Source: Burkholderiales bacterium (GTDB lineage: Bacteria > Pseudomonadota > Gammaproteobacteria > Burkholderiales > UBA6910). From it: a DNA stretch of 64,000 bases. Position numbers and translations under genes: made by a program. The notes below the pieces were generated by a model. The model did no database searches. It saw nothing but the letters and a program-made list of their open reading frames with translations, and was not told the origin of the DNA. Of the stretch, positions 1 to 64,000 are shown one piece after another. The stretch is from positions 1-64,000 of the forward strand of contig BPKG01000001.1 in the NCBI GenBank assembly GCA_026005015.1. The letters run 5' to 3'. Positions within the stretch are counted from its first letter, which is position 1. Each line of letters opens with the position of its first letter.

Positions 1-19
1 AGTACGCGGGGAGGGGACC

Positions 20-2144
20 ATGCAAGAGCCTGAAGGCCGGGCGAGCGGCCTCGCGTGTCTGGTGATGCTCGCCCGGTTCCACGGGGTTGCGGCCGATGCC
101 GGGCGCCTCGCCCACGAGTTCGACATCGGGGACGAGCCCTTCGGCATCGAGCAAATCCTTCTGGCGGCGAAATCCCTGGGGCTGAAGGCGAAAGTGGCGG
201 AGAGCCGTTTCGAGCGCCTGGCAACCACCCCTCTCCCCGCCATCGCGGAAGGGACGGATGGCCGCTTCTTCGTCCTGGCCCGGGCGGATGGGGATCGCGA
301 ACGGGTGTTGATCCAGGACCCGGGCGCCGGGCGGCCCCAGGTGCTCGCGCGGGAGGCGCTGCAGGCGCGCTGGTCGGGGAGGCTGATCCTCATCGCTTCC
401 CGGGCGTCCCTCGCGGGGGAGCTCGCGCGATTCGACTTCTCCTGGTTCATCCCCGCCCTGGTCAAGTACCGCAAGCTCCTGGGGGAGGTGCTGGTGGCCT
501 CCCTCTTTCTCCAGCTCTTCGCCTTGGTGACGCCCCTCTTTTTCCAGGTGGTGATGGACAAGGTGCTGGTGCACCGGGGCTACAGCACCCTCACGGTAGT
601 GGGCGTGGGGCTTCTGGCGGTGTCCCTGTTCGAGGCGCTGCTGTCGGGGCTTCGCACCTACGTGTTCTCCCATACCGCGAGCCGCATCGACGTGGAGCTG
701 GGCGCGCGGCTGTTCCGCCATCTCCTGGCGCTGCCGCTCGCCTACTTCGAGGCGCGCCGGGTGGGGGATTCGGTGGCCCGGGTGCGGGAGCTGGAGCACA
801 TCCGGCAGTTCCTGACCGGCCCGGCGCTTACCGCGCTGCTCGATCTCGTCTTCTCGGTGGTGTTCATCGCGGTGATGCTGCACTACTCGGTAGCGCTTAC
901 CTTGATCGTGCTCACGTCGCTTCCCTGTTACGCCCTTCTCTCGGTGCTGGTCACCCCGGCACTGCGGGCCAGATTGAACGAGAAGTTCGACCGCGGCGCC
1001 GAGAACCAGGCCTTTCCTGGTGGAGTCCGTCTCCGGCATCCACACGCTGAAGGCGATGGCGGTGGAGCCCCATGTCACCCGTCATTGGGACAGCCAGCTC
1101 GCGGCTTACGTGACGGCGGGATTTCGCGTGGCGCGCCTTTCTTCCGTCGCCGCCGAGACGGTGTCCCTCGTCGGGAAGCTCACGACGGTGGCGATCCTGT
1201 GGCTCGGCGCCTATCAGGTGATCGAGGCCGAGCTCACCATCGGGGCGCTCATCGCCTTCAACATGCTGGCGGCCAGGGTGGCCCAGCCGGTGATGCGGCT
1301 GGCCCAGCTCTGGCAGGAGTTCCAGCACGCCGGGATCTCGGTGGCACGGTTGGGGGACATCCTGAACGCCCGCACCGAGCGGCCGGCGAGCCGCCAGGAT
1401 CTCCCGCCCATGCGCGGCGCCATCGAGTTCGAGAATGTGCACTTCCGTTACCGTCCGGACGGGACCGAGGTGCTGAAAGGCGTCTCCTTCCGCATCGAGC
1501 CCGGCGAGGTGATCGGCATCGTGGGCCGCAGCGGCTCGGGCAAGAGCACCATCGCCAAACTGATTCAGCGGCTTTACGCGCCCGAGCGGGGGCGGGTGCG
1601 GATGGACGGGGTGGATCTCGCCCTGGCCGACCCGGTGTGGCTGCGCCGGCAGATCGGGGTGGTGCTGCAGGAGAACGTGCTCTTCGCCCGGAGCATCCGC
1701 GACAACATCGCGCTCGCCGATCCCGGCGCGTCCCTGGAGGCGGTGATCGAGGCGGCCCAGCTCGCCGGCGCCCACGAGTTCATCATGGAGCTTCCCCAGG
1801 CTTACGATACGCCCGTGGGCGAGCACGGCGCGACCCTCTCCGGCGGGCAGCGCCAGAGGATCGCCATCGCCCGGGCGCTGCTTGGCAATCCCCGGGTGCT
1901 CATCTTCGACGAGGCGACCAGCGCCCTCGACTACGAGTCGGAGCGCACCGTCCAGGAAAACATGAAGCGGATCTGCGCCGGGCGCACGGTGATCGTCATC
2001 ACCCATCGCCTCTCTGCGGTGAAGGAGGCGGACCGCATCTTCGTGCTCGACCAGGGGGAACTGGTGGAGGAAGGCCGGCACGGGGAGCTCAAGGAGCGTC
2101 CCGACGGGCGCTACGCCCGGCTCTACGCGCTGCAGAGCGCGTAG
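20..2144 (+). pseudogene. HlyB-type type I secretion ABC transporter, frameshifted
   Basis: Inner-membrane ATPase/permease of a type I secretion system. Residues 1-125 form a C39-peptidase-like domain; the usual catalytic Cys before the Gly-Leu pair is Ser9, so the domain is of the non-cleaving HlyB kind. A transmembrane region (about 150-430) and an ABC ATPase follow, with Walker A GRSGSGKS near residue 500, signature LSGGQRQR, Walker B LIFDEATS and the switch His in ITHRLS. The reading frame breaks at an extra C at 1016/1017: the first part is in one frame and the rest, open to 2144, in the next. Removing that base gives 707 residues, the exact length of E. coli HlyB. The start has a GAGGGG ribosome site. 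The hlyD-like gene follows. Real mutation or base-calling error cannot be told apart here. Confidence 0.85.
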
Positions 2145-2175
2145 GCATCCGGGGTGGGACCATGGCGGAGACGGC

Positions 2176-3612
2176 ATGAAGCGCGCGGCGATGGGCGCTT
2201 CCAGCGCCCCTTGGGGTGAATTGCTCGCCCGCTACGTCCGGGTGTTCCGGGCGGCTTGGCAAGCACGGCGCGCGCTGGACCCACCCCGGCGCGAGTCCCT
2301 GGAGCGCGAGTTCCTGCCGGCGGTGCTGGAGCTGCAGGAGACCCCGCCGGCGCCGCTGCCCCGCGCGATCCTGTGGACCCTCATCGCCGCCTTCACCCTG
2401 ACGCTCGCCTGGGCGGTCTTCGGGCGCGTGGACACGGTGGCCGTGGCCCCAGGAAAGCTCATCGCCGACGTGCGCGCCCAGATGGTCCAGCCCATGGAGA
2501 CAGCCACCGTGAAGCGCATCCTGGTGCGGGACGGGCAGTCGGTCCGGCAAGGCGATATCCTGATCGAGCTGGACGCCACCGCCGCCGACGCGGAGTCGGC
2601 CCAGACGCGGGACGCCTGGGTCGCGGCACGGCTGGAGTCGGCCCGCGCCAGGGCGCTGCTCAACGCGCTGGAGGGCGGCGCCGTGCCGCGGCTTTCCCCA
2701 CTGCCGGACGTGGACCCGGCGCGGCTGGCGTCCGAGCAGCGGTTGCTTTCGAGCCAGTTCGAGGAATACCGCAGCCGTATGGCGGCCTTTGAGGCGGAGC
2801 TGGCCAGGCGCAGGGCGGAGCTCGCCACGACCCGGGAGCTCGCCGCCCGGCTGGAACAGACGGTGGAGATCGCCCGCCGGCGGGCGGAGGATTTCCAAGC
2901 CTTGATGGAGAAGAGCTTCGTCTCCCGCCACGGCTTCCTGGAGAAGGAGCAGGCGCGCATCGAGCAGGAGCGGGAACTTGCCCACCAGCGGCTGCGGGCC
3001 GCGGAACTCGCGAGCGCCATCGCCCAGGCGGCGCGGGAACAGGCGGCGTACGCGGCGGAGTTCCGGCGCACCGTGGCGGCGACGCTGAACGAGGCGGACA
3101 AGCGCGCCGCCAGCCTCGCCCAGGACGTGGTGAAGGCCGAGCAGAAGCGCAGGCTCACGCGGCTCACCGCCCCCGTGGACGGCACGGTGCAGCAGCTCGC
3201 GGTCTTTACCGAAGGCGGCGTGGTGACCCCGGCCCAGCCCCTCCTGGTGATCGCGCCCAGGGACTACCGGGCGGAGGTGGAGGCGTGGCTGCCGAACAAG
3301 GACGTGGGCTTCGTGAAGGCGGGGCAGCGGGCCGAGATCAAGGTGGAGACCTTCCCGTTCGCCCGCTACGGCACGATTCCGGCCACCGTCACCTTCGTCT
3401 CCAACGACGCCGTCAACGACGAGAAGCGGGGGCTGGTGTTCCAGACGCGGCTGCTGTTGGAACGCTCTACCCTCCAGGTGGACGGGCGCACCGTGCAGCT
3501 CACCCCCGGCATGGCGGTCACCGCCGAGATCAAAACGGGAAGCCGCCGGGTGATCGAGTACTTCCTCTCGCCCTTGCTGCAGACCGCGAACGAGAGCTTG
3601 CGGGAGCGCTAG
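2176..3612 (+). CDS. HlyD family type I secretion membrane fusion protein
   Basis: Periplasmic adaptor that links the inner-membrane ABC transporter to a TolC-like outer-membrane channel. The 478-residue protein has a cytoplasmic N-terminus, one membrane segment near residues 64-82, a biotinyl-lipoyl half-motif around 100-130 (VRDGQSVRQGDILIELD), a long alpha-helical coiled-coil rich in Glu/Arg/Ala (about 150-330), and a C-terminal beta-barrel region ending in a typical HlyD tail. It starts 31 bases after the ABC transporter gene and is surely in its operon. No TolC gene and no RTX-type substrate is visible in the window, so the cargo is unknown. Confidence 0.9.
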   Translation: MKRAAMGASSAPWGELLARYVRVFRAAWQARRALDPPRRESLEREFLPAVLELQETPPAPLPRAILWTLIAAFTLTLAWAVFGRVDTVAVAPGKLIADVRAQMVQPMETATVKRILVRDGQSVRQGDILIELDATAADAESAQTRDAWVAARLESARARALLNALEGGAVPRLSPLPDVDPARLASEQRLLSSQFEEYRSRMAAFEAELARRRAELATTRELAARLEQTVEIARRRAEDFQALMEKSFVSRHGFLEKEQARIEQERELAHQRLRAAELASAIAQAAREQAAYAAEFRRTVAATLNEADKRAASLAQDVVKAEQKRRLTRLTAPVDGTVQQLAVFTEGGVVTPAQPLLVIAPRDYRAEVEAWLPNKDVGFVKAGQRAEIKVETFPFARYGTIPATVTFVSNDAVNDEKRGLVFQTRLLLERSTLQVDGRTVQLTPGMAVTAEIKTGSRRVIEYFLSPLLQTANESLRER

Positions 3613-3651
3613 ACCGAGCGCCGGTGCAGCAGCTTGGCACTCCTTCAGGCT

Positions 3652-4494
3652 TCACGCCACCGGCACCACCCGCATCGAGAAGTCCACCGCCTTCACGTCC
3701 TTGGTGAGGCTGCCGATGGAGATGCGGTCCACGCCCGTTTCGGCGATGGCGCGCACGTTCTCCAAGGTGATGCCGCCGGAAGCTTCCAGCTCGGCCCGGC
3801 CGGCAGTCAGGCGCACTGCCTCCCGCATGGCGTCGAGGGAGAGGTTATCGAGCAGAATGAGCCGGGCGCCGGCGGCCAGAGCCTCCTCGATCTGGGCCAG
3901 GGTTTCCACCTCGATCTGGATCGGCACCGAAGCGTTCATCCGCCAGGCGGCAGCCAGGGCCTCCTTCACGCCCCCCGCCACGGCGATGTGGTTCTCCTTG
4001 ATCAGGATCCCGTCATAAAGCCCCATGCGGTGGTTTGTGCCACCGCCCACGCGCACCGCGTGTTTTTCCGCGAACCGCAGCCCGGGCAGCGTTTTGCGGG
4101 TATCGAGAATGCGCGCACGAGTGCCCGCCACCGCGTCCACGTAGCGCCGGGTGGCGGTGGCCACCGCCGAGAGGGTCTGAAGAAAGTTGAGGGCGGGCCG
4201 TTCCGCCGAGAGAAGCGCCCGGGCCCGACCCTGGAGCAGGCAGACCTCGGTGCCCGGGGACAAGGCGCCGCCCTCGGGGACGTTCCACTGAATCTCCACG
4301 GCCGGATCGAGCCGCCGGAAGCAGGCATCGAACCAGGGGGCGCCGGCCAGCACCGCGTGGTCCCGGCACATGACCCGGGCCCGGGCGATCAAGTCCTCGG
4401 GCAGGAGCTGCGCGGTCAGGTCCCCGGGACCCAGGTCTTCTTCGAGCGCCCGGGCCACGTCCCGGGCCACATGCTCCTGGAGCGTGGGGTCCAT
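3652..4494 (-). CDS. nadC: nicotinate-nucleotide pyrophosphorylase (carboxylating)
   Basis: Converts quinolinate and PRPP to nicotinate mononucleotide, CO2 and PPi in de novo NAD synthesis. The 280-residue length is typical. Visible family motifs are the EDLGPGDLT N-terminus, ILDTRKTLPGLR, the VRVGGGTNHRMGLYDGILIKENH stretch in overlapping parts, IEVET, LLDN and the phosphate-binding ASGGI. It is convergent with the hlyD-like gene and lies 4 bases downstream of the haloacid dehalogenase gene on the same strand, so the two may be co-transcribed. Confidence 0.96.
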   Translation of the reverse strand: MDPTLQEHVARDVARALEEDLGPGDLTAQLLPEDLIARARVMCRDHAVLAGAPWFDACFRRLDPAVEIQWNVPEGGALSPGTEVCLLQGRARALLSAERPALNFLQTLSAVATATRRYVDAVAGTRARILDTRKTLPGLRFAEKHAVRVGGGTNHRMGLYDGILIKENHIAVAGGVKEALAAAWRMNASVPIQIEVETLAQIEEALAAGARLILLDNLSLDAMREAVRLTAGRAELEASGGITLENVRAIAETGVDRISIGSLTKDVKAVDFSMRVVPVA

Positions 4495-4498
4495 CGGG

Positions 4499-5167
4499 CT
4501 AGCGCACGTGCTGGGTAAGTTCGGTCAAGGCCTTCAGCACCGCGTCCGGGCTGTGCCCCAACTCGTCGGGCGTGGCGTCGAAGCGGTTGATCCAGAAGAC
4601 GTGGAAGCCAAACGCCTTGGCCCCCACCACATCCCAGTAGTTGGACGAGACGAACCCCACCTCGTGCTTGTCCACCCCCAGGCGGGCCGGGGCCAGGGCG
4701 TACACGGACGGGTGGGGCTTGAAGATCTTGAGCTCGTCCACCGACAGGATCGCCTTGAACTTGGGCTCGAGCCCCGTGTTGCGGACCAGGTCCAGCAGCA
4801 TGCGGGGGCTGCCGTTGGAGAGGATCGCCAGCGGCCGCCCTCGCAGGGCCTCCAGCGCCTCCGCCACTTCTGGGTAGGGCTCCAGGTGCAGGTAAGCGTC
4901 CAAGAGCCGGGCGCGGGTGGCGTTGTCGCAGGCAAGGCCCAGGTGACGGCAGGCGTAGGTCAGGGCCTTCTCGGTGATGGCCCAGAAGTCCTCGTATTCC
5001 CCCATGAGGCTTTTGAGCCAGGTGTATTCCAGTTGCTTTTGCCGCCAGGTCTGGCTCAAGGCCTGTCCCTGACCGGGGAAGCGCTGGTCGCACCGGGCGA
5101 CCACCGAGTGCACGTCGTAGAGCGTGCCGTAGGCGTCGAAAACCAGGGCCTTGATCCGGTTCGTCAT
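4499..5167 (-). CDS. haloacid dehalogenase, type II ((S)-2-haloacid dehalogenase family)
   Basis: HAD-superfamily hydrolase of the type II 2-haloacid dehalogenase family; these replace the halogen of short 2-haloalkanoates with hydroxyl through an aspartyl ester. The nucleophile motif FDAYGTLYD has Asp11. SNGSP (motif II), a KPHPSVY lysine (motif III) and SSNYWDVVGAK (motif IV) are all present in 222 residues. A strong AAGGAG site precedes the ATG. Family assignment is firm; whether the natural substrate is halogenated or another small acid cannot be told from sequence. Confidence 0.9.
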   Translation of the reverse strand: MTNRIKALVFDAYGTLYDVHSVVARCDQRFPGQGQALSQTWRQKQLEYTWLKSLMGEYEDFWAITEKALTYACRHLGLACDNATRARLLDAYLHLEPYPEVAEALEALRGRPLAILSNGSPRMLLDLVRNTGLEPKFKAILSVDELKIFKPHPSVYALAPARLGVDKHEVGFVSSNYWDVVGAKAFGFHVFWINRFDATPDELGHSPDAVLKALTELTQHVR

Positions 5168-5229
5168 GGGTCTGCTCCTTTCTTTCCCCGATGATACCCT
5201 GGCCCGGCAGGATTCCGAACCCCGGAAGG

Positions 5230-5259
5230 CATTGAAATCGCCGCCCGTCCCCCCATTTA
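5230..5259 (+). promoter_or_regulatory. sigma-32 (heat-shock) promoter of clpB
   Basis: The -35-like box cATTGAAA (5230-5237) is followed after 13 bases by the -10-like box CCCCATTTA (5251-5259). The RpoH consensus is CTTGAAA, 11-16 bases, CCCCATNT. It sits 45 bases before the clpB start codon. Confidence 0.8.
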
Positions 5260-5303
5260 AGTGAAAAGTTCATTTTTCGGCAAAGACTTTTTGGAGACCC
5301 TCC

Positions 5304-7901
<2,598 letters not shown>

Positions 7902-7912
7902 GGGCGCTTTTC

Positions 7913-10111
7913 TTATGCGGCCGACGGCTGGGGCGCCGAGGAAAGGGCGCGTTCCCCGCTCGCCCGCAGCCGCTGCCACCACTCGGCGGCGGCGGTCTGG
8001 GTCCAGGGGTGCCAGGCGGAGAGCACATAGAGCACCACGAGCAGCTCCTCCATGCGCTGGGGACGGGCGGCGGGGTCCTTGTCCAGGCAGCGCACCACCA
8101 GGTCGTCCAGCTCCTGGGGAATCTCCTGGGCGCCGCGCTCGGAAGGCCGCGGGGGCGGGGCGCTCAGCACCTGGTGGGTCAGGTCCATGTCGGTTTCCGC
8201 CTCGTACAGCCGCCGCCCGGTGAGAAGATAGAAGGCCACTGCGCCCACGGAATAGATGTCGGAGCGGGAGTCGGCCTGCCCCGGGTTGCGGATGCGCTCC
8301 GGCGCCATGTACAAGGGCGTGCCCAGGATGCGCAAGGTGCGGGTGAGGTCCCGGGGGTCGGGCTTGTCCAGGTCCTTCACTAGCCCGAAGTCCAGGACCT
8401 TTACCACGTCCAGCTCCCCGCCTCGCTCGCACAGCATGATGTTCTGGGGCTTGACATCCCGGTGCACCAGGCCTTTCCCGTGGGCTTCCCGTAGCGACCC
8501 GCACAACTGCCGCAGGATGTGGATCACCCGGGGAACGGGCACCGCCCCGTCGCGCGCCACCAGGACGTCCAGGGTGATGCCGTTCAGGTACTCCATGGCG
8601 TAGAAAAAGACCCCGTCGGGCGAGCGGCCGTAGTCGTAGATCTCGATGGTGTTGGGGTGGGAGAGCTGGCTCGCGAGGCGCACCTCCCGCTCGAAGCGGG
8701 CAATCATCTCGTCGGTGGCCACCGCGGGCTTCAGGATCTTCACCGCCGTGGGCCGCTTGAGGAGCGCATGGGTGGCGAGATAGACCCGGCTCATGCCGCC
8801 TTCGCCGATCTCTCGCTCCAGCTTGTACGGCCCGAGCTGGCGCGCTTCGCCCACCTGGCGCTTGAGCCGGGCCACCAGCAGGGACGAGCCGAGGGCCGCC
8901 AGCAGGGACAGGACGAACAGCCCGAACAGGGTGCCGAACATGACGTTGAGATAGGCGAGGGGGGCGAAGGCCTCCCGGGCGCTCACCTCCACCGCCACCC
9001 CCATGTCGTACTCCGGCAGCCACTTCCACGCGCCGATCACCAGGACGCCGCGATAGTTGCGATACGGCTCCACCAGGACGCCCCGCTGCTCCTGGGGGTC
9101 GGATTTAAAGCGGCTCGCCACGGCCAGCGCCGCCAGCCGGGTGAGGGGCCAGGCGTTCGGCTCCAGCTCGGGCACGTACCCGGTGGCCAGTTCGCCCCCG
9201 GGGTCGCGCACCTGCACGGCGAGCGCCGAGCGGGCGTCGGGAGATTGAGGCAGAAGGCCCGCGCGCTTGAGGGCTTCGTCGAAGCGGCTTTCGGAGAGCA
9301 TCAGACCGCTTTCGTCGAAAGCGTACACCTCCAGCGTTTTCCCGGGATGCGTCACCTTGAGGATCTGGGCGAACTCTTCGTCGGCGAACCGGGCGAAGCC
9401 CAGGGCGGCGATCACTTCGCCCCGCTCGTTGCGCACCGGGGCCTCGATCCACAGCACCGGGCGCCGGAACAGGGGCAGGGGCGGAGCGTTCAGGCGCTGC
9501 TCCTCCCGCAGCGGGCGCACGAAGCGGGTCTTTCCCTGGAACACCGGTTCCAGGTGGTCGAGGGCCGTGCCTGACAAGCGGGCGCCCGCGTACTCGCGAA
9601 ACCGGGTGGCGATGATCACCCCGCTCCGGTCGATCACCTGGGCGCTGACGCTGCCCGAGTCCCGGATGACGGGGGACAGGATTTCGAACAACCGCGCCCG
9701 GGCCGGCGACTCCCACAGGCGGCTTGACGCCGTTGCCGGGTCCCGGCTCAGGCGGGCAAGCTCCACCACGGCCTCCCGGACCCGGGGGTCCTGGGCCCAG
9801 CGCTCCGCTTCCCGCCTCTTTTCCTCTATCCAGATCTCCAGCCCTTTGACTTCCGCGTCGAGCACCGTGGTGAGCTCGGAAGCGCGGATCTCCTGCAGGG
9901 AGCCGCGCACGCCCTGGTAGGTCCAGCCACCCAGCCCCCCGATCACAACGACGGTGAAGGCCACCACCAGGTTGCGGCGCAGGGGGGTCGCGAAGAGCAG
10001 GGCCGCGAGGGACGGGCGCCGGTCCTTGCCCACCGCGGGCGCCGGCCGCTCGGCCCGGGTGATCTCCTCGGGATCGGGGGCGGAGGGGGGAGAAGTGGGG
10101 GGAAGGCTCAT
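7913..10111 (-). CDS. membrane-anchored sensor serine/threonine protein kinase
   Basis: A 732-residue protein with an unusual order: short Pro-rich cytoplasmic N-terminus, membrane helix (about 44-62), a large periplasmic region (about 65-385) resembling a double-Cache ligand sensor, a second membrane helix (about 390-412), and a C-terminal Hanks-type kinase. The kinase has glycine loop GEGG (436-439), ATP lysine K458 in AVKILKP, catalytic HRDVKPQN (HRD 550-552), DFG at 574-576 and APE in YMAPERI, so it should be active. It probably signals an extracellular small molecule to cytoplasmic targets, as chemoreceptor and histidine-kinase Cache domains do. No phosphatase or obvious partner gene is adjacent. 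Confidence 0.88.
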   Translation of the reverse strand: MSLPPTSPPSAPDPEEITRAERPAPAVGKDRRPSLAALLFATPLRRNLVVAFTVVVIGGLGGWTYQGVRGSLQEIRASELTTVLDAEVKGLEIWIEEKRREAERWAQDPRVREAVVELARLSRDPATASSRLWESPARARLFEILSPVIRDSGSVSAQVIDRSGVIIATRFREYAGARLSGTALDHLEPVFQGKTRFVRPLREEQRLNAPPLPLFRRPVLWIEAPVRNERGEVIAALGFARFADEEFAQILKVTHPGKTLEVYAFDESGLMLSESRFDEALKRAGLLPQSPDARSALAVQVRDPGGELATGYVPELEPNAWPLTRLAALAVASRFKSDPQEQRGVLVEPYRNYRGVLVIGAWKWLPEYDMGVAVEVSAREAFAPLAYLNVMFGTLFGLFVLSLLAALGSSLLVARLKRQVGEARQLGPYKLEREIGEGGMSRVYLATHALLKRPTAVKILKPAVATDEMIARFEREVRLASQLSHPNTIEIYDYGRSPDGVFFYAMEYLNGITLDVLVARDGAVPVPRVIHILRQLCGSLREAHGKGLVHRDVKPQNIMLCERGGELDVVKVLDFGLVKDLDKPDPRDLTRTLRILGTPLYMAPERIRNPGQADSRSDIYSVGAVAFYLLTGRRLYEAETDMDLTHQVLSAPPPRPSERGAQEIPQELDDLVVRCLDKDPAARPQRMEELLVVLYVLSAWHPWTQTAAAEWWQRLRASGERALSSAPQPSAA

Positions 10112-10240
10112 GGACGGCCGCGGGACGCGGAGCCGAGGAGCATGGGGAGTCGCGGTCCTGTCGGTGCGGCGAGGGCTGGCCGCTTGAAGAAAACTTATAC
10201 CTCAACCCCGGCGGCCGCGGCAAATCGGGCGAGGGCTTTT

Positions 10241-10246
10241 TATAAT
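10241..10246 (+). promoter_or_regulatory. -10 box upstream of the methyltransferase gene
   Basis: A perfect TATAAT lies 57 bases before the start codon at 10303, in the gap after the divergent kinase gene. No convincing -35 box is seen 17 bases upstream. Confidence 0.4.
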
Positions 10247-10302
10247 GGGCTGCTGCGCCCGAGCCACCTGGCCCCTGATCCCAAGGCCGGGCGCGGATCA
10301 CC

Positions 10303-10866
10303 ATGGAACACGCCCACACCCTTTTCGAACCCTCCGCCTGGGTGAAGCGCTGGGGCCGGCTGATTCCCGCCGGCGGCGCCGTTCTGGACGTGGCGGCGGG
10401 CTCCGGCAGGCACGCCCGTTATCTCGCGGGGCTGGGGTACCGGGTAGAAGCGGTGGACCGAGACGCCGAGGCCTTGCAGGCTTTGGCGGGGGTGCCCGGG
10501 ATCACGGTGCGGGTGGCCGACCTGGAGGGCGGGCCCTGGCCCTATGCCGGGCGGCGCTTCGACGGGATCGTGGTCACCCACTACCTCCACCGGCCCTTGT
10601 TCCCCTGCTTGCTCGAGGCCCTCGGGGAACGGGGCGTCCTCATCTACGAGACCTTCGCGGCGGGCAACGAGCGCTACGGCCGCCCCAGCAACCCGGACTT
10701 CCTGCTGCGGCCGGGGGAGCTGCTCGCGGTCTTCGGCGCCGCGCTCCAGGTGGTGGCCTTTGAGAGCGGGCGGGTCAGCGTTCCGAAACCCGCGGTCCTC
10801 CAGCGCCTGTGCGCGGTGCGCTTCTCCGAGCCGGTGGACCTGGAACCGGCACTGCCGGCGGATTGA
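10303..10866 (+). CDS. class I SAM-dependent methyltransferase, substrate unknown
   Basis: Small 187-residue Rossmann-fold methyltransferase. Motif I is VLDVAAGSGRHA (about 29-40), followed by the acidic strand end VEAVDRD and a GIVVTHYLHR motif IV region, resembling TehB-like and other small-molecule methyltransferases. A TATAAT box lies upstream. It stands between a divergent kinase gene and dapA, and neither neighbour suggests a substrate. Confidence 0.8.
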   Translation: MEHAHTLFEPSAWVKRWGRLIPAGGAVLDVAAGSGRHARYLAGLGYRVEAVDRDAEALQALAGVPGITVRVADLEGGPWPYAGRRFDGIVVTHYLHRPLFPCLLEALGERGVLIYETFAAGNERYGRPSNPDFLLRPGELLAVFGAALQVVAFESGRVSVPKPAVLQRLCAVRFSEPVDLEPALPAD

Positions 10867-10960
10867 GCCGGCGTGTATGCCGCGGGGCAAAAGAGGCGGG
10901 GGTTCCATTTCACCGGGAGGCTGAATTGGCTACAATGGCCCATTTCCTGGGCGCTATCAC

Positions 10961-11839
10961 ATGATCAAGGGCAGTCTCGTCGCCATCGTCACCCCCATGC
11001 ACGACGATGGCAGCCTGGACCTGGAGCGCTACCGCGCGCTGATCGACTGGCACATCGAGCAAGGCACCGACGGCATCGTGGTGGTGGGCACCACGGGGGA
11101 ATCGCCCACGGTGGATTTCGACGAGCACCGCACCCTGATCCGGGTGGCGGTGGAGCACGCGGCGGGACGCATTCCCATCGTCGCCGGCACGGGGGCCAAC
11201 GCCACGCGGGAGGCCATCGAGCTGGCGGCCTACGCCCGGGAAGCCGGCGCCGACGCGAGCCTGTCGGTGGTGCCCTATTACAACAAGCCCACCCAGGAGG
11301 GGCTGTACCGGCATTTCAAGGCCATCGCCGAAGCGGTGGACATGCCCCATATCCTCTACAACGTGCCCGGCCGGACGGTGGCCGACATCTCCAACGACAC
11401 GGTGCTGCGCCTGGCCGAGCTTCCCAACATCGTGGGCATCAAGGACGCCACCGGGAACCTGGAGCGGGGTGCCGACCTGCTGCGGCGCGTGCCGAAGGAT
11501 TTCGCGGTCTACAGCGGTGACGACGCCACCGCCCTCGCGCTCCTGCTGCTGGGCGGCCATGGGGTCATTTCCGTTACCGCCAACGTGGCGCCCCGGCTCA
11601 TGCACGAGATGTGCGCTGCCGCCTTTGAGGGGAACTTGAGCCGCGCCCGGGAGATCAACAATCGATTGATGGGATTGCACAAGGATCTGTTCATCGAAGC
11701 GAACCCGATTCCGGTGAAGTGGGCCGTCGCCCAGTTGGGGCTCATCAACGAGGGCATCCGGCTCCCCTTGACACCCCTCGCCTCCCAGTATCACGGGCGG
11801 GTGCGGGAGGCCATGCGTCAGGCGGGGGTGCTGGGGTGA
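10961..11839 (+). CDS. dapA: 4-hydroxy-tetrahydrodipicolinate synthase
   Basis: Condenses pyruvate with aspartate semialdehyde in lysine and diaminopimelate synthesis. The 292 residues show GTTGESPT (threonine pair for pyruvate binding), [11 protein letters not shown], the YNVPGRT tyrosine, and the Schiff-base lysine in GIKDATG. A TACAAT -10-like box lies at 10931. The stop codon overlaps the GTG start of bamC (GTGA). The dapA-bamC coupling is a common proteobacterial arrangement. Confidence 0.97.
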
Positions 11840-12984
11840 GCCGAAGGAGTGGAGGGCCGCGCGCCCTGGTTCGGGGGATCGGAGCCTTCCTGCTGGCCCT
11901 GGTGGTGGCGGGCTGCTCGGGGGGGCTGCTGCGCAAGGAGATCGATTACAAGTCTTCCAGCAAGCTGCCGCCGCTGGAAATTCCCCCCGACCTGACGGCG
12001 CCCAGCACGAGCGATCGCTACACCGTGCCGGACGTGAACGCCCCGGGACCGGCCACCTATTCCGCCTACAGCGCCGAGCGCGCCGGGCGCCCCCAGCCCT
12101 CGGGCGTATCCACCCTGCTCCCCGAGAACGCGCAAGTGCGCATCGAGCGGGCGGGCAGCGAGCGCTGGCTGGTGGTGAACCAGCCGCCGGAAAAAGTATG
12201 GCCCGTGGTGCGGGACTTCTGGCTGGAGCTGGGCTTCATCATCGCCACCGAGGTCCCGGAGGCCGGGGTGATGGAGACCGACTGGGCGGAGAACCGGGCC
12301 AAGATTCCCCAAGACTTCATCCGCGACACCCTGGGCAAGGTGCTGGACCAGTTGTGGTCCACCGGCGAGCGGGACAAGTTCCGCACCCGGCTGGAGCCGA
12401 TCAAGGATCGCACCGCCACCGAGGTCTACATCAGCCACCGGGGGATGGTGGAGCGGCTGGTGGGCAACAATCCCAACGAGCCCCAGGGCTCCGTGTGGGA
12501 GCCGGTGCCGCCCAATCCAGACCTGGAGGCGGAGATGCTGCGGCGGCTGGCGGTGCGCTTCGGTGTGGAAGAGGAGCGCAGCCGGCAACTGCTCGCGGCG
12601 CCCAGCCGGGAGCCCCAGGCGAGCCTGATGCCGGGGGCGGGGACGCTGGCCCTGGTGGATCCCTTCGACCGGGCTTGGCGGCGGGTGGGGCTCGCCCTGG
12701 ACCGGGTAGGATTCACCGTGGTGGACCGGGACCGCTCCAACGGGATCTACTACGTGCGCTACGCCCCCTTGGAGACCCAGCCGAGGAAAGAAGGTGGGCT
12801 CCTCTCCCGGCTCGCCTTCTGGCGCAGCGACGAGGGGGGGAAGCCCAGGCCGGAGCAGTATCGCGTTCACCTGGAGCCCACAGGAGAGGGCACCCGGGTG
12901 AGCGTGCTCGACAAGGAAGGCCAGCCGGAGAAGTCCGAAACCGGCAAAAAGATCCTGAGCCTGCTGTACGAGCAGCTCAAGTGA
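11836..12984 (+). CDS. bamC: outer-membrane assembly lipoprotein BamC
   Basis: Lipoprotein subunit of the BAM complex that inserts beta-barrel proteins into the outer membrane. A GTG start overlapping the dapA stop gives 382 residues with a hydrophobic signal and a lipobox LVVAGC. The unstructured early segment contains the BamC-type [13 protein letters not shown] motif that contacts BamD. Two helix-grip domains follow (about 105-215 and 270-380). The open frame runs further upstream into dapA, but the lipobox distance fits this start. Confidence 0.92.
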
Positions 12985-13076
12985 GGGGGCGCCACGGATG
13001 CCGGGCGAGGGAAAGGGATGAGAAGCCGCGCCGGGTCGCGGGGCGTGGTTATCCCTCTCCTCCCTTCCCCCGCGTC

Positions 13077-13847
13077 ATGATGCGCTTCGCCTCCCTCGGC
13101 AGCGGCAGCGCAGGGAACGGCCTGCTGGTGGAGGCGAACGGGACCCGCGTGCTCCTCGATTGCGGTTTTCCCTTGCGGGAGACCGAGGCCCGGCTGGCTC
13201 GGCTGAAGGTGGATCCCGGCGAGCTGGACGCCCTCCTGGTAACCCACGAGCACGAGGACCACGCCAGCGGCGTCGCCCGACTGGCAGCCCGTCACGGCAT
13301 TCCCGTCTACCTCACCTACGGCACCCGCCGGGCCCTGGAATCGGCCCTGCTCCCCGCCACCGAAGTGCATCTGATCGACAGCCATACGCCCTTCGCCGTG
13401 GGAGACTTGGAGATCCATCCGTTCCCCGTGCCCCACGACGCCCGGGAGCCCGTCCAGTTCGTCTTCGCCGACGGGGCGGTGCGCCTGGGGGTGCTGACCG
13501 ACACCGGCTGCCCCACGCCCCACATCCGGGCAATGCTGAACGGCTGCCAGGCCCTGGTCCTGGAGTGCAACCACGATCCCGAGATGCTGGAGAAGGGACC
13601 CTATCCCCCGTCCCTCAAACGGCGGGTGGCCGGTCGCTACGGGCACCTAGCCAACCCGGCGGCCGCCGGGCTCCTTGGGAGCCTGGAAACGGGCCGCTTG
13701 CAGCATTTGGTCGCCGCCCATCTCAGCCAGACCAACAACACCCCCGAGCTGGCCCGGCGCGCCCTGGCCCAAGCCCTATCCTGCGAGCCCGAGTGGATCG
13801 GCGCGGCGGATCAAGACCTGGGCTTCGGCTGGCGCGAGGTCCGTTGA
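13077..13847 (+). CDS. metallo-beta-lactamase fold hydrolase, WalJ/YycJ-like
   Basis: A 256-residue MBL-fold protein with the metal motif HEHEDHASG near residue 59 and a downstream LECNHD metal ligand. The N-terminus FASLGSGSAGNG is typical of the YycJ/WalJ family, which in Firmicutes is linked to cell-wall and DNA-damage phenotypes; the substrate in betaproteobacteria is not established. Two ATG codons stand in tandem (13077 and 13080), and either could start. It is followed by a strong bidirectional terminator. Confidence 0.85.
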   Translation: MMRFASLGSGSAGNGLLVEANGTRVLLDCGFPLRETEARLARLKVDPGELDALLVTHEHEDHASGVARLAARHGIPVYLTYGTRRALESALLPATEVHLIDSHTPFAVGDLEIHPFPVPHDAREPVQFVFADGAVRLGVLTDTGCPTPHIRAMLNGCQALVLECNHDPEMLEKGPYPPSLKRRVAGRYGHLANPAAAGLLGSLETGRLQHLVAAHLSQTNNTPELARRALAQALSCEPEWIGAADQDLGFGWREVR

Positions 13848-13864
13848 CCTCCGCTCAGCCAATG

Positions 13865-13892
13865 AAAAAGGCCGGCTTGCGCCGGCCTTTTT
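13865..13892. terminator. bidirectional rho-independent terminator
   Basis: A perfect 12-bp stem (AAAAAGGCCGGC with its complement) closes a TTGC loop, with A and T runs on the two sides. It separates the WalJ-like gene (ends 13847) from the convergent lipoprotein gene (ends 13920). Confidence 0.92.
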
Positions 13893-13919
13893 GCCACTCG
13901 CCCGTTCGAGCGACCCGGA

Positions 13920-14190
13920 TTACTTGGGCTGCTCTTTCTTCTCTTCGGCGGGCGCGGCGGCAGGGGCGGCCTGGCCTTCGGCGGGCTTGGCTTCGCCCGC
14001 AGGCGCGGCCGCTTGCGGCTAGGGCTTCGGCCGGCTTGGCTTCAGGCGTAGCCGCCTGCTGGGTCGGGGCCGGAGCGGGCGCCGGAGCGGCCTGTTGAGC
14101 GGGCGCCGGCGCCGTGGCCGCTTCTTCTTTCTTGCCGCAGGCGCCGAGCGCCACGGCGGCGAGGGCTACGAGGAGGATGGAGCGTTTCAT
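13920..14190 (-). CDS. small Ala/Pro-rich lipoprotein, one-base frameshift
   Basis: A short exported protein with a lipoprotein signal (MKRSILLV..., lipobox LGAC) followed by a low-complexity tail of Ala, Pro, Glu, Lys and Gln. As sequenced, an extra T in the pair 14013/14014 shifts the frame, so the literal reading becomes Arg-rich and runs to 13855. Removing it restores an AAPAGEAKPAEGQAAP-like tail that ends EEKKEQPK at 13920. That compositional continuity argues that the indel is recent or an error. Function is unknown. A structured RNA-like element and a LexA-like palindrome lie upstream. Confidence 0.65.
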
Positions 14191-14243
14191 AGGGGAGTTA
14201 TCCTTCGAAAAGTTGGTCATGTCCTGCTTTTCCAGGCCGGCAT

Positions 14244-14312
14244 CCCAGGAACCTGTACGTGCAAGTCTCGCCCGCTTCCGGCGAGACCCGATTGCCTGTA
14301 CAGGCTCCTGGG
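14244..14312 (-). ncRNA. candidate structured 5' leader element upstream of the lipoprotein gene
   Basis: Nested inverted repeats. The outer arms (14244-14258 and 14298-14312) pair over 15 bases with a single G-U wobble on the minus strand. The inner arms GTCTCGCC and GGCGAGAC (14265-14272, 14280-14287) pair perfectly around a 7-base loop, separated from the outer stem by an internal loop. On the minus strand it lies in the 237-base gap between roxA and the lipoprotein gene, 54 bases before the latter's start. No U-run follows on either strand, so it is not a simple terminator. I recognise no known RNA family. Confidence 0.4.
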
Positions 14313-14410
14313 GGACCGCCTGGCGCCCTGGTCCGAACGGATGGGCGCTGGCTGTCCCGGATCCCGACCGGCGGCGGATTTTAGCAGAACACGGCGAAAA
14401 GGATAGTGAC

Positions 14411-14426
14411 CTGTATTTTTATACAG
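14411..14426. promoter_or_regulatory. LexA-like SOS box
   Basis: The 16-base palindrome CTGTATTTTTATACAG has the CTG-N10-CAG form of the proteobacterial LexA operator, with perfect half-sites CTGTAT and ATACAG, in an otherwise GC-rich context. It lies just after the roxA stop and 221 bases upstream of the lipoprotein gene on the minus strand. An extended -10-like TGCTAAAAT follows on that strand. Confidence 0.45.
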
Positions 14427-14427
14427 T

Positions 14428-15603
14428 TTAGCGGCCGCGCCCGCGCCTCCCTGCGGCCTTCCCCAGGGCGAGATACCCGGCCCGGTACCACTGGTAAAGC
14501 GCTTCCCGGGCGCAGGCGTCCAGAACCGTGCCGGGCGGGAGCACGCGGGCATCGGCCAGCCGCGCCAGCGCTTCCCGGGAAGCGCCCTCCACCCGGACGG
14601 CTTCCCCGTTGATATAGATCCCCCGGGGGCCGTGCAGCATGCGGGTCTTGATGTCCAGAACGACGCCCCGCCGCGCTGCCTCCCGGGCGAAGGCGTTTGG
14701 GCTTAAAGGGCGCGAGGGGGGAGAGAACACCACCGTGGGCTTGGGCTCGGAGAGGTAGACTCCGGCGAACGCCTCTACCTCCGCCGGTCTCCAGCGGATG
14801 CGGGCGAGCACCTGGGCGAAACGTTGCACCATCTGGGCGGGGATACGGGCCGGGCGGCGCTGGGGGCGCAGGTCCGGATCGGCGTACATCCCCGGGAGCC
14901 GAATGCGATCCTGGAGATAGGCCAGGAACTGGGTGGCGAGCTCCCCGTGGGAAGGGGCGCGGAAGCCGATGGAGTAGGTCATGCATTCCCCCAGGGCAGT
15001 GCCCTCGTGGGCGTAGCGGGGCGGGAGATAGAGGAGATCGCCGGGCTCCAGGATCCAGGCCCGCTCGGCGCGGAAGCGCTTGAGGAGCTTGAGCGGTGCG
15101 TTTTCCACCCACTCGAGATCGGCCTGGGCGGAGATGCGCCAGCGCCGGCGCCCCGGGCCCTGCAGCAGGAAAACGTCGTACGAATCGAAATGGGGCCCGA
15201 CCCCGCCGCCGGGGGCAGCGTAGCTCACCATCACGTCGTCCAGCCGGGCGAGGGGCAGGAAGGCGAAGTTCATCATCAGGGCGTGGGCGGAGGCGAGGTG
15301 CAGGTCGAGCCCGTGCACCAGCAGGGTCCATCCCCGCTCGGGCAGCCGGGAGAAGCGCCGGCCGGCGAAGGGGCCGCTCTCGGCGTGCCAGCGGCGGCCT
15401 TGCTTGATCACCAGGCGGGACTCCACGTCGTCCCGGGCGGCGAGCGCTATCAGTTCCCGGGGGGAGAGAAGCCCGGCGAAGCCGGGAAGCGCCCCGCGCA
15501 CCAGGAGGGGTCGCTTCTGCCAGTGGGCGCGCAGGAAATCGGCGGCGCTCAGGCCGCCCAGGAGAGAGAGCTTTACCGAGTGCGAAGAAGCTTGCATTTT
15601 CAA
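14428..15603 (-). CDS. roxA: ribosomal protein L16 arginine hydroxylase (JmjC/cupin 2-oxoglutarate oxygenase)
   Basis: Fe(II)/2-oxoglutarate oxygenase that hydroxylates an arginine of ribosomal protein L16 (E. coli YcfD/RoxA). The 391-residue protein keeps the family layout: HWQKRP near residue 27, PGGGVGPHFDSYDVF with iron ligands H138 and D140, GRRRWRI, EPGDLLYLPP, the third ligand H199 in YAHEGTA, and a winged-helix-like C-terminal region. ATG codons exist at residues 1 and 3. It is divergent from the peroxiredoxin gene. Confidence 0.93.
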   Translation of the reverse strand: MKMQASSHSVKLSLLGGLSAADFLRAHWQKRPLLVRGALPGFAGLLSPRELIALAARDDVESRLVIKQGRRWHAESGPFAGRRFSRLPERGWTLLVHGLDLHLASAHALMMNFAFLPLARLDDVMVSYAAPGGGVGPHFDSYDVFLLQGPGRRRWRISAQADLEWVENAPLKLLKRFRAERAWILEPGDLLYLPPRYAHEGTALGECMTYSIGFRAPSHGELATQFLAYLQDRIRLPGMYADPDLRPQRRPARIPAQMVQRFAQVLARIRWRPAEVEAFAGVYLSEPKPTVVFSPPSRPLSPNAFAREAARRGVVLDIKTRMLHGPRGIYINGEAVRVEGASREALARLADARVLPPGTVLDACAREALYQWYRAGYLALGKAAGRRGRGR

Positions 15604-15639
15604 TTGTCAAAGGAACCCCGCGATCGGCCCGATCGCGCA

Positions 15640-15667
15640 TTGTGCCGCGAGACAAATACGTTAGAAT
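15640..15667 (+). promoter_or_regulatory. promoter upstream of the peroxiredoxin gene
   Basis: TTGTGC (15640-15645), a 16-base spacer and TAGAAT (15662-15667), ending 23 bases before the proposed start codon. The match to sigma-70 is moderate. Confidence 0.45.
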
Positions 15668-15690
15668 GGCCTCGCCATTTCTCCTCGACG

Positions 15691-16212
15691 ATGGATGCAC
15701 CGCCTGCAATGGTTCAAGTCGGCCAGACCGCGCCGGAATTCGACCTTCCCGATGCCGACATGGCGATGGTGCGGTTGTCGACGTTTCGTGGCAAGAAGAA
15801 CGTGGTGCTGTACTTCTACCCTAAGGACGACACTCCGGCGTGCACCATGCAGGCGATCGACTTCAGCGACCTGGAGGAGGAATTCAAGCGCTTGGACGCC
15901 GTGATTCTAGGGGTGAGCCGGGACGACTGCATCAGCCACGGCTCCTTCCGCGACAAGCACGGACTGTCCATCCAGCTCCTCTCCGACACCGACGGCGAGG
16001 TGTGCCGGCGCTACGGCGTGCTCCAGGAAAAAGAGGTGGAGGGCAAGCGTCGGCTGATCGTGTGCCGGTCCACTTTCATCATCGACAAGAAGGGCATCGT
16101 GCGCCACGCCCTCTACGGGGTCAACCCGAAGGGCCACGCCCACGCGGTGCTGGAGCTGGTCAAACAGCTCGGTGCCAAAGCCGGTCCCCATGTTTCACGA
16201 AGACGCTCCTAG
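15691..16212 (+). CDS. bcp: peroxiredoxin of the BCP/PrxQ type
   Basis: Thiol peroxidase that reduces hydroperoxides. The peroxidatic cysteine is C51 in DDTPACTM, in a 173-residue thioredoxin-fold protein with family motifs FYPKDDTP and SRD. In many BCPs a resolving Cys lies five residues later; here that position (56) is Ile, so the enzyme is either 1-Cys or uses one of the later cysteines (DDCISHG, EVCRRYG, IVCRSTF). The start could be ATG 15691 or ATG 15709; neither has a clear ribosome site. Confidence 0.9.
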   Translation: MDAPPAMVQVGQTAPEFDLPDADMAMVRLSTFRGKKNVVLYFYPKDDTPACTMQAIDFSDLEEEFKRLDAVILGVSRDDCISHGSFRDKHGLSIQLLSDTDGEVCRRYGVLQEKEVEGKRRLIVCRSTFIIDKKGIVRHALYGVNPKGHAHAVLELVKQLGAKAGPHVSRRRS

Positions 16213-16283
16213 GAGATAACGGGCGGCGGGGATGTGGGGCGGCGGTTGCGCGCCGGGACCCTTTGACGGTACCTTGTTGTCTA

Positions 16284-16345
16284 GCCCGGATATTTCACCA
16301 GGATGCCCCTCAAAGGAAGCGGCGATGGACGAAGAATATCCGGGC
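16284..16345. repeat. inverted repeat, REP-like
   Basis: GCCCGGATATT at 16284-16294 and its exact complement AATATCCGGGC at 16335-16345 are separated by 40 bases, in the gap between the peroxiredoxin gene and slyD. The adjoining GGATATTTCACC unit recurs in inverted form near 17028 (GTGAAATATCC), which suggests a dispersed extragenic repeat family. Confidence 0.5.
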
Positions 16346-16396
16346 CGGGCCAGGCGGGTTCGTCTTCCGGCTCAATGAACTAAAGGAATTATCGCC

Positions 16397-16873
16397 ATGA
16401 TCGTCGCAAAAAACACTATCGTTACCTTCACCTACAAGCTGTTCGACGCGCAGGGCAATCTACTCGAGGAATCCCGGGAGCCGGTCTCCTACCTGCACGG
16501 GGGCTACCATGGCATTTTCCCCTTGGTGGAGGATGCCCTGGAGGGCAAGCAGCCCGGGGACGAGTGCTCCATCACCATGGAGCCGGAGAGCGCCTTCGGC
16601 GAGTACGACGCCTCCCTGGTGCGGGTGGAGGACCGGGCCCTGTTTCCGGCCGAGGTGAGGGTAGGGATGCAGTTCGAAGGCCGGGGCGAGCAATCGGGGG
16701 AGGTGCACATCTTCACCGTGACCGAGGTGGCCGAGAACAAGGTGGTGGTGGACGGCAACCATCCCCTCGCCGGCATGCGGCTGCGTTTCGACTGCCAGGT
16801 GACCGACGTGCGGCCGGCCACCCCGGAAGAGCTGGCCCACGGGCACGTCCACGGCCCCCACGGGCATCACTGA
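16397..16873 (+). CDS. slyD: FKBP-type peptidyl-prolyl isomerase SlyD
   Basis: Chaperone and prolyl isomerase, also involved in nickel delivery to hydrogenase in E. coli. The 158 residues show the SlyD layout: FKBP core with LHGGYHGIFPLVEDAL, the inserted flap domain (about 75-120), DGNHPLAGMRL, and a C-terminal histidine tail (HGHVHGPHGHH). The tail is shorter than in E. coli but still likely to bind metal. A good AAGGAATT site precedes the ATG. Confidence 0.95.
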   Translation: MIVAKNTIVTFTYKLFDAQGNLLEESREPVSYLHGGYHGIFPLVEDALEGKQPGDECSITMEPESAFGEYDASLVRVEDRALFPAEVRVGMQFEGRGEQSGEVHIFTVTEVAENKVVVDGNHPLAGMRLRFDCQVTDVRPATPEELAHGHVHGPHGHH

Positions 16874-16882
16874 GGGCGGCCG

Positions 16883-16908
16883 GGCCATCGAGTCTTTGGT
16901 CGATGGCC
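16883..16908. repeat. hairpin downstream of slyD
   Basis: A 9-bp perfect stem (GGCCATCGA and its complement) with an 8-base loop, 10 bases after the slyD stop. It lacks a T-run, so it is a weak terminator candidate at best. Confidence 0.4.
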
Positions 16909-17025
16909 AGCGGGCCATTGGCCGCAATCCACCCTCCCTCCTCCCCTCTCGCCCAGAGGGAGAGAGGGACTGAGAAGGGGACTGAACCGCCAGGCAGTCT
17001 TTCGGGACGCTCGGCCGAAGCCCTT

Positions 17026-17040
17026 CGTGAAATATCCAGG
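17026..17040. repeat. second copy of the REP-like unit
   Basis: GTGAAATATCCAGGC is close to the reverse complement of the unit at 16284-16303, with one mismatch in the core. It lies just after the mutS stop codon. Confidence 0.35.
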
Positions 17041-17044
17041 CGAG

Positions 17045-19618
17045 TCACGCCTTAGCGAGGCGCTTGAGTTCGTAGAGCTTTTCCAGCGCCTCCCGCGGCG
17101 ACAACTCGTCCGGCTCCAGCGCCTTGAGCGCGTCCAGGACCGGGTGGGGTTCGGGTTCGGCCGGCGGCGCTTCGATTGCCGGCGCGAACAAGTCCCCTTG
17201 CCGCGACCGGCTCAATCCCTGGGTTTCCAGCCAGTGGAGCTGCTTGCGCGCCTGGGCGATCACCCGCGCCGGAACGCCAGCGAGGGCCGCCACCTGCAGC
17301 CCGTAGCTCTGGCTGGCGGGCCCCTCGTTCACCGTGTGGAGAAAAACCACCTTGTTGCCGTGCTCTACCGCGTCCAGATGCACGTTGGCGGCCTCCGGGT
17401 GGAGAGCGGCGAGGCGGGTCAGCTCGAAGTAGTGGGTGGCGAACAAGGTATAGCCGCGGTTGACGGTGAGGAGATGGCAAGCGATGGCCCACGCCAGGGC
17501 GAGGCCGTCGAAGGTGGACGTGCCGCGGCCCACCTCGTCCATGAGCACCAGGCTCGTGTCCGTGGCGTTGTGCAGGATATTGGCCGCCTCGGTCATCTCC
17601 ACCATGAAGGTGGAGCGGCCGCCGGCCAGGTCGTCGGCGGCGCCGATCCGGGTGAAGATCTGGTCCACCGGCCCGATCACCGCCCGGCCCGCCGGGACGA
17701 AGCTGCCGCAGCAGGCGAGGAGCACGATCAGCGCCACCTGCCGCATGTAGGTGGACTTGCCCCCCATGTTGGGGCCCGTAATCACCAGAAGCCTGCGCCC
17801 GGGACCTAGCCGGGCGTCGTTGGGGATGAAGTCCGCCGTCGCGCGCTCCACCACCGGGTGGCGCCCTGCCTCGATCTCGATGACCGGCTCCTCCGTGTAC
17901 TCCGGGGCGCGGTAGTCCAGGGCCAAGGCCCGCTCCGCCAGAGCGGCGAAGACGTCCAGCTCCGCCACGGCCCGGGCGATGCCCTGCAGCCGGGGCACGT
18001 ACCCGCCGAGCCAGGCGAGCAGTTCCTCGTAGAGCTCCCGCTCCCGCGCCAGGGCCCGCTCCTGGGCGGAGAGGGTCTTTTCTTCGAAGCGCTTGAGTTC
18101 TGGCGTGATGTAGCGCTCGGCGTTCTTGAGGGTCTGGCGCCGGCGGTAGTCCTCCGGCACCTTGTCGCTCTGGGCCCGGGTCACCTCGATGTAGAAGCCG
18201 TGGACCTTGTTGTATTCCACCTTGAGGTTGGGAATCCCGGTGCGGGCCCGCTCCCGGGCCTCCATGGCCAGCAGGAATTCGCCGCAATGGGCCTGGAGGC
18301 TCCGCAGCTCGTCCAGTTCCGCATCGTAGCCGTCGGCGATCACGCCCCCGTCGCGCAGGAAGGCTGCGGGCGTCTCCTTGACAGCGCGCTTGAGCCGGGC
18401 CAGCACTTCTTTGGGTAAAGCGAGCGCCGACCGGATCTCGCCCAGCCGCGAGGCCTGGAGAGACACGAGCAGCGCGTCGAGGGCATCGAGGCGGGAGAGA
18501 CTGTCCCGCAGCGCGGCCAGGTCCCGGGGGCGCGCGCTTCCCAGGGCGATGCGGGCGGCGATGCGCTCCAGATCGGCCATGCACTTGAGCTCGGCACGCA
18601 GAGCGGCGCAGGTCTCGCGCGCATCCCCAGCCAGCTCGGCGATCGTCTGCAGCCGCTGTTCCCGCGGGGAGCGCAGGCGCAGGGGATGGTGCAGCCAGTG
18701 GCGCAACAGGCGGCTTCCCATGCTGGTGGCGCAGGTGTCCAGCACCGAGAGAAGGGTGGGGGCCGGCTCTCCGCGCAAGGTCTCGCTGATCTCCAGATTG
18801 CGCCTGGTCACGGCGTCCAGGCGCACGAAATCGGTCGTCCGCTCCACGGTGACGCCTTGCAGATGGGCGAGGGTGGCCCCCTGGGTGAGGCGGGCGTACT
18901 CCACTAGGGCGCCGGCGGCGGCGACGGCGAGGGGCAGGTCGTCACAGCCGAAGCCCGAGAGGTCGCGGGTGCCGAAATGGCGAGCGAGCAGGTCCTGGGC
19001 GATGGAGTGGTCGAATTGCCAGTCGGGCAGGCGCTTCAGCGGGATCGGGCGGGCTTCGAAGACCGGGTGCCGCAGGCTCTCCGGCAGCAGGATCTCCGCC
19101 GGCCGGATCCGCTCCAGCTCGGAGGCGAGGGCGGCGGGCTCGATTTCCATGACCCGCAGGCTCCCGGCGGCCAGGTTGAGCCAGGCGAGGCCCACGCGCC
19201 GGCGTTCCCAGGTGGCGGCGAGGAGCACGCTCTCGGCGCGCTCGTCCAGCAGGCCCGCGTCGGTGAGGGTTCCGGGGGTGACGATGCGCACCACTCGCCG
19301 CTCCACAGGGCCACGACCGGCCTCCGGATCGCCCACCTGCTCGCAAATCGCCACCGATTCGCCCAGACGCACCAGCTTGGCCAGGTACTGATCCACCGAC
19401 TGAAAAGGCACGCCTGCCATGGGGATCGGCTCGCCGGCGGACACCCCCCGCCGGGTGAGGGTGATGTCGAGGAGCCTGGCGGCCTTCTCCGCGTCCTCGT
19501 AGAACAGCTCGTAGAAGTCGCCCATGCGGTAGAACAGCAGCACATCGGCATGCTGTGCCTTGATGCGCAGATACTGCTGCATGACAGGCGTGTGGCGGGA
19601 GAGGTCGTCGAGCTTCAT
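17045..19618 (-). CDS. mutS: DNA mismatch repair protein MutS
   Basis: Recognises mismatches and recruits MutL. The 857-residue protein has the N-terminal mismatch-binding domain with the Phe-X-Glu motif in [10 protein letters not shown] (F, E near residues 35-37), connector and lever domains, and the ATPase with Walker [10 protein letters not shown] (about 616-624), Walker [13 protein letters not shown] and a C-terminal helix-turn-helix. The length is normal. It lies 44 bases upstream-side of the suhB 3' end on the same strand. Confidence 0.98.
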
Positions 19619-19661
19619 GGGAAGCGTGGACCGGGTTCTGCCGAGGCCGGCGTGGCGGGAA

Positions 19662-20462
19662 TCAGGGGTTCTTCAGCTTCTCGGTGAGGTGGGGCGCGAT
19701 CACCTTGAGCAGCTCGACGAACACCTTGGGGTTGCCGGCGACGATGTGGCCGCTCTCCATGTGGCGGGGCTCGCCCGTCAAGTCGCCCACCAGGCCGCCC
19801 GCTTCGGTGATGAGCAGGCACCCGGCCGCCATGTCCCAGGGGGACAGCCCCAGCTCCCAAAAGCCGTCGTACCAGCCGGCGGCCACGTAGGCGAGATCCA
19901 GGGACGCCGCCCCCGGCCGCCGCACTCCCGCGGCGACGGCCATCACGTCCCGTAGCATGGCCAGATAGGCGTCGGCGTGGGCCTTGCGGGAATAGGGGAA
20001 GCCGGTGCCGATCAGCGCCCCTTCCAGGCTCGGGTGCTTGCTCACGCGGATGCGCCGGTCGTTCAGATAGGCGCCGGCGCCCCGGCTGGCGGTGAACAGA
20101 TCGTTGCGGACGGGGTCGTAGACCACGGCCTGGCTCGGCGTCCCTTTGTGCATGAGGGCGATGGACACCGCATACTGGGGCATGCCGTGGAGGAAGTTGG
20201 TGGTGCCGTCCAGGGGGTCCACGATCCACTGGTACGGCGAACGCCCATGGCCGCCGCTCTCTTCTGCTAGAATGGCATGGTCCGGATAGGCCTTGTGCAA
20301 CACTTCGATGATGGCTTCTTCGGCCGCGCGGTCTACCTCCGACACGAAATCGTTGTACCCCTTGGCGCTGACCTTCACCAGATCCAGGTCCCGGGCGGCG
20401 CGCAGAATGATGTTGCCGGCGCGCCGCGCCGCCTTGACGGCGGTATTCAGCATGGGATGCAT
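19662..20462 (-). CDS. suhB: inositol-1-monophosphatase family protein SuhB
   Basis: Mg-dependent phosphatase; in E. coli SuhB also joins the rRNA antitermination complex. The 266 residues show the metal motifs EESGG (motif 1), [12 protein letters not shown] (motif 2) and [22 protein letters not shown] (motif 3, in parts). It is divergent from trmJ with a 55-base gap containing TACAAT in the right orientation. The suhB/trmJ/cysE/isc neighbourhood is conserved in beta- and gammaproteobacteria. Confidence 0.95.
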
Positions 20463-20517
20463 GGGACGCTGTTGACTGGGTTACGAAGAATCCGCGCATT
20501 GTAGTGCGATTCCCCCG

Positions 20518-21240
20518 GTGAATAAACCCGATCCGCTGCAGAGGGTGCGCGTGGTGCTCGTGGGCACGAGCCACCCGGGCAATATCGGCGCTGCGGCGCG
20601 GGCGATGAAGACCATGGGGCTTACGGCGCTATACCTGGTGCGCCCCCGGCGCTTCCCCGACCCGGAGGCGACCGCTATGGCCGCGGCGGCGGCAGACGTA
20701 CTGGAGGGGGCACGGCAATGGGACAGCCTAGACGAGGCGCTGGCGGGCACCGTGCTGGCGGCGGGGCTCACCGCCCGCCACCGGGAGCTGGCGCCGCAGC
20801 CTTTGACGCCTCGGGAGGCCGCGCCGGAGCTGCTTGCCTTCGCCCGGGCCGGGCCGGTGGCGGTGGTGTTCGGCAACGAGGCGAGCGGGCTCACCCGGGA
20901 GGAATTGCAGCGCTGCCGGATGGTGGTGCATATTCCCGGGAACCCCCATTACCACTCCCTGAACCTGGCGGCCGCCGTGCAAGTCATGGGCTACGAGCTG
21001 CGTATGGCCTTGCCCCAAGCGGGAAGCCTGGAGGCGAGCCCGCGGGAGATGGCGCGCCACGAGGACATGGAGCATTTCTACGCCCACCTGGAGCGCACCC
21101 TTCTCGCCGTCGGCTTCCTGGAACCGCAGCGGTCGGGGCGGTCGATGCGGCGGCTGCGGCGCATCTTCGATCGCGCCCGCCTGGAAAAGGACGAGGTGAG
21201 CCTCCTGCGGGGCATCCTCAAGGCGGTGGCCAGGGAATGA
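20518..21240 (+). CDS. trmJ: tRNA (cytidine/uridine-2'-O-)-methyltransferase TrmJ
   Basis: SPOUT methyltransferase that modifies position 32 of tRNAs. The 240 residues show the N-terminal motif GTSHPGNIGAAARAMKTMGL, VVFGNEASGL and IPGNPHYHSLNLAAAVQV, which forms the trefoil-knot SAM site, plus a C-terminal helical extension specific to TrmJ. The start is GTG. It is upstream of cysE, with a separate promoter candidate between them. Confidence 0.93.
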   Translation: MNKPDPLQRVRVVLVGTSHPGNIGAAARAMKTMGLTALYLVRPRRFPDPEATAMAAAAADVLEGARQWDSLDEALAGTVLAAGLTARHRELAPQPLTPREAAPELLAFARAGPVAVVFGNEASGLTREELQRCRMVVHIPGNPHYHSLNLAAAVQVMGYELRMALPQAGSLEASPREMARHEDMEHFYAHLERTLLAVGFLEPQRSGRSMRRLRRIFDRARLEKDEVSLLRGILKAVARE

Positions 21241-21303
21241 CAAGCGCGTTCATGGATCGGCAGTGCGGGCGGTCCGAGCGATGTACGAGTCCCGGCCGAA
21301 TTC

Positions 21304-21332
21304 TTGACCGAATTGGTTGGGAAATGGATACT
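21304..21332 (+). promoter_or_regulatory. promoter upstream of cysE
   Basis: TTGACC (21304-21309), a 17-base spacer and GATACT (21327-21332), ending 25 bases before the cysE ATG. A TTG-started extension of the cysE frame exists here but would cover the promoter. Confidence 0.55.
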
Positions 21333-21357
21333 CGTACAGCGATTCAAGGATACCCGC

Positions 21358-22110
21358 ATGTTCGACCGACTTCGAGAAGACATCGCCAGCGTTTTTCACC
21401 GGGACCCGGCCGCGCGCAATGCCTGGGAGGTGATCACCTGCTATCCTGGCTTTCATGCCATCGTCATCCATCGCGTCAGCCACCGGCTGTGGCTCATGGG
21501 CCTCAAGTGGCTGGCGCGGTTCGTCTCGCACATCGGCCGGTGGCTCACCGGCATTGAAATCCATCCGGGGGCGCGCATCGGCCGGCGCTTCTTCATCGAC
21601 CACGGCATGGGCGTGGTGATCGGGGAGACCGCCGAGATCGGCGACGACTGCACCCTCTACCACGGGGTCACCCTGGGCGGAACCACCTGGAACAAGGGCA
21701 AGCGCCATCCCACCCTGGGCAGGGGGGTGGTGATCGGCGCCGGCGCCAAGGTGCTCGGCCCCATCACCGTCGGCGATGGCGCCAAGATCGGCTCCAATGC
21801 GGTGGTGGTCAAGGACGTGCCGCCCGGCGCCACCGCGGTGGGGATCCCGGCCCGGTTGGTGGACGATTCGCGCAAGGACGCCCGGGAGCGCCAGGCGGAG
21901 CAGATGGGCTTTTCCGCCTACGCTATCAGCCAGGACATGGACGATCCCATCGTGAAGGCGATCCACGGTTTGCTCGACCATACGGTGGTCACCGACCAGC
22001 GGCTCAACAAGATCATCGAGGCCCTGGACCGGCTGGGCGCCCGGGTGGACGAGCTCAAAGCCCTAGAGGACAAGTTCGACGCCGCTTATCTGAACAAAAT
22101 AGTTGACTAA
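21358..22110 (+). CDS. cysE: serine O-acetyltransferase
   Basis: Makes O-acetylserine, the cysteine precursor, so it supplies the sulfur donor for the cysteine desulfurase downstream. The 250-residue protein has the left-handed beta-helix hexapeptide region ([22 protein letters not shown] in overlapping parts) with catalytic His in DHG and HGVTLGG. The short epsilon-type N-terminus fits the isc-linked CysE clade. ATG 21358 was chosen over the upstream TTG for its AAGGA site and family alignment. Its last codons overlap an IscR box. Confidence 0.95.
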
Positions 22111-22123
22111 TTTAGTTGTGTAT
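22099..22123 (+). promoter_or_regulatory. IscR binding site (type 1) and iscR promoter region
   Basis: The 25-base element reads ATAGTTGACT-AATT-TAGTTGTGTAT. It matches the type 1 IscR operator (ATASYYGACT, four A/T-rich bases, YAGTCRRSTAT) at nearly every position. It includes the last four codons of cysE, and its TTGACT may serve as a -35 box. An AT-rich tract (22096-22170), exceptional in this GC-rich window, follows and contains several possible -10 boxes. It indicates autoregulation by [2Fe-2S]-IscR. Confidence 0.8.
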
Positions 22124-22200
22124 TTTATCCTTGCCTTATTATTAATATTTTCAATGAGTTGAATTTTAAAGCGGGCAACCGGGAGAAAAGGACAGCGGGC

Positions 22201-22680
22201 ATGAGACTGACCACTAAGGGACGCTTCGCGTTGACCGCCATGATCGACCTGGGGCTCCAGGGAGGCGCAAAGCCCACCGCCCTTGCCGGGATCAGCGAGC
22301 GGCAAAAGATTTCCCTCTCCTACCTGGAGCAGCTTTTCAGCAAGCTGAGGCGCCACGGGCTGGTGGAGAGCGTGCGCGGGCCCGGGGGCGGGTACACCCT
22401 CGCCCGGCCCATGGCGGAAATCTCCGTGGCCGACATCATCCTGGCGGTGGACGAGCCCATCGACGCCACTTTGTGCGGCGGAAAGGAAGACTGCAAGGAC
22501 GGGGAGCGTTGCATGACCCACGAGCTATGGGCCGGTCTCAACGAGAGAATCTACGAGTATCTGTCCTCGGTGAGCTTGGCCCAGCTGGTGGCGAAACAGC
22601 GGCAAGAGAGCGTGGCGGTCCTGAAGGACCAGCGCAAGGCGGGCGGCAGAACCAGTCCCGAGCCCGCGGTTTCGGTTTGA
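22201..22680 (+). CDS. iscR: iron-sulfur cluster regulator IscR
   Basis: Rrf2-family repressor that senses [2Fe-2S] status. The 159 residues start MRLTTKGRFALTAM, with a winged helix and recognition helix (SYLEQLFSKLRRHGLV) and cluster ligands C92, C98 and C104 in LCGGKEDCKDGERC. The frame extends upstream to a TTG at 22159, but the ATG has an AGGA site and family length. An IscR box lies 78 bases upstream. Confidence 0.96.
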   Translation: MRLTTKGRFALTAMIDLGLQGGAKPTALAGISERQKISLSYLEQLFSKLRRHGLVESVRGPGGGYTLARPMAEISVADIILAVDEPIDATLCGGKEDCKDGERCMTHELWAGLNERIYEYLSSVSLAQLVAKQRQESVAVLKDQRKAGGRTSPEPAVSV

Positions 22681-22691
22681 GCCCTGCCGTC

Positions 22692-23837
22692 GTGGATCCG
22701 GTCTACTTCGATCACAACGCCACCACGCCCCTGGACGAGCGGGTGCTGGAGGCCATGCTGCCCTATTTGCGCGCAGACTTCGGCAATGCGTCCAGCCGCC
22801 ATGAGCTGGGCACCCGGGCGCGCAAAGCCGTGGACCGGGCGCGGGAGCAGGTGGCCGAAGCGGTGGGCGCTCAGCCTTCCCAGGTGGTGTTCGTGAGCGG
22901 CGGTTCGGAAGCCAACAATCTGTTTATCAAGGGGGCCGCCGCTTTCCTCAAGCCCTCCCAGATCCTCGTGTCGGCGGTGGAGCACCCCTGCGTGGCGAAG
23001 CCCGCCCAGGAGCTCATCCGCCAAGGGTGGCAGTGCCGCCGGATCGCGGTGGACAAGCAGGGACGGCTCGACTTCGGCGATTACGAGGCGGCCCTGACGC
23101 AGCCCACCGGGATCGTGTCGGTGATGCTGGCCAACAACGAGACAGGGGTAATCCAGGACGTGGCTCGCATCGCTGAACGGGGCCGAGGGGCAGGGGCCTG
23201 GGTACACAGTGATGCGGTACAAGCTCTAGGGAAGATGGAAGTGGACTTCCGCTCGCTTCGCGTGCACGCGCTGACGGTGTCGGCCCACAAGGTCTACGGT
23301 CCTAAAGGGGCGGCGGCCCTGGTGCTAGACAAGCGGGTGTCGGTGAAGGGCCTGATCAGCGGCGGCGGCCACGAAGGAGGGCTGCGGGCCGGCACGGAAA
23401 ACGTGCCCGCCATCGTGGGCATGGGGGTAGCCTGCGAGCTCGCCAGGGCCCGCTGGCGGCAGGACGCCGAGGGGCTTGCCCGCCTGCGGGACCGGTTGGA
23501 GCGGGGGGTGGCGAGCCTCGGCGCCGTGATTTTCGGCGCGGGTGCGGCCCGCATTCCCAATACGAGCTATTTCGCCTTCGAAGGCATCGATGGCGAGACT
23601 TTGGTGATCGAGCTGGACCGGCTGGGCTTTTGCGTGGCGAGCGGCTCCGCCTGCTCCAGCCTGAAGACGGGTCCAAGTGAGGTGCTCCTCGCCATGGGGG
23701 TCAGCCCCGAGCTCGCCCGGGGGGCGGTGCGGGTGAGCCTGGGGCGCGGCAACACCCAGGCCCAGGTGGAGGCTTTCCTGGAGGCCCTGGGGGGCGTGGT
23801 GGCTCGGTTGCGGCGCCTGAGCGCCCTCGCCCTCTGA
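22692..23837 (+). CDS. cysteine desulfurase (NifS/IscS family)
   Basis: PLP enzyme that takes sulfur from cysteine for Fe-S cluster and other thio-cofactor assembly. From GTG 22692 it has 381 residues beginning VDPVYFDHNATTPLDE. The PLP lysine is K200 in SAHKVYG and the active-site cysteine C321 in SGSACSSLKTGPS. It is about 20 residues shorter than E. coli IscS, mainly at the C-terminus where IscS docks IscU, so it is closer to NifS-like enzymes. A TTG at 22677 is an alternative start. Confidence 0.93.
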   Translation: MDPVYFDHNATTPLDERVLEAMLPYLRADFGNASSRHELGTRARKAVDRAREQVAEAVGAQPSQVVFVSGGSEANNLFIKGAAAFLKPSQILVSAVEHPCVAKPAQELIRQGWQCRRIAVDKQGRLDFGDYEAALTQPTGIVSVMLANNETGVIQDVARIAERGRGAGAWVHSDAVQALGKMEVDFRSLRVHALTVSAHKVYGPKGAAALVLDKRVSVKGLISGGGHEGGLRAGTENVPAIVGMGVACELARARWRQDAEGLARLRDRLERGVASLGAVIFGAGAARIPNTSYFAFEGIDGETLVIELDRLGFCVASGSACSSLKTGPSEVLLAMGVSPELARGAVRVSLGRGNTQAQVEAFLEALGGVVARLRRLSALAL

Positions 23838-23904
23838 TGGGAGCGGTTAACGCCCCCGGGACGTGGCGCTAAAATAAGCCAATCGACGGCAAGGAGCGAA
23901 TTCT

Positions 23905-24228
23905 ATGGCAGTGACGTTGACCGAAACAGCGGCGAAACACGTTCGAAGCTTCCTGGAAAAGCGGGGCCGGGGCCTGGGCTTGAGGCTGGGGGTGCGTACG
24001 GCCGGCTGCTCCGGCTACGCCTACAAAGTAGAATTCGCCGACGAGGCGCGGGAAGGGGATACCCTGTTCGAAAGCCACGGGGTCAAGGTGCTGGTGGACG
24101 CCAAGAGCCTGCCCTTCCTCGACGGCACGGAAGTGGACTTCACCCGGGAGGGCCTCAACGAACGCTTCACCTTCCGTAACCCCAACGTGAAGGACGAGTG
24201 CGGTTGCGGGGAGAGCTTCAGCGTCTGA
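23905..24228 (+). CDS. iscA: A-type iron-sulfur carrier IscA
   Basis: Carries or delivers Fe-S clusters to apo-proteins. The 107-residue protein has the three invariant cysteines C35 (TAGCSGYAY), C99 and C101 (ECGCGESF). It follows the desulfurase gene by 67 bases. No iscU, hscB, hscA or fdx gene follows; the next gene is on the opposite strand beyond a terminator. The isc cluster here is therefore only iscR-desulfurase-iscA. Confidence 0.94.
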
Positions 24229-24248
24229 AGCGAGTCTTTCCGGGCCCG

Positions 24249-24284
24249 AAAGAAAGCGGGACCGGCGTCCCGCTTTCTTTTTTT
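24249..24284. terminator. rho-independent terminator after iscA, usable in both directions
   Basis: A 14-bp perfect stem AAAGAAAGCGGGAC/GTCCCGCTTTCTTT around CGGC, followed by four more T residues. It lies between iscA (ends 24228) and the convergent EF-hand gene (ends 24295). Confidence 0.93.
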
Positions 24285-24294
24285 CGGGCGCTCG

Positions 24295-24588
24295 TTACTT
24301 GCCCGCCGCGATGTGGGACAGGTACTGCCGGTCCACGTAGGCCTGCATCTCTTCCCGGGTGATGTAGCCGTCCCGGTTGACGTCGATGTCGTTGAAGCGG
24401 GCCAGCAGCTCAATGTGCCCGAAGATGTCGGAACGGCTAATGCGCCCGTCCCGGTTCACATCGTACTGCTCGAACAGGGCCACGTACTCCTGGGCCCGGC
24501 GCTTGTAGTAGTCCTCGGGGCTTTGGGCCAGGGCCAGGGCGCTTCCAGCGACGAGAAGCAACGACAGGGCGACGACGGTTTTTTTCAT
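24295..24588 (-). CDS. exported EF-hand calcium-binding protein
   Basis: A 97-residue protein with a cleavable signal peptide (MKKTVVALSLLLVAGSALALAQ) and two EF-hand loops, DVNRDGRISRSD and DVNRDGYITREE, each with Asp, Asn, Asp, Gly, Ile and acidic position 12 in the canonical places. It is likely a periplasmic Ca2+ binder. Only the second, shorter ATG gives a sensible signal peptide and an AGGAGGGGAACC ribosome site. Its physiological role is unknown. Confidence 0.88.
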   Translation of the reverse strand: MKKTVVALSLLLVAGSALALAQSPEDYYKRRAQEYVALFEQYDVNRDGRISRSDIFGHIELLARFNDIDVNRDGYITREEMQAYVDRQYLSHIAAGK

Positions 24589-24669
24589 GGTTCCCCTCCT
24601 TTCCTCTTCTTCCGCAGACGCTAAATTCGACCGCGGCATGGGGCGTGAAGTTTTCCCGGGGGGACGTCC

Positions 24670-25625
24670 TTACCAGACGGCAGCCCGGGCGGTGATGGGC
24701 CACAGGGCCTCGACCCGCCCCCCCTCGAACGGCCACGTACCAGTCGTAAAGGTTGACGGTGGGGTCGCAATGGCCCGGCACCAGGAGGAGCTTCTCCCCC
24801 CAGGGCCGGCAGCCTCGCCCCCGGCGCGGGCTCCAGCACCCTGTGCTCGTCCATGGCCCGGGGGGTAGACGATGTCCGGGCGGCCGTGGACCAGGGGCAG
24901 TCCCGAGTCCACCGCTGAAGGCTTTCAGGCCGGCGTCCACCACCGCACGGGAGGCCGCAGGCCGGCCCATGACCGTGGCGAGCACGAAAAGGCTCAGCTC
25001 AAAGGGGGGCGGAGGGGGCGAGGCCTCAGGCGCCCCCCCAGGTCCCTGGCGTAGTCCGCGTCCATGAAGACATAGGAACCCTACGGCTGCACCTCCCGGT
25101 AGGCGCCGCTGGCGGCCTCCAGCAGGTAGGTGCCGGTGCCGCCGCCGGTCACCCAGGGACAGGGGATGCCGTGGTTCTCCAGCAGCCCCACCGTGGCCCG
25201 CACGTGGCCCACGGCCGCGTCGATGGCGGCGCGCCGGCGGCCGCGTCCAGCTCGTCCACGTTGCCGGCATCGTCCACTCACACCGCCACCCGGGCCCGGC
25301 GGGCGAGGGCCGCGAGGCGCTCGAGCTTGCGCCGGCCGACCACCTCGTTGGACACCAGCATGTCGGCGATGCCCCCTTCCACCAGGGCCTCGGCCTCGCT
25401 CACTTTCTGGCAGCACACCCCCACCGCCCCAAGGGCCATCCGCCGGCGGGCGATCTCCGGGCACTTGTGACTCTTGGCGTGGGGGCGAAGCCGCACGGGC
25501 AGGCCCCGGAGGGAATCCGCCATGCGGCGCAGGTGACGCTCGAGAACGTCCAGGTCGACCAGGAGGGCCGGGGTGTCGACTTCCTCCAGGGGCATGCCGA
25601 ACTCAGCGGGCGGAGGTGGGGCCAT
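24670..25625 (-). pseudogene. D-threonine aldolase/DSD1-like PLP enzyme, decayed
   Basis: Remnant of an alanine-racemase-fold enzyme of the D-serine dehydratase/D-threonine aldolase family. The first part is intact (VDTPALLVDLDVLERHLRRM, then RLRPHAKSHKCPEIA with the PLP lysine, and GVCCQKVSEAEAL). The frame breaks near 25278. The middle reads WVTGGGTGTYLLEAA in another frame and hits a TAG at 25081-25083. Later pieces (VDAGLKAF, then DEHRVLEP and GHCDPTVNLYDWYVAVRG) are spread over all three frames. At least three indels plus an in-frame stop show a genuinely dead gene. Confidence 0.85.
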
Positions 25626-25772
25626 CAGGGTTCCTCAGGCAAGGGTTGACGGGTGCCGGGGCCGGCGCTGACCGTTACAATAGCTAAGGTTGCGCGGGTC
25701 GGGGCCGCGGCGCTCCGTCAGGGCCCGGCCGGCGCCAGGCCCTTCTGGCAATTCACGGGGAGCAGAAACGCC

Positions 25773-26207
25773 ATGATCCGCACCTTGCGCAGGAGCCTGC
25801 TCGCCACCGCGCTGGTGATTTCGCCGGGCGCGCAAGCCGCGGGCGAGGTCACCGTTTACAAAAATCCCCACTGCGGCTGCTGCGGAAAGTGGGTCGAGCA
25901 CCTGCGGGAAAACGGCTTCCAGGTGACTTCCCGGGATGTGGTGGATCTTACCGAGATCAAGGCCCGCTACGGGGTGCGCCCCCGCCTCGCGTCTTGCCAT
26001 ACCGCCGTCGTGGACGGCTACGTGCTGGAGGGCCACGTGCCGGCGGAGGCGGTCAAGCGACTGCTGCAGGAACGGCCGCCGGTGAAGGGCCTGGCCGTGC
26101 CGGGGATGCCGGTGGGATCGCCGGGCATGGAGGGACCTGACCCGCAGCCCTACAACGTCTACACCTTCGACGACAAGGGCGAAGCGCAGGTGTACATGCG
26201 CTATTGA
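25773..26207 (+). CDS. DUF411 family exported metal-binding protein
   Basis: A 144-residue protein with a signal peptide and the DUF411 hallmark YKNPHCGCCGKWVEHL, a Cys cluster also found in CopG-like proteins near copper-resistance genes, plus a conserved later SCHTAVVDGYVLEGHVP segment with Cys and His. It probably binds copper or another soft metal in the periplasm. It stands alone, divergent from the decayed aldolase gene. ATG 25773 follows GGGGAGCAGAA, giving a clean signal peptide. Confidence 0.88.
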   Translation: MIRTLRRSLLATALVISPGAQAAGEVTVYKNPHCGCCGKWVEHLRENGFQVTSRDVVDLTEIKARYGVRPRLASCHTAVVDGYVLEGHVPAEAVKRLLQERPPVKGLAVPGMPVGSPGMEGPDPQPYNVYTFDDKGEAQVYMRY

Positions 26208-26274
26208 ACGCCGGCGATGGAAGGCCGCCGGCGGGGCGGCCCTCCTTCCTGGGCGGCGGTCCGAGGAGCGGGGA

Positions 26275-26520
26275 TCAGCCGGAAGCGCCCTTGGACGCGG
26301 CGGGCTTGCCGCCCTTTAGGCACTCCCGCATGAAGTCCTTGCGCGCATCCCCGGAGAGCCCCTTGGCTTTCGCTTCCTTGGAGCAATCCGCCATGCGCTG
26401 CTGCTGGGGCGTCAAGGGCTTATCCTCGGCGGCGGAAGCGGCAGCGCAGAAGGCGAGGCCGGCGGCCAGGACGAGGCCTCTGGCCAAGACGAGGCCTCTC
26501 GCTGAAGCAAAGGTTTTCAT
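26275..26520 (-). CDS. PsiF repeat family exported protein
   Basis: An 81-residue protein with a signal peptide and one PsiF repeat (QQQRMADCSKEAKAKGLSG plus the DFMRECLKG end). PsiF of E. coli is phosphate-starvation-inducible; function unknown. The two cysteines of the repeat probably form a disulfide. A tandem MKTFASARGLVLARGLVLA duplication is visible in the signal region (LARGLVLA twice). A good GGAGAAGC site precedes the ATG. Confidence 0.85.
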   Translation of the reverse strand: MKTFASARGLVLARGLVLAAGLAFCAAASAAEDKPLTPQQQRMADCSKEAKAKGLSGDARKDFMRECLKGGKPAASKGASG

Positions 26521-26607
26521 GTGGCTTCTCCTTTCGTCGATGTTATGCAGTTAGGATGGAAACCCACCTGAGCGGGCGGGCGCGCGTCTCGTGGACGGCC
26601 GGCCCGA

Positions 26608-26636
26608 TTGACCTGGGGCGGGGGCTGGGAAATACT
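26608..26636 (+). promoter_or_regulatory. promoter of the ECF sigma gene
   Basis: TTGACC (26608-26613), 17 bases, AATACT (26631-26636), ending 28 bases before ATG 26664. It supports that start rather than the upstream ATG at 26556. Confidence 0.45.
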
Positions 26637-26663
26637 GGAACCCCTTCCAGCACCGAGCCCTCC

Positions 26664-27284
26664 ATGGCCCAAGCTCCACCCGACGAAGACACTCCTGGCG
26701 AGAGCCCCCTCGACGTGGCGGGGTGGCTGACCCGGCACGGAGACGCGCTCCTCCATTATGCCCTCGTCATGGTAAAAAATGAAGAGCAGGCGAAGGACCT
26801 GGTCCAGGAGACCCTGCTCGCCGCCTGGAAGGGGCGCCACGGCTACCAGGGGCGGGCGTCGGAGAAGACCTGGCTCACCGCCATCCTCAAGAACAAGATC
26901 GCCGACCACTTCCGCGCGAGCGTCCGGGAGGCGCTGGCGGCCGGGCCCTTCGACCCGGACGCCATCGGGGCGGAGGACGAGGAGTCCTGGCGCGAGGACG
27001 GGCACCACGCCGTCCCGCCCGGGACCTGGGGCGACCCGGAGGCGAGCCTGGAGCGGGCCCGGTTCTGGGAGGCGGTCCAGGCGTGCCTGGACGATCTGGC
27101 CGAGCTCCAGCGCTCGGCCTTCGTCCTGCGAGAGGTCCACGGGATCGAGGCGGAGGCGATCTGTAAGGACCTGGGGATCACGGCGTCTAATTTATGGGTG
27201 TTGTTGCACCGGGCCCGCCATCGGCTGCGCCGATGCCTCGAAAAGCGGTGGTTCGAATCCGCCCAGAGAAACCGAGATCCATGA
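26664..27284 (+). CDS. ECF RNA polymerase sigma factor
   Basis: Group 4 sigma-70 factor of 206 residues from ATG 26664. Region 2 is ALVMVKNEEQAKDLVQETLLAAW with KTWLTAILKNKIADHFR; region 4 contains LAELQRSAFVLREVHG and the helix-turn-helix ICKDLGITASNLWVLLHRARHRLRRCLE. The stop overlaps the start of a zinc-finger anti-sigma gene (ATGA), a classic sigma/anti-sigma pair. A longer frame from 26556 exists but crosses the promoter. The signal it answers is unknown. It is a relative of the mercury-island sigma at 43048. Confidence 0.9.
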   Translation: MAQAPPDEDTPGESPLDVAGWLTRHGDALLHYALVMVKNEEQAKDLVQETLLAAWKGRHGYQGRASEKTWLTAILKNKIADHFRASVREALAAGPFDPDAIGAEDEESWREDGHHAVPPGTWGDPEASLERARFWEAVQACLDDLAELQRSAFVLREVHGIEAEAICKDLGITASNLWVLLHRARHRLRRCLEKRWFESAQRNRDP

Positions 27285-27601
27285 TCACCTGCCGCGAAGC
27301 CTCCCAGTTGATCTCCCGGGCCCGGGACGTGCGCCTCGCCTGGCGGGAGCGCTTGGCCCTGCGCCTGCACCTCCTCGCCTGCGAGATGTGCCGTCGCTAC
27401 GGCCGGCAGATCGAATTTATCGGCAGGGCGGCGGGCATGCTGGAGGAGGCCCTGGAGCGTCACGGCGACCGCCTCGCCGGGCTGGACCAGCAACGTCGGG
27501 CCGAGATCCTGGAGGCGGTGCGCCGGCGCATCGCCGAAGAGGGAGCGGCCCCCCGGTCCGCCGGCCGTCCCAACGGCGCGGGCCACGAAGGAGAGGGCTG
27601 A
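27281..27601 (+). CDS. zinc-finger anti-sigma factor (ZAS-like)
   Basis: A 106-residue cytoplasmic protein that likely sequesters the upstream ECF sigma. It carries the H-X3-C-X2-C signature H30-C34-C37 in LRLHLLACEMCRRY, preceded by the usual N-terminal Cys (MITCREASQLISRA). There is no membrane segment, so it is a soluble, redox- or zinc-responsive anti-sigma. It is translationally coupled to the sigma gene. Confidence 0.85.
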   Translation: MITCREASQLISRARDVRLAWRERLALRLHLLACEMCRRYGRQIEFIGRAAGMLEEALERHGDRLAGLDQQRRAEILEAVRRRIAEEGAAPRSAGRPNGAGHEGEG

Positions 27602-27764
27602 ATCTCGCCGCCGCCGGCGCGGCGGTTTCTTTCTTCGTCCCGCGCCTTTCTGTACCATGCAGGGCCGACCGGGGCGTGCCCGGCGCTTCCGCTTCCCCAT
27701 GGATTCGATCGCGACCACGAGGCTTGCCCGCCCGGCCGGGGCGGGGCGCCCCTGAGGGCCGGCT

Positions 27765-29072
27765 TTGCTCGACGCTCCCACGCGCTCCGAGCGGCTCGGC
27801 GGCTGGACCCTGGTCGCCTTCGTGGTCCTGGTCATGGCCCACCAGATCCGGCCCGCCGTTCCCCTGGAGGCGGCGGGCGTGCTCGGCTGGACGGCCGCTT
27901 TGCTGCTCTGGCGCCGCCTGAGCGCCAAGCAGCGCATCCCGGTGCTGGCCATGCTGCTCCTGGGCGCGGCGGGCATCATCGCCGGCGCGCCGCTGGGGGA
28001 AGAGGCGCTGGTGCGCCAGGCCCTGACCCAGAACAACGCCCTGGTGGCGATGCTGATCGCCGTCTCCTTCCTCCAGCTCGTCACCCTCGCCCGGCCCACG
28101 GAGGAAGCGCTCCCCCACGGTCGCCGGGCCCTGGGGCGGACCCTGCTGGGGGTGCACCTCTTCGGCGGCGTCATCAACCTGTCCACCGTGCTGATCGTGG
28201 GCGAGCGGATCGCCCTGGGCGCCCGGCTGGGGCGCAGCCAGGTGATCGCCCTCTCCCGCTCCTTCGGTGCGGCGGCTTTCTGGTCCCCTTTCTGGGCGGC
28301 CATGGCCACGGCCCTTTCCTTTGCCCCTGGAGCGAATTTTGCGAAGCTGATGGGGGTGGGCGTGCCCTTCGCCGCCCTGGGGCTCTTCTTCACCTGGCTA
28401 GACCTCACCTCCGGGGATCCCGCCCGGGGCGAAGGCTTCCGGGGCTATCCCATGCACCTGGACTCCCTGGCGCTGCCCCTCTCGCTGGCGGCGGGCGTGA
28501 TCGCCCTCCACGCCCTCATTCCCGGCTGGTCGGTCCTGTCGGGCGTCACCCTGCTGGCGCCCCTCGCGGCCGTGGCGCTGCTTCTCCTGCGCAGCGGCCC
28601 GGGCGCTGCGGCCCGGCGTCTCTCTCGCCACGTGACTACCCGGCTTTCGGGCATGGCGGGGGAAGTCCATCTGTTCCTCTCGGCGGCGGTGTTCGCCTCC
28701 GGGCTGGGCGCCGTGCTCAAGCTGCTGGGGCCGGGGCTGCCGTTCCACGGGTTCGGGCCCCTGGAAGCTTCCCTGGTCCTGGGGCTGATCGTGGCCTTGT
28801 CCCTGGTGGGGATCCACCCGGTCATCTCGGTGGCCACCGCCAGCGCCTGGCTCGCGCCGGTCGCCCCCCACCAGGATCTCCTGGCCCTGACCATTCTCAT
28901 GGCATGGGGCATTGCCACCCCCTGCAACCCCTTCTCGGGACTGGCCCTGGCCCTCCAGGGGCGCTTCGGCGTGCAGGGGCGCAAGCTCCTCGCCTGGAAC
29001 GCGGCTTACGCCTTGCGCATGGTGGCGGCCGGGGCGGTGGTTTTATGGCTGTTCGCCGCCCTGATCCTGTGA
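27765..29072 (+). CDS. polytopic inner-membrane protein, unrecognised
   Basis: A 435-residue, very hydrophobic protein with about 10-12 membrane helices and short loops, from a TTG start in the absence of a better ATG. Two related halves appear, each with a Gly/Asn/Pro-rich re-entrant-like stretch (GGVINLSTVLIVGERIALG and IHPVISVATASAWLAPV), and a WGIATPCNPFSGLALA segment, as in ion/organic-anion transporters. I cannot name the family. It lies 163 bases after the anti-sigma gene and could belong to that regulon. Confidence 0.65.
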   Translation: MLDAPTRSERLGGWTLVAFVVLVMAHQIRPAVPLEAAGVLGWTAALLLWRRLSAKQRIPVLAMLLLGAAGIIAGAPLGEEALVRQALTQNNALVAMLIAVSFLQLVTLARPTEEALPHGRRALGRTLLGVHLFGGVINLSTVLIVGERIALGARLGRSQVIALSRSFGAAAFWSPFWAAMATALSFAPGANFAKLMGVGVPFAALGLFFTWLDLTSGDPARGEGFRGYPMHLDSLALPLSLAAGVIALHALIPGWSVLSGVTLLAPLAAVALLLLRSGPGAAARRLSRHVTTRLSGMAGEVHLFLSAAVFASGLGAVLKLLGPGLPFHGFGPLEASLVLGLIVALSLVGIHPVISVATASAWLAPVAPHQDLLALTILMAWGIATPCNPFSGLALALQGRFGVQGRKLLAWNAAYALRMVAAGAVVLWLFAALIL

Positions 29073-29126
29073 GCGGATCCGGTCCCTTCCTGGACCCGTG
29101 ATCGGGCCGGTTCCTCGGGCCGTTCC

Positions 29127-30227
29127 TCAGCCGGCGGCCTGATCGGCGCTGCAGACCCGGTCCCGCCCGCCCTGCTTGGCGTGATAGAGGGCCCGGTCCG
29201 CCCGTTGGACCAGGTCCCGGGCGGCGGCCTCGGAGGAACCCGGGCCCGGGCGCAGCACCGCCACGCCCGCCGAGAGGGTGATGCGGATTTCCTCCCCGTG
29301 CATCAGCCGGAACGGCGTCCCGCCGATGGCGCGGCGCACCCGTTCGGCGATATGGCGGGCGAGATCCTCGTCCGTGCCGCCGAGCAGCACGGCGAACTCC
29401 TCGCCCCCGTAGCGGGCCAGCGCATCGGTCAAGCGCAGCTCCCGCTTGATGCGGGAGGCCGCCTCCCGCAGGACCCGGTCCCCCTCCTGGTGCCCGTAGG
29501 CGTCGTTGACGTGCTTGAAGCGATCGATGTCCAAGAGCAGGCAGGCGAGGGGCTCTCCTTTGCGGGCCGCCCGGGCGACTTCTTCCCCCAACCGCTCCTC
29601 GAAGTAGCGCCGGTTGTGGACGCCGGTTAAGGCGTCGGTGATGCCCAGGTGCTTCAGCCGTTCGCTGTAGGTAGCGTTCTCCAGACACACGGCCGCCACC
29701 GCCGCCAGGTGCATCAGGAAGTCGGTGCCCAGGCCCGGGGCGTAGCGCTGGGGTTCCCTGGCGCCCAGGGTGAGCACGCCCATCAGCCGCTCCCGGCGCA
29801 GCAGGGGCAGCACCGCGCAACTGCGCGGCGATCCCCCCGAGAACAGCCCGCCGTGGAGGGCGGGATCGAAGGGCCCGAGCCAGGGAGAACGGCGCGGTCC
29901 GAGGAGCCGTTCCAGGCCACCCAGGTCATCCGCGAAGACCAGGTCGGGAAACTCCGCCGGATCGACTTCCAGGGTTTCCAGGGTACGCCTCAGCTCGAAA
30001 TCCCCATCCAGCAGCACCAGGCTGACCCATGCCAGACGTAGCAGGCGGCGGGTACGGTGAAAGAGGGCCTCGAACAAGGCGGCAAAGCCCACCGCGCCGA
30101 TCAAGGCCAGTTCGCATTGCTGGAAGCGGCGCAGGACCTGCTCGTTGTCCCGGGCCTGGGTGGTGAGAAACTCCAGTTGGCGCCGCAGGCCGTCGATGAG
30201 CTGGTACTCGTTGGAATCGGGAGGCAT
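29127..30227 (-). CDS. diguanylate cyclase with DUF484/GAF-like sensor domain
   Basis: Makes cyclic-di-GMP. The 366-residue protein has an N-terminal coiled-coil plus DUF484/GAF-like region (about 1-190) and a GGDEF domain with the active variant GGEEF (274-278) and an inhibitory RxxD site (RLTD, 265-268) five residues before it, so product feedback is expected. It has no membrane segment. The frame opens further upstream to a TTG (30278), but ATG 30227 removes a Pro-rich N-terminus. Confidence 0.88.
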   Translation of the reverse strand: MPPDSNEYQLIDGLRRQLEFLTTQARDNEQVLRRFQQCELALIGAVGFAALFEALFHRTRRLLRLAWVSLVLLDGDFELRRTLETLEVDPAEFPDLVFADDLGGLERLLGPRRSPWLGPFDPALHGGLFSGGSPRSCAVLPLLRRERLMGVLTLGAREPQRYAPGLGTDFLMHLAAVAAVCLENATYSERLKHLGITDALTGVHNRRYFEERLGEEVARAARKGEPLACLLLDIDRFKHVNDAYGHQEGDRVLREAASRIKRELRLTDALARYGGEEFAVLLGGTDEDLARHIAERVRRAIGGTPFRLMHGEEIRITLSAGVAVLRPGPGSSEAAARDLVQRADRALYHAKQGGRDRVCSADQAAG

Positions 30228-30296
30228 GGCTGGGAAGGAGGGCGGTTTACCCACGGACAGCGCTCGCGGCGGACTCAAGCCGCCCGGCGGTAACGA

Positions 30297-30330
30297 AAAA
30301 GCGCGCTCGCGAAGGCGGAAGCGCGCTTTT
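30297..30330 (-). terminator. rho-independent terminator after the DUF465 gene
   Basis: An 11-bp perfect stem (AAAAGCGCGCT/AGCGCGCTTTT) with a 12-base loop. On the minus strand it is followed by a T run. Confidence 0.85.
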
Positions 30331-30354
30331 CATGGAATTCGGTAGGCCTTGTTG

Positions 30355-30585
30355 CTAGGCCGGGATATCCGGGGTGAGCCGGCGTTCCAGCAGGGCAATG
30401 TGGTCTTTAAGGTAAAGTTTTCGTTTCTTGAGGCGCCGCAACTGCAGCTCGTCCTGGTAGACGTCCTCGGACAAGCGCTTGATGATGTCGTCCAGATCTC
30501 GGTGCTCCAGCTCCAGTTCCTTGATTTTGCGCTTGATTGCTTCGATTTCCTCCTCTTCCATGGCGTATCCTCCGCTCACGAACAT
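30355..30585 (-). CDS. DUF465 (YdcH) family small coiled-coil protein
   Basis: A 76-residue charged helical protein matching the YdcH/DUF465 family (EHRDLDDIIKRLSEDVYQDELQ in overlapping parts, then LKKRKLYLKDHIALLERR). The function is unknown; it is widespread in proteobacteria. ATG 30585 was chosen for its strong AAAGGAGG site seven bases upstream; an internal ATG at 30561 would give the shorter common form. Confidence 0.85.
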   Translation of the reverse strand: MFVSGGYAMEEEEIEAIKRKIKELELEHRDLDDIIKRLSEDVYQDELQLRRLKKRKLYLKDHIALLERRLTPDIPA

Positions 30586-30761
30586 CGATCGCCTCCTTTC
30601 GGCCAAAGGTGCGGGCGGACGCCGGGATCCCCGGGGCGACCCGCCCGCGGTTGAGGTTCCGAACGGCTTTTCGCTAGCATACTCCCGCCGTTCGACAATG
30701 GGTACACCCCCACGCCGCGAGGCCGGCGGCCGCGACCCATCTCTTTGAAAAGGAGGCCTGA

Positions 30762-31736
30762 ATGCCGCACGCGATACGCTTCTACGAGACCGGGGAACCG
30801 GAGGTGCTGCGCTGGGAGGAAATCCAGGTGGGCTCTCCCGGCCGGGGCGAAGTGCGCCTGCGGCACACCGCCGTGGGGCTCAATTTCATCGATGTCTACC
30901 ACCGCAGCGGGTTGTACCCGGTCTCCCTTCCTGCCACGCCCGGGCTGGAAGCGTGCGGCGTGGTGGAGGAAGTGGGCGAGGGCGTGACCGAGCTCAAGCC
31001 CGGCGACCGGGTGGCGTACGCCTCGCCCCCCATGGGAGCGTATGCGGAAGCGCGGCTCATGCCCGCGGACCGTTTAGTCAAGGTGCCCGAAGGGATCAGC
31101 GACCTGCAGGCCGCCTCCATGATGCTCAAGGGCATGACGGCTGAATACCTGGTGCGCCGCACTTTCCGGGTCGGGTCGGAGCACACCGTCCTGGTACATG
31201 CGGCGGCGGGCGGCGTGGGGCTGATTCTGTGCCAGTGGGCCCGGGCGCTGGGAGCGACCGTGATCGGCACCGTGGGCAGCGACGAGAAGGCGAAGCTCGC
31301 CGAGGCCCACGGCTGCAAGTATCCCATCGTCTACACCCGGGAGAACTTCGTCGCCCGGGTGCTGGACATCACCGGCGGGCGCAAGTGCGACGTGGTCTAC
31401 GACTCGGTGGGCAAGGATACCTTCATGAAGTCCCTGGATTGCCTGCGGATGTTCGGCATGTTGGTCTCCTTCGGCCAGTCTTCCGGCCCCGTGCCGCCCC
31501 TTGACGTGGGAGTGCTTTCCGCCAAGGGGTCGCTCTATCTCACGCGCCCCACGCTGATGCACTACACCGCCAAACGGGAAGACCTGGTGATGTCGGCCAA
31601 CGCCCTGTTCCAGATGGTGCTGGACGGCAAGATCCGCATCGAGATCAACCAGACCTATCCCCTCAAGGAGGCCGCCCAGGCCCACCGGGACCTGCAAGCG
31701 CGCAAGACCACCGGCTCGACGGTGTTCGTCGTGTGA
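30762..31736 (+). CDS. qor: NADPH:quinone oxidoreductase (zinc-free MDR family)
   Basis: Reduces quinones with NADPH. The 324-residue protein has a GroES-like N-terminal fold (AVGLNFIDVYHRSGLYP, typical of QOR) and a Rossmann domain with AAAGGVGLILCQWA (about 145-158). It lacks the zinc ligands of alcohol dehydrogenases. An AAAAGGAGG site precedes the ATG. It is the last core gene before the mercury island. Confidence 0.93.
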   Translation: MPHAIRFYETGEPEVLRWEEIQVGSPGRGEVRLRHTAVGLNFIDVYHRSGLYPVSLPATPGLEACGVVEEVGEGVTELKPGDRVAYASPPMGAYAEARLMPADRLVKVPEGISDLQAASMMLKGMTAEYLVRRTFRVGSEHTVLVHAAAGGVGLILCQWARALGATVIGTVGSDEKAKLAEAHGCKYPIVYTRENFVARVLDITGGRKCDVVYDSVGKDTFMKSLDCLRMFGMLVSFGQSSGPVPPLDVGVLSAKGSLYLTRPTLMHYTAKREDLVMSANALFQMVLDGKIRIEINQTYPLKEAAQAHRDLQARKTTGSTVFVV

Positions 31737-31793
31737 TCGATGACGAGGCGGCGGTCAAATCCGTCGCCCGGCACGCTCATTTTCCACCCCGCT

Positions 31794-32216
31794 TCACCCT
31801 TCCGACAGGGTGGCGATGATGGGGCAGGCGAGCTTACCGCGGCGCGCGTGGCACTCGCCGATTAGGGCCTTGAGCACCCGGCGCATGCGCTGGAGGTCCG
31901 CGATGCGGCTCTCCACCGCCGCGAGCTTGGCCGTGGCCAGCCGCTGCGCCTCGGCACAACTTCGCCCGTCCTCGAGGGCGAGGAGGTTGCGGACTTCCTC
32001 CAGGGTGAAACCGAGCTGCTGCGCCCGCTTGATGAAGCGCACCCGGTCCACGGCCGTCCGGGGGTAGCGGCGCACGCCCCCGAAGGGCTTTTCCGGTTTA
32101 TCCATGAGCTTGCGCCGCTGGTAGAAGCGGATCGTCTCCACGTTGACTCCGGCGGCGCGGGCCACCTGCCCGACGGTCAACGTGTCCGCCGGTCCCGGTC
32201 CTTTCATCTTCGCCAT
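31794..32216 (-). CDS. merR: mercury-responsive regulator MerR
   Basis: A 140-residue MerR-family activator/repressor. The N-terminal HTH is LTVGQVARAAGVNVETIRFYQRR. The three Hg(II) ligands of MerR are present: C87 in GRSCAEA, and C122 and C131 in ECHARRGKLACPII with the exact C-X8-C spacing. ATG 32216 was chosen for its AAGGAGCGATC site. It is divergent from merA1 across a MerR-type operator. This is the only full-length, unbroken MerR with all three ligands in the island, so it probably serves the other operators too. Confidence 0.95.
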   Translation of the reverse strand: MAKMKGPGPADTLTVGQVARAAGVNVETIRFYQRRKLMDKPEKPFGGVRRYPRTAVDRVRFIKRAQQLGFTLEEVRNLLALEDGRSCAEAQRLATAKLAAVESRIADLQRMRRVLKALIGECHARRGKLACPIIATLSEG

Positions 32217-32225
32217 GATCGCTCC

Positions 32226-32256
32226 TTGACTGCGGACTATGGTACGCAATGCAGGC
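32226..32256 (+). promoter_or_regulatory. mer operator/promoter 1 (merA1)
   Basis: TTGACT (32226-32231), a 19-bp spacer and GCAGGC (32251-32256). Dyad GCGGAC-TATG-GTACGC fills 32232-32247, directly after the -35 box, the position MerR occupies at the Tn501 PmerT promoter. The -10 box is poor. Transcription from here would start near 32263, so merA1 must begin downstream of the ATG at 32249. Confidence 0.8.
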
Positions 32257-32293
32257 TATCCCCGTCCGAACCGTTTGGGAAGAAGGGGGCATC

Positions 32294-33691
32294 GTGACTT
32301 CTCTGCACATCGCGATTATCGGCAGCGGCTCGGCGGCGTTCGCCTGCGCCATCCGCGCCGCCGAGGAAGGGGCGCGGGTTACCATGATCGAGCGCGGAAC
32401 CTTGGGCGGCACCTGCGTCAACGTGGGTTGCGTGCCTTCCAAGGTGCTCATCCGCGGCGCGGAGATCGCCCGCCTGCAGGCGGCTCATCCGTTCGACGGC
32501 CTGGAGCGGCGGCGGCCGGTCATTCGCCGGAACGCCATGGTGGCCCAGCAGCAGGCGCTGGTGGATCGGTTGCGCCACGCCAAGTACCGCCGCGTCCTGG
32601 AGGAAAACCCTAACATCCGGCTGCTAGAGGGATCGGCGCGGTTTCGCGACTCCCACTCCCTCGTGGTCACCGGCCGCGACGGCCGGGAGGAGACCGTCGC
32701 CGCTGATCGCTTTCTCATCGCCACCGGCGCTTCCCCCGCTATCCCGCCGATCCCCGGCCTGGCCGGTACGCCTTACTGGACTTCTACCGAGGCCCTGGTG
32801 GCGGAGGAAGTTCCCGAACACCTGATCGTGCTGGGGGGCTCCGCCGTCGGGCTGGAGATCGGCCAGGCGTTCTTGCATCTGGGCGCCCGGGTGACCATCG
32901 TCGAGCTTCTCTCCCTGTTGCCCAGAATGGATCCCGACTTGGGAGCAGGGCTTCAGCACGTGCTGGAGGAAGAAGGCGCGCGAATCCTCACCCGGACCGA
33001 AGTTAAGCGGGTCGCGTACGCGGGCGGGCGCTTTACTCTCGATGCTGGGGCTGAGCAGATCACCGGCGACAGGCTGCTGGTGGCCACCGGCCGGCGGGCC
33101 AACACCCTGGGGCTCGGACTTGCGGAAATCGGGGTCGAGACCGACCGGGCGGGCGCCGTCCTAGTCGACCAGGGCCTGCGTACTTCGGTGCCCCATATCT
33201 ACGCCGCGGGCGACTGCACGGGCTTTCCCCAATTCGTGTACGTGGCGGCGGCGGCCGGCACCCGGGCCGCCATTAACATGCTGGGCGGGGATGCGCGCCT
33301 GGACCTCTCCACCATGCCCGCAGTGGTTTTCACTTCGCCCCAAGTGGCGGCGGTGGGGTTGACCGCGGAGGAGGCCCGGACGAGGGATTTCGAGGCGGAA
33401 AGCCGGACCTTGCGCCTGGAAGACGTTCCCCGGGCGCTCGCCAACTTCGATACCCGGGGCTTCGTCAAGCTGGTCGCGGAGCGGGGAAGCGGGCGACTGC
33501 TCGGCGCCCATGTGCTTGCCCCCGAGGCGGGGGAGATCATCCAGGCGGCCGCTCTCGCGCTGCGTGCCCGGATGACCGTGGCCGAGCTGGCCGATCAGCT
33601 TTTCCCCTACTTGACCATGGTGGAAGGCTTCAAGCTCTGCGCCCAGACGTTTACCAAGGACGTCAAGAAACTCTCCTGCTGCGCGGGATGA
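32294..33691 (+). CDS. merA: mercuric reductase MerA, without HMA head (copy 1)
   Basis: Flavoprotein that reduces Hg(II) to volatile Hg(0) with NADPH. From GTG 32294 it has 465 residues: FAD motif IAIIGSGSAAFACA, redox pair C41/C46 in [13 protein letters not shown], an NADPH-binding Rossmann fold, a dimerisation domain and the C-terminal Cys pair in KLSCCAG. The N-terminal heavy-metal-associated domain is absent. GTG is preferred because the frame's ATG at 32249 lies upstream of the expected transcript start; AGAAGGGGG precedes the GTG. Confidence 0.95.
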   Translation: MTSLHIAIIGSGSAAFACAIRAAEEGARVTMIERGTLGGTCVNVGCVPSKVLIRGAEIARLQAAHPFDGLERRRPVIRRNAMVAQQQALVDRLRHAKYRRVLEENPNIRLLEGSARFRDSHSLVVTGRDGREETVAADRFLIATGASPAIPPIPGLAGTPYWTSTEALVAEEVPEHLIVLGGSAVGLEIGQAFLHLGARVTIVELLSLLPRMDPDLGAGLQHVLEEEGARILTRTEVKRVAYAGGRFTLDAGAEQITGDRLLVATGRRANTLGLGLAEIGVETDRAGAVLVDQGLRTSVPHIYAAGDCTGFPQFVYVAAAAGTRAAINMLGGDARLDLSTMPAVVFTSPQVAAVGLTAEEARTRDFEAESRTLRLEDVPRALANFDTRGFVKLVAERGSGRLLGAHVLAPEAGEIIQAAALALRARMTVAELADQLFPYLTMVEGFKLCAQTFTKDVKKLSCCAG

Positions 33692-33708
33692 GGCAAGAGA
33701 AAGAGGCA

Positions 33709-34171
33709 ATGAAGACATACACGATCTCGAAACTGGCTCGGAACGCCAAGGTCAGCATCCATCTCGTGCACAACTATACCGAGCGTGGATTGCTAAGGGC
33801 ATGTGGCCGCACGCTCTCTGGTTATCGCATTTATGACGCGAGCGCCCTGGAGCGCCTGCGATGGATCCGCGCGGGGGAGAGCGGCTGGCATTCCTCTCGA
33901 TGCGTTGGCTGAAGTTGTTCACGCGCTGGACGAGGACGACGAACGACGAATGGCTCGCGGTGTCGCGACGATCCGAGCGTATATCGCAGGCGTGCGCAGC
34001 GCGTTGGCTGTTCTGGATGCCGCACTGATCGTCCTTCGGAAGCCGCCTGGACCCGGCAAAGAGGCCGTGGGCATCCCACGACCCACGCCCCGTGTGCGCC
34101 GATCGGCCGGCACACTCGGGACGCTTGAGCCGATTACCGCTTCGGAAGCCGAAATGCCCTCGGGCGCTTGA
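33709..34171 (+). pseudogene. merD: mer co-regulator MerD, frameshifted
   Basis: MerD resembles MerR but lacks Hg ligands, and it down-regulates mer expression. The start MKTYTISKLARNAKVSIHLVHNYTERGLL is MerD-like. The frame breaks at an extra T (33886) in an SG-G-IPLDALAEVV context; removing it joins the rest (LDALAEVVHALDEDDERRM... to the stop at 34171) and gives about 153 residues. As sequenced, translation stops after 67 residues. It follows merA1 by 17 bases. The -35 box of the next operator overlaps its stop codon. Confidence 0.82.
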
Positions 34172-34198
34172 CATTGTACTTAGGTACCTTCTCTAGCA
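34168..34198 (+). promoter_or_regulatory. mer operator/promoter 2 (merT operon)
   Basis: TTGACA (34168-34173), a 19-bp spacer and CTAGCA (34193-34198). Dyad TTGTAC-TTAG-GTACCT fills 34174-34189, in the same register as operator 1. It drives merT-merP-merA2 and probably the genes that follow. Confidence 0.85.
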
Positions 34199-34231
34199 TT
34201 CGCCACGATATTCATACCTTGGAGGTGATCG

Positions 34232-34660
34232 ATGTCGCGAGTCAAAGACCATGCGTTGGAAGCTGGAACACTCAAGGCGGAGCGTGCTTTGAACAGCCGC
34301 CAAAGTGCCAAAGACAAACTCGTAGGCGGTGCGCTGGCGGGAGGGGTGCTTGCCGCGGTCGGTGCATCGCTGTGCTGCCTGGGACCCCTGGTCCTAGTGA
34401 GCCTGGGCTTCGGGGGCGCCTGGATGGCGAACCTGACCGCGCTCGAGCCCTATCGACCCTTGTTTCTCGTCGCCGCGGTGACCGCCCTGGTTCTCGCCTA
34501 CCGCAAGCTCTACCGCGCCCGGCCGGAGCAAGCGTGCGCCTCCGGCGCTGTCTGCGCGACGCCGCGCGTCGATCGCCTGTACAAGGCTTTGTTTTGGGCC
34601 GTCTCCGCGCTGGTCTTGCTGGCCGGGGCCTCACCCTACCTTGCCCCCCTGTTCTACTGA
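34232..34660 (+). CDS. merT: mercuric ion transporter MerT
   Basis: Inner-membrane protein that takes Hg(II) from MerP and passes it to MerA. The 142 residues have a longer N-terminal cytoplasmic segment than usual, then TM1 with the Cys pair C48/C49 (GASLCCLGPLVL), a cytoplasmic loop with C102 and C108 (ACASGAVCAT), and TM3. A strong TTGGAGGTGATCG site precedes the ATG. It is the first gene after mer operator 2. Confidence 0.95.
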   Translation: MSRVKDHALEAGTLKAERALNSRQSAKDKLVGGALAGGVLAAVGASLCCLGPLVLVSLGFGGAWMANLTALEPYRPLFLVAAVTALVLAYRKLYRARPEQACASGAVCATPRVDRLYKALFWAVSALVLLAGASPYLAPLFY

Positions 34661-34688
34661 TTAACCCTATGTATAGGAGATCCAGGGA

Positions 34689-36694
<2,006 letters not shown>

Positions 36695-36731
36695 GGGAGC
36701 GGCGCAATGACGAAGAGCAGGACAGGACCAT

Positions 36732-37100
36732 ATGCTAGCGGATCTGATCAAGCAATTCGGCAGCGTTTTGGGAGCGGGGTTCGCCGCCGCGTGCTGCCTC
36801 GGCGTGACCGCGGCGCTCTCGGCGGTCACCGCTATCGGCGCGGGCTTCCTGATCAACGACGCGTTTCTCATCCCGCTTTATGGAGCGCTTCTCGGACTGA
36901 GCGTCTGGCTCCTTTATCGTTCGACACGGGCCCACGGCAGCCCCGCTCCGTTCTACCTGGGGCTGAGCGGGGCAATCGTCGCGCTCGTGGGGTTATGGGT
37001 CGGCCCTTTTTTGGTTTACGGGGGGCTTGCCGCGATTGTCGCCGGGAGCGTCTGGGATTTTCAAAGGAAGCGCCGGCAACGCGCTTGTTCGAGTAATTGA
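36732..37100 (+). CDS. merC: MerC-like mercury transport membrane protein
   Basis: A 122-residue membrane protein with four predicted helices. An adjacent Cys pair C21/C22 (AAACCLGV) lies in the first helix, as mercury transporters need, and the C-terminal SVWDFQRKRRQRACSS resembles the MerC tail. It is shorter than Tn21 MerC and also has MerF-like features, so the exact subfamily is uncertain. It lies 37 bases after merA2. Confidence 0.75.
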   Translation: MLADLIKQFGSVLGAGFAAACCLGVTAALSAVTAIGAGFLINDAFLIPLYGALLGLSVWLLYRSTRAHGSPAPFYLGLSGAIVALVGLWVGPFLVYGGLAAIVAGSVWDFQRKRRQRACSSN

Positions 37101-37150
37101 TGTTTACCGGCCGGGCCCATTGGCGTTTTTTCCATAGGGGAGGTCACGCC

Positions 37151-37795
37151 GTGAAGAAATCGGACAACATGCGCTCGTTCCGTCTCGGGGCGTACTCGTC
37201 CATGTCCGCCAGTGTGCTCAGAGTCTCCTTAGGCTGCCGGGCCGCTCCGGGACTCGGTTGCGGTTCGCGCGCCAAACCGTTGTTAGAAGCGCTGGAGCGG
37301 GAATCCTCCGTCGCGCAGGCCTGGCTCCACCGCTCTGGGACGATGCTGTGCTTGGTGTGGAAGAGTGCAACCCCCAGCGCTCAAACGCTGAAAGCGCTTC
37401 TTCTAGTCCACGGTCTGACAATGGAGGAGGAGATAAAGGGAATTGAGCGGGAGCAGGCGTTGAAAGATCTTGTTTTCGGCATCGGCTGGTATCGTGGAGC
37501 GCAGGTGGATCGGCTCAGCGAAGAAGAGGCCGAAGTCATAGCGGCGAGGCTAGTGCGTAGATTACGCAAGAGGCTACCGCTGCCCGATGGGCAAAGCGAA
37601 ACGCTACAGGCTGCTTTCGCCGAGGTTTGCCGACACGAGTTCATCAACTACTCCCCGGAGCCGGAACAGGCACGCCGAGAGAGAATATTCCAAGGAATCA
37701 TGGCGGCCGGGAGGCGATATCTCAGCATAGGGCAGCTTGGCGTGCTGCAAAAAGTGATCTCGGCGGGGTACCGTCCGATTTCGGACAGGGATTGA
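37151..37795 (+). CDS. unrecognised protein between merC and merB
   Basis: A 214-residue soluble protein from GTG 37151, which has a GGGGAGG site 8 bases upstream; a longer frame opens near the merC stop. The N-terminal part carries a Cys motif SLGCRAAPGLGCGSRAKP and a third Cys in GTMLCLVWK. The C-terminal half is a helical domain (RLSEEEAEVIAARLVRRLRK, EVCRHEFINYSPEPEQ). No signal peptide or membrane segment is visible. The position recalls merG, which lies between merA and merB in some organomercurial operons, but MerG is exported and I see no real similarity. Confidence 0.6.
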   Translation: MKKSDNMRSFRLGAYSSMSASVLRVSLGCRAAPGLGCGSRAKPLLEALERESSVAQAWLHRSGTMLCLVWKSATPSAQTLKALLLVHGLTMEEEIKGIEREQALKDLVFGIGWYRGAQVDRLSEEEAEVIAARLVRRLRKRLPLPDGQSETLQAAFAEVCRHEFINYSPEPEQARRERIFQGIMAAGRRYLSIGQLGVLQKVISAGYRPISDRD

Positions 37796-37799
37796 CTCA

Positions 37800-38450
37800 A
37801 TGGTGGAAGTGGGTCGAGCGCAGCGCAGGGCCCGGGTCCTCGAATCGCTGGACCGACTCCGGCGCGATTTTCCCCTGGAGGAGCGGATCAAGCGGGCTCA
37901 GCCAGCAGTGCAGGCCGTGTATGCCCAGGTGATTTTGCATTGGGTGCGCCATGGGATGCCGCCGCGAGCCGACATAGCGCCCCTTGCGGTTCTCGACGAG
38001 CTGACTGCGATGGACGCCTTGGTGATGGGCGAAAGCGGCATTGGTTGCTATCCCTTCAGCGCGCGCAAGACCGGCATCCGGGTGCAGTATTCGGGCAGCC
38101 CTGTCTACGCGATGTGCGCCATCGACGCGCTTGCCATCCCGCGGCTGGTCCGGCGGCCGGTTCGCATCGAAGCGCGCTGCACGGTTTGCCGGTGCCGCCT
38201 AGCCTGCGATCTGGAGGCCAACGGCGCGCTGCCCCATGATTTCGACCGAGGAATCCGCATCCTGTGGGAGCCATCCGCGTCTCACGCGGGCCCGTGCTGC
38301 GACAGCTTGTGTGCCGGGATTACCTTCATCTGCCGCTACTGCTCGGTCCCGGGAGAGTCCGCCGCTTTTTCGTTGCCTGAAGCCGCAGCGATCGGGAACG
38401 CGTTTTTCGCGTTCCAGCACAAGCTCTTAGAGCACTACGGGCCTCTGTGA
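37800..38450 (+). CDS. merB: organomercurial lyase (MerB family)
   Basis: Cleaves the carbon-mercury bond and delivers Hg(II) to MerA. The 216-residue protein aligns to MerB around YPFSARKTGIRVQYSG (RETSYVF region of E. coli MerB) and VYAMCAIDALAIP: C106 and D109 match the catalytic C96 and D99. C166/C167 in HAGPCCDSLC match the C159/C160 pair at nearly the same spacing. Additional cysteines (RCTVCRCRLAC, FICRYC) are unusual and may be a metal site. It is a divergent member; activity is likely but unproven. Confidence 0.82.
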   Translation: MVEVGRAQRRARVLESLDRLRRDFPLEERIKRAQPAVQAVYAQVILHWVRHGMPPRADIAPLAVLDELTAMDALVMGESGIGCYPFSARKTGIRVQYSGSPVYAMCAIDALAIPRLVRRPVRIEARCTVCRCRLACDLEANGALPHDFDRGIRILWEPSASHAGPCCDSLCAGITFICRYCSVPGESAAFSLPEAAAIGNAFFAFQHKLLEHYGPL

Positions 38451-38477
38451 CAGCGCTACACGAATCGGGAGCAGTCG

Positions 38478-39425
38478 GTGTCTACCATCTCTAGCGATAG
38501 GGCTTCGGCTGGAACAAGGCCGGTCGATCCTGCCCTTGGGATCGAGCCGCCGGTAGCGCTGGTCCTGTGCGGCGGCAACAGTCGGGGTGCCTTGCAGGTC
38601 GGCTTCTACTGGGCGTTGTGGGAGCTGGGGTTGCGCCCCGATTTCGTCATTGGAAGCTCGATCGGTGCCTTGAATGGAGCGTTCATCGCGGCAGGAATGA
38701 GCCCGGATGCGCTGGCGGAGCTTTGGCTCAAATTCCGGCGCAGGGATGCCCTCTCGTGGAACCTGCCGTGGCTGTTCGGCTTGCGTGACCAACCCGGGCT
38801 GTTCAGCCTGGAACGTCTGCGTCGAACCCTGCGGCAAGCCCTCCCTGTCCAGCGCTTCGAAAAGCTCGAGATGCCATTGACCGTGGTGACCACCGATCTG
38901 CAGCTCGGCGCGCCTGTTTACTGGTCTGGCAGTGGGGATCTCATCGAGCCCGTCGTGGCTAGCATGAGTCTCCCGGGGCTGTTTCCGCCTGTCGTCATCG
39001 GCGCCCACCAGCATGTAGACGGCGGTGTGGCCAACAAGGCCCCCCTGGACAGGGCTTACGAATTAGGCGCCCGTACCGTGCTGATGATCGAATGTGTCTG
39101 CTGCGATCCGGTCCTGAAACGCTACATTAGCCTGCTCGAAGTAATGACCCGGAGTTTTTCCATCGCCATGGACAGCAAGTACAACGTCGATCTCGAGCGG
39201 TTGGGCTCTCTGGTTCGTATCCATGTGGTGCGTCCCAGGCTGGCCTGGGATATCGGGCTGCTCGACTTTTCCTACACGGCAGAGCTGATCGAGGCGGGCT
39301 ACCGGCAGAGCATCGAGTATCTTGTCCCCCTTGCGCAGGCGCAGAATGCCCTGACGTGTGCTCCTGTAGTTCCGGGAGCGAGCGGAACGGACACGCTCAC
39401 CGGCCTGGTAGAGAGAAGCTCATGA
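38478..39425 (+). CDS. patatin-like phospholipase
   Basis: A 315-residue lipid acyl hydrolase with the complete patatin dyad: oxyanion motif CGGNSRGALQVG (31-42), nucleophile S61 in GSSIG and D181 in VDGGVA. No signal peptide is visible. It sits in the mercury operon, 27 bases after merB and 4 bases overlapping the following merR-type gene, so it is probably co-transcribed. A role in membrane repair after Hg damage is conceivable but is only inference. Confidence 0.85.
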   Translation: MSTISSDRASAGTRPVDPALGIEPPVALVLCGGNSRGALQVGFYWALWELGLRPDFVIGSSIGALNGAFIAAGMSPDALAELWLKFRRRDALSWNLPWLFGLRDQPGLFSLERLRRTLRQALPVQRFEKLEMPLTVVTTDLQLGAPVYWSGSGDLIEPVVASMSLPGLFPPVVIGAHQHVDGGVANKAPLDRAYELGARTVLMIECVCCDPVLKRYISLLEVMTRSFSIAMDSKYNVDLERLGSLVRIHVVRPRLAWDIGLLDFSYTAELIEAGYRQSIEYLVPLAQAQNALTCAPVVPGASGTDTLTGLVERSS

Positions 39426-39875
39426 CCAGCCGCGCCCTGACCATCGGAAAGCTGGCCAAAGCGGCCGGCGTGATCGTCGAGACGATCCGCTATTACCAAA
39501 GAATCGGCCTGATCGAACAGCCGCAGAAGCCTGCTTACGGCTTCCGCCATTATCCGCAGGATACGGCGGATCGGGTGCGGTTCATCAAGCGGGCCCCAGC
39601 AGCTTGGGTTCAGTCTCGACGAGATCAGGGAACTGCTTGCGCTGGACGCGGGACGCTGCGACGACGCGCGGCAGCTCGCCGCGAACAAGCTTACCCAGAT
39701 TGGCGCGCGCATTGCCGCCCTTCAGGCCCTGCAGCACACGCTGCAGGTGATGATGGAAGCTTGCGAACGAAAAGAAGCGGGCCTTAAGTGCCCGGTCGTC
39801 GAGGCGCTCATCGGGAATCGGCAGGACATGGACAGACGCCGGAACGGGGCTCCGGTGAAGCGCGCGGTAAAATGA
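39422..39875 (+). pseudogene. merR: second mercury-type MerR regulator, frameshifted
   Basis: A MerR regulator of about 150 residues after removing one extra C in the run 39594-39597. The N-terminal part has the HTH (LTIGKLAKAAGVIVETIRYYQR) and HYPQDTADRVRFIKRA. The shifted frame continues QQLGFSLDEIRELLALDAGRCDDA, with all three Hg-type ligands (Cys in GRCDDA, then C-X8-C in EACERKEAGLKCPVV). As sequenced it would end in a scrambled tail at 39787. Its stop overlaps the EAL gene start (ATGA). Confidence 0.82.
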
Positions 39876-40681
39876 TGCCCGATGTGACGGCCTTGCGACT
39901 CGCGCTCCAACAGGGCGAGCTGCGGCTTTATTATCAGCCCTCGGTGGATCTGCGCTCAGGAGTCGTGAACGGGGTGGAGGCGCTTCTCCGATGGGAACGG
40001 CCGGGGCGGGAGATCCGGTTGCCTTCGACGTTCATCTCCCTCGCCGAGGAGTCCGGGCTCATCGTGTCTCTCGGCGTCTGGGTATTGCGCACCGCGTGCG
40101 AGCAAGCCAAGGCTTGGCAAAGGAACAGCCTGAGCGGATTGACCGTCGCGGTCAACGTCTCGCCCTGGCAGTTCCAGGAAGGGCACCTGCACGAGACGGT
40201 GGCCAGGATCCTGGGGGAGACGGGCCTTGCGCCCGAGGGGCTTGAGCTCGAGATTACCGAGAGCATCGCCATGGCGCGCGAGGAACACGCCATCGCATCC
40301 CTCAAGGCGTTGAAGGCAATGGGCGTGAACCTCTCGATCGACGATTTCGGCACGGGCTATTCGTCGCTCGCTCAGCTCCAGTGCTGTCCGGTAAGCAAGC
40401 TCAAGATCGATAGTTCGTTTGTCGGCAATCTTGCACGCAACACGCCGGACAAAGCGATCGTCCAAGCGATTGTCTTTCTCGGTCATAGCCTTGACATGAG
40501 GGTCACGGCCGAAGGCGTGGAGACCGAGCAACAGCTCGAACTGCTGCGCGGTTATGGCTGCGACGAAATCCAGGGATTCCTCGTGAGCCCGGCCGTGCGT
40601 GCAGAGATGGTTCCCGGCGAGCTAAAGCGTTGGGGGATCAAAGCCGCATCGGAGCGTGAGCCGTGTCCTCGAGACCTCTGA
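39872..40681 (+). CDS. EAL-domain cyclic-di-GMP phosphodiesterase
   Basis: A stand-alone 269-residue EAL domain with no sensor or membrane region. The catalytic motifs are in place: EALLRW (36-41), LELEITES, IDDFGTGYSSL, KIDSSFV and AEGVET, ending with CDEIQGFLVSPAV. It should hydrolyse c-di-GMP. Translationally coupled to the upstream MerR-type gene and running into the next one, it is tied to mercury regulation by position. Confidence 0.88.
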   Translation: MMPDVTALRLALQQGELRLYYQPSVDLRSGVVNGVEALLRWERPGREIRLPSTFISLAEESGLIVSLGVWVLRTACEQAKAWQRNSLSGLTVAVNVSPWQFQEGHLHETVARILGETGLAPEGLELEITESIAMAREEHAIASLKALKAMGVNLSIDDFGTGYSSLAQLQCCPVSKLKIDSSFVGNLARNTPDKAIVQAIVFLGHSLDMRVTAEGVETEQQLELLRGYGCDEIQGFLVSPAVRAEMVPGELKRWGIKAASEREPCPRDL

Positions 40682-41149
40682 CGGTTGGACAGCTTGCCCG
40701 CAAGACCGGCGTCCACGACCAGGGCGATCCGGCATTCCGAGCGTCTGGGGCTGATCAAGGCCGCGGGTCGCACGGGCGCGAACTACCGGGTTTTCGGCGC
40801 CGGCAGCGTTACCCGCCTGAACTTCATTGCGAGATGTCGTTCCCTGGGCTTCTCTCTCCCGGAGGTCAAGGATCTGCTTTAGGTCATGGAGGGTCCTCGT
40901 TACACCTGCGCTTAGGTCGAGAACCTTGCGAGGCAGCACCTGAATCTCGTCGATGCAAAGTTTAGAGAGCTCTTGGCGGTACGCCGCGCACTTGCTCGAG
41001 AGCTTAACCGTTGCACCGGCGAGGAAGTTCCCGATTGCCGGCTGCTGGAACACCTTCAGCCGAGCACCGCCATAGAAATCCGGGCCGGCGTGCGGACGCG
41101 AACCCCCGCAAAAGGCCGTCCTAGCACGCCGGCCGATCAGGGCGCATGA
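40663..41149 (+). pseudogene. third MerR-family regulator, decayed
   Basis: A remnant of a MerR-type gene. It starts at GTG 40663 with LTVGQLARKTGV, shifts frame near 40711, continues as TTRAIRHSERLGLIKAAGRTGANYRVF in overlapping parts and RCRSLGFSLPEVKDLL, then meets an in-frame TAG at 40880-40882 and another about 30 bases on. After that the same frame still encodes VENLARQHLNLVDAKFREL and a C-terminal C-X7-C (RCTGEEVPDC). A frameshift plus two stops make it inactive. It most resembles CueR-like members. Confidence 0.8.
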
Positions 41150-41226
41150 GGGCCCTTAACTTTTTTCCGTCCACCCGGGGATGTGGTTGGTTGTAGTGTG
41201 GGGTGGCTGAACGATAGGAGGGAAGG

Positions 41227-41510
41227 ATGTCAAAGCGTCAATGGATCGTTGTGCAAGTGGAGGGTATGACTTGCGACGGTTGCGCTGCCCCATGTGCGGA
41301 AAGCGCTTTCCGCAATGGAGGGGGTCGAAGAAGTCCGGCTGCCCAATTGGCAGGCTGGCAAGGCGGAGGTGGCTGGTCAAAGGCGAGCTGGCCGACGAGA
41401 CCATCGCCCGTGCGGTCGAAAGCGCAGGTTACCGGGCGCTCGTGCGCGAGCGACGCGAGCTGGACGCCGGGCGCAAGGTTCCGCAGAGGCGAGGCGGACA
41501 GACTACGACC
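41227..41510 (+). pseudogene. HMA head of merA3, broken by three indels
   Basis: ATG 41227, with a GGAGGGAAGG site, begins MSKRQWIVVQVEGMTCDGC, a normal HMA metal motif. The domain then jumps frames: RKALSAMEGVEEVRLPNW in the second frame, VKGELADETIARAVESAGYR in the third, and back to the second at TDYDLVIVGGG. The likely indels are an extra C at about 41288-41291, an extra G near 41372 and a compensating change near 41500. Each piece is well conserved, so the lesions are recent or technical. Confidence 0.75.
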
Positions 41511-42895
41511 TCGTGATCGTGGGCGGCGGCTCGGCGGCCTTCGCTGCGGCGATCAAGGGCGCCGAGCTGGGCGCCAAGGTTGCCATCGTCGAGCACGGCA
41601 CCCTCGGCGGCACCTGTGTCAACATCGGGTGCGTGCCGTCCAAGACGCTCATCCGCGCGGCCGAGCACTGCTACCACGCTGCCTATTCCGCCTTTGAGGG
41701 ACTGGGCGCTTGTCCGCCACCTCAGGACTGGCAGCGCGTCGTCCGGCAGAAAGACGAGCTGGTCGCCGCCCTGCGGCAGGGCAAGTACGTCGACGTAGCA
41801 AGCGCTTATCCCGGCATCACCATCGTGAAAGGCCACGCCGAGCTCACGGGCGGCCACGGCGTCGCCGTGGACGGCAAGCCCTTGAGCGCTGCCAAGCTCC
41901 TGGTGGCCACGGGCTCGAAGCCCTGGGCACCGCCGATTCCGGGTCTTGCCGAGTCGAGCTACCTCGACAGCACCGACGCCCTGAGCCTGGAGCGCTTACC
42001 CGCGACCCTCGCGGTGATCGGTGCTGGTGCGATCGGGCTCGAGCTCGCGCAGCTCTTCAACCGCTTCGGCGTCAAGGTCACGCTCCTCGAGGCCGGCCCC
42101 CGCATCGCACCTCAGGAGGAGCCCGAAATCGGGAAGGCCCTGTGCCGCTACCTCGAGGAAGAAAAAATGCAGGTGCTTTGCGGCGCGGCGATCGAGCGTG
42201 TGAGCCGGAGCGAGGCCGGCTACCGGCTTGAGGCCGTCGTGGATGGCAAGATCCGCGCGATCGAATCCGAGCAGTTGCTCGTTGCCACCGGCCGTCGGCC
42301 GACCACGGCCGGCTTCGGCCTCGAGCGTGCCGGGGTGAAGCTCGGCGAAAGGGGCGAGATCCTCGTCGACCGGCACTTGCGCACCGATAACCCGGATATT
42401 TTCGCCGCCGGCGACTGCATCGGCGATCCCATGTACGTTTATGTGGCGGCTTACGCCGGAAGCCTCGCCGCCGAGAACGCTCTCACCGATGCGGGCCGGA
42501 TCTACGATCTCGTGCCGCTGCCGCGGGTGACCTTCACCGACCCCCAGATCGCCAGCGTCGGTCTGACCGAAGCTCAGGCGCGGGCCGAAGGCAGAAAAGT
42601 GCGCGCGTCGGTGCTGTCGCTCAGCGAGGTTCCCCGCGCTATCGCGGCTCGGAATACGAAGGGGCTTATCAAGCTGGTGGCCGAGGAGGACACCGGCAAG
42701 CTGCTCGGCGCTCACGTGCTGGCGGCCGAGGCTGGCGAAGTGACCCAGGAGGCCGTCCTTGCTATCCGCTTCGGCTTGCGGGTGCAGGACCTCGTCGAGA
42801 CGTTCCACCCATATCTCACCATGGTCGAGGGCCTGAAACTCGCCGCGATAACGTTCACCAAGGACGTGAAGCAGCTCTCCTGCTGCGCTGCGTAG
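41294..42895 (+). CDS. merA: mercuric reductase MerA core (copy 3)
   Basis: An open frame of 533 codons whose first 70 codons are partly scrambled HMA sequence. From about 41510 it encodes a complete MerA core: LVIVGGGSAAFAAAIKGAELG, redox pair in GGTCVNIGCVPSK, an NADPH fold (AVIGAGAIGLELAQLF), AAGDCIGDPMYVYVAA and the terminal Cys pair in QLSCCAA. It differs from copies 1 and 2 along its length (NIGC, HCYHAAYSAFEGL) and so belongs to another MerA lineage. No MerR-type operator stands in front of it. Translation may start at 41227, 41294 or an internal GTG. Confidence 0.85.
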   Translation: MRKALSAMEGVEEVRLPNWQAGKAEVAGQRRAGRRDHRPCGRKRRLPGARARATRAGRRAQGSAEARRTDYDLVIVGGGSAAFAAAIKGAELGAKVAIVEHGTLGGTCVNIGCVPSKTLIRAAEHCYHAAYSAFEGLGACPPPQDWQRVVRQKDELVAALRQGKYVDVASAYPGITIVKGHAELTGGHGVAVDGKPLSAAKLLVATGSKPWAPPIPGLAESSYLDSTDALSLERLPATLAVIGAGAIGLELAQLFNRFGVKVTLLEAGPRIAPQEEPEIGKALCRYLEEEKMQVLCGAAIERVSRSEAGYRLEAVVDGKIRAIESEQLLVATGRRPTTAGFGLERAGVKLGERGEILVDRHLRTDNPDIFAAGDCIGDPMYVYVAAYAGSLAAENALTDAGRIYDLVPLPRVTFTDPQIASVGLTEAQARAEGRKVRASVLSLSEVPRAIAARNTKGLIKLVAEEDTGKLLGAHVLAAEAGEVTQEAVLAIRFGLRVQDLVETFHPYLTMVEGLKLAAITFTKDVKQLSCCAA

Positions 42896-42978
42896 CCGGG
42901 CTCACCTTGTGTTATCCCTATCGGCATCGGGGTTAGGCTCGCTTGCCAGGGGTGCCGAAGTCTTGAGAAAAACCCTGC

Positions 42979-43009
42979 TTGACTCTGTATCCGAGTACCG
43001 CGTCTAGCC
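42979..43009 (+). promoter_or_regulatory. mer operator/promoter 3 (ECF sigma gene)
   Basis: TTGACT (42979-42984), a 19-bp spacer and CTAGCC (43004-43009). Dyad CTGTAT-CCGA-GTACCG fills 42985-43000, in the same register as operators 1, 2 and 4. The ECF sigma ATG lies 38 bases after it. Confidence 0.78.
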
Positions 43010-43047
43010 TTTGATACGAGGGCGCCCTGTGAGCAAGCCATGGCACC

Positions 43048-43800
43048 ATGAGTCAAAGCGGTATGACGGGAGATACCATGCCCCCCAACCATCGCATCGC
43101 CCAGCCGGTCAATGGCGGTCGCCCGCTGGGGGGACAGGTAGACCCCGCATCGCTGCAGCCCCATCTTGGTTACCTGTACCGCTTCGGGTTGGCACTAGCC
43201 CGCGACCCCGAGATGGCGCGCGAGGCGGTCCAGGAAGCCCTGGTCTGCGCGTTAGAGAATCTGGCGTCGTTCGAGGGGCGCTCGTCGCTGCGTTCGTGGC
43301 TGGCCAGTATTGTCAAGCACCAGATCATTGATTTGCAGCGGGAAGCCACGCGGCGGGTAGCGATTGACTTCTCGCCGGACTGGGAGAGCGATGAAGAAAG
43401 CGCACAAGGGGAGCTTGCCCATGGAGCGACGAGGGATTTTATCGTCGACGGGCGCACGCCGGAGCAGGCGATGGAGGCTCGCGAGCTCTGGAACGTGGTT
43501 GGCCGCTGTCTCTCCGGAATGCCCGAGAAGCGAGCGCAAGCCTTCGTCCTACGGGTGCTCATGGGCGAACCCCTCGGCGTAGCCTGTAAGGCGGCAGACG
43601 CGGTTTCTATGAACGCCTGTTCAGCGATGCTGTGGCGAGTGAAAGCCTGTCTGCGACGGTGCCTTGTGCGGGCCGGTTACATGACTTCGTGTGCCCCGGC
43701 AGAGAATTGTTGCTGCACGTCGCGTGCAGGGTCGGCGGGGGAGGGGGCCGCCTCCCAGGAAGGTGACGGCCTAAGACGGAAAAAGATGCGAGGAGGGTGA
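43048..43800 (+). CDS. ECF sigma factor with cysteine-rich tail, in the mercury island
   Basis: A 250-residue group 4 sigma factor. Region 2 is RFGLALARDPEMAREAVQEALV with SLRSWLASIVKHQIIDLQRE (about 45-98); region 4 is MPEKRAQAFVLRVLMGEPLGVAC with an HTH-like NACSAMLWRVKACLRRCL (about 158-206). It is a relative of the sigma at 26664, but no anti-sigma gene follows. Instead it has ten cysteines, including C215 and C221-C223 in the tail, like the Cys-rich domains of CorE-type metal-sensing sigma factors. A MerR-type operator precedes it. ATG 43078 is an alternative start. Confidence 0.82.
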   Translation: MSQSGMTGDTMPPNHRIAQPVNGGRPLGGQVDPASLQPHLGYLYRFGLALARDPEMAREAVQEALVCALENLASFEGRSSLRSWLASIVKHQIIDLQREATRRVAIDFSPDWESDEESAQGELAHGATRDFIVDGRTPEQAMEARELWNVVGRCLSGMPEKRAQAFVLRVLMGEPLGVACKAADAVSMNACSAMLWRVKACLRRCLVRAGYMTSCAPAENCCCTSRAGSAGEGAASQEGDGLRRKKMRGG

Positions 43801-43804
43801 CCTT

Positions 43805-44443
43805 ATGAGTAACAGTGTGAATATCGGTACCGCACTTCCTAGGTTGAAAATCACACGGGATCCCATTTTGGCGAGACCGGCTTTCCTCGCGCCGGGGATG
43901 CTCAAACCGGATGCGCTCGCCCTGAACGTCATGACCGACTTTCGGCAGGTAACCCCGATCACCGTGGACGGCGGGATTTCCATCGACCAGGCTCTGCAGC
44001 ACATGATCCATTCGGGCGTGCGGCTGCTGTTCGTGACCGGCCGCGATGCCCGCTTGATCGGGCTCATCACCGCCGACGATATCCAGGGGGAGAAGCCGTT
44101 GCGATACCTGCAGGCGATCGAATGCAAGGATCGGAGCTGTTCCCGGCGCGATGTCCTGGCCCGGAACATCATGACGCCCGTGGCCGACTGGGAAGTACTG
44201 GACTACGAGGCCGTGCGCCGGGCGAGCATCGCCCAGGTGGTCGCCACCTTCAAGGCCACAGGATGCCGCCACCTGGTGGTGGTCGAACGCCCACCCGAGC
44301 CTGGCCGGTGCATCGTGCGGGGCCTTTTTTCGGCGAGCCGGCTCGAGCGGGAGCTCGGCCTGGGTATCGATGTTCTGTGCATGGCCAAGAGTTTCGCCGA
44401 CATCGAACGAGTGCTCGCACATCCTCATGGCGAGTGCGACTGA
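43805..44443 (+). CDS. CBS-domain pair protein
   Basis: A 212-residue cytoplasmic protein with two CBS domains (about 45-95 with VTPITVDGGISIDQALQHMIHSG, and 120-200 with IMTPVADWEVLDYEAV), which usually bind adenine nucleotides. No catalytic domain is attached. It starts 5 bases after the ECF sigma gene and precedes merE, so all three probably share operator 3. Its regulatory target is unknown. Confidence 0.8.
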   Translation: MSNSVNIGTALPRLKITRDPILARPAFLAPGMLKPDALALNVMTDFRQVTPITVDGGISIDQALQHMIHSGVRLLFVTGRDARLIGLITADDIQGEKPLRYLQAIECKDRSCSRRDVLARNIMTPVADWEVLDYEAVRRASIAQVVATFKATGCRHLVVVERPPEPGRCIVRGLFSASRLERELGLGIDVLCMAKSFADIERVLAHPHGECD

Positions 44444-44476
44444 AAGGTTTGACCGAGATTTGTGGAGGAAAATCGA

Positions 44477-44722
44477 ATGAACTCCGAAAAAAGCGCCGTC
44501 CGGCGGCGAGGCGGTTACGCCATGATGTTCCTCGCTGCGCTGACCTGCCCTTGCCACTTGCCTGTTCTTGCGCTTTTGCTCTCGGGGACTGCAGCGGAGG
44601 CCTTTCTGACCGAGCACATGGGAGTGGCGTTGACGGTGCTGGGGGCCTTGTTCCTGCTCTCGCTGTCCGCCGCCATGCGGCTGTTGCGGAATGACGCTGC
44701 GCGAGGAGGATCGAATTTGTAG
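44477..44722 (+). CDS. merE: mercury transporter MerE
   Basis: A small inner-membrane protein of 81 residues with two helices and the MerE signature LTCPCHLPVLALLLSGTAA (C24 and C26). MerE of Tn21 transports both Hg(II) and methylmercury. ATG 44477 is chosen because the upstream GTG is part of the GGAGG ribosome site. It is the last mercury gene before the insertion-sequence remnant. Confidence 0.9.
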   Translation: MNSEKSAVRRRGGYAMMFLAALTCPCHLPVLALLLSGTAAEAFLTEHMGVALTVLGALFLLSLSAAMRLLRNDAARGGSNL

Positions 44723-44764
44723 TTTTTTGCAAAGCTCAAAAGGAAAGGTGAGCATAAATGGGTA

Positions 44765-45450
44765 GAACCTATCTCAAAATTGTTGTCTGTGCGCGCATGA
44801 GTTCCTAGAATTGGGTTCATGCTGCGTTTGAGCGACGAACAATGGGAGCGAATTCGGGAGCATTTCCCTGAGGAGAACATTCCCGAAGGTCGCGCAGGGC
44901 GCAAGCCCGTGCCGGCGCGCGAGGTGCTCGAAGCGGTACTTTGGATTCTGAACACCGGCGCGCAGTGGCACATGCTTCCGCAGTGCTACCCGAACTACAA
45001 GACGGTGCATCGGCGCTTTCAGCGCTGGTGCGAACGCGAGATACTGCGCGAGATCCTGAAGGACTTGGCCAACACGCTTCGCGAGGAAGGCGAGATCGAC
45101 GAGCGCGAGAGCTTTATCGATGCCACCTTTGCCTCGGCCAAGGGCGGAGGCGAAGAGGTTGGCAAGACCAAGCGCGGCAAGGGCGTGAAGATCCTGGCGA
45201 TCGTGGATCGCCATGGACTGCCGCTGTCGGTGAGCACGCATGCGGCCAACCACCACGAGGTGAGGCTGGTGCAGTTGAGCTTCGACTTCTACATGATCGA
45301 AGCAAAGCCCGAGAATCTTATTGGTGATCGCGCCTACGACAGCGACACCCTGGACCAGGAGCTGAAGAAGGAGGGCGTGGAACTCATTGCCCCGCATCGT
45401 TCCAACCGCAAGCTCAAGACCCAGGACGGGCGACGGCTTCGGCGCTACGC
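44765..45450 (+). mobile_element. IS5-type insertion sequence remnant
   Basis: One left end is probable around 44765-44785 (GGTAGAACCTATCTCAAAA), followed by a transposase gene. No matching inverted copy of that end occurs before or beyond 45450, so the right end is lost. The remnant sits exactly between the mercury island and an AraC gene. Its outer limits are approximate. Confidence 0.6.
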
Positions 45451-45517
45451 CCTTTATGAACCATCGCTACCGGTGTGCCCTCTTGTCGACGAAAAGCGCC
45501 CGGCCCGATTCCCGTGA
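44819..45517 (+). pseudogene. IS5 family transposase, 3'-truncated
   Basis: The first 210 codons are a typical IS5-family DDE transposase: LSDEQWERIREHFPEE, TGAQWHMLPQCYPNYKTVHRRFQ, the first Asp in ESFIDATFASAKGGG, and the second in NLIGDRAYDSDTLD. The usual third motif (a Glu near KRRWKVERTFAWL) is missing: after GRRLRRYA the frame runs into unrelated DNA and ends at 45517 inside the opposite AraC gene. It is therefore inactive. Confidence 0.85.
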
Positions 45518-46394
45518 TCTTCTTGAAGACCTTGCCGAAGGCGGCTTCGGAGCGATAGCCCACCTTCTCCGCCACTACCGCTGTAGAAAGGCGCGTCTCG
45601 GCCAGCAGCTCCCGCGCCTTTTGCATGCGCCAGAGGGTCAGGTATTCCATGGGCGGCTGACCGACCAGTTGCTTGAAGCGGGCGGCAAGGGCCGAACGGG
45701 ACATGCCGACGCGGGCGGCCAGCGAGACCAGGGTCCAGGACTGCTCAGGAGCCCGGTGCAGGTGTGCGAGGGCCGCGGCGATCTGGCGATCCGTGAGCGC
45801 CGCGAGCATCCCCGGCGGCGCGGGGGACTGCTGGATGTAGGCCCGCAGCATCAGGATGAACAAAGCCTCCGCGAGCCGATCGACCACCGCCTCCGCGCCG
45901 GGGCGCCCGGCCTTCGTCTCCTGGAGCATGAGATCCAACGTCGTCTTGAGCCCGCTGAAGTCATGGCTGTCGGCCCCGCGGATGAGGATGAAAGGCGGCA
46001 GGGCCGCCAGCAGCGGATGCCGGTTGTCGCGGTCGAACTTGAAGTAGCCGCACAGAATCGTCGTCAGGGCGCCTTCTCCGCCGTGGGCGACGGGCCCATA
46101 GCCCTCCAGGTCCTGATCTGCCAGGAGCTTTTCGGCGGGAATCGCTTCGCTCTCCGGCGCATCGATCAGCTCATGGGGGTCACCCCGGAGAAAAACCGCC
46201 AGGTCACCGCCATGCAAGGGGATCGGCGCGGGCTGACCGGGCAGGCGAAGCCAGCAGCTTCCCCGGACTACCACATGGAACTCGGCGACCGGCTGGGGTC
46301 CGATTCCCATGCCCCAGGGCGCCCTGAATTCGCAGCGGAAATAGACCCCGCCGGCCAGACGCAGGGAGCGCAAGATATCCGTCAATACATCCAT
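45414..46394 (-). CDS. AraC family transcriptional regulator (Cupin_6 type)
   Basis: A 326-residue regulator with an N-terminal cupin sensor (GGVYFRCEFRAPWGMG, LRLPGQPAPIPLHGGDL) and a C-terminal double HTH (WTLVSLAARVGMSRSALAARFKQLVGQPP, VAEKVGYRSEAAFGKVFKKITGIGP). The last 25 or so residues after GAFRR probably come from the insertion-sequence remnant, so the original stop may have been lost. It is divergent from the AhpD-like gene, its likely target. Related members regulate redox or electrophile-stress genes. Confidence 0.88.
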   Translation of the reverse strand: MDVLTDILRSLRLAGGVYFRCEFRAPWGMGIGPQPVAEFHVVVRGSCWLRLPGQPAPIPLHGGDLAVFLRGDPHELIDAPESEAIPAEKLLADQDLEGYGPVAHGGEGALTTILCGYFKFDRDNRHPLLAALPPFILIRGADSHDFSGLKTTLDLMLQETKAGRPGAEAVVDRLAEALFILMLRAYIQQSPAPPGMLAALTDRQIAAALAHLHRAPEQSWTLVSLAARVGMSRSALAARFKQLVGQPPMEYLTLWRMQKARELLAETRLSTAVVAEKVGYRSEAAFGKVFKKITGIGPGAFRRQEGTPVAMVHKGRSAEAVARPGS

Positions 46395-46530
46395 GACATC
46401 ACTTTAGTTTTGGACGTTCGCACAAGAATTTTATATTTTTAATGATAGTTCGTGCTGAATGCCTGGACTAGAGTATAGGCGCCTTCCGCTTGGAAGGAAC
46501 TTATCAACTCAAGCTCAAGGAGAAAGCAAG
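46395..46530. promoter_or_regulatory. AraC/AhpD divergent control region
   Basis: An AT-rich gap of 136 bases. Plus-strand promoter TTGGAC (46410-46415), 16 bases, TATATT (46432-46437). The 8-base motif GTTCGCAC at 46417 recurs as GTTCGTGC near 46448 in direct orientation, a pattern expected for an AraC-type regulator. Confidence 0.5.
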
Positions 46531-46920
46531 ATGGCAACCGTGGCCTACGTGGAAGAGACCGCAGCCAACCACGACGTCAAGCTGGTCTATGACGAGATCA
46601 AGAAGGCGTTTGGGCTTCCTTTCGTGCCCAATCTCTTTAAGGCCATGGCAAATCATCCTGCCTACTTGCGCGCCACATGGCAGCGCCTTAAGGTCATCAT
46701 GGGTCCCGGGACGTTGGACCGCAAAACCAAGGAGATCATCGCTCTGGCCGTGTCGGCGACCAACGGATGTGAGTACTGCATCAACGCCCATACCGCGACG
46801 TTGAAGGCCATGGGCTTCGGCGACGCCGAGGTCACCGAACTCATGGCGGTCGTCGATCTATTCAACGGCTTCAACAAATTCCTCGACGGCCTTCGGGTCG
46901 AATCCGACTTGAGGCCTTGA
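46531..46920 (+). CDS. AhpD-like carboxymuconolactone decarboxylase family protein
   Basis: A 129-residue protein with the AhpD-type redox site C80-E-Y-C83 and the following His in NAHTATLKAMGF, typical of peroxidase-related alkylhydroperoxidase D-like proteins. ATG 46531 has an AAGGAGAAAG site; an upstream frame start lacks one. It is the first gene of a likely operon with the SRPBCC and peroxiredoxin-like genes, opposite the AraC regulator, consistent with an oxidative or electrophile stress unit. Confidence 0.88.
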   Translation: MATVAYVEETAANHDVKLVYDEIKKAFGLPFVPNLFKAMANHPAYLRATWQRLKVIMGPGTLDRKTKEIIALAVSATNGCEYCINAHTATLKAMGFGDAEVTELMAVVDLFNGFNKFLDGLRVESDLRP

Positions 46921-46980
46921 GAGGGCTCTGGGCTTCGCAGCTTGTTTCATCGTTGGCTATCACGAGATAGGAGCGCAATC

Positions 46981-47409
46981 ATGGGTAAATGCTACAACTC
47001 CGCGGTCATCAACGCCCCCTGCGAGAAGGTATGGGCCACCGTGCGCAACTTTCACGATCTGTCCTGGGCGCCTCAGGTCGTGACCAAGGCGGTGGCGGTG
47101 GGGGATCGCAAGGGGGATCAGATCGGCGCCAAGCGCATCCTCAACGACGCCTTCCACGAGACCCTGCTCGCCCTGGACGACCTGGAGCGTTCCCTCGCCT
47201 ATAGCATCGACGACGGGCCCGGGCCGGTTGCCAAGGGGGCGGTGAGCAACTACGTGGGACGCGTGCGCGTCCTGCCCATCACGGAAAACGACACCACCTT
47301 CATCGAATGGAGCTCGACCTACGAGTCGGCCGATCCCGGCGCCGTCGGCGCCTTCTGCAACCCGATCTACCAGGCCCTTCTGAAGGCGCTGCAGCGGCAT
47401 TTCGCGTAA
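46981..47409 (+). CDS. SRPBCC (START-like) family protein
   Basis: A 142-residue helix-grip protein of the polyketide cyclase/MxaD-like group (INAPCEKVWATVRNFHDLSWAPQVV; FIEWSSTYESADPGAV). These bind a hydrophobic ligand; the substrate is unknown. GATAGGAGCGCAATC precedes the ATG. It lies 60 bases after the AhpD-like gene on the same strand. Confidence 0.85.
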   Translation: MGKCYNSAVINAPCEKVWATVRNFHDLSWAPQVVTKAVAVGDRKGDQIGAKRILNDAFHETLLALDDLERSLAYSIDDGPGPVAKGAVSNYVGRVRVLPITENDTTFIEWSSTYESADPGAVGAFCNPIYQALLKALQRHFA

Positions 47410-47459
47410 CCCGACGCCTGGTTTTCGGGTGAATTAGATCCGTCTTAAAATCGAGCACG

Positions 47460-47484
47460 GTGCGTAGAGCGCAGCGAAGCGCAC
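47460..47484. repeat. short inverted repeat in the gap after the SRPBCC gene
   Basis: GTGCG and CGCAC arms around a GCGCAGCGAA-containing centre, followed by a further GC-rich imperfect hairpin up to about 47535. The whole 150-base gap (47410-47559) holds no gene and resembles extragenic palindromic sequences. I cannot assign a family. Confidence 0.3.
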
Positions 47485-47559
47485 TGTCCCTGTCCGAAAG
47501 CGCCGCTGCGGTGCGCTAAAGCGCTCCCCACTGCTGCTCGGCCAGCCAAGGAGAAAGAC

Positions 47560-48075
47560 ATGCCCCAGCTCAAACCCCGTCAACCCGTCCCTGACCTACA
47601 AGTGGAAACCCTGAACGCCGGAACCTGGAGACTCGCCAACCAAAGCCCCCGGCACTTCACCATGCTGGTGTTTTACCGCGGGCTGCACTGCCCGATCTGC
47701 AAGTCCTACCTGCGCGACCTGAACGGCAAGATTCCCGAGTTCACCGCCCGCGGCGTGGAGGCGATCGCCATCAGTTGCGACGACCGCGAGCGCGCCCTGC
47801 GGACGAAGCAAGAGTGGGGGCTGGAGCGGCTCAGGATCGGTTACGGCTTGACCATCTCCAAAGCCCGGGAATGGGGCCTGTTCATCTCCCGCGGCATCAA
47901 GGAAGGCGAACCGGCGGAATTCTCCGAGCCGGGGCTATTTCTGGTGAGGCCGGACGGGACGCTCTACGCCTCGGCGGTCAACTCCATGCCGTTCTCCCGT
48001 CCCTCCTTCGCCGACGTGCTCAACGCCGTCGATTTCGTGACCAGGAACGATTATCCGGCCCGCGGCGAGGCGTGA
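47560..48075 (+). CDS. peroxiredoxin-like (AhpC/TSA) family protein
   Basis: A 171-residue thioredoxin-fold protein with a CXXC in place of the single peroxidatic Cys (C44-P-I-C47 in FYRGLHCPICKSYL), as in the peroxiredoxin-like AhpC/TSA subgroup. GGAGAAAG precedes the ATG. Its position after the AhpD-like and SRPBCC genes suggests a common role in peroxide or electrophile defence. No separate promoter is obvious. Confidence 0.85.
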   Translation: MPQLKPRQPVPDLQVETLNAGTWRLANQSPRHFTMLVFYRGLHCPICKSYLRDLNGKIPEFTARGVEAIAISCDDRERALRTKQEWGLERLRIGYGLTISKAREWGLFISRGIKEGEPAEFSEPGLFLVRPDGTLYASAVNSMPFSRPSFADVLNAVDFVTRNDYPARGEA

Positions 48076-48092
48076 GTTGCGCTCGCGGGGCG

Positions 48093-49025
48093 CTAAATGG
48101 CGTCCATGAAGGCCGCCATCCTGCGGCGCATCGCGGCGTCCGGCAGCCGGCCGTAGCCCGCCAGCATGTTGTCTTCCAGGTGTCGAGGCTTTCCGGTGGC
48201 GGGAATGGCGCAGGTGACCGCCGGGTGGGAAACGATGTACTTGAGGAAAAACTGGGCCCAGCTCGTGCAATCGAACTCCACCGCCCACTCCGGCACGCTT
48301 TTGCCCCTGACCCGGTGGAACAGGTTTGCCTGGGCGAAGGGCCGGTTGACGATGACCGCGGTCCCGGTCTCGGCGGCCAGCGGCAGGAGCTGCTTTTCCG
48401 CCTCCCGCTCGGCGATGGAATAGTTGAGCTGCACGAAGTCGAACGCCCGGGTCTTTAGGATCCGCTCCAAGGCGTCGTAGGCGCCTTCGTGGTAGTGGGT
48501 GACGCCGATGTAGCGGACCCGGCCCTCCGCTTTCCAGGCCTTGAGCGTCTGCTGGTGGATCTCCAGGTCGAGAAGGTTGTGGATCTGCATAAGGTCCAGG
48601 CGCGCGACCCGCAGGCGGCGCAAGGATTGCTCCATCTGGCGGATGCCCGCCTCGCGGCCGGTGGTCCAGACCTTGGTGGCGTAGAACAGCCGGTCCGCCA
48701 GCCCGAGCGCGGAGGCGAGATCCCCGACCACGGTCTCGGCGTTCCCGTACATGGGGGAGCTGTCGATCACCGTGCCCCCGCGCAGGACGAAGCGCTGCAG
48801 CACCTCCTGGAGGGGCGCGCGTTCGGCGGTGCTTGCGCCCACGTCGAAGGTGCGGTAGGTGCCGAGCCCGATCACCGGAAGCGCCTCGCCGGTCCTCGGG
48901 ATCGGGCGTTTCAGGATTTCCCGGCCCTCGGGGGGGTGGGCGAGGGCGCCGGGCCCCAGGGCGGCGCCCGCCGCCAGGGCCTGGATCACGCGGCGCCGCA
49001 GGGGGGAAGAAGGAGCAGCGGTCAT
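48093..49025 (-). CDS. exported aldo/keto reductase family protein
   Basis: A 310-residue TIM-barrel oxidoreductase. The N-terminus MTAAPSSPLRRRVIQALAAGAALG has a twin-arginine-like motif, so it may be exported by Tat. Catalytic features of the family are present: VIDSSPMYGNAE (Asp, Tyr), YATKVW (Lys) and MQIHNL (His). The start overlaps the stop of the transporter gene (ATGA), so the two are co-translated. The substrate is unknown. Confidence 0.85.
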   Translation of the reverse strand: MTAAPSSPLRRRVIQALAAGAALGPGALAHPPEGREILKRPIPRTGEALPVIGLGTYRTFDVGASTAERAPLQEVLQRFVLRGGTVIDSSPMYGNAETVVGDLASALGLADRLFYATKVWTTGREAGIRQMEQSLRRLRVARLDLMQIHNLLDLEIHQQTLKAWKAEGRVRYIGVTHYHEGAYDALERILKTRAFDFVQLNYSIAEREAEKQLLPLAAETGTAVIVNRPFAQANLFHRVRGKSVPEWAVEFDCTSWAQFFLKYIVSHPAVTCAIPATGKPRHLEDNMLAGYGRLPDAAMRRRMAAFMDAI

Positions 49026-50341
49026 GGGACGGTTTCCTGGGCGATGGCGGCGGTGGAGGGTACCGTGGATGGCTCGCGCCGGCGCAGGGCCTCGTGGCGC
49101 GCGCCCAGCCTGATCCCGAGGGCGAGGGAGAGGGCCGCCAGGGGCAGCGCGGCGAGGCAGATGCCCGTGGCGCCCAGCCCCAAGGCCCTCAGCGCCGTGT
49201 GCAGCCAGCCGCTCGCCGCGTCGCCGCCCCGGTAGACCACGGTGTCGATGAAGTTCTTGGCTTTGTACTTCTCTTCCACCGGGATCACCGTGAAAAGCGC
49301 TTCCCGCGCCGGTTTGGCGAGGAAGAAGTTGCAGGTCCGCCGCAGCACCTGGAAGGCGACGATCACGCCCAGCACCGGGAAAACGGCCAGCACGGCGAAG
49401 CCGGCGAGGGAGAGCAGAGGAAGGGCGGCGAGGGCAAGCCCAAGCCCGTAGCGCACCAGGATGCGGCCGGTCAGGAAGATCTGGCCCGCCAGGGTGAGGG
49501 CGTTCACCGCCAGGTCCATGGCGGCGAAGAGCTGGGTGCGGCCGCCCGGCGTGGCGATGGCGTCGCGCACGATGCGGGCCTGCTCGAAATAGAGAAAGGT
49601 GGACAGGGCCGTGAACAGCACGATGTAGAGGCCGATGCCCAGGAGATAGGGCGAGCTCAGGGTGAGGGTCAAGCCCGCCAGCACGCCGCCGCCCACGGGC
49701 TGGTCCCGGGAGGCCGTGACCGGGCCCGGGCGCGCCGACCGGTCGGACCAGCGCAACAGGGCGGCGATGAAGGCCAGGGTTCCGGCGAGGAAGGCGCAGG
49801 CGACGAGGAGCAGGTTGGCCGGCCCCAGTTGCTGCGCCAGCCACACCGTCAGCAGGGGACCCGTCACCGCGCCGAGACTGCCGCCGGCCGCGATAGTGCC
49901 GAAGAGCCGCTTCGCCTGGTCGCTGTCGAAAAGATCCGCCATGAAGCTCCAGAAGACGGACACGACGAACAGGTTGAACACGCTCACCCATACGAAGAAG
50001 CCCCGGGCCAGGAGTTCCCGGGGGGCGCCGCCCTCCAGCGCCAGGTAGAAGGCGATCAGGTGCGCCGCGAAGAAGAGGTACACGGCGGGCACCAGCCGGC
50101 GCAACCGGATGCGGGCGACCGCCCACCCGAACAGGGGAGTGGCCGCCAGCATGGCGGCGAAGGTGGCGGTGAAAGTCCACTGCAGGTTTTCCACGCCTCC
50201 CTGGATGCCCATTTCGTCCCGCACCGGCCGCAGCACGTAGTAGCCGCACAGCAGGCAGAAGAAGTAGGCTCCCGCTAGCAGGGCGGCGGGCCGCTCGTGG
50301 CGGGGAATCCCGGTCAACGACAGGCGCGGGGGTGAAGGCAC
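49022..50341 (-). CDS. MFS/NTP-NDP translocase-like transporter
   Basis: A 439-residue membrane protein with about 12 helices. The motif GYYVLRPVRDEMG in the first helix and the central WSFMADLFDSDQAKRLFGTIAAGGSLGA are typical of the ATP/ADP-translocase-like branch of major facilitators found in free-living bacteria; their substrates are not established. It is coupled to the aldo/keto reductase gene and divergent from azlC. Confidence 0.8.
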   Translation of the reverse strand: MPSPPRLSLTGIPRHERPAALLAGAYFFCLLCGYYVLRPVRDEMGIQGGVENLQWTFTATFAAMLAATPLFGWAVARIRLRRLVPAVYLFFAAHLIAFYLALEGGAPRELLARGFFVWVSVFNLFVVSVFWSFMADLFDSDQAKRLFGTIAAGGSLGAVTGPLLTVWLAQQLGPANLLLVACAFLAGTLAFIAALLRWSDRSARPGPVTASRDQPVGGGVLAGLTLTLSSPYLLGIGLYIVLFTALSTFLYFEQARIVRDAIATPGGRTQLFAAMDLAVNALTLAGQIFLTGRILVRYGLGLALAALPLLSLAGFAVLAVFPVLGVIVAFQVLRRTCNFFLAKPAREALFTVIPVEEKYKAKNFIDTVVYRGGDAASGWLHTALRALGLGATGICLAALPLAALSLALGIRLGARHEALRRREPSTVPSTAAIAQETVP

Positions 50342-50500
50342 GGGAGCCTCGTTGCGCTTTTCACGGTGGAACGAATTCCTTTCCGCCGGCCCGCGAGCCC
50401 CGGGAGGATTTCCGGACGGAATCGGTGCTCGTCGAGGCGCGGAATCGCCCCCAACGATAGGTCGTTCGCTCTACCGGCGCAAGCATATACAATCGCGGGC

Positions 50501-51217
50501 ATGCGCTGGTCCGACAACGAAATTCGCCGGGGGTTGCTGGCCGGGGCCCGGGATGCGCTGGGCGCCCCGGCCCTGGTGCTCTTCGCCGGCATGGTGGGCT
50601 TTGGCGCCTTGGGGCGGGAGAGCGGCCTGGGCTTGTGGGTGACTTCCGCCACCAGCTTCTTCATCTACGCCCTGCCGGGGCAGGTAGTGTTCGTGGAAAT
50701 GTTCGCGGTGGGCGCCTCGGGGCTGGCCATCTTTCTCGCCGTGTCCCTCACGGCCGCCCGCTTCCTGCCCATGACCCTCACCCTCATGCCCCACGTGCCC
50801 CGCCCCCACCACGGGCGCCTCCTGTATGCCCTGGTGCACCTGGTCTCCATGACCACCTGGGCCTCCATGATGAGCGCCTTCCCTCGGCTCAAGCCGGAGG
50901 AGCGGCTGCCGTACTTCACCGGCTTCGGCCTGGTGTGCTGGGGCGTGTCGGTGCCCGGGACGGTCCTCGGCTATCTCGCTGCGGGCCACGTGCCCACGTC
51001 CGTCACCCTGGGGCTGGTTTTCCTGAACCCACTTTTCTTCTTGCTCCTGTTCGCGGAAGTACGCCAGCGGGCGAGCCGGCTGGCGCTCCTGATCGGCGGG
51101 GTGAGCGGCCCCCTGGTGCATCTGGCTGCGCCCGGATGGAGCCTGCTCCTGTGCGGCGTCGTGGGCGGATCGGCCGCGTTCCTGCTGGAGCGGAGGTGGC
51201 GGCGTCATGGCCGCTGA
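50501..51217 (+). CDS. azlC: AzlC family amino-acid exporter, large subunit
   Basis: A 238-residue inner-membrane protein of the AzlC family, which pairs with AzlD to export branched-chain amino acids (BrnFE in Corynebacterium). Motifs include GLLAGARDALGAPALVLF and SLTAARFLPMTLTLMPH. It overlaps azlD. A TATACAAT box ends about 9 bases before the ATG with no ribosome site, so the message may be leaderless. Confidence 0.9.
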   Translation: MRWSDNEIRRGLLAGARDALGAPALVLFAGMVGFGALGRESGLGLWVTSATSFFIYALPGQVVFVEMFAVGASGLAIFLAVSLTAARFLPMTLTLMPHVPRPHHGRLLYALVHLVSMTTWASMMSAFPRLKPEERLPYFTGFGLVCWGVSVPGTVLGYLAAGHVPTSVTLGLVFLNPLFFLLLFAEVRQRASRLALLIGGVSGPLVHLAAPGWSLLLCGVVGGSAAFLLERRWRRHGR

Positions 51218-51578
51218 TCTGGCCCGCTCCCCCTACTGGCCCTGGATCCTGCTCGCGGCTGCCACGGTCGGGACCTATTTGTGGCGCGGGCTGGGCGTCG
51301 CCTTTGCCGGCCGGCTGCGCCTGGACAGTCCCTTGTTCCAGTGGTTCACCTGCGTCACCTACGCCATGCTGGCGGCCCTGGTGGCGCGGGTCATCGTGCT
51401 TCCGGTGGGGATCCTGGCGGAAACGCCCCTCGCCTTCCGGCTCGTCGCCGCCGCGGCGGGCATGGCAGTGATGCTATGGCGGCGCGGCGGCCTGCTGCCG
51501 GGCCTGGCCGCCGGCACTGGGCTCCTGATCCTCCTGTCGGCGATGGTAGCGGATCACCACAGAGCAACTCTGTGGTGA
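51207..51578 (+). CDS. azlD: AzlD family amino-acid exporter, small subunit
   Basis: A 123-residue protein with four predicted helices of the AzlD family, with the typical start WPWILLAAATVGTYLWRGLGVAF. Its start lies 11 bases inside the end of azlC, which is the usual arrangement. It is convergent with the MFS gene, ending 8 bases before it. Confidence 0.9.
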   Translation: MAADLARSPYWPWILLAAATVGTYLWRGLGVAFAGRLRLDSPLFQWFTCVTYAMLAALVARVIVLPVGILAETPLAFRLVAAAAGMAVMLWRRGGLLPGLAAGTGLLILLSAMVADHHRATLW

Positions 51579-51585
51579 GAAAGCC

Positions 51586-52767
51586 TTACGCCGCCAGGCG
51601 GCCCGCCCGCCGCTGCAGGAGCAGCCACGCTGCCGCGGTGCCCGTCACCAGCAGGAAGGGCAGCGACCACAGGTTGAGGAGCTGCCATCCCTGGCCCGAG
51701 ATGAGGACCCCGGAAGAGAAGGAGGAGGTGGCCAGGGTGAGGAAGATCAGGAAGTCGTTCACGCCCTGGGTCTTGGCCCGCTCCGCGGGGGTGTGGGTCT
51801 CGGTGAGCAGGGTCGTGCCGCCGACGAACATGAAGTTCCAGCCCACGCCCAGCAGGAACAGGGCCAGCCAGAAGTTCATGACCGCGACCCCCGCCAGCGC
51901 CACGCCCACGCAGGCGAACATGAGGGCGACACCCGTGAGGATGACGGGCACGACGCCAAAGCGCTGGATCAGGGAGCCCGTCACGAAGGAAGGGGCGAAC
52001 ATGCCGATCACGTGCCATTCGATCACGAAGGCGGCGTCGTGGTACGGGTGGTGGTGCTGGGTCATGGCGATGGGGGTCGCCGTCATGAGCAGGTTCATAA
52101 CGCCGTAGCCCACCATGGCGGAGAGGACCGCCACCGCGAAGGCCGGCTGGGCCATGATGCGGGAAAGGGGCCGCCCCGCCACCCGCCGCTCGTGCTCCTC
52201 CATGGGTGGAATGTCGATGAAGCGCGAGAGGAGCATGGCGATGACCGAAAACCCCATGAGGGAGGCATACGATCCCATGTACGGGGCCCACAGGAGGTCC
52301 AGGGTGAGCTTGCTGCTTTCGGGGCCCAGGACGCCGCCGGCGATGCCGCCGGCCATCACCAGCGAGATGGCCTTGCTCTTGAAGTCCAGGCTGGCGGTCT
52401 CCGCCGCAGCGAAACGATAGTACTGGCCAAAGGCGTTGTAGACGCCCGCCACCAGGGTGCCGAGGCACAGGGTCCAGAAGCTTTCCAGGTGAACGGCCAG
52501 GGTGCACACGGCGGCGCCGGCGAAGCCGAAGGCGGCGCCGGTCATGAAACCGGCGCGCCGTCCCACCCGCTTCATCCAGAAGGACGCGGGCAGGGTGGAG
52601 AGGGCGCCGCCCACCACGTAGGCGGTGACGGGCAGCGTCGCCAGCGCCTTGACCTCCGCCAGGGCGAAGCCGGCGAGCCCGTTGATGGAAATCAGGATGA
52701 CGTTGTGGGTGAAGAGCAGGGCCTGGCAGGCGGCCAGCACCAGGACGTTTTTCCGGGCTCGGTCCAT
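51586..52767 (-). CDS. MFS transporter, sugar-efflux-like
   Basis: A 393-residue major facilitator with 12 predicted helices. The loop 2-3 motif WMKRVGRRAGFMTGA and the C-terminal half with a His-rich loop (TQHHHPYHDA) are visible. The His-rich loop hints at a metal or proton role. No neighbouring gene defines the substrate. It is divergent from the nitrilase gene. Confidence 0.85.
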   Translation of the reverse strand: MDRARKNVLVLAACQALLFTHNVILISINGLAGFALAEVKALATLPVTAYVVGGALSTLPASFWMKRVGRRAGFMTGAAFGFAGAAVCTLAVHLESFWTLCLGTLVAGVYNAFGQYYRFAAAETASLDFKSKAISLVMAGGIAGGVLGPESSKLTLDLLWAPYMGSYASLMGFSVIAMLLSRFIDIPPMEEHERRVAGRPLSRIMAQPAFAVAVLSAMVGYGVMNLLMTATPIAMTQHHHPYHDAAFVIEWHVIGMFAPSFVTGSLIQRFGVVPVILTGVALMFACVGVALAGVAVMNFWLALFLLGVGWNFMFVGGTTLLTETHTPAERAKTQGVNDFLIFLTLATSSFSSGVLISGQGWQLLNLWSLPFLLVTGTAAAWLLLQRRAGRLAA

Positions 52768-52777
52768 GATCGGGGGC

Positions 52778-52783
52778 TATAAT
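52778..52783 (+). promoter_or_regulatory. -10 box in the MFS/nitrilase gap
   Basis: TATAAT on the plus strand, 137 bases before the nitrilase start. No clear -35 box. Confidence 0.3.
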
Positions 52784-52919
52784 CTTTTTCGTTCCCGCTC
52801 CGGCCGCAGGCGCGCTGGAAGGACGGGGCCGGGGGCTCGCGCGGGAAAACGCGATCATAGCCCAGAACCCCCGGGCGAGACGCCGGAAAGTTTTTGCCGC
52901 GGCAGGAGGGCCAGCTTTC

Positions 52920-53897
52920 ATGACGCAGGAGCGGCACAAGCGCTTCGTGGCGGCGGTGGTGCAGGCCGCGCCGGTCGCCTTCGACCGGGCCCGCACCCTG
53001 GAGAAGGTGCGAGCCCTGGCGGCGGAAGCCGCGGACAAGGGAGCGAAGGTGGTCCTCTTTCCCGAGGCCTTCGTGTCCGCCTATCCCAAGGGCGCGGACT
53101 TCGGCGCCCGCATCGGCATGCGCTCGCCCGAAGGGCGGGAGGAATTCCTCCGCTACTTCGATTCCGCTGTGGACGTGCCGGGCCCCCACGTGGACTTCCT
53201 CGCCCAGGTGGCCGGCGAGAACCGCCTCTACCTGGTCATCGGCGTGATCGAGCGGGAGGTAGGCACCCTCTACTGCACCGTCCTGTTCTTTTCACCCGAA
53301 GGCCGGTATCTCGGCAAGCACCGCAAGCTCATGCCCACCGCCGTGGAGCGTCTGGTGTGGGGCTTCGGGGACGGCTCCACCCTACCGGTGTTCGACACTC
53401 CGTACGGGCGCCTCGGGGCCGTCATCTGCTGGGAAAACTACATGCCGCTCCTGCGCATGGCCATGTACGCGAAGAACATTCAGCTCTATTGCGCCCCCAC
53501 CGCCGACGGCCGCGCCACCTGGCTTCCCACCATGCAGCACGTGGCCTTGGAGGGCCGCTGCTTCGTGCTCTCGTGCAACCAGTTCACCCGCCGCCGGGAC
53601 TTCCCTGCCGACTTCACCCTGGTGCAGGGGAACGACCCCGACACGGTGATCAGCCGCGGCGGAAGCTGCATCGTGGGGCCCCTGGGGCAGGTGCTGGCGG
53701 GGCCCGACTTCGAAGGCGAGGCCATCCTGACCGCCGAGCTCGACTTGGGCGAGATCGTGCGCGGTAAGTACGACTTCGACGTGGTGGGTCACTACGCCCG
53801 GCCCGACGTCTTTCGTCTGTACGTCAACGAGCGGCCCCAGCCGCCGGTGGTGGTCGCGGACGGGACGCCGGAAGATCCGTTTCCCGGCAAGCCCTGA
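52920..53897 (+). CDS. nitrilase / carbon-nitrogen hydrolase
   Basis: A 325-residue member of nitrilase branch 1. The catalytic triad is visible: E49 in [14 protein letters not shown]136 in GKHRKLMPT and C170 in [11 protein letters not shown]. The length and the [10 protein letters not shown] motif fit true nitrilases (nitrile to acid) of the aliphatic or arylacetonitrile type. An AGGAGGG site precedes the ATG. It is followed by an orphan MerR gene on the same strand with its own promoter. Confidence 0.92.
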
Positions 53898-53929
53898 GGG
53901 GAAACAAGATTTATTAACATTTCCACCCT

Positions 53930-53960
53930 TGACCCTGTACTAACGTACACAGAATAAATT
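53930..53960 (+). promoter_or_regulatory. MerR-type operator/promoter 4
   Basis: TTGACC (53930-53935), a 19-bp spacer and ATAAAT (53955-53960). Dyad CTGTAC-TAAC-GTACAC fills 53936-53951, in the same register as the three operators of the mercury island. The MerR-family gene begins 25 bases downstream, so the regulator probably controls itself. Confidence 0.85.
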
Positions 53961-53985
53961 TGCCTCCGCCAAGCGAGGAGGGGGT

Positions 53986-54414
53986 ATGGAAGGGTGGACC
54001 ATCGGGGAAGTGGCCCGGCGGGCGGGCGTCGGCGTCGAGACGATCCGCTTCTACGAGCGGGAAGGGCTGATCGAGCAGCCTCCCCGGCCGAAGGGCTCGG
54101 GCTATCGCCGCTACCCGGAGGCCACCGTCCTCCGCATCCGCTTCATCCGCCAGGCGCGGGATCTGGGTTTTTCCCTCAAGGAAATCGGCGAGCTGATCCA
54201 CCTGCGGGGGCTCCCCGGTGCGGACGCCTCCCAGGTGCGCGCCTGGGTGGAGACCCGACTCGCCCAGGTGGACCAGCGCATCGACAAGCTCCAGCGGTTG
54301 AGGCGCGTCCTCGAAGCCCTGATCGCCACCTGCCCGATGGAAGGGCCCCTGTCCCAGTGCGCTATCATCCACGCCCTGGAGCAGGGCGTCATCGCGATCC
54401 AGACTGAAGAATAG
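53986..54414 (+). CDS. MerR family regulator, orphan, metal specificity uncertain
   Basis: A 142-residue MerR-family protein: HTH WTIGEVARRAGVGVETIRFYER, long dimerisation helix, and C116/C125 with C-X8-C spacing (CPMEGPLSQCAII) as in MerR, ZntR and PbrR. The first ligand of those sensors (a Cys near position 80) is absent; the region reads GLPGADASQVRAW. Either another ligand completes the site or it senses something else. No transporter or reductase gene follows, only a convergent gene. GGAGGGGGT precedes the ATG. Confidence 0.88.
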   Translation: MEGWTIGEVARRAGVGVETIRFYEREGLIEQPPRPKGSGYRRYPEATVLRIRFIRQARDLGFSLKEIGELIHLRGLPGADASQVRAWVETRLAQVDQRIDKLQRLRRVLEALIATCPMEGPLSQCAIIHALEQGVIAIQTEE

Positions 54415-54477
54415 GCTCGCGGTGACCGCTCGCGCCGCCCTGTCCGCGGAACCCTTTGCCCCGTTCCCCCTCCGGAA

Positions 54478-55173
54478 TCAGCCCCGCTTCTCGAACGGCC
54501 CGTCCCGATCCAGCACGATGTCGAAGACGCCCACCGGCTCACCCGTTTCGGCGCGGGCGTCGAAAGCGACAATGAGGCTCGCTCGAGCCTTCGGGTCGCG
54601 GATTGCGTTGAGGATGAAATCCCGCTCGTTTTCCGGCGCGCCCGCCACGTACATCTGGGTGACCAGGGGCGAGAAGTCCTCGCCGCCGATGGCGAAATGG
54701 ATGTGGGGCGCGCGGCCCGGGTAGGGCACCGGCTTGATGGTGCGGAAGCGGTAGGCGCCGTCCTCTCCCGTGACGAACTGGCCGTAGCCCTGGAAGTTGG
54801 GATCGATGGGCCGGTCGCTGCGGTCGTGGGGATGGTGGTAGCGGCCGAAGGCGTTGCACTGCCAGATCTCGATGCGGGCCTTGGGCACGGGCCGCCCGTT
54901 CCGGTCCAGGACGCGTCCCACCACGTGCACGATCTCCCCGCTGGCTAAACCCGGGCGGCCGGCGACGGTGACGAGGTCGTTGTCCTTCTCCAGCGGCAAA
55001 GTGAGGGGATAGAACGGCCCCCGGGTCTGGCGCGGCGTGGGGATAAGGGCCGCGAGCAGGGCGGGGGAGGCGAAGAGGGCCCCTGCCCCCAGAGCGCCCG
55101 CGAGGAAACGGCGCCGCTGGAAGCGGCCCGCGGCTAGAGGGAGGGGCGAGGGTTCAGTAGGCTTGCTTGACAC
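54478..55173 (-). CDS. exported intradiol ring-cleavage dioxygenase-like protein
   Basis: A 231-residue protein related to the protocatechuate 3,4-dioxygenase beta subunit. Iron ligands are conserved: Tyr in GRYHHPHDR, Tyr in VPYPGR, and the two His of PHIHFAI. The N-terminus has a twin-arginine signal (FQRRRFLAGALGAGALF), which catabolic intradiol enzymes lack, so it acts outside the cytoplasm. Its start overlaps the end of the protease-like gene by 20 bases, so the two are coupled. The natural substrate is unknown. Confidence 0.88.
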   Translation of the reverse strand: MSSKPTEPSPLPLAAGRFQRRRFLAGALGAGALFASPALLAALIPTPRQTRGPFYPLTLPLEKDNDLVTVAGRPGLASGEIVHVVGRVLDRNGRPVPKARIEIWQCNAFGRYHHPHDRSDRPIDPNFQGYGQFVTGEDGAYRFRTIKPVPYPGRAPHIHFAIGGEDFSPLVTQMYVAGAPENERDFILNAIRDPKARASLIVAFDARAETGEPVGVFDIVLDRDGPFEKRG

Positions 55174-56185
55174 GGAGGTACTCCTCCCGGTTCATGGAAG
55201 TCACGGAAATCTCCTTGAGCAGGTTGCCCTGGAGCACCTGCAGTTTCACCGCGGTGCCGGCGGGCCCTTTGGCCCACAGCTTGCGATAGAAGTCGGCCTG
55301 GTTCTCCAGCGGATTCCCGTCGAGCCCGGTCACGATGTCGTTGGGCCGGATGCCGGCCCGGTCGGCGGGACCTTCGGGCGCGACCCGCACCACGAACAGC
55401 CGCCCTTGGACCTCTTCGGTGGACAGCCCCAGCCAGGGCCTGGGGGGCCCGGTGCGCCGGCCGTCGTCCAGCAGGTCGGCCAGGATCGGTTTCAAGATGT
55501 CGACGGGCACGAACATGTTGCCGGGAAAGCGCACCCCCGGCTCGACGGCGTCGGGCACCAGCAGGGAGCCGATGCCCAATAGCCGCCCGTCCTGCCCGAT
55601 CAGGGCGGCCCCGCCCCAGTTGAGCACGGGGGGCACGGTGAAGATGGCGTTCTCCAGCAGGTATTCCCAGGCGCCAGTGAACTGGCGCCGGGAAACCACC
55701 ATTCCTACCGCTGTGGCGGAGGGTCCGCCGAAGCCCGCGATCAGCACCTCGTCCCGGACTTTAAGCTGGCTGGCGTCGCCTAACTCGATGGGGGGCACGC
55801 TCACGGGCGTGACGGTGCGCGCCAGCCCGAAACCCGTCGCGTGGTCGTAGGCGATCAGAGTGGCGGCGTGGGTCTTGCCGGTGGAATCGGTGACCTCGAT
55901 GCTGTCGGCTTCCAGCACCAGGTAGCCGATGGTGAGCACCAGGCCGTTCGGATCGATCACCACGCCGCTTCCTTCCCGACTATGCCCGAGGTAAGGCGCG
56001 GTGCGGGCGTCGGGTAGCGCCTTGGTTTTCACTCGCACCACCGCCGCCAGGGGATTGGGACCGTCGGCGCTGCCGTTGGCCTCGGCCGCTTCTGCGGCGG
56101 GAGAAAAGGAAAGGCTCGCCCAGAAAAGCGCCAGGACCGCGATTCCCAGCCCGGAGCGGCGAGCGGGGCGGCGGGGTGCGGTCAT
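55154..56185 (-). CDS. HtrA-like protein with PDZ domain, catalytic triad lost
   Basis: A 343-residue exported protein with the S1C trypsin-like fold followed by a PDZ domain (about 240-330, PWLGLSTEEVQGR, GPADRAGIRPNDIVTGLDG). All three catalytic positions are changed: His in TNXHV is Tyr88 (TIGYL), Asp in TDXA is Gly118 (TGFG), and Ser in GNSGG is Trp190 (LNWGG). It must be a non-proteolytic scaffold or binding protein. ATG 56185 has an AAAGGAGG site and gives a signal peptide ending near AEA. It is coupled to the dioxygenase-like gene. Confidence 0.88.
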   Translation of the reverse strand: MTAPRRPARRSGLGIAVLALFWASLSFSPAAEAAEANGSADGPNPLAAVVRVKTKALPDARTAPYLGHSREGSGVVIDPNGLVLTIGYLVLEADSIEVTDSTGKTHAATLIAYDHATGFGLARTVTPVSVPPIELGDASQLKVRDEVLIAGFGGPSATAVGMVVSRRQFTGAWEYLLENAIFTVPPVLNWGGAALIGQDGRLLGIGSLLVPDAVEPGVRFPGNMFVPVDILKPILADLLDDGRRTGPPRPWLGLSTEEVQGRLFVVRVAPEGPADRAGIRPNDIVTGLDGNPLENQADFYRKLWAKGPAGTAVKLQVLQGNLLKEISVTSMNREEYLRVKQAY

Positions 56186-56358
56186 GGGGATCCTCCTTTG
56201 CCCGGCGACGGGCAATCAATCCTTAGGCGGTTCGAACCGGGGAATAGTTCGGCAGTCGCAAGCCCGCGCCGGGGCGCGTAGGCAAGGGCAATTCGTTCTG
56301 GGAGAATAGCATTTTGAATGCAAGGGACTGCCGGCGGCAGCCGGTGGCGAGCACAACG

Positions 56359-57228
56359 ATGGGCGCGGACACGCGAAAACAGGATTTCGAGGCGAACAAG
56401 CGGGCCAAGCGCCTGCGCCGTCTGGTGGGGCAGGCGATCCACGACTACCGGATGATCGAAGCCGGCGATCACGTGATGGTCTGCCTCTCGGGAGGCAAGG
56501 ACAGCTACACCTTGCTGGATGTCCTGCTGGCCCTCCAGGAGAAGGCCCCGGTCCCCTTCCGGCTCACCGCGGTTAACCTGGACCAGAAGCAGCCCGGTTT
56601 CCCCGAGCACGTGCTGCCGGAATATCTGACGGCTCGCGGCGTTTCCTACCGCATCGAGCGCCAGGATACCTATAGCGTGGTCAAGCGGGTCATCCCCGAG
56701 GGCAGGACCCTGTGCTCCCTCTGCTCCCGGTTGCGCCGCGGCATCCTGTACCGGGTCGCCTCGGAGATCGGCGCCACCAAGATCGCCCTGGGCCACCACC
56801 GGGACGACATCCTGGAGACCCTCTTCCTCAACCTGTTCTACGGGGGCAAGCTCAAGGCTATGCCGCCCAAGCTCGCGTCCGACGACGGCCGGCACGTGGT
56901 GATCCGGCCTCTCGCCTACTGCCGCGAGGGGGACATCGCCGCGTACGCGCAAGAGCGGCGCTTCCCCATCATCCCCTGCAACCTGTGCGGCTCCCAGCCC
57001 AACCTGAAGCGGCAGGCGGTGAAGGAGATGCTGCGGGAGTGGGAAAAGCGCTTTCCGGGGCGGATCGAAAGCCTGTTCCGCAGCCTGCAGAACGTGGTGC
57101 CCTCCCACCTCGCCGACCCGCGGCTTTACGACTTCGCCAACTTGAGGCCGCCCGGCTCGCCCCAGCCCGAGGGCGACCGAGCCTTCGACCCCGAGGAATT
57201 TCCCCAGCCCGCGTTCGCGGAGGACTGA
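56359..57228 (+). CDS. ttcA: tRNA 2-thiocytidine biosynthesis protein TtcA
   Basis: ATP-dependent, [4Fe-4S] enzyme that thiolates C32 of tRNAs. It has 289 residues, with the PP-loop SGGKDS (44-49), cluster cysteines C119 and C122 (TLCSLCSRL), and a third in [13 protein letters not shown]. An upstream TTG start would add 15 residues; ATG 56359 matches family length. It is divergent from the protease-like gene. It depends on cysteine desulfurase sulfur, as made by the gene at 22692. Confidence 0.96.
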
Positions 57229-57238
57229 CGGTCTGTTC

Positions 57239-58138
57239 GTGAGTCCCGAACCGCTCGCCGTCCCGCCGAGCGCCACCCTGCGCCTGCCCGACGGCCGCCG
57301 CCTCGGCTACGCCGACTACGGTGACCCGGGGGGCGTGCCGGTGCTGGTGTTTCACGGGCTGCCGGGCTCCCGCTACCAGCGGCATCCGGACCTGGGTCTG
57401 GCGGCGCGGCTCGGCGCCCGCATCGTGGCGCCGGAGCGGCCGGGGTTCGGGCTCTCCGATTCGCTGCCCTCCCGGCGCCTCACCGATTGGGCCGGGGACG
57501 TGGCGGCCCTGGTCGATGCGCTGGGCTTCGAACGTTTCGCGGTCGCTGGCGTCTCCGCCGGCGGCCCTTATGCGCTTGCCTGTGCGGCATGGCTTGCGAA
57601 ACGCGCCGCGGGGGCGGCGGTGGTGAGCGGCGTGGGCCCGCCGGGGTCGATGCCCGGCGCCATGCCTATGGCATGGACAGTACGGGCCGCGTTCCGGCTG
57701 GCGCCCCGCTTTCCCTGGCTTTTGCGCGCACCCCTAGGCGCGGCCGCCGCCCTCGGGCGCGCCCAGCCGGGGCGCTACCTGGATCTGCTCGCCTCCCACC
57801 TCCACCCGGTGGACCGGGAAGTGCTGGCGAGGCCCCCGGTGCGCGCTATGTTCGCCCAGGATCTGGCCGAGGGACTGCGGCGCGGCGCCGGGCCCTTCCT
57901 CCAGGACCTGGGGTTGCTCGCCGCCGATTGGGGCTTCGATCCGGCGACGATCGAGGTGCCGGTCGAGCTCTGGCACGGGGACGCGGACCTCATGATTCCC
58001 CTCTCCGCGGCCCTGGCCCTGGAGCGGCGGTTGAAGCGGCCGCGGCTGGAGCGGGTCTGCGGCGGCGGCCACTTCTTGGTGATCGACCGCTGGCCGGAGA
58101 TCCTCGGCCGGCTCATCGCCGCGCTCTCGACCTCTTGA
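57239..58138 (+). CDS. alpha/beta hydrolase
   Basis: A 299-residue alpha/beta-hydrolase with oxyanion HG (VFHGLPGSRYQRH), nucleophile Ser in GVSAGGPYAL, Asp in WHGDADLMIP and His in GGGHFLV. GTG start, 10 bases after ttcA, so co-transcription is likely. No specific substrate can be inferred. Confidence 0.88.
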   Translation: MSPEPLAVPPSATLRLPDGRRLGYADYGDPGGVPVLVFHGLPGSRYQRHPDLGLAARLGARIVAPERPGFGLSDSLPSRRLTDWAGDVAALVDALGFERFAVAGVSAGGPYALACAAWLAKRAAGAAVVSGVGPPGSMPGAMPMAWTVRAAFRLAPRFPWLLRAPLGAAAALGRAQPGRYLDLLASHLHPVDREVLARPPVRAMFAQDLAEGLRRGAGPFLQDLGLLAADWGFDPATIEVPVELWHGDADLMIPLSAALALERRLKRPRLERVCGGGHFLVIDRWPEILGRLIAALSTS

Positions 58139-58533
58139 GGGGCTTCTTAGGTGTCGAGAGGATGGCGATGGTGTCGCGGATCTGGACGCGGGATCCGTTC
58201 GACGACACTGGTTCCAAGGGCCGGGAACGGTTTTTTCCCAAGGGCGGAAGCGCCCCGGCAAAGGGCTCCCGATGGGGGTCAAAGAAAAAAGCTTGACATC
58301 AGAACGTTACAGGGAATCCGGAGGGCGGTCTGGACAAGGGGTTCCCGGGCGCTCCGGCGGCCCGGCGGGCCGGGGGCTGGCATGCTCTTTGCGAATTCAT
58401 CGGGAGACAGGCAGAACCTTGACCAGGGATTGGGTGCAGGAAAGGGAGAAATAGGGTGGAAACGCCACGCGCCAGCTTGGGGGAAGCGCGCCCGATTTGG
58501 GGACAAGGCCTCACGGCAACGGAGGTGGATCAC
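58139..58533. other. 395-base gap without a supported gene
   Basis: Open frames here are low-complexity and lack family features or ribosome sites. A TTGACA at 58293-58298 could be a -35 box, but no acceptable -10 box stands 16-18 bases on. The 3' part leads into the DUF3567 gene. Confidence 0.5.
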
Positions 58534-58767
58534 ATGGTCGTGCTTTATAGTAGCCAGAACTACTACGTGGTGGAGTATCCGATGCAGTGCGGCCTGGAAG
58601 TGATCGACCGCCAGACGCGGCGCGGGGTGTTTCTCACGGGAGAGCTGGCCTCCACCATCCGCGTGTCCATGGAGCACGTGCTGGCCGAGAATCCCTCCCA
58701 GGAATCCATGGACCAGTTTCTGGGCGAGTTCGAGGGATTGCTGACCCAGCCGGTCATTCTTCACTGA
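58534..58767 (+). CDS. DUF3567 family protein
   Basis: A 77-residue protein of a family nearly restricted to betaproteobacteria (MVVLYSSQNYYVVEY, ending FEGLLTQPVILH). Function unknown. ATG 58534 has a GGAGGTG site. Its 3' end overlaps the 3' end of the convergent methyltransferase-like gene by 14 bases. Confidence 0.88.
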   Translation: MVVLYSSQNYYVVEYPMQCGLEVIDRQTRRGVFLTGELASTIRVSMEHVLAENPSQESMDQFLGEFEGLLTQPVILH

Positions 58768-59572
58768 ACTTCAGGGCGCGCCCGGCGGGGTTGCTGCTCT
58801 GGCGCAGCGCCCGAACGAACGCGCCGAACGGCAGCCCCAACGCCTGTTCCAGCGCCTTTCCACGCCGCTTCAATACTTCCCATCTCAGCCTGGCCGGCGC
58901 GTCGCGCAAGGCCAGCGCGACCACGTTGCTCCCGGGCTCCGGTTGCAGGCACAGGGGTCGCGTCCCGAAGGCGGCTTCCAGGCGCTTCAAGTGCCGGGGG
59001 AGGGCCGGATCGTCTCCCAGGAGGTTCAACGCCAGCGCGCCCCCCGCCCGCAGGGCATCCCGCGCGTCGGCTAAAAAGGAAGCGTCCGCCAGGGCTGGCG
59101 CCGGACAACGGGCGTCGAAGGCATCCACCAGGAGGGCGTCCGCGGTCCCGGGGTGGGAGCGGAGGTAGTCCGCCCCGTCGCCGACCAGGACCTTCAGCCG
59201 CTCGTCGTCCTCCGGCAGATAAAAGAAGCTGCGCGCCGCGGCCACCACCCGGGGGTGAAGCTCCACCACGGTGGTGCGCACGCCGGGCAGGCGATGGTGG
59301 ATGAACTTGGCGAGGGACCCGCCCCCCAGGCCGATCATCAGCACTTCCCTCGGATGGGGGACGAAGAGCAGGAACGCCATCATCGCCCGGGTGTAGGCGA
59401 GCTCCAGCGCGTTGGGGTCCGCGAGGCGCATGGCGCTTTGCACCCGCTCGTCCCCCAGATGGAGCGCACGCACGCCGTCCTGCTCGCTGATGGCGATGCG
59501 CGGTTCTTCGCCTTCGCCCCGGCCGGCGAGGACTCGGAGCCCGAGGCGTCGCTTTCTGCCGTCAAGCGTCAC
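58754..59572 (-). CDS. spermidine synthase-like (SpeE family) protein
   Basis: A 272-residue class I Rossmann protein. Motif I is VLMIGLGGGSLAKF, with VVELHPRVV and the DALLVDAFD motif as in polyamine aminopropyltransferases. The N-terminal region differs from true SpeE (no clear polyamine-binding Asp/Tyr pattern), so the substrate is uncertain; many such betaproteobacterial proteins are simply called spermidine synthase-like. It is convergent with the DUF3567 gene and divergent from the DegQ-type gene. Confidence 0.8.
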   Translation of the reverse strand: MTLDGRKRRLGLRVLAGRGEGEEPRIAISEQDGVRALHLGDERVQSAMRLADPNALELAYTRAMMAFLLFVPHPREVLMIGLGGGSLAKFIHHRLPGVRTTVVELHPRVVAAARSFFYLPEDDERLKVLVGDGADYLRSHPGTADALLVDAFDARCPAPALADASFLADARDALRAGGALALNLLGDDPALPRHLKRLEAAFGTRPLCLQPEPGSNVVALALRDAPARLRWEVLKRRGKALEQALGLPFGAFVRALRQSSNPAGRALKFSEE

Positions 59573-59744
59573 GGTGGTCCTGGCTCCGGCCCGAGGGGCC
59601 TGACGAGAAGCAAAAATTTGTTAAGCTTGGCCGGGCGCTGGGGTAAATCCTTGCGCTCGGGAGCTTGAGCGCGCCCGCGCGCGCGAGGGAGCGTCGACGG
59701 CCCGGCCGCCCGGGGATCGCGGCAGTCTGCACGAGGAGGACTTT

Positions 59745-61094
59745 GTGAAGCGACAAGCATGGATACTGGCATGGACCGCGTTGGCCGCGGTCCTCTGGCT
59801 CCCGCCGACGGTGTCCGGGGCGCTGCCCCCAGGCCGCGCGGGGGAGATCCCGACCCTCGCCCCCATGCTGGCCGAAGTGACGCCTGGCGTGGTCAACATC
59901 GCGGTGATCTCCCGCGCCCAGGACTACGACAACCCGCTGCTGCGGGACCCGTTCTTCCGCCGCTTCTTCAACATTCCCGACCCCCGCCCCACTATCAGCG
60001 CCGGCTCCGGCGTCATCGTGGACGCGGCCCAGGGTTACGTGCTCACCAACCACCACGTCATCCAAAAGGCGGATCAGGTGGTAGTCACTACCCGGGATCG
60101 GCGCCGCTTCAACGCCCGGCTGGTGGGCAGCGACCCGGGCACGGACATCGCACTCCTCAAGATCGACGCGGACAACCTGAAGGCAATCCCTTTCGGCGAC
60201 TCCGACGCGCTGCGGGTCGGCGATTTCGTAGTGGCCATCGGCAACCCCTTCGGCCTGGGGCAGACGGCCACCTCCGGCATCGTGAGCGCGCTAGGCCGCA
60301 GCGGCATCAACGTGGAGGGCTACGAGGACTTCATTCAAACCGACGCGTCCATCAATCCCGGAAACTCCGGGGGCGCCCTAGTGAATCTCCGGGGCGAGCT
60401 GGTGGGCATCAACACGGCCATTATCGCCCCCTCCGGCGGCAACGTGGGCATCGGCTTCGCGGTGCCTTCCAACATGGCCCGCCGGGTCATGGACCAGCTC
60501 ATCCGCTTCGGCGAGGTGCGCCGGGGCTGGCTGGGGGTCACCGTGCAGGACTTGACGCCGGATCTCGCCAAGGCCCTGGGCGTCCCGCTGACCGAGGGCG
60601 CGGTGGTGGTGGAGGTGGCCGAAGGCTCCCCCGCGCAGAAGGCCGGGCTGAAACCCCGGGACATCATCACCTCGATCAACGGGCGGGCGATGCGCACTTC
60701 GAGCGAGGTGAGGAACGAGCTGGGGCTTACTCCCGTGGGCGAGCGGGTGGAGATCCGGGTGCTGCGAGAAGGCAGGCCCCTGACCCTCGCAGGCCGCATC
60801 GGGGAGGTGGGCGGACCGGGCAGCGGCGGAGTTGCCGTGCCCCAGCTCGCCGGCGCCCGCTTGGCGGACGTGGAGCGGGGCGGCCGGCCCCAGGGGGTGG
60901 GCGTGGTCTCGGTGGAGCGGGATTCGGAGGCCTGGCGGCTGGGGCTGCGCCGGGGCGACGTGATCATCGCCGTGAATCAGCGGCGGGTTGCGTCGGTAGC
61001 GGAGCTGCGGGAAGCCCTCAAGGACGCGGACCGCACCCTGGCCCTGACCATCGTGCGGGGGGACGCGGTGCTCAACCTGATCGCGCGGCGCTGA
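59745..61094 (+). CDS. periplasmic Do family serine protease (DegQ/MucD type)
   Basis: A 449-residue periplasmic quality-control protease with the complete triad H104 (LTNHHVI), D134 (GTDIALL) and S208 (INPGNSGGAL), followed by two PDZ domains (about 250-335 and 360-445). GTG start with an ACGAGGAGG site; the signal peptide ends near VSGA. The contrast with the triad-less homologue at 55154 is instructive. Confidence 0.95.
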   Translation: MKRQAWILAWTALAAVLWLPPTVSGALPPGRAGEIPTLAPMLAEVTPGVVNIAVISRAQDYDNPLLRDPFFRRFFNIPDPRPTISAGSGVIVDAAQGYVLTNHHVIQKADQVVVTTRDRRRFNARLVGSDPGTDIALLKIDADNLKAIPFGDSDALRVGDFVVAIGNPFGLGQTATSGIVSALGRSGINVEGYEDFIQTDASINPGNSGGALVNLRGELVGINTAIIAPSGGNVGIGFAVPSNMARRVMDQLIRFGEVRRGWLGVTVQDLTPDLAKALGVPLTEGAVVVEVAEGSPAQKAGLKPRDIITSINGRAMRTSSEVRNELGLTPVGERVEIRVLREGRPLTLAGRIGEVGGPGSGGVAVPQLAGARLADVERGGRPQGVGVVSVERDSEAWRLGLRRGDVIIAVNQRRVASVAELREALKDADRTLALTIVRGDAVLNLIARR

Positions 61095-61103
61095 AGCCCG
61101 AGT

Positions 61104-61337
61104 TCAAGCGGCCTGGTTTTCTTCCCGGGCTTGTGGCGCGGCGGGCCGCTTCGGCTCGGGCAACGGATAGTAGTAGTAACCCCGGATCGGCTCCTGCACT
61201 TCCTTGTAGCGCCGCTGCTCCTCCAGGTCGATTTTCTTGTCCCACCAGCGGGAGCGGGCCTTGCGCTGCTCCTCCGCGAGGTGGGGGTTCTTCTCCATGA
61301 GCTCCCGGATGAATTTGGTCACGTCCGATTCGTACAT
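61104..61337 (-). CDS. DUF3460 family protein
   Basis: A 77-residue charged protein of a family typical of betaproteobacteria (MYESDVTKFIRELMEKNP, ARSRWWDKKIDLEEQRRY). Function unknown. The shorter ATG at 61337 matches family members; the frame extends upstream for 15 codons. It is convergent with the DegQ-type gene (9 bases apart). Confidence 0.85.
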   Translation of the reverse strand: MYESDVTKFIRELMEKNPHLAEEQRKARSRWWDKKIDLEEQRRYKEVQEPIRGYYYYPLPEPKRPAAPQAREENQAA

Positions 61338-61465
61338 GGCGCACTCTGGAAGGGAATGAAGAACCGCTTGAGTGGCCGCCATTCTAGCATTCCGTGGCCG
61401 GCGCTGCGGACGCCGGCGGCCATGGTATCGTGACCGGGGCCAGGGTCGAAGGAGGAGGAAAGGTC

Positions 61466-62119
61466 ATGGAGCCGGAAAGGGAGGCGCTCGTGGGTCACGC
61501 GGGCCCGGCCGGGGTCGACCGTAGCCCGGGGGCGGCGCTCGGGCGACGCGCCCGGGCCTTCGCCGGGGCTGTGGGGGCGCTGGCGCTAGCTTTCTGCCTC
61601 CCGGGTGCCCGGGCCGCCGGAGAGGAGCGCTTCGAAGTCCCCCGGCCGCCGGGATGGAAGCTGAGCCTGTCCCTCACTTGGCCCGATCTGCGCATGCTGG
61701 AATACCTCCCGTCGGGGCAGACCCTGGAGGCGTGGCAGGACCGGTTGACAGTCCAGTCCTTCCCACGGCTCAGGGACGTATCCCTCGAGCGCTATCTCGA
61801 TTCCATCGGCCAGCAGGCACGCCGGGTCTGCGATCAGGTCCAGGTGACCGGGATCGGGAGCGGGACCTTGAACGGCTATCCGACGGCTGACATGGGGCTT
61901 TACTGCACCCGATTCGTCGAATCCGGCCAGGGGGAGATCACCCTGTTCCGGGTGGTGCAGGGCGTCGAGGGGTTGTACGTGGTGCAGCGGGCCTGGCGCG
62001 TGACGCCGTTCAGCCTCGCCGCGCCCCCCCTCAGGCTGGAGGTCATCGCCCAGTGGGCCGAGTACCTGCGGTCCATCACCGTGTGCCACCCGGCCGTTCC
62101 CGCCCATCCCTGTCCATAG
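61466..62119 (+). CDS. exported protein of unknown function
   Basis: A 217-residue protein with an extended N-region before a hydrophobic signal segment (FAGAVGALALAFCLPGARA), so it is probably secreted. The mature part has three cysteines (RRVCDQVQ, GLYCTRF, ITVCHPA) that could form a disulfide. It has no family I recognise. A strong GGAGGAGGAAAGG site precedes the ATG. It is convergent with groEL, beyond a terminator. Confidence 0.7.
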   Translation: MEPEREALVGHAGPAGVDRSPGAALGRRARAFAGAVGALALAFCLPGARAAGEERFEVPRPPGWKLSLSLTWPDLRMLEYLPSGQTLEAWQDRLTVQSFPRLRDVSLERYLDSIGQQARRVCDQVQVTGIGSGTLNGYPTADMGLYCTRFVESGQGEITLFRVVQGVEGLYVVQRAWRVTPFSLAAPPLRLEVIAQWAEYLRSITVCHPAVPAHPCP

Positions 62120-62127
62120 AGAGGCAT

Positions 62128-62152
62128 AAAAAAAGCCCCGCGTACGCGGGGC
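62128..62152 (-). terminator. rho-independent terminator of groESL
   Basis: GCCCCGCG-TA-CGCGGGGC hairpin (62135-62152) next to a run of seven A on the plus strand, that is seven T after the hairpin on the minus strand. It lies 28 bases after the groEL stop. Confidence 0.88.
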
Positions 62153-62179
62153 CTTCCGTGCCAGGTCTTCGGGTGCCGG

Positions 62180-63829
<1,650 letters not shown>

Positions 63830-63849
63830 TCATTGAACGCTTCAAAGGA

Positions 63850-64000
63850 TCAAGCGGCTTCGAGGATCCCCATGATGTCGTCTTCCCGCATCACGAGGAG
63901 CTCTTCCCCTTTCACCTTCACTGTGGTCCCCGAATACTTGCCGAAGAGCACCCGATCGCCGACCTTGACTTGCAGCGGAACGACCTTCCCGTCTTCCAGC
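63850..64000 (-). CDS. groS: co-chaperonin GroES, C-terminal part
   Basis: The last 50 codons of Gro[31 protein letters not shown], and the ending [11 protein letters not shown]. The gene runs off the window edge; its start and the groES promoter are outside. The stop lies 35 bases before the groEL start. Confidence 0.96.

What the first reader, a model, noticed from the sequence alone, without database searches (positions are those of the whole stretch)
42979..43800. An ECF sigma factor placed behind a MerR-type operator in the mercury island
The promoter at 42979-43009 has TTGACT, a 19-bp spacer and a dyad exactly where MerR binds, 38 bases upstream of the sigma ATG. MerR-type promoters normally drive transporter or reductase genes. 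If functional, MerR-Hg would switch on a sigma factor and thus a second regulon. I know of no described mer operon with this design.
Basis: partly seen in the sequence, partly recalled or inferred. Interest (0 to 1): 0.85.

Follow-up and report, generated by a model that had tools for sequence, protein, structure and literature searches.

The report
Mercury-operator-linked sigma factor operon
In a bacterial mercury-resistance island, a fast-evolving copy of one of the host's own gene-switching proteins (an ECF sigma factor) sits directly behind what looks like a genuine mercury-responsive MerR switch and heads a small operon ending in a mercury transporter, so mercury may turn on a second layer of regulation; a looser version of this arrangement already exists in a known type of mercury transposon.

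Summary
A mer-type operator/promoter lies at 42979-43010. A matrix built only from merT operators of 50 mer loci of related genomes ranks it joint first in the 64-kb window (23.9 bits; best of 30 shuffles 6.7). A mer-operator consensus has exactly three perfect matches in the 3.38-Mb genome, all in this island: before merA1, before merT and before the sigma gene. The spacer is best read as 20 bp, as in relatives, not 19. The sigma start is probably ATG 43078. The promoter heads sigma-CBS-merE, so a transporter is still in the transcript. The island holds one intact MerR with the three Hg-binding cysteines.

The sigma is sister to the host's own chromosomal ECF sigma (support 100/98) on a tenfold longer branch. 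Its -35-reading region 4.2 is remodelled but not randomly decayed, its tail has four cysteines, and no anti-sigma gene is adjacent. None of 50 merA loci in the order has it.

"No described mer operon with this design" is too strong. A Tn5044-type transposon (NZ_CP071949) carries merRTPCA-sigma-merD-merE, with the sigma downstream of PmerT; that sigma is from another ECF clade. New here: promoter-proximal sigma with its own operator. Function is inferred only.

The parts
42979..43010 (+). mer-type operator/promoter: -35 TTGACT 42979-42984, dyad CTGTATCCGAGTACCG 42985-43000, -10 TAGCCT 43005-43010 (20-bp spacer)
43048..43800 (+). ECF sigma factor ORF; likely start ATG 43078 (GGGAG at about 43069-43073); region 2 clear, region 4.2 diverged, Cys-rich tail CAPAENCCC
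43805..44443 (+). CBS-domain protein, second gene of the putative operon (4-bp gap)
44477..44722 (+). merE, broad-spectrum mercury transporter, third gene of the putative operon
   Evidence: PRK13747 88.5 bits, above cut-off 80
31794..32216 (-). merR, only intact MerR in the mer island; Cys87/122/131 equivalent to Cys82/117/126 of the MerR in L062
32226..32257 (+). mer-type operator before merA1
34168..34199 (+). mer-type operator before merT-merP-merA2
32249..33691 (+). merA1 (possible start GTG 32294)
34232..34660 (+). merT
   Evidence: merT homology
34988..36694 (+). merA2 with N-terminal HMA domain
41227..42895 (+). merA3, intact catalytic domain, frameshifted HMA domain; directly upstream of the sigma operator

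Best explanation
The island is a three-transcript mer regulon under one MerR. The third transcript is sigma-CBS-merE, started from the MerR operator at 42979. When Hg(II) binds MerR, the over-long 20-bp spacer is untwisted and the housekeeping RNA polymerase transcribes the operon. This makes more MerE and also a burst of an ECF sigma that has no adjacent anti-sigma, so its activity would follow its own synthesis (possibly tuned by metal on its cysteine tail). The sigma is a captured and strongly diverged copy of the host's chromosomal ECF at C2:223427; its region 4 has been remodelled, so it probably reads different -35 elements and drives a small, still unknown set of genes. Shown: operator as sequence, gene order, intact ORF, sister relation to the host paralogue, accelerated but constrained evolution, absence from other mer loci of the order. 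Inferred: MerR binding, Hg induction, operonic transcription, sigma activity, any regulon.
For: Operator matrix trained on relatives; genome-wide uniqueness of three island sites; intact MerR with Cys triad; gap of 4 bp sigma-CBS and about 34 bp CBS-merE with no plus-strand terminator-like site between; sister relation to own C2 paralogue, 100/98, branch 1.94 against 0.19; no zf-HC2 anti-sigma gene near it, the genome's three lying elsewhere; open frame over 240 codons despite this divergence, and in region 4 positions conserved in the family are kept far more often than variable ones (13/20 against 4/23, p = 0.002), which argues against neutral decay; predicted region 4 superposes on E. coli sigmaE region 4 bound to -35 DNA (TM 0.74 by target). 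Precedent that mer operons can carry a sigma gene: L062.
Against: Region 4.2 falls below Pfam's cut-off (14.6 of 25.7 bits, second half unmatched) while the paralogue and the L062 sigma score 41-42; one extra residue in the helix-turn-helix turn and loss of otherwise conserved residues at 170, 179 and 199. AlphaFold confidence is modest (mean 58, region 4 about 70). Several neighbouring genes are frameshifted, so the island is partly decayed or the assembly has slips. No terminator-like site separates merA3 from the sigma gene, so read-through from upstream is possible. No orthologous locus exists to test conservation.
Confidence: 0.5

Rival explanations
1. The promoter is a working MerR/Hg switch, but its useful product is merE (and perhaps the CBS protein). 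The sigma is a captured passenger with a damaged -35-recognition region and controls nothing.
For: Region 4.2 below Pfam cut-off, TIGR02943 score 112 against cut-off 162; branch ten times that of its sister; tail composition not codon-like; no conservation in 50 merA loci.
Against: Intact frame; conserved core positions preferentially kept in region 4; region 2 64% identical to the paralogue (44/69); region 4 fold predicted.
Confidence: 0.3
2. The sigma acts locally as an amplifier or brake inside the mer island, as may be the case for the sigma of Tn5044-type mer operons, rather than running a separate regulon.
For: An ECF sigma inside a mer operon occurs independently in L062, which suggests a recurring local use; a mer-linked patatin gene is shared by both loci (51%).
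Against: No target promoter identified in either locus; the two sigmas are of different ECF clades.
Confidence: 0.12
3. The site is a chance or relic mer operator left by recombination between mer modules and is not bound or not active.
For: Imperfect dyad (4 of 6), weak -10 (3 of 6), island with frameshifted mer genes.
Against: Scores as high as the operator at the merR-merA1 junction and above that of merT in the same island; 20-bp/TAGCCT form identical to a merT promoter in L116.
Confidence: 0.08

Closest known systems
Tn5044-type mer transposon (P. aeruginosa plasmid NZ_CP071949.1, L062: merR/merTPCA-sigma70-merD-merE-patatin-DUF3330, Tn3-family tnpA, PIN/RHH pair)
   Same: ECF sigma gene between merA and merE in a MerR-controlled mer cluster; mer-linked patatin gene (51% identical) in both
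   Different: Sigma follows merTPCA in one operon with the only operator before merT; it belongs to another ECF clade (30% identity); merD in place of CBS. From memory, not verified here: the original Tn5044 paper (Kholodii 2000) reports a sigma-like gene, sigY.
TIGR02943-type ECF sigma of the same genome (G000:C2:223427, L002)
   Same: Sister protein, 41-46% identity, support 100/98
   Different: No mer-type operator in front (none on contig C2 up to 2 mismatches), slow branch, canonical region 4, no Cys tail
Canonical mer promoters (Tn501/Tn21 PmerT)
   Same: TTGACT, over-long spacer, MerR dyad
   Different: 19-bp spacer in the classical form (PMC11049809); here 20 bp and TAGCCT; first gene is a sigma, not merT
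CorE-type ECF sigma (Myxococcus xanthus, PMC3107203)
   Same: C-terminal cysteines after region 4, no linked anti-sigma
   Different: Four tail cysteines arranged CX5CCC, not the CorE pattern (Cys181, 184, 192, 194 conserved; six in all); no evidence of direct metal control

Membership tests
MerR(Hg)-type promoter | TTGAC -35, over-long (19-20 bp) spacer with the MerR dyad between -35 and -10 | tested here: met
   dyad imperfect, 11/16 to CCGTACATGAGTACGG
MerR(Hg)-type promoter | bound by MerR and induced by Hg(II) | not testable with these tools
   needs footprint and reporter
MerR(Hg)-type promoter | MerR with Hg-binding Cys triad encoded in the genome | tested here: met
   merR 31794-32216, above TIGR02051 cut-off (160.8 of 150.85), Cys87/122/131
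ECF sigma factor | sigma-70 region 2 | tested here: met
   PF04542 44.5 bits, cut-off 24
ECF sigma factor | sigma-70 region 4.2 helix-turn-helix | tested here: inconclusive
   PF08281 14.6 bits, below cut-off 25.7, half covered; alignable and fold predicted
TIGR02943 sigma family | score above curated cut-off 162.2 | tested here: not met
   112 bits, although its sister scores 191
Tn5044-type sigma (SigY-like) | clusters with the L062 sigma | tested here: not met
   separate clades, 99/98
CorE-type metal-sensing ECF | C-terminal Cys-rich domain with the CorE cysteine spacing | tested here: not met
   tail CX5CCC against Cys181/184/192/194 of CorE

The most novel reading that the evidence does not exclude
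Mercury triggers, through MerR, synthesis of a dedicated ECF sigma whose -35 specificity has been re-made and whose cysteine tail also senses Hg(II) directly, giving a two-step mercury regulon: MerR sets the amount and the metal sets the activity of a second transcription factor.
Probability: 0.1. Interest if true: 0.85.

Novelty: new variant of a known kind. Interest (0 to 1): 0.52.

Why it matters
Hg(II) responses of mer operons are normally a single step, MerR to resistance genes. A sigma factor placed first behind its own mer operator would turn this into a cascade with a wider regulon. The independent appearance of an unrelated ECF sigma in Tn5044-type mer operons suggests that sigma recruitment into mer loci has happened at least twice. 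The sister pair (slow host copy, fast mer copy) is also a usable natural case of a sigma factor being re-targeted.

Tried and rejected
Orthologues of the sigma: none above 46% in 399 genomes of the order and 293 of the class; best plasmid hits about 31% over most of the protein; none by pattern scan of genome contigs. SigY-like query in genome contigs gave one locus without mer genes nearby apart from sigma matches. ECF genes near merA in L103 and L109: neither is inside the mer operon (L103 lies about 3 kb away on the opposite strand; L109 is about 600 bp past merA and followed by its own downstream gene set), so they were rejected as parallels. CBS protein as a marker of the same operon: widespread in the order without mer or sigma genes beside the best-matching copies, and only two distant plasmid hits. 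RNA structure in the leader: not better than shuffles. CorE-type tail: spacing does not match. Literature: no open-access text found describing a sigma gene in a mer operon; the sigY report for Tn5044 is from memory.

Full report
WHAT IS THERE. The window carries a mercury-resistance island from about 31.8 to 44.7 kb: merR (minus strand), merA1, a frameshifted merD, merT, merP, merA2, a merC-like gene, an unknown gene, a merB-like gene, a patatin-like gene, a frameshifted merR, an EAL-domain gene, a merR pseudogene, merA3, then the ECF sigma gene, a CBS-domain gene and merE, followed by a transposase-like gene. The genome is 3.38 Mb in 7 contigs.

THE OPERATOR. The site 42979-43010 reads TTGACT-CTGTATCCGAGTACCGCGTC-TAGCCT. 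A consensus of mer-type sites has three exact hits in the whole genome, at 32226 (before merA1), 34168 (before merT) and 42979 (before sigma), no hit with one mismatch, and otherwise only two-mismatch hits (window expectation 0.12). Because that consensus came from the sites themselves, I made an independent test: merT operators were taken from 50 merA loci of 48 other genomes of the order and a matrix was built from 32 distinct sites. In the window the four best hits are 32226 (23.9 bits), 42979 (23.9), 34168 (15.8) and 53929 (14.2, in front of another MerR-family gene at 53986); the best of 30 shuffled windows reaches 6.7. So the operator is real as sequence. The relatives contain a subtype with a 20-bp spacer and TATCCT/TAGCCT/TATACT as -10 (L115, L116, L119, L121, L125), and the sigma site fits that subtype, not the classical 19-bp TAAGGT form. 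The published MerR-binding symmetric sequence is CCGTACATGAGTACGG (PMC11049809); the sigma site matches it at 11 of 16 positions.

THE REGULATOR. One MerR in the island is intact (160.8 bits against cut-off 150.85) and keeps the three Hg-binding cysteines. Two other merR-like genes in the island are broken.

THE OPERON. Sigma and CBS are 4 bp apart, CBS and merE about 34 bp; no terminator-like site on the plus strand lies between them or between merA3 and the operator. The likely sigma start is ATG 43078 with GGGAG upstream; ATG 43048 has no such signal. Thus the promoter, if active, also drives a mercury transporter gene.

THE SIGMA. Region 2 is clear (44.5 bits). Region 4.2 is not: 14.6 bits with half the profile, against 41-42 bits for the host paralogue, the second sigma in the window (26676-27263) and the L062 sigma. 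The alignment shows one extra residue in the turn of the helix-turn-helix and changes at positions conserved elsewhere. In the tree the sigma is sister to the host's own chromosomal ECF at C2:223427 (100/98) with a branch of 1.94 against 0.19 changes per site. This is not plain decay: the frame is open over 240 codons, and in region 4 family-conserved positions are kept at 13 of 20 while variable positions match the sister at 4 of 23 (Fisher p = 0.002). These counts are modest and depend on the alignment. AlphaFold on a three-sequence alignment gives region 2 and region 4 helices at about 70-80 pLDDT, a disordered linker and tail, mean 58; the region 4 part superposes on E. coli sigmaE region 4 on -35 DNA (TM 0.74 by target). 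The tail holds CX5CCC, absent in relatives, and no anti-sigma gene is adjacent; the genome's three zf-HC2 matches lie elsewhere.

CONSERVATION AND PRECEDENT. None of the 50 merA loci has an ECF sigma inside the mer operon. No close relative of this sigma was found in 399 genomes of the order or 293 of the class. In a genome of the same family (G003) the contig end near its mer genes carries a fused remnant of the unknown gene (window 37.1 kb) and the CBS gene (L092:73-552), so part of this cluster is older than the species, but no sigma is seen there. The key precedent is plasmid NZ_CP071949.1 (L062): a Tn3-family element with the PIN/RHH arrangement listed for Tn5044 (PMC7157771) and the order merR/merT-P-C-A-sigma-merD-merE-patatin. 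There the sigma is downstream of PmerT with no operator of its own found. Three more plasmids carry the same sigma at 99.6% identity. That sigma is from a different ECF clade, so the two mer sigmas were recruited separately. From memory, the original Tn5044 report names a sigma-like gene sigY; I could not read it.

MECHANISM. Most likely MerR-Hg activates sigma-CBS-merE as a third transcript of the island regulon, and the sigma, without a linked anti-sigma, acts in proportion to its synthesis on promoters not yet known. The main rival is that merE is the point of the promoter and the sigma a damaged passenger. The data favour a constrained, re-targeted protein, but not strongly.

VERDICT.

Noticed in passing
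window 33713-34172, 39423-39860, 40687-41150, 41227-41510: merD, a second merR, a third merR (frameshift plus two TAG) and the HMA domain of merA3 are frameshifted; some slips lie in C runs (possible assembly error), the merR with stops looks like real decay
   Followed up: partly
window 32249-33691, 34988-36694, 41227-42895: Three merA genes in one island under at least two separate mer-type operators
   Followed up: partly
window 38478-39425 and L062:9206-9997: Patatin-like gene in the mer island is 51% identical to the patatin-like gene of a Tn5044-type mer transposon: a mer-linked patatin of unknown role
   Followed up: partly
window 39875-40681; L090, L092, L095, L099: EAL-domain (c-di-GMP phosphodiesterase type) gene in the mer island; EAL genes also lie next to merD/merE in several relatives
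   Followed up: no
L092:73-552 (-): Reading frame fusing the start of the unknown gene at window 37.1 kb to a piece of the CBS gene, at a contig end next to mer genes of a same-family genome: trace of a deletion between the two
   Followed up: partly
window 53929-54414: MerR-family gene with its own mer-like operator; lacks the first of the three Hg cysteines, so its metal is uncertain
   Followed up: partly
L002:1438-2887: The host paralogue of the sigma is followed by a protein full of NPCAxK repeats around a cytochrome c-like CxxCH motif
   Followed up: no

Follow-up and report, generated by a model that had tools for sequence, protein, structure and literature searches.

Results

A sigma factor gene in a mercury-resistance island

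The window, by which we mean the whole 64-kb stretch of DNA that was analysed, carries a mer island at 31794-44722, comprising three copies of merA, three of merR (one intact, two damaged), merT, merP, and genes for MerC-like and MerB-like proteins. The GC content of its central part is lower than that of its flanks. From its left end, the island holds the intact merR (31794-32249, minus strand; TIGR02051, 160.5 bits against a cut-off of 150.85), merA1 (32249), which runs divergently in the opposite direction, merT (34232), merP (34689), a second merA (34988), the genes for the MerC-like (36732) and MerB-like (37800) proteins, the two damaged merR copies (39437-39809 and 40634-41014), interrupted by frame changes or stops, a gene for an EAL protein (39788), and the third merA (41227-42895, plus strand; TIGR02053, 566.7 bits). 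The catalytic part of this last merA is intact, and its N-terminal HMA domain is spread over several frames (41257-41500). The damage to the merR copies and to the HMA domain represents either assembly indels or pseudogenes. Outside the island, a short open reading frame (ORF) at 25278-25625 on the minus strand resembles the N-terminal part of a longer alanine-racemase-like enzyme, by eye a possible frameshift.

Downstream of the third merA, on the plus strand, lie a 250-residue ORF for an ECF sigma factor (43048-43800), a gene for a CBS-domain protein of 212 aa (43805-44443; Pfam CBS, 38.7 bits), and then merE (44462-44722; NF010310, 88.5 bits with a cut-off of 80), for which the ATG at 44477 is the likelier start; an IS5-type transposase ORF is found at 44819. 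Relatives of the CBS protein were present in 56 of 150 genomes. The idea that the CBS, merE, and sigma factor genes form a mobile unit was rejected, neither merA nor merE being found near any CBS locus retrieved from other genomes.

The 43048 ORF is an ECF sigma factor whose sigma2 and sigma4 regions share a reading frame. Pfam Sigma70_r2 gives 44.5 bits (cut-off 24), and Sigma70_r4_2 gives 14.5 bits, which is below its cut-off, with region 4 still alignable up to residue 211. TIGR02943 is the top NCBIfam model, although at 112.2 bits the protein misses the curated family threshold of 162.2 and is here called TIGR02943-like. Translation probably starts at Met11 (ATG at 43078), because GGGAG stands 5 nt ahead of this codon; the protein would then have 240 residues, and the numbering of the 250-residue ORF is kept throughout. 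Searches of solved structures returned distant ECF sigma factors only (best E 3.1e-05), and a defence library held no match to the sigma factor or to the CBS protein. An ECF promoter motif sought upstream of the sigma factor homologues gave nothing convincing, with matches confined to closely related genomes, and no target promoter was identified.

A predicted MerR-type promoter ahead of the sigma factor gene

Between the end of the third merA (42895) and the sigma factor gene, the sequence at 42979-43010 on the plus strand (TTGACTCTGTATCCGAGTACCGCGTCTAGCCT) reads as a predicted MerR-type promoter/operator, with a -35 element TTGACT, an interrupted dyad (TCTGTAT-CCGA-GTACCGC), and a -10-like TAGCCT after 20 bp (or CTAGCC after 19). 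The mer symmetry given in the consulted part of PMC11049809 is TCCGTAC-N4-GTACGGA, lying in the spacer, adjacent to the -35 element. A pattern of 19 positions combining TTGAC with the mer symmetry was scored on both strands of the 64 kb. The exact overlap of its two parts follows what we take to be the usual register. The three top distinct sites lie at 32226 between merR and merA1 (16/19), at 53929 ahead of a merR-like gene (15/19), and at 42979 (15/19), and the maximum reached in 40 second-order Markov sequences of 64 kb was 14/19.

The merT promoter (34168-34200, plus strand), itself of MerR type, served as the standard of comparison: across the window, this promoter and the 42979 site match one another better than they match any other sequence, at 22/33, the next chance matches standing at 20. 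A looser pattern with at most one mismatch, composed after the sites had been seen, matched the 3.38-Mb genome four times (42979, merT, 53929, and 1226660), three of these within the window, with 0 matches in a reversed control. With its -35 TTGAC overlapping a dyad of GTAC-N4-GTAC type and its long spacer (19-20 bp by eye), the 42979 sequence belongs by its letters among predicted MerR-regulated promoters, here that of the sigma factor gene. The intact merR, 11 kb away in the same island, encodes the candidate regulator. Separately, far from the mer island, a MerR-type promoter precedes the merR-like gene at 53929-54414, which scores 122 bits with TIGR02051, under the cut-off.

The missing anti-sigma gene and a same-genome paralogue

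An earlier note on this DNA had stated that no anti-sigma gene follows the sigma factor gene and that a related sigma factor at 26664 has a coupled zinc-finger anti-sigma, and both statements proved accurate. The anti-sigma profile reaches at best 2.0 bits in 43600-46500, and the ZAS anti-sigma adjoining the 26664 gene scores 68.9 bits with NF052368. In the whole genome, this model has two matches only, both elsewhere and each beside another sigma factor.

Of 47 homologous loci (L002-L048), 44 passed an E 1e-15 filter into the alignment, the three weakest (L004-L006) being left out; as the best matches of whole-genome searches, they are not a random sample. A ZAS anti-sigma gene lies at most 700 nt downstream in 42 of the 44, by a profile built on ten seeds; these came from the window and from the genomes that supplied the homologues, which makes a match at the seed loci inevitable. 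Only L002, a paralogue in the same genome, and L027 are without such a gene at this distance. Each adjoins another ECF gene and a gene for a DUF3379 protein, a pair that we infer to control them, and control at synthesis may thus replace the anti-sigma at these loci.

The closest relative found is L002 (46% identity), which has neither an anti-sigma gene nor the C-terminal tail described below. In the tree, the window's sigma factor (P0001) pairs with L002 at a support of 99/99, but, because its branch is very long (3.13), its position is more uncertain than this value suggests. Loss of the anti-sigma probably preceded the appearance of the tail, and since the paralogue lacks both, the missing anti-sigma does not imply self-sensing. 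Peptide scans of genome_contigs and viral_contigs and a tblastn search of plasmids gave no orthologue closer than this paralogue; the plasmid search returned 75 records, all below 60% identity (31% among the matches listed, 40 of the 75). Likewise, whole-genome searches of overlapping sets of 150, 399, 369, and 398 genomes gave nothing nearer to the sigma factor.

In 20 wider homologue loci, tblastn detected a gene for an MNIO (bufferin-type) enzyme in seven, four of them confirmed by Pfam, and genes for DUF2282 bufferin precursors come next after the sigma factor genes of L062 and L063. Buf1 clusters containing sigma factor genes are mentioned in the portion of PMC12452194 that we consulted. 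In view of the MNIO and DUF2282 genes near its homologues, the window's sigma factor is best seen as a relative of sigma factors, some of them near copper-buffering clusters, that moved into the mercury island. In L061, the region at 8065-9177, behind the paralogous sigma factor gene, encodes a SoxA/TsdA-type cytochrome and a small protein full of NPCAAK repeats, with 20 and 10 Cys; an MNIO gene sought by tblastn in the 15-kb stretch of L061 was not found.

Cysteines of the C-terminal tail

The ORF contains ten cysteines, at residues 67, 154, 180, 191, 201, 205, 215, 221, 222, and 223, in agreement with the count, coordinates, and numbering of the earlier note; the 44 aligned homologues have 3-7. 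Four of the ten (C215, C221, C222, and C223) fall within the C-terminal tail, encoded together with the stop codon at 43681-43800 on the plus strand (residues 212-250). C154 and C180 are each Cys in 44/44 homologues, C205 in 43/44, and C191 in 33/44, and C67 and C201 are Cys in 0/44. Beyond the alignment column of residue 209, each homologue has another 3-22 residues without any Cys (0/44), against 41 residues and four Cys in the window's sigma factor, and such a tail occurs in none of the 44. By this alignment, therefore, four of the ten cysteines are ordinary family cysteines, whereas the tail is private to the window's sigma factor. Homologues that share the family cysteines also have, in 42 of 44 cases, a zinc-finger anti-sigma gene. 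C154, C180, and C205, all three in region 4, hardly vary among the TIGR02943-like sigma factors that have ZAS anti-sigmas (44 homologues), and it is possible that they form a redox or metal site intrinsic to the family as a whole.

The Cys content of the tail is a genuine oddity, albeit one picked post hoc. In random open 39-codon tails of the window's composition, the probability of at least four Cys is P = 0.014 and that of a CCC run P = 0.00025, for a feature chosen after the fact. Codon-position bias is absent from the tail, the 3' end of its coding sequence includes the ribosome-binding site of the CBS gene, and a single-sequence structure model, itself poor (pLDDT 43), gives it no secondary structure. 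The earlier note had allowed that a frameshift at the 3' end might have produced the tail by accident. Inside the sigma domains this does not hold: the other two frames are without a family match, and a frameshift within sigma4 was rejected on these grounds. A lost stop near residues 210-220, on the other hand, is possible. The motif MTSC in the tail resembles anti-sigma starts, and the corresponding idea of an anti-sigma remnant was dropped after the anti-sigma profile gave no match.

One way to accommodate the tail cysteines is a control in two layers, in which MerR would govern synthesis of the sigma factor while its C-terminal cysteines, perhaps together with C201 and C205, would bind Hg(II) and modulate the protein or switch it off. 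The analogy is with OrbS of Burkholderia, for which the consulted excerpt of PMC9023288 describes promoter control by Fur together with Fe(II) sensing through four Cys at the C terminus. It agrees with the excess of tail Cys over chance, with C201 and C67 being likewise private, and with the absent anti-sigma. Selection on the tail, however, cannot be shown because no relative has one, and the structural model, such as it is, offers no folded element. We consider this arrangement unlikely, and slightly more so its fuller version, a two-layer mercury cascade that would be the Hg counterpart of Fur/OrbS and would derive from a duplicated, anti-sigma-less relative of the sigma factors associated with bufferin clusters.

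Divergence of region 4.2

Compared with L002, the window's sigma factor is identical at 45/70 positions of sigma2 and at 11/34 of region 4.2 (residues 177-211), versus 19-22/34 between L002 and four other homologues, and its region 4.2 has a one-residue insertion relative to the TIGR02943-type family. It breaks 5/18 conserved columns in sigma2 and 5/16 in sigma4; the 44 homologues break 0-5 in each of the two, most of them 0 or 1, and nearly all of them 0-2 in sigma4. The divergence of region 4.2, together with the long branch (3.13), could mean loss of function, and altered -35 recognition would give the same pattern in region 4.2 as erosion.

If the gene is eroding, the sigma factor would be losing its function in a stretch of mer genes already partly decayed, and the tail would be read-through past a lost stop codon. 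Such a process is suggested by the collapse of identity in region 4.2, with 5 of 16 conserved region-4 columns violated, by the long branch, by the lack of codon-position bias in the tail, and by the frame changes or stops that break the merR copies at 39437 and 40634 and the HMA domain of merA, all of them upstream. With region 4.2 so sharply diverged and the upstream neighbours damaged, erosion is a serious rival. Nevertheless, the frame is open across sigma2, the linker, and sigma4, sigma2 is well kept relative to L002, the CBS and merE genes that follow appear undamaged, and the frameshifts in the neighbouring genes may be assembly errors; overall, we regard erosion as doubtful.

Discussion

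A possible path to mercury control of the sigma factor

The explanation that we put forward as the likeliest, at even chances, is that of a MerR-controlled, lineage-specific duplicate sigma factor recruited into the mer island, with the tail as a recent private extension and not as the main sensor. A lineage-specific sigma factor of TIGR02943 type would have arisen as a duplicate of a same-genome sigma factor already devoid of a zinc-finger anti-sigma gene, and the mer island would have acquired this duplicate downstream of a promoter of MerR type. MerR carrying Hg(II) would switch on the predicted promoter at 42979, and a unit of sigma factor, CBS protein, and MerE would be produced only when mercury is present. 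Because it has no dedicated anti-sigma, the sigma factor would be active as made, and mercury control would consequently act on its synthesis, at the level of transcription. The DNA itself shows the family, the promoter letters, and the lack of an anti-sigma gene, and comparison shows that relatives have no tail of this kind; for the rest, MerR would have to bind the site, and the protein to be active and to drive other genes. Counting against this account are the modest -10 match, which needs a spacer of 19-20 bp, the post hoc choice of the genome-wide pattern, the strong divergence of region 4.2 with the long branch, and the motif search that gave no convincing target promoter.

As the MerR-type promoter would already explain mercury control, direct sensing of Hg(II) by the tail is possible but not needed. 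A narrow search of the open-access literature found no paper naming a mercury-resistance unit in which MerR governs an alternative sigma factor. Should the promoter function as read here, this would be such a case, in which mer control is extended from one operon to a sigma factor regulon, and the tail would offer a test of whether an on-board metal switch can arise quickly in a sigma factor whose anti-sigma has been lost.

Comparison with known systems

The TIGR02943-type sigma factors with small ZAS (NF052368-type) anti-sigmas, some of which lie near bufferin/MNIO genes, share with the window's sigma factor C154, C180, C205, and a conserved sigma2. Unlike them, it scores below the model's cut-off, has no anti-sigma, and shows a diverged region 4.2, a private Cys tail, and a mer context.

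CorE and CorE2 of Myxococcus xanthus (former ECF44, ECF238) are alike in having no linked anti-sigma, in their metal-resistance context, and in a short Cys-containing C-terminal extension, of 38 aa in CorE (as given in the section of PMC3107203 consulted) and of about 40 aa here. From this likeness, the earlier note had proposed that the sigma factor could sense Hg(II) itself. In outline, the Cys-rich extension, the missing anti-sigma, the length, and the genetic context do fit, but the CorE motifs are absent. In CorE-type proteins, the linker between sigma2 and sigma4 contains a CXC (from the available part of PMC8999054), and the invariant Cys of the CorE CRD, 181, 184, 192, and 194, form C-X2-C-X7-C-X-C (same section of PMC3107203). 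The window's sigma factor, in contrast, has no Cys between 67 and 154, so no linker CXC, its tail Cys (215, 221-223) do not follow the CRD spacing, and a MerR-type promoter lies upstream of its gene. As an explanation, self-sensing falters further in that the earlier note had missed the 42979 promoter and had counted among the ten Cys four that are merely family cysteines. A constitutive sigma factor with direct Hg(II) sensing by the tail as its main switch would be in keeping with the lack of an anti-sigma and with four Cys in an extension close in size to the CorE CRD; set against this are both missing CorE motifs, the MerR-type promoter, and a paralogue that lacks the anti-sigma and the tail alike, and we judge it highly improbable.

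OrbS of Burkholderia cenocepacia (ECF243) is similar in having no anti-sigma, C-terminal Cys, and a metal-regulator site at its own promoter. The window's sigma factor differs from it in lacking the C-X2-C-X3-C-X5-C spacing and in having TIGR02943 as its best profile, and MerR would activate where Fur represses. The mer operons of Tn501 and Tn21, finally, resemble the island in their MerR-type promoter, merA, and merE. They presumably differ from it in gene order, the window having the sigma factor and CBS genes between merA and merE.

What the first reader, a model, noticed from the sequence alone, without database searches (positions are those of the whole stretch)
54478..56185. Triad-less HtrA-like protein coupled to an exported intradiol-dioxygenase-like protein
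All three catalytic residues of the protease fold are replaced (Tyr88, Gly118, Trp190) yet the fold and the PDZ domain are kept, and the gene overlaps by 20 bases with a Tat-exported iron dioxygenase-like protein. Simultaneous loss of the triad with an intact frame suggests selection for a new, non-proteolytic role, perhaps as a PDZ scaffold for the dioxygenase.
Basis: partly seen in the sequence, partly recalled or inferred. Interest (0 to 1): 0.7.

Follow-up and report, generated by a model that had tools for sequence, protein, structure and literature searches.

The report
Widespread catalytically dead HtrA-like protein
The protein looks like a well-known bacterial protein-cutting enzyme, but its whole family lost the cutting machinery long ago and is still carefully kept in many proteobacteria, so it probably binds proteins rather than cuts them; its neighbour, an exported iron dioxygenase, is only an occasional companion.

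Summary
The two genes are real and correctly placed: an HtrA-like gene (55154-56185, minus strand, 343 aa) and an exported intradiol-dioxygenase-like gene (54478-55173), overlapping by 20 nt, each with a good ribosome-binding site. The loss is ancestral, not local. In 154 family members from Beta- and Alphaproteobacteria and one SAR324 genome, the His column is always Tyr and the Asp column always Gly; the Ser column varies (Ser 75, Gly 51, Ala 21, Gln 7). The family forms its own branch against the genome's four intact HtrAs, keeps a confident HtrA fold plus one PDZ domain, and close pairs show dN/dS of about 0.02-0.18. A conserved non-proteolytic role is well supported.

The dioxygenase link is not general. 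It occurs in 5 of 118 HtrA-like loci with at least 0.7 kb of flank on each side, with changing gene order, and the linked dioxygenases do not form a clade. Most HtrA-like genes stand alone. Verdict: a broad, apparently undescribed pseudo-HtrA family, comparable in kind to MamO and PflC. Its most likely role is PDZ-mediated periplasmic protein binding; that function is inferred, not shown.

The parts
55154..56185 (-). HtrA-like pseudoprotease gene, 343 aa, predicted N-terminal export signal (cleavage region SPAAEA-AEA by eye), Trypsin_2 domain (aa 72-205) and one PDZ (aa 251-328)
56192..56199 (-). Shine-Dalgarno-like AAAGGAGG, 6 nt before the ATG at 56185
   Evidence: sequence read directly
55922..55924 (-). 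Tyr88 codon, in place of catalytic His; 154/154 Tyr in the family
55832..55834 (-). Gly118 codon, in place of catalytic Asp; 154/154 Gly in the family
55613..55615 (-). Gly191 codon, the true position of the catalytic Ser (Ser/Gly/Ala/Gln in the family); Trp190 at 55616-55618 corresponds to the preceding Asn of NPGNSGG
54478..55173 (-). Exported intradiol-dioxygenase-like gene, GTG start, 231 aa, RRRFL Tat-like signal, iron ligands Tyr112, Tyr151, His157, His159 and Arg154 all present
55154..55173 (-). 20-nt overlap of the two reading frames
55181..55188 (-). Shine-Dalgarno-like GGGAGGAG inside the HtrA-like gene, 7 nt before the dioxygenase GTG; suggests translational coupling
   Evidence: sequence read directly

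Best explanation
The HtrA-like gene belongs to a distinct, ancient family of catalytically dead HtrA relatives (pseudoproteases) of Pseudomonadota. The protein is exported to the periplasm and keeps the trypsin-like double barrel and one PDZ domain, but cannot cut by the HtrA mechanism: His, Asp and the oxyanion-loop glycine are replaced across the family. Inferred mechanism: it works by binding, its PDZ domain and remodelled former active-site face holding exposed peptides or protein ends as a chaperone, adaptor or scaffold. In this lineage it is probably co-transcribed and translationally coupled with a Tat-exported intradiol dioxygenase that keeps its iron ligands; that pairing is a local, recurrent operon arrangement, not the reason the triad was lost. 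Shown: family-wide residue loss, predicted fold, selection on close pairs, limited linkage. Inferred: export, absence of proteolysis in practice, and the binding role.
For: Tyr88 and Gly118 in 154/154 family members, Gly192 and the WE of the GxWEY motif (W173, E174) 154/154, Ser column variable; profile alignment to the genome's four intact HtrAs, which have H, D and S in the same columns. The family is one side of a 100-support branch against those four. Predicted fold confident and HtrA-like. PDZ found in 52/52 tested members. Found in 93 of 399 genomes of the order and 35 of 398 of the phylum sample. The 40 closest gene pairs have dN/dS 0.02-0.18. Neighbours differ by lineage, the gene mostly standing alone. 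Precedents: MamO (PMC4794232), PflC (PMC12222027); protease-dead HtrAs still prevent aggregation (PMC11642142).
Against: No experiment. The tree outgroup is only four paralogues of one genome, on a quick tree. The gene is absent from many genomes including same-genus G001 (98% complete), so it is dispensable. No conserved neighbour points to a client. dN/dS for the window gene itself could not be measured (nearest relative 64% identical), and the simple method gives untrustworthy values for distant pairs. I had no model coordinates, so the geometry of the former active site was not inspected.
Confidence: 0.55

Rival explanations
1. Dedicated scaffold: the HtrA-like protein exists to hold or localise the exported dioxygenase through its PDZ domain.
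For: 20-nt overlap and internal ribosome-binding site; same-strand linkage in 5 loci plus a sixth at 1.1 kb; genus-level co-occurrence: 12 of 13 dioxygenase-bearing genera have the family versus 36 of 159 overall.
Against: Linked in only 5/118 loci with flank; gene order differs; linked dioxygenases not monophyletic; no shared hydrophobic C-terminus on the dioxygenase; many HtrA-like genomes have no such dioxygenase; co-occurrence is confounded by phylogeny and lifestyle.
Confidence: 0.08
2. Modulator of active HtrAs: the dead protein mixes with or regulates the canonical DegQ/DegP-type proteases in the same periplasm.
For: The genome encodes four intact HtrAs, one 3.6 kb away (59745-61094); MamO promotes MamE-dependent proteolysis in magnetotactic bacteria (PMC4794232).
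Against: No conserved linkage to any canonical HtrA gene was seen; canonical HtrAs are so common that co-occurrence is uninformative; no interface tested.
Confidence: 0.2
3. New or residual catalysis: the invariant Tyr88, Glu174, Tyr175, Arg167, Asn223 and similar residues form a different active or metal site.
For: 39 columns are invariant in 52 diverse members, many not shared with canonical HtrAs; the region aligned to the canonical active-site loops is rebuilt with fixed residues rather than degraded.
Against: No known catalytic arrangement recognised; invariant polar residues may be structural; geometry not inspected.
Confidence: 0.12
4. Recent local decay: a protease gene on its way to becoming a pseudogene in this genome.
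For: Same-genus G001 lacks the gene and its neighbours.
Against: All relatives share the His and Asp substitutions; open frame; low dN/dS in close pairs.
Confidence: 0.01

Closest known systems
HtrA/DegP/DegQ/DegS (S1C, Do family) periplasmic proteases
   Same: Trypsin-like domain followed by PDZ, predicted periplasmic export, same overall fold (VIA Z about 25)
   Different: His, Asp and oxyanion-loop motif replaced in every member; Ser not conserved; one PDZ; loops around the former active site carry family-specific invariant motifs (TIGY, TGFG, GxWEY); far below the NCBIfam Do cut-off (84.9 vs 416 bits)
MamO of magnetotactic bacteria
   Same: HtrA-derived protein whose protease domain lost catalysis and took a binding role (PMC4794232)
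   Different: MamO has a C-terminal TauE-type transporter domain and keeps His and Asp with Thr for Ser; our protein has none of these, and scores 16.4 bits against a MamO cut-off of 800
PflC of the Campylobacter flagellar motor
   Same: HtrA fold without the catalytic triad, periplasmic, used as a structural scaffold (PMC12222027)
   Different: PflC has two PDZ-like domains and forms the medial disk of the motor; our family has one PDZ and is in Alpha- and Betaproteobacteria; no flagellar context was recognised in the neighbourhoods, though not every neighbour was annotated
Protocatechuate 3,4-dioxygenase beta subunit (PcaH), for the neighbour gene
   Same: All four iron ligands and the catalytic Arg conserved; best solved relative 2pcd chain M
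   Different: Tat-like signal peptide, below the PcaH equivalog cut-off (154 vs 296 bits), and no alpha subunit or other PF00775 gene in the genome

Membership tests
HtrA (S1C, Do) protease | Trypsin-like fold plus PDZ domain | tested here: met
HtrA (S1C, Do) protease | His-Asp-Ser triad | tested here: not met
   Tyr88, Gly118, Gly191; His and Asp absent in 154/154 family members
HtrA (S1C, Do) protease | Oxyanion-loop motif NPGNSGG | tested here: not met
   VLNWGGAA here; the position of the canonical Gly holds Glu, Asn, Gln, Asp, Ala and others in the family
HtrA (S1C, Do) protease | Score above NCBIfam TIGR02037 cut-off | tested here: not met
   84.9 vs 416.2 bits
MamO | Score above NCBIfam NF040961 cut-off | tested here: not met
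   16.4 vs 800 bits
MamO | C-terminal TauE-type transporter domain | tested here: not met
   Protein ends about 15 residues after the PDZ; no other Pfam domain above cut-off
PflC | Loss of the HtrA triad | tested here: met
PflC | Two PDZ-like domains | tested here: not met
   One PDZ stretch in the protein; secondary structure of the model consistent with one
PflC | Role as flagellar medial-disk scaffold | not testable with these tools
   needs imaging or pull-down
Pseudoprotease (functional class) | Absence of proteolytic activity | not testable with these tools
   inferred from residues only
Intradiol dioxygenase (PF00775), neighbour gene | Two Tyr and two His iron ligands | tested here: met
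   Y112, Y151, H157, H159 conserved in 41/41 aligned sequences; alignment to 2pcd
Protocatechuate 3,4-dioxygenase beta subunit, neighbour gene | Score above NCBIfam TIGR02422 cut-off and presence of an alpha subunit | tested here: not met
   154.2 vs 296.4 bits; only one PF00775 gene found in the genome, 95% complete

The most novel reading that the evidence does not exclude
A phylum-wide pseudo-HtrA family in which the former active site has been rebuilt into a fixed, family-specific site (TIGY, TGFG, GxWEY and neighbouring motifs) with its own ligand or client, giving Alpha- and Betaproteobacteria an unrecognised periplasmic binding or quality-control factor currently annotated as an S1C protease.
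Probability: 0.3. Interest if true: 0.65.

Novelty: new variant of a known kind. Interest (0 to 1): 0.45.

Why it matters
Members of this family are named 'S1C family serine protease' in public records, although none of the 154 examined has the catalytic His or Asp. Recognising the family corrects annotation in many soil and plant-associated bacteria and offers a third, broader case, besides MamO and PflC, of the HtrA scaffold being kept for something other than proteolysis. Because relatives occur in genetically tractable rhizobia and Azospirillum, the function is directly testable.

Tried and rejected
Recent pseudogene: rejected, the substitutions are family-wide. Conserved operon partner: a search for a common neighbour across about 130 loci found only lineage-specific contexts (GreB-like and exonuclease-like genes by eye in one large clade, TtcA in the window's family, others elsewhere). 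My simple ORF caller is rough in high-GC DNA, so fine neighbour details are uncertain. dN/dS over distant pairs gave inflated values and was discarded; only close pairs are used. In-frame stops flagged in two dioxygenase relatives (G025, G614): no stop lies within the tblastn-aligned region. Promoter scan found nothing. Literature searches for bacterial trypsin-like pseudoproteases with PDZ, for Tat-exported intradiol dioxygenases and for the Streptomyces secreted dioxygenase returned no papers in the held library, which is not proof of absence. Complex prediction of the two proteins was not available.

Full report
Observation. The HtrA-like ORF runs from an ATG at 56185 to a stop ending at 55154 on the minus strand (343 aa), preceded by AAAGGAGG six bases upstream. 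The dioxygenase ORF runs from a GTG at 55173 to 54478 (231 aa); GGGAGGAG lies seven bases upstream of the GTG, inside the first gene. The frames overlap by 20 nt. The first protein has a hydrophobic N-terminus with a plausible signal-peptidase site, the second an RRRFL twin-arginine-like signal (by eye; no signal-peptide program was available). Divergent to the pair lies a TtcA-like gene (56314-57228), convergent to it a MerR-type regulator (53986-54414).

Domains and fold. Pfam gives Trypsin_2 at residues 72-205 and one PDZ at 251-328, both above the curated cut-offs. AlphaFold2 with 52 natural sequences gives mean pLDDT 86.7, with only the signal region and the last four residues weak. The nearest solved structures are DegP, plant Deg1, DegQ and DegS (Foldseek E about 1e-21; VIA Z about 25; whole-chain rmsd is large, probably because the PDZ sits differently).

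Triad. Tyr88 and Gly118 align with the catalytic His and Asp in single-sequence, multiple and profile alignments. For the serine, the profile-profile alignment pairs VLNWGGAAL with NPGNSGGAL, so the Ser position is Gly191 and Trp190 is the Asn before it. The many relatives with xHSGAAL support this register.

Is it local decay? No. 105 homologues in the first alignment, 125 family rows after the order-wide search and 154 after a phylum-wide profile search were compared; wherever the region is covered, position 88 is Tyr and position 118 is Gly. The Ser column holds Ser 75, Gly 51, Ala 21, Gln 7, so the serine is the one triad residue that some members keep. The Gly of the canonical oxyanion loop is gone in the 125 rows checked. 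Family-specific invariant residues include L66-G67, R70, T85-I-G-Y88, E92, R167, F169, G171-x-W173-E174-Y175, P185, S207-L208, N223, P250-W251-x-G253, W304. The four other HtrA genes of this genome have intact H, D and S and form the other side of a fully supported branch (quick method, long branches, only four outgroup rows). The 40 closest gene pairs (dS under 0.5) have dN/dS 0.02-0.18, which means purifying selection; the window gene itself is too far from its nearest relative (64%) for this. The family is found in 93 of 399 genomes sampled in the order and 35 of 398 in the phylum sample, on rhizobial and Azospirillum megaplasmids, and in one 1.2-Mb genome with 31% GC around the gene (locus L186). 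Several genomes carry two or three members.

The dioxygenase. The neighbour keeps Tyr112, Tyr151, His157, His159 and Arg154, invariant in 41 aligned sequences and corresponding to the ligands and catalytic Arg of protocatechuate 3,4-dioxygenase beta chain (alignment to 2pcd; residue roles from general knowledge). It is below the cut-off for a true PcaH and is the only PF00775 gene found in the genome, so it is an exported relative without an alpha subunit, probably active, substrate unknown.

The pair. In loci with at least 0.7 kb on both sides, 5 of 118 have the dioxygenase next to or near the HtrA-like gene; another linked locus (L011/L121, genome G013) and one with the dioxygenase 1.1 kb away behind an opposite-strand gene (G469) are seen when all loci are read. 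The linked set is thus the window, G003, G013, L037, L038 and, loosely, G469. The order varies: dioxygenase downstream and overlapping in the window, upstream in the same-family G003 (where it sits between TtcA and the HtrA-like gene), downstream with a gap in G013 and L037/L038. All linked HtrA-like genes fall in one 20-member branch that also holds 14 unlinked members (support of that branch 88). The linked dioxygenases are not a clade (0% of bootstrap trees; at least three changes), and their unlinked relatives have other neighbours. In the same-genus genome G001 the AzlCD genes lie directly beside TtcA and the whole block including the pair is missing there. By genus, 12 of 13 genera with a close dioxygenase also have the HtrA-like family, against 36 of 159 overall (hypergeometric 4e-8), but this ignores shared ancestry and lifestyle, and the genes are mostly unlinked. 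The dioxygenase C-termini do not share a hydrophobic PDZ-type ending. Tat substrates are normally folded before export (general knowledge), which weakens the case for a dedicated periplasmic folding helper.

Explanation. The best-supported reading is an ancient pseudoprotease family that acts by binding. The predicted fold, PDZ domain, family-wide loss of catalytic residues and conservation are shown; the binding, chaperone or adaptor role is inferred, with precedent in MamO (PMC4794232), PflC (PMC12222027) and the aggregation-suppressing activity of protease-dead HtrAs (reviewed in PMC11642142). The dioxygenase pairing is a local arrangement. A modulator of canonical HtrAs, or a new active site built on the old one, remain possible.

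Known or new. No NCBIfam or Pfam model names this family; all NCBIfam hits of the window protein are far below the curated cut-offs, and public records call members 'S1C family serine protease'. The kind (dead HtrA) is known; this family differs from MamO and PflC in architecture and residues. My literature searches were limited to open papers, so an earlier description cannot be excluded.

Noticed in passing
window 59745-61094 (+): A canonical DegQ-like protease with intact triad (H104, D134, S208) and two PDZ domains lies 3.6 kb from the pseudo-HtrA.
   Followed up: yes
window 51579-56185: The stretch holding an MFS transporter, a nitrilase-like gene, a MerR regulator, the dioxygenase and the pseudo-HtrA is absent in same-genus genome G001, where AzlC-AzlD lie directly beside TtcA (L215).
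   Followed up: partly
L186: A 1.2-Mb genome with 31% GC around the gene keeps a full-length member of the family, suggesting importance in a streamlined lineage (organism not named).
   Followed up: no
L118, L119, L122, L158-L162, L165, L173: The exported dioxygenase, where unlinked to the pseudo-HtrA, is often followed by a small 70-80 aa gene with a LKxEHxDLDDxI motif (DUF465-like by eye) and small lipoprotein-like genes.
   Followed up: no
HtrA-like C-termini, e.g. window 55157-55186: The C-terminal tail has a nearly fixed length after a conserved DR-x-x-[YF] motif and often ends in His, Tyr or Leu (38, 31 and 17 of 154), which might be a PDZ ligand for a neighbouring subunit.
   Followed up: partly
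L043, L049, L067, L073, L107, L087: Metagenome bins titled Bordetella parapertussis or Chitinophaga pinensis carry family members that group with uncultured betaproteobacteria; the record titles are probably misnamed.
   Followed up: no
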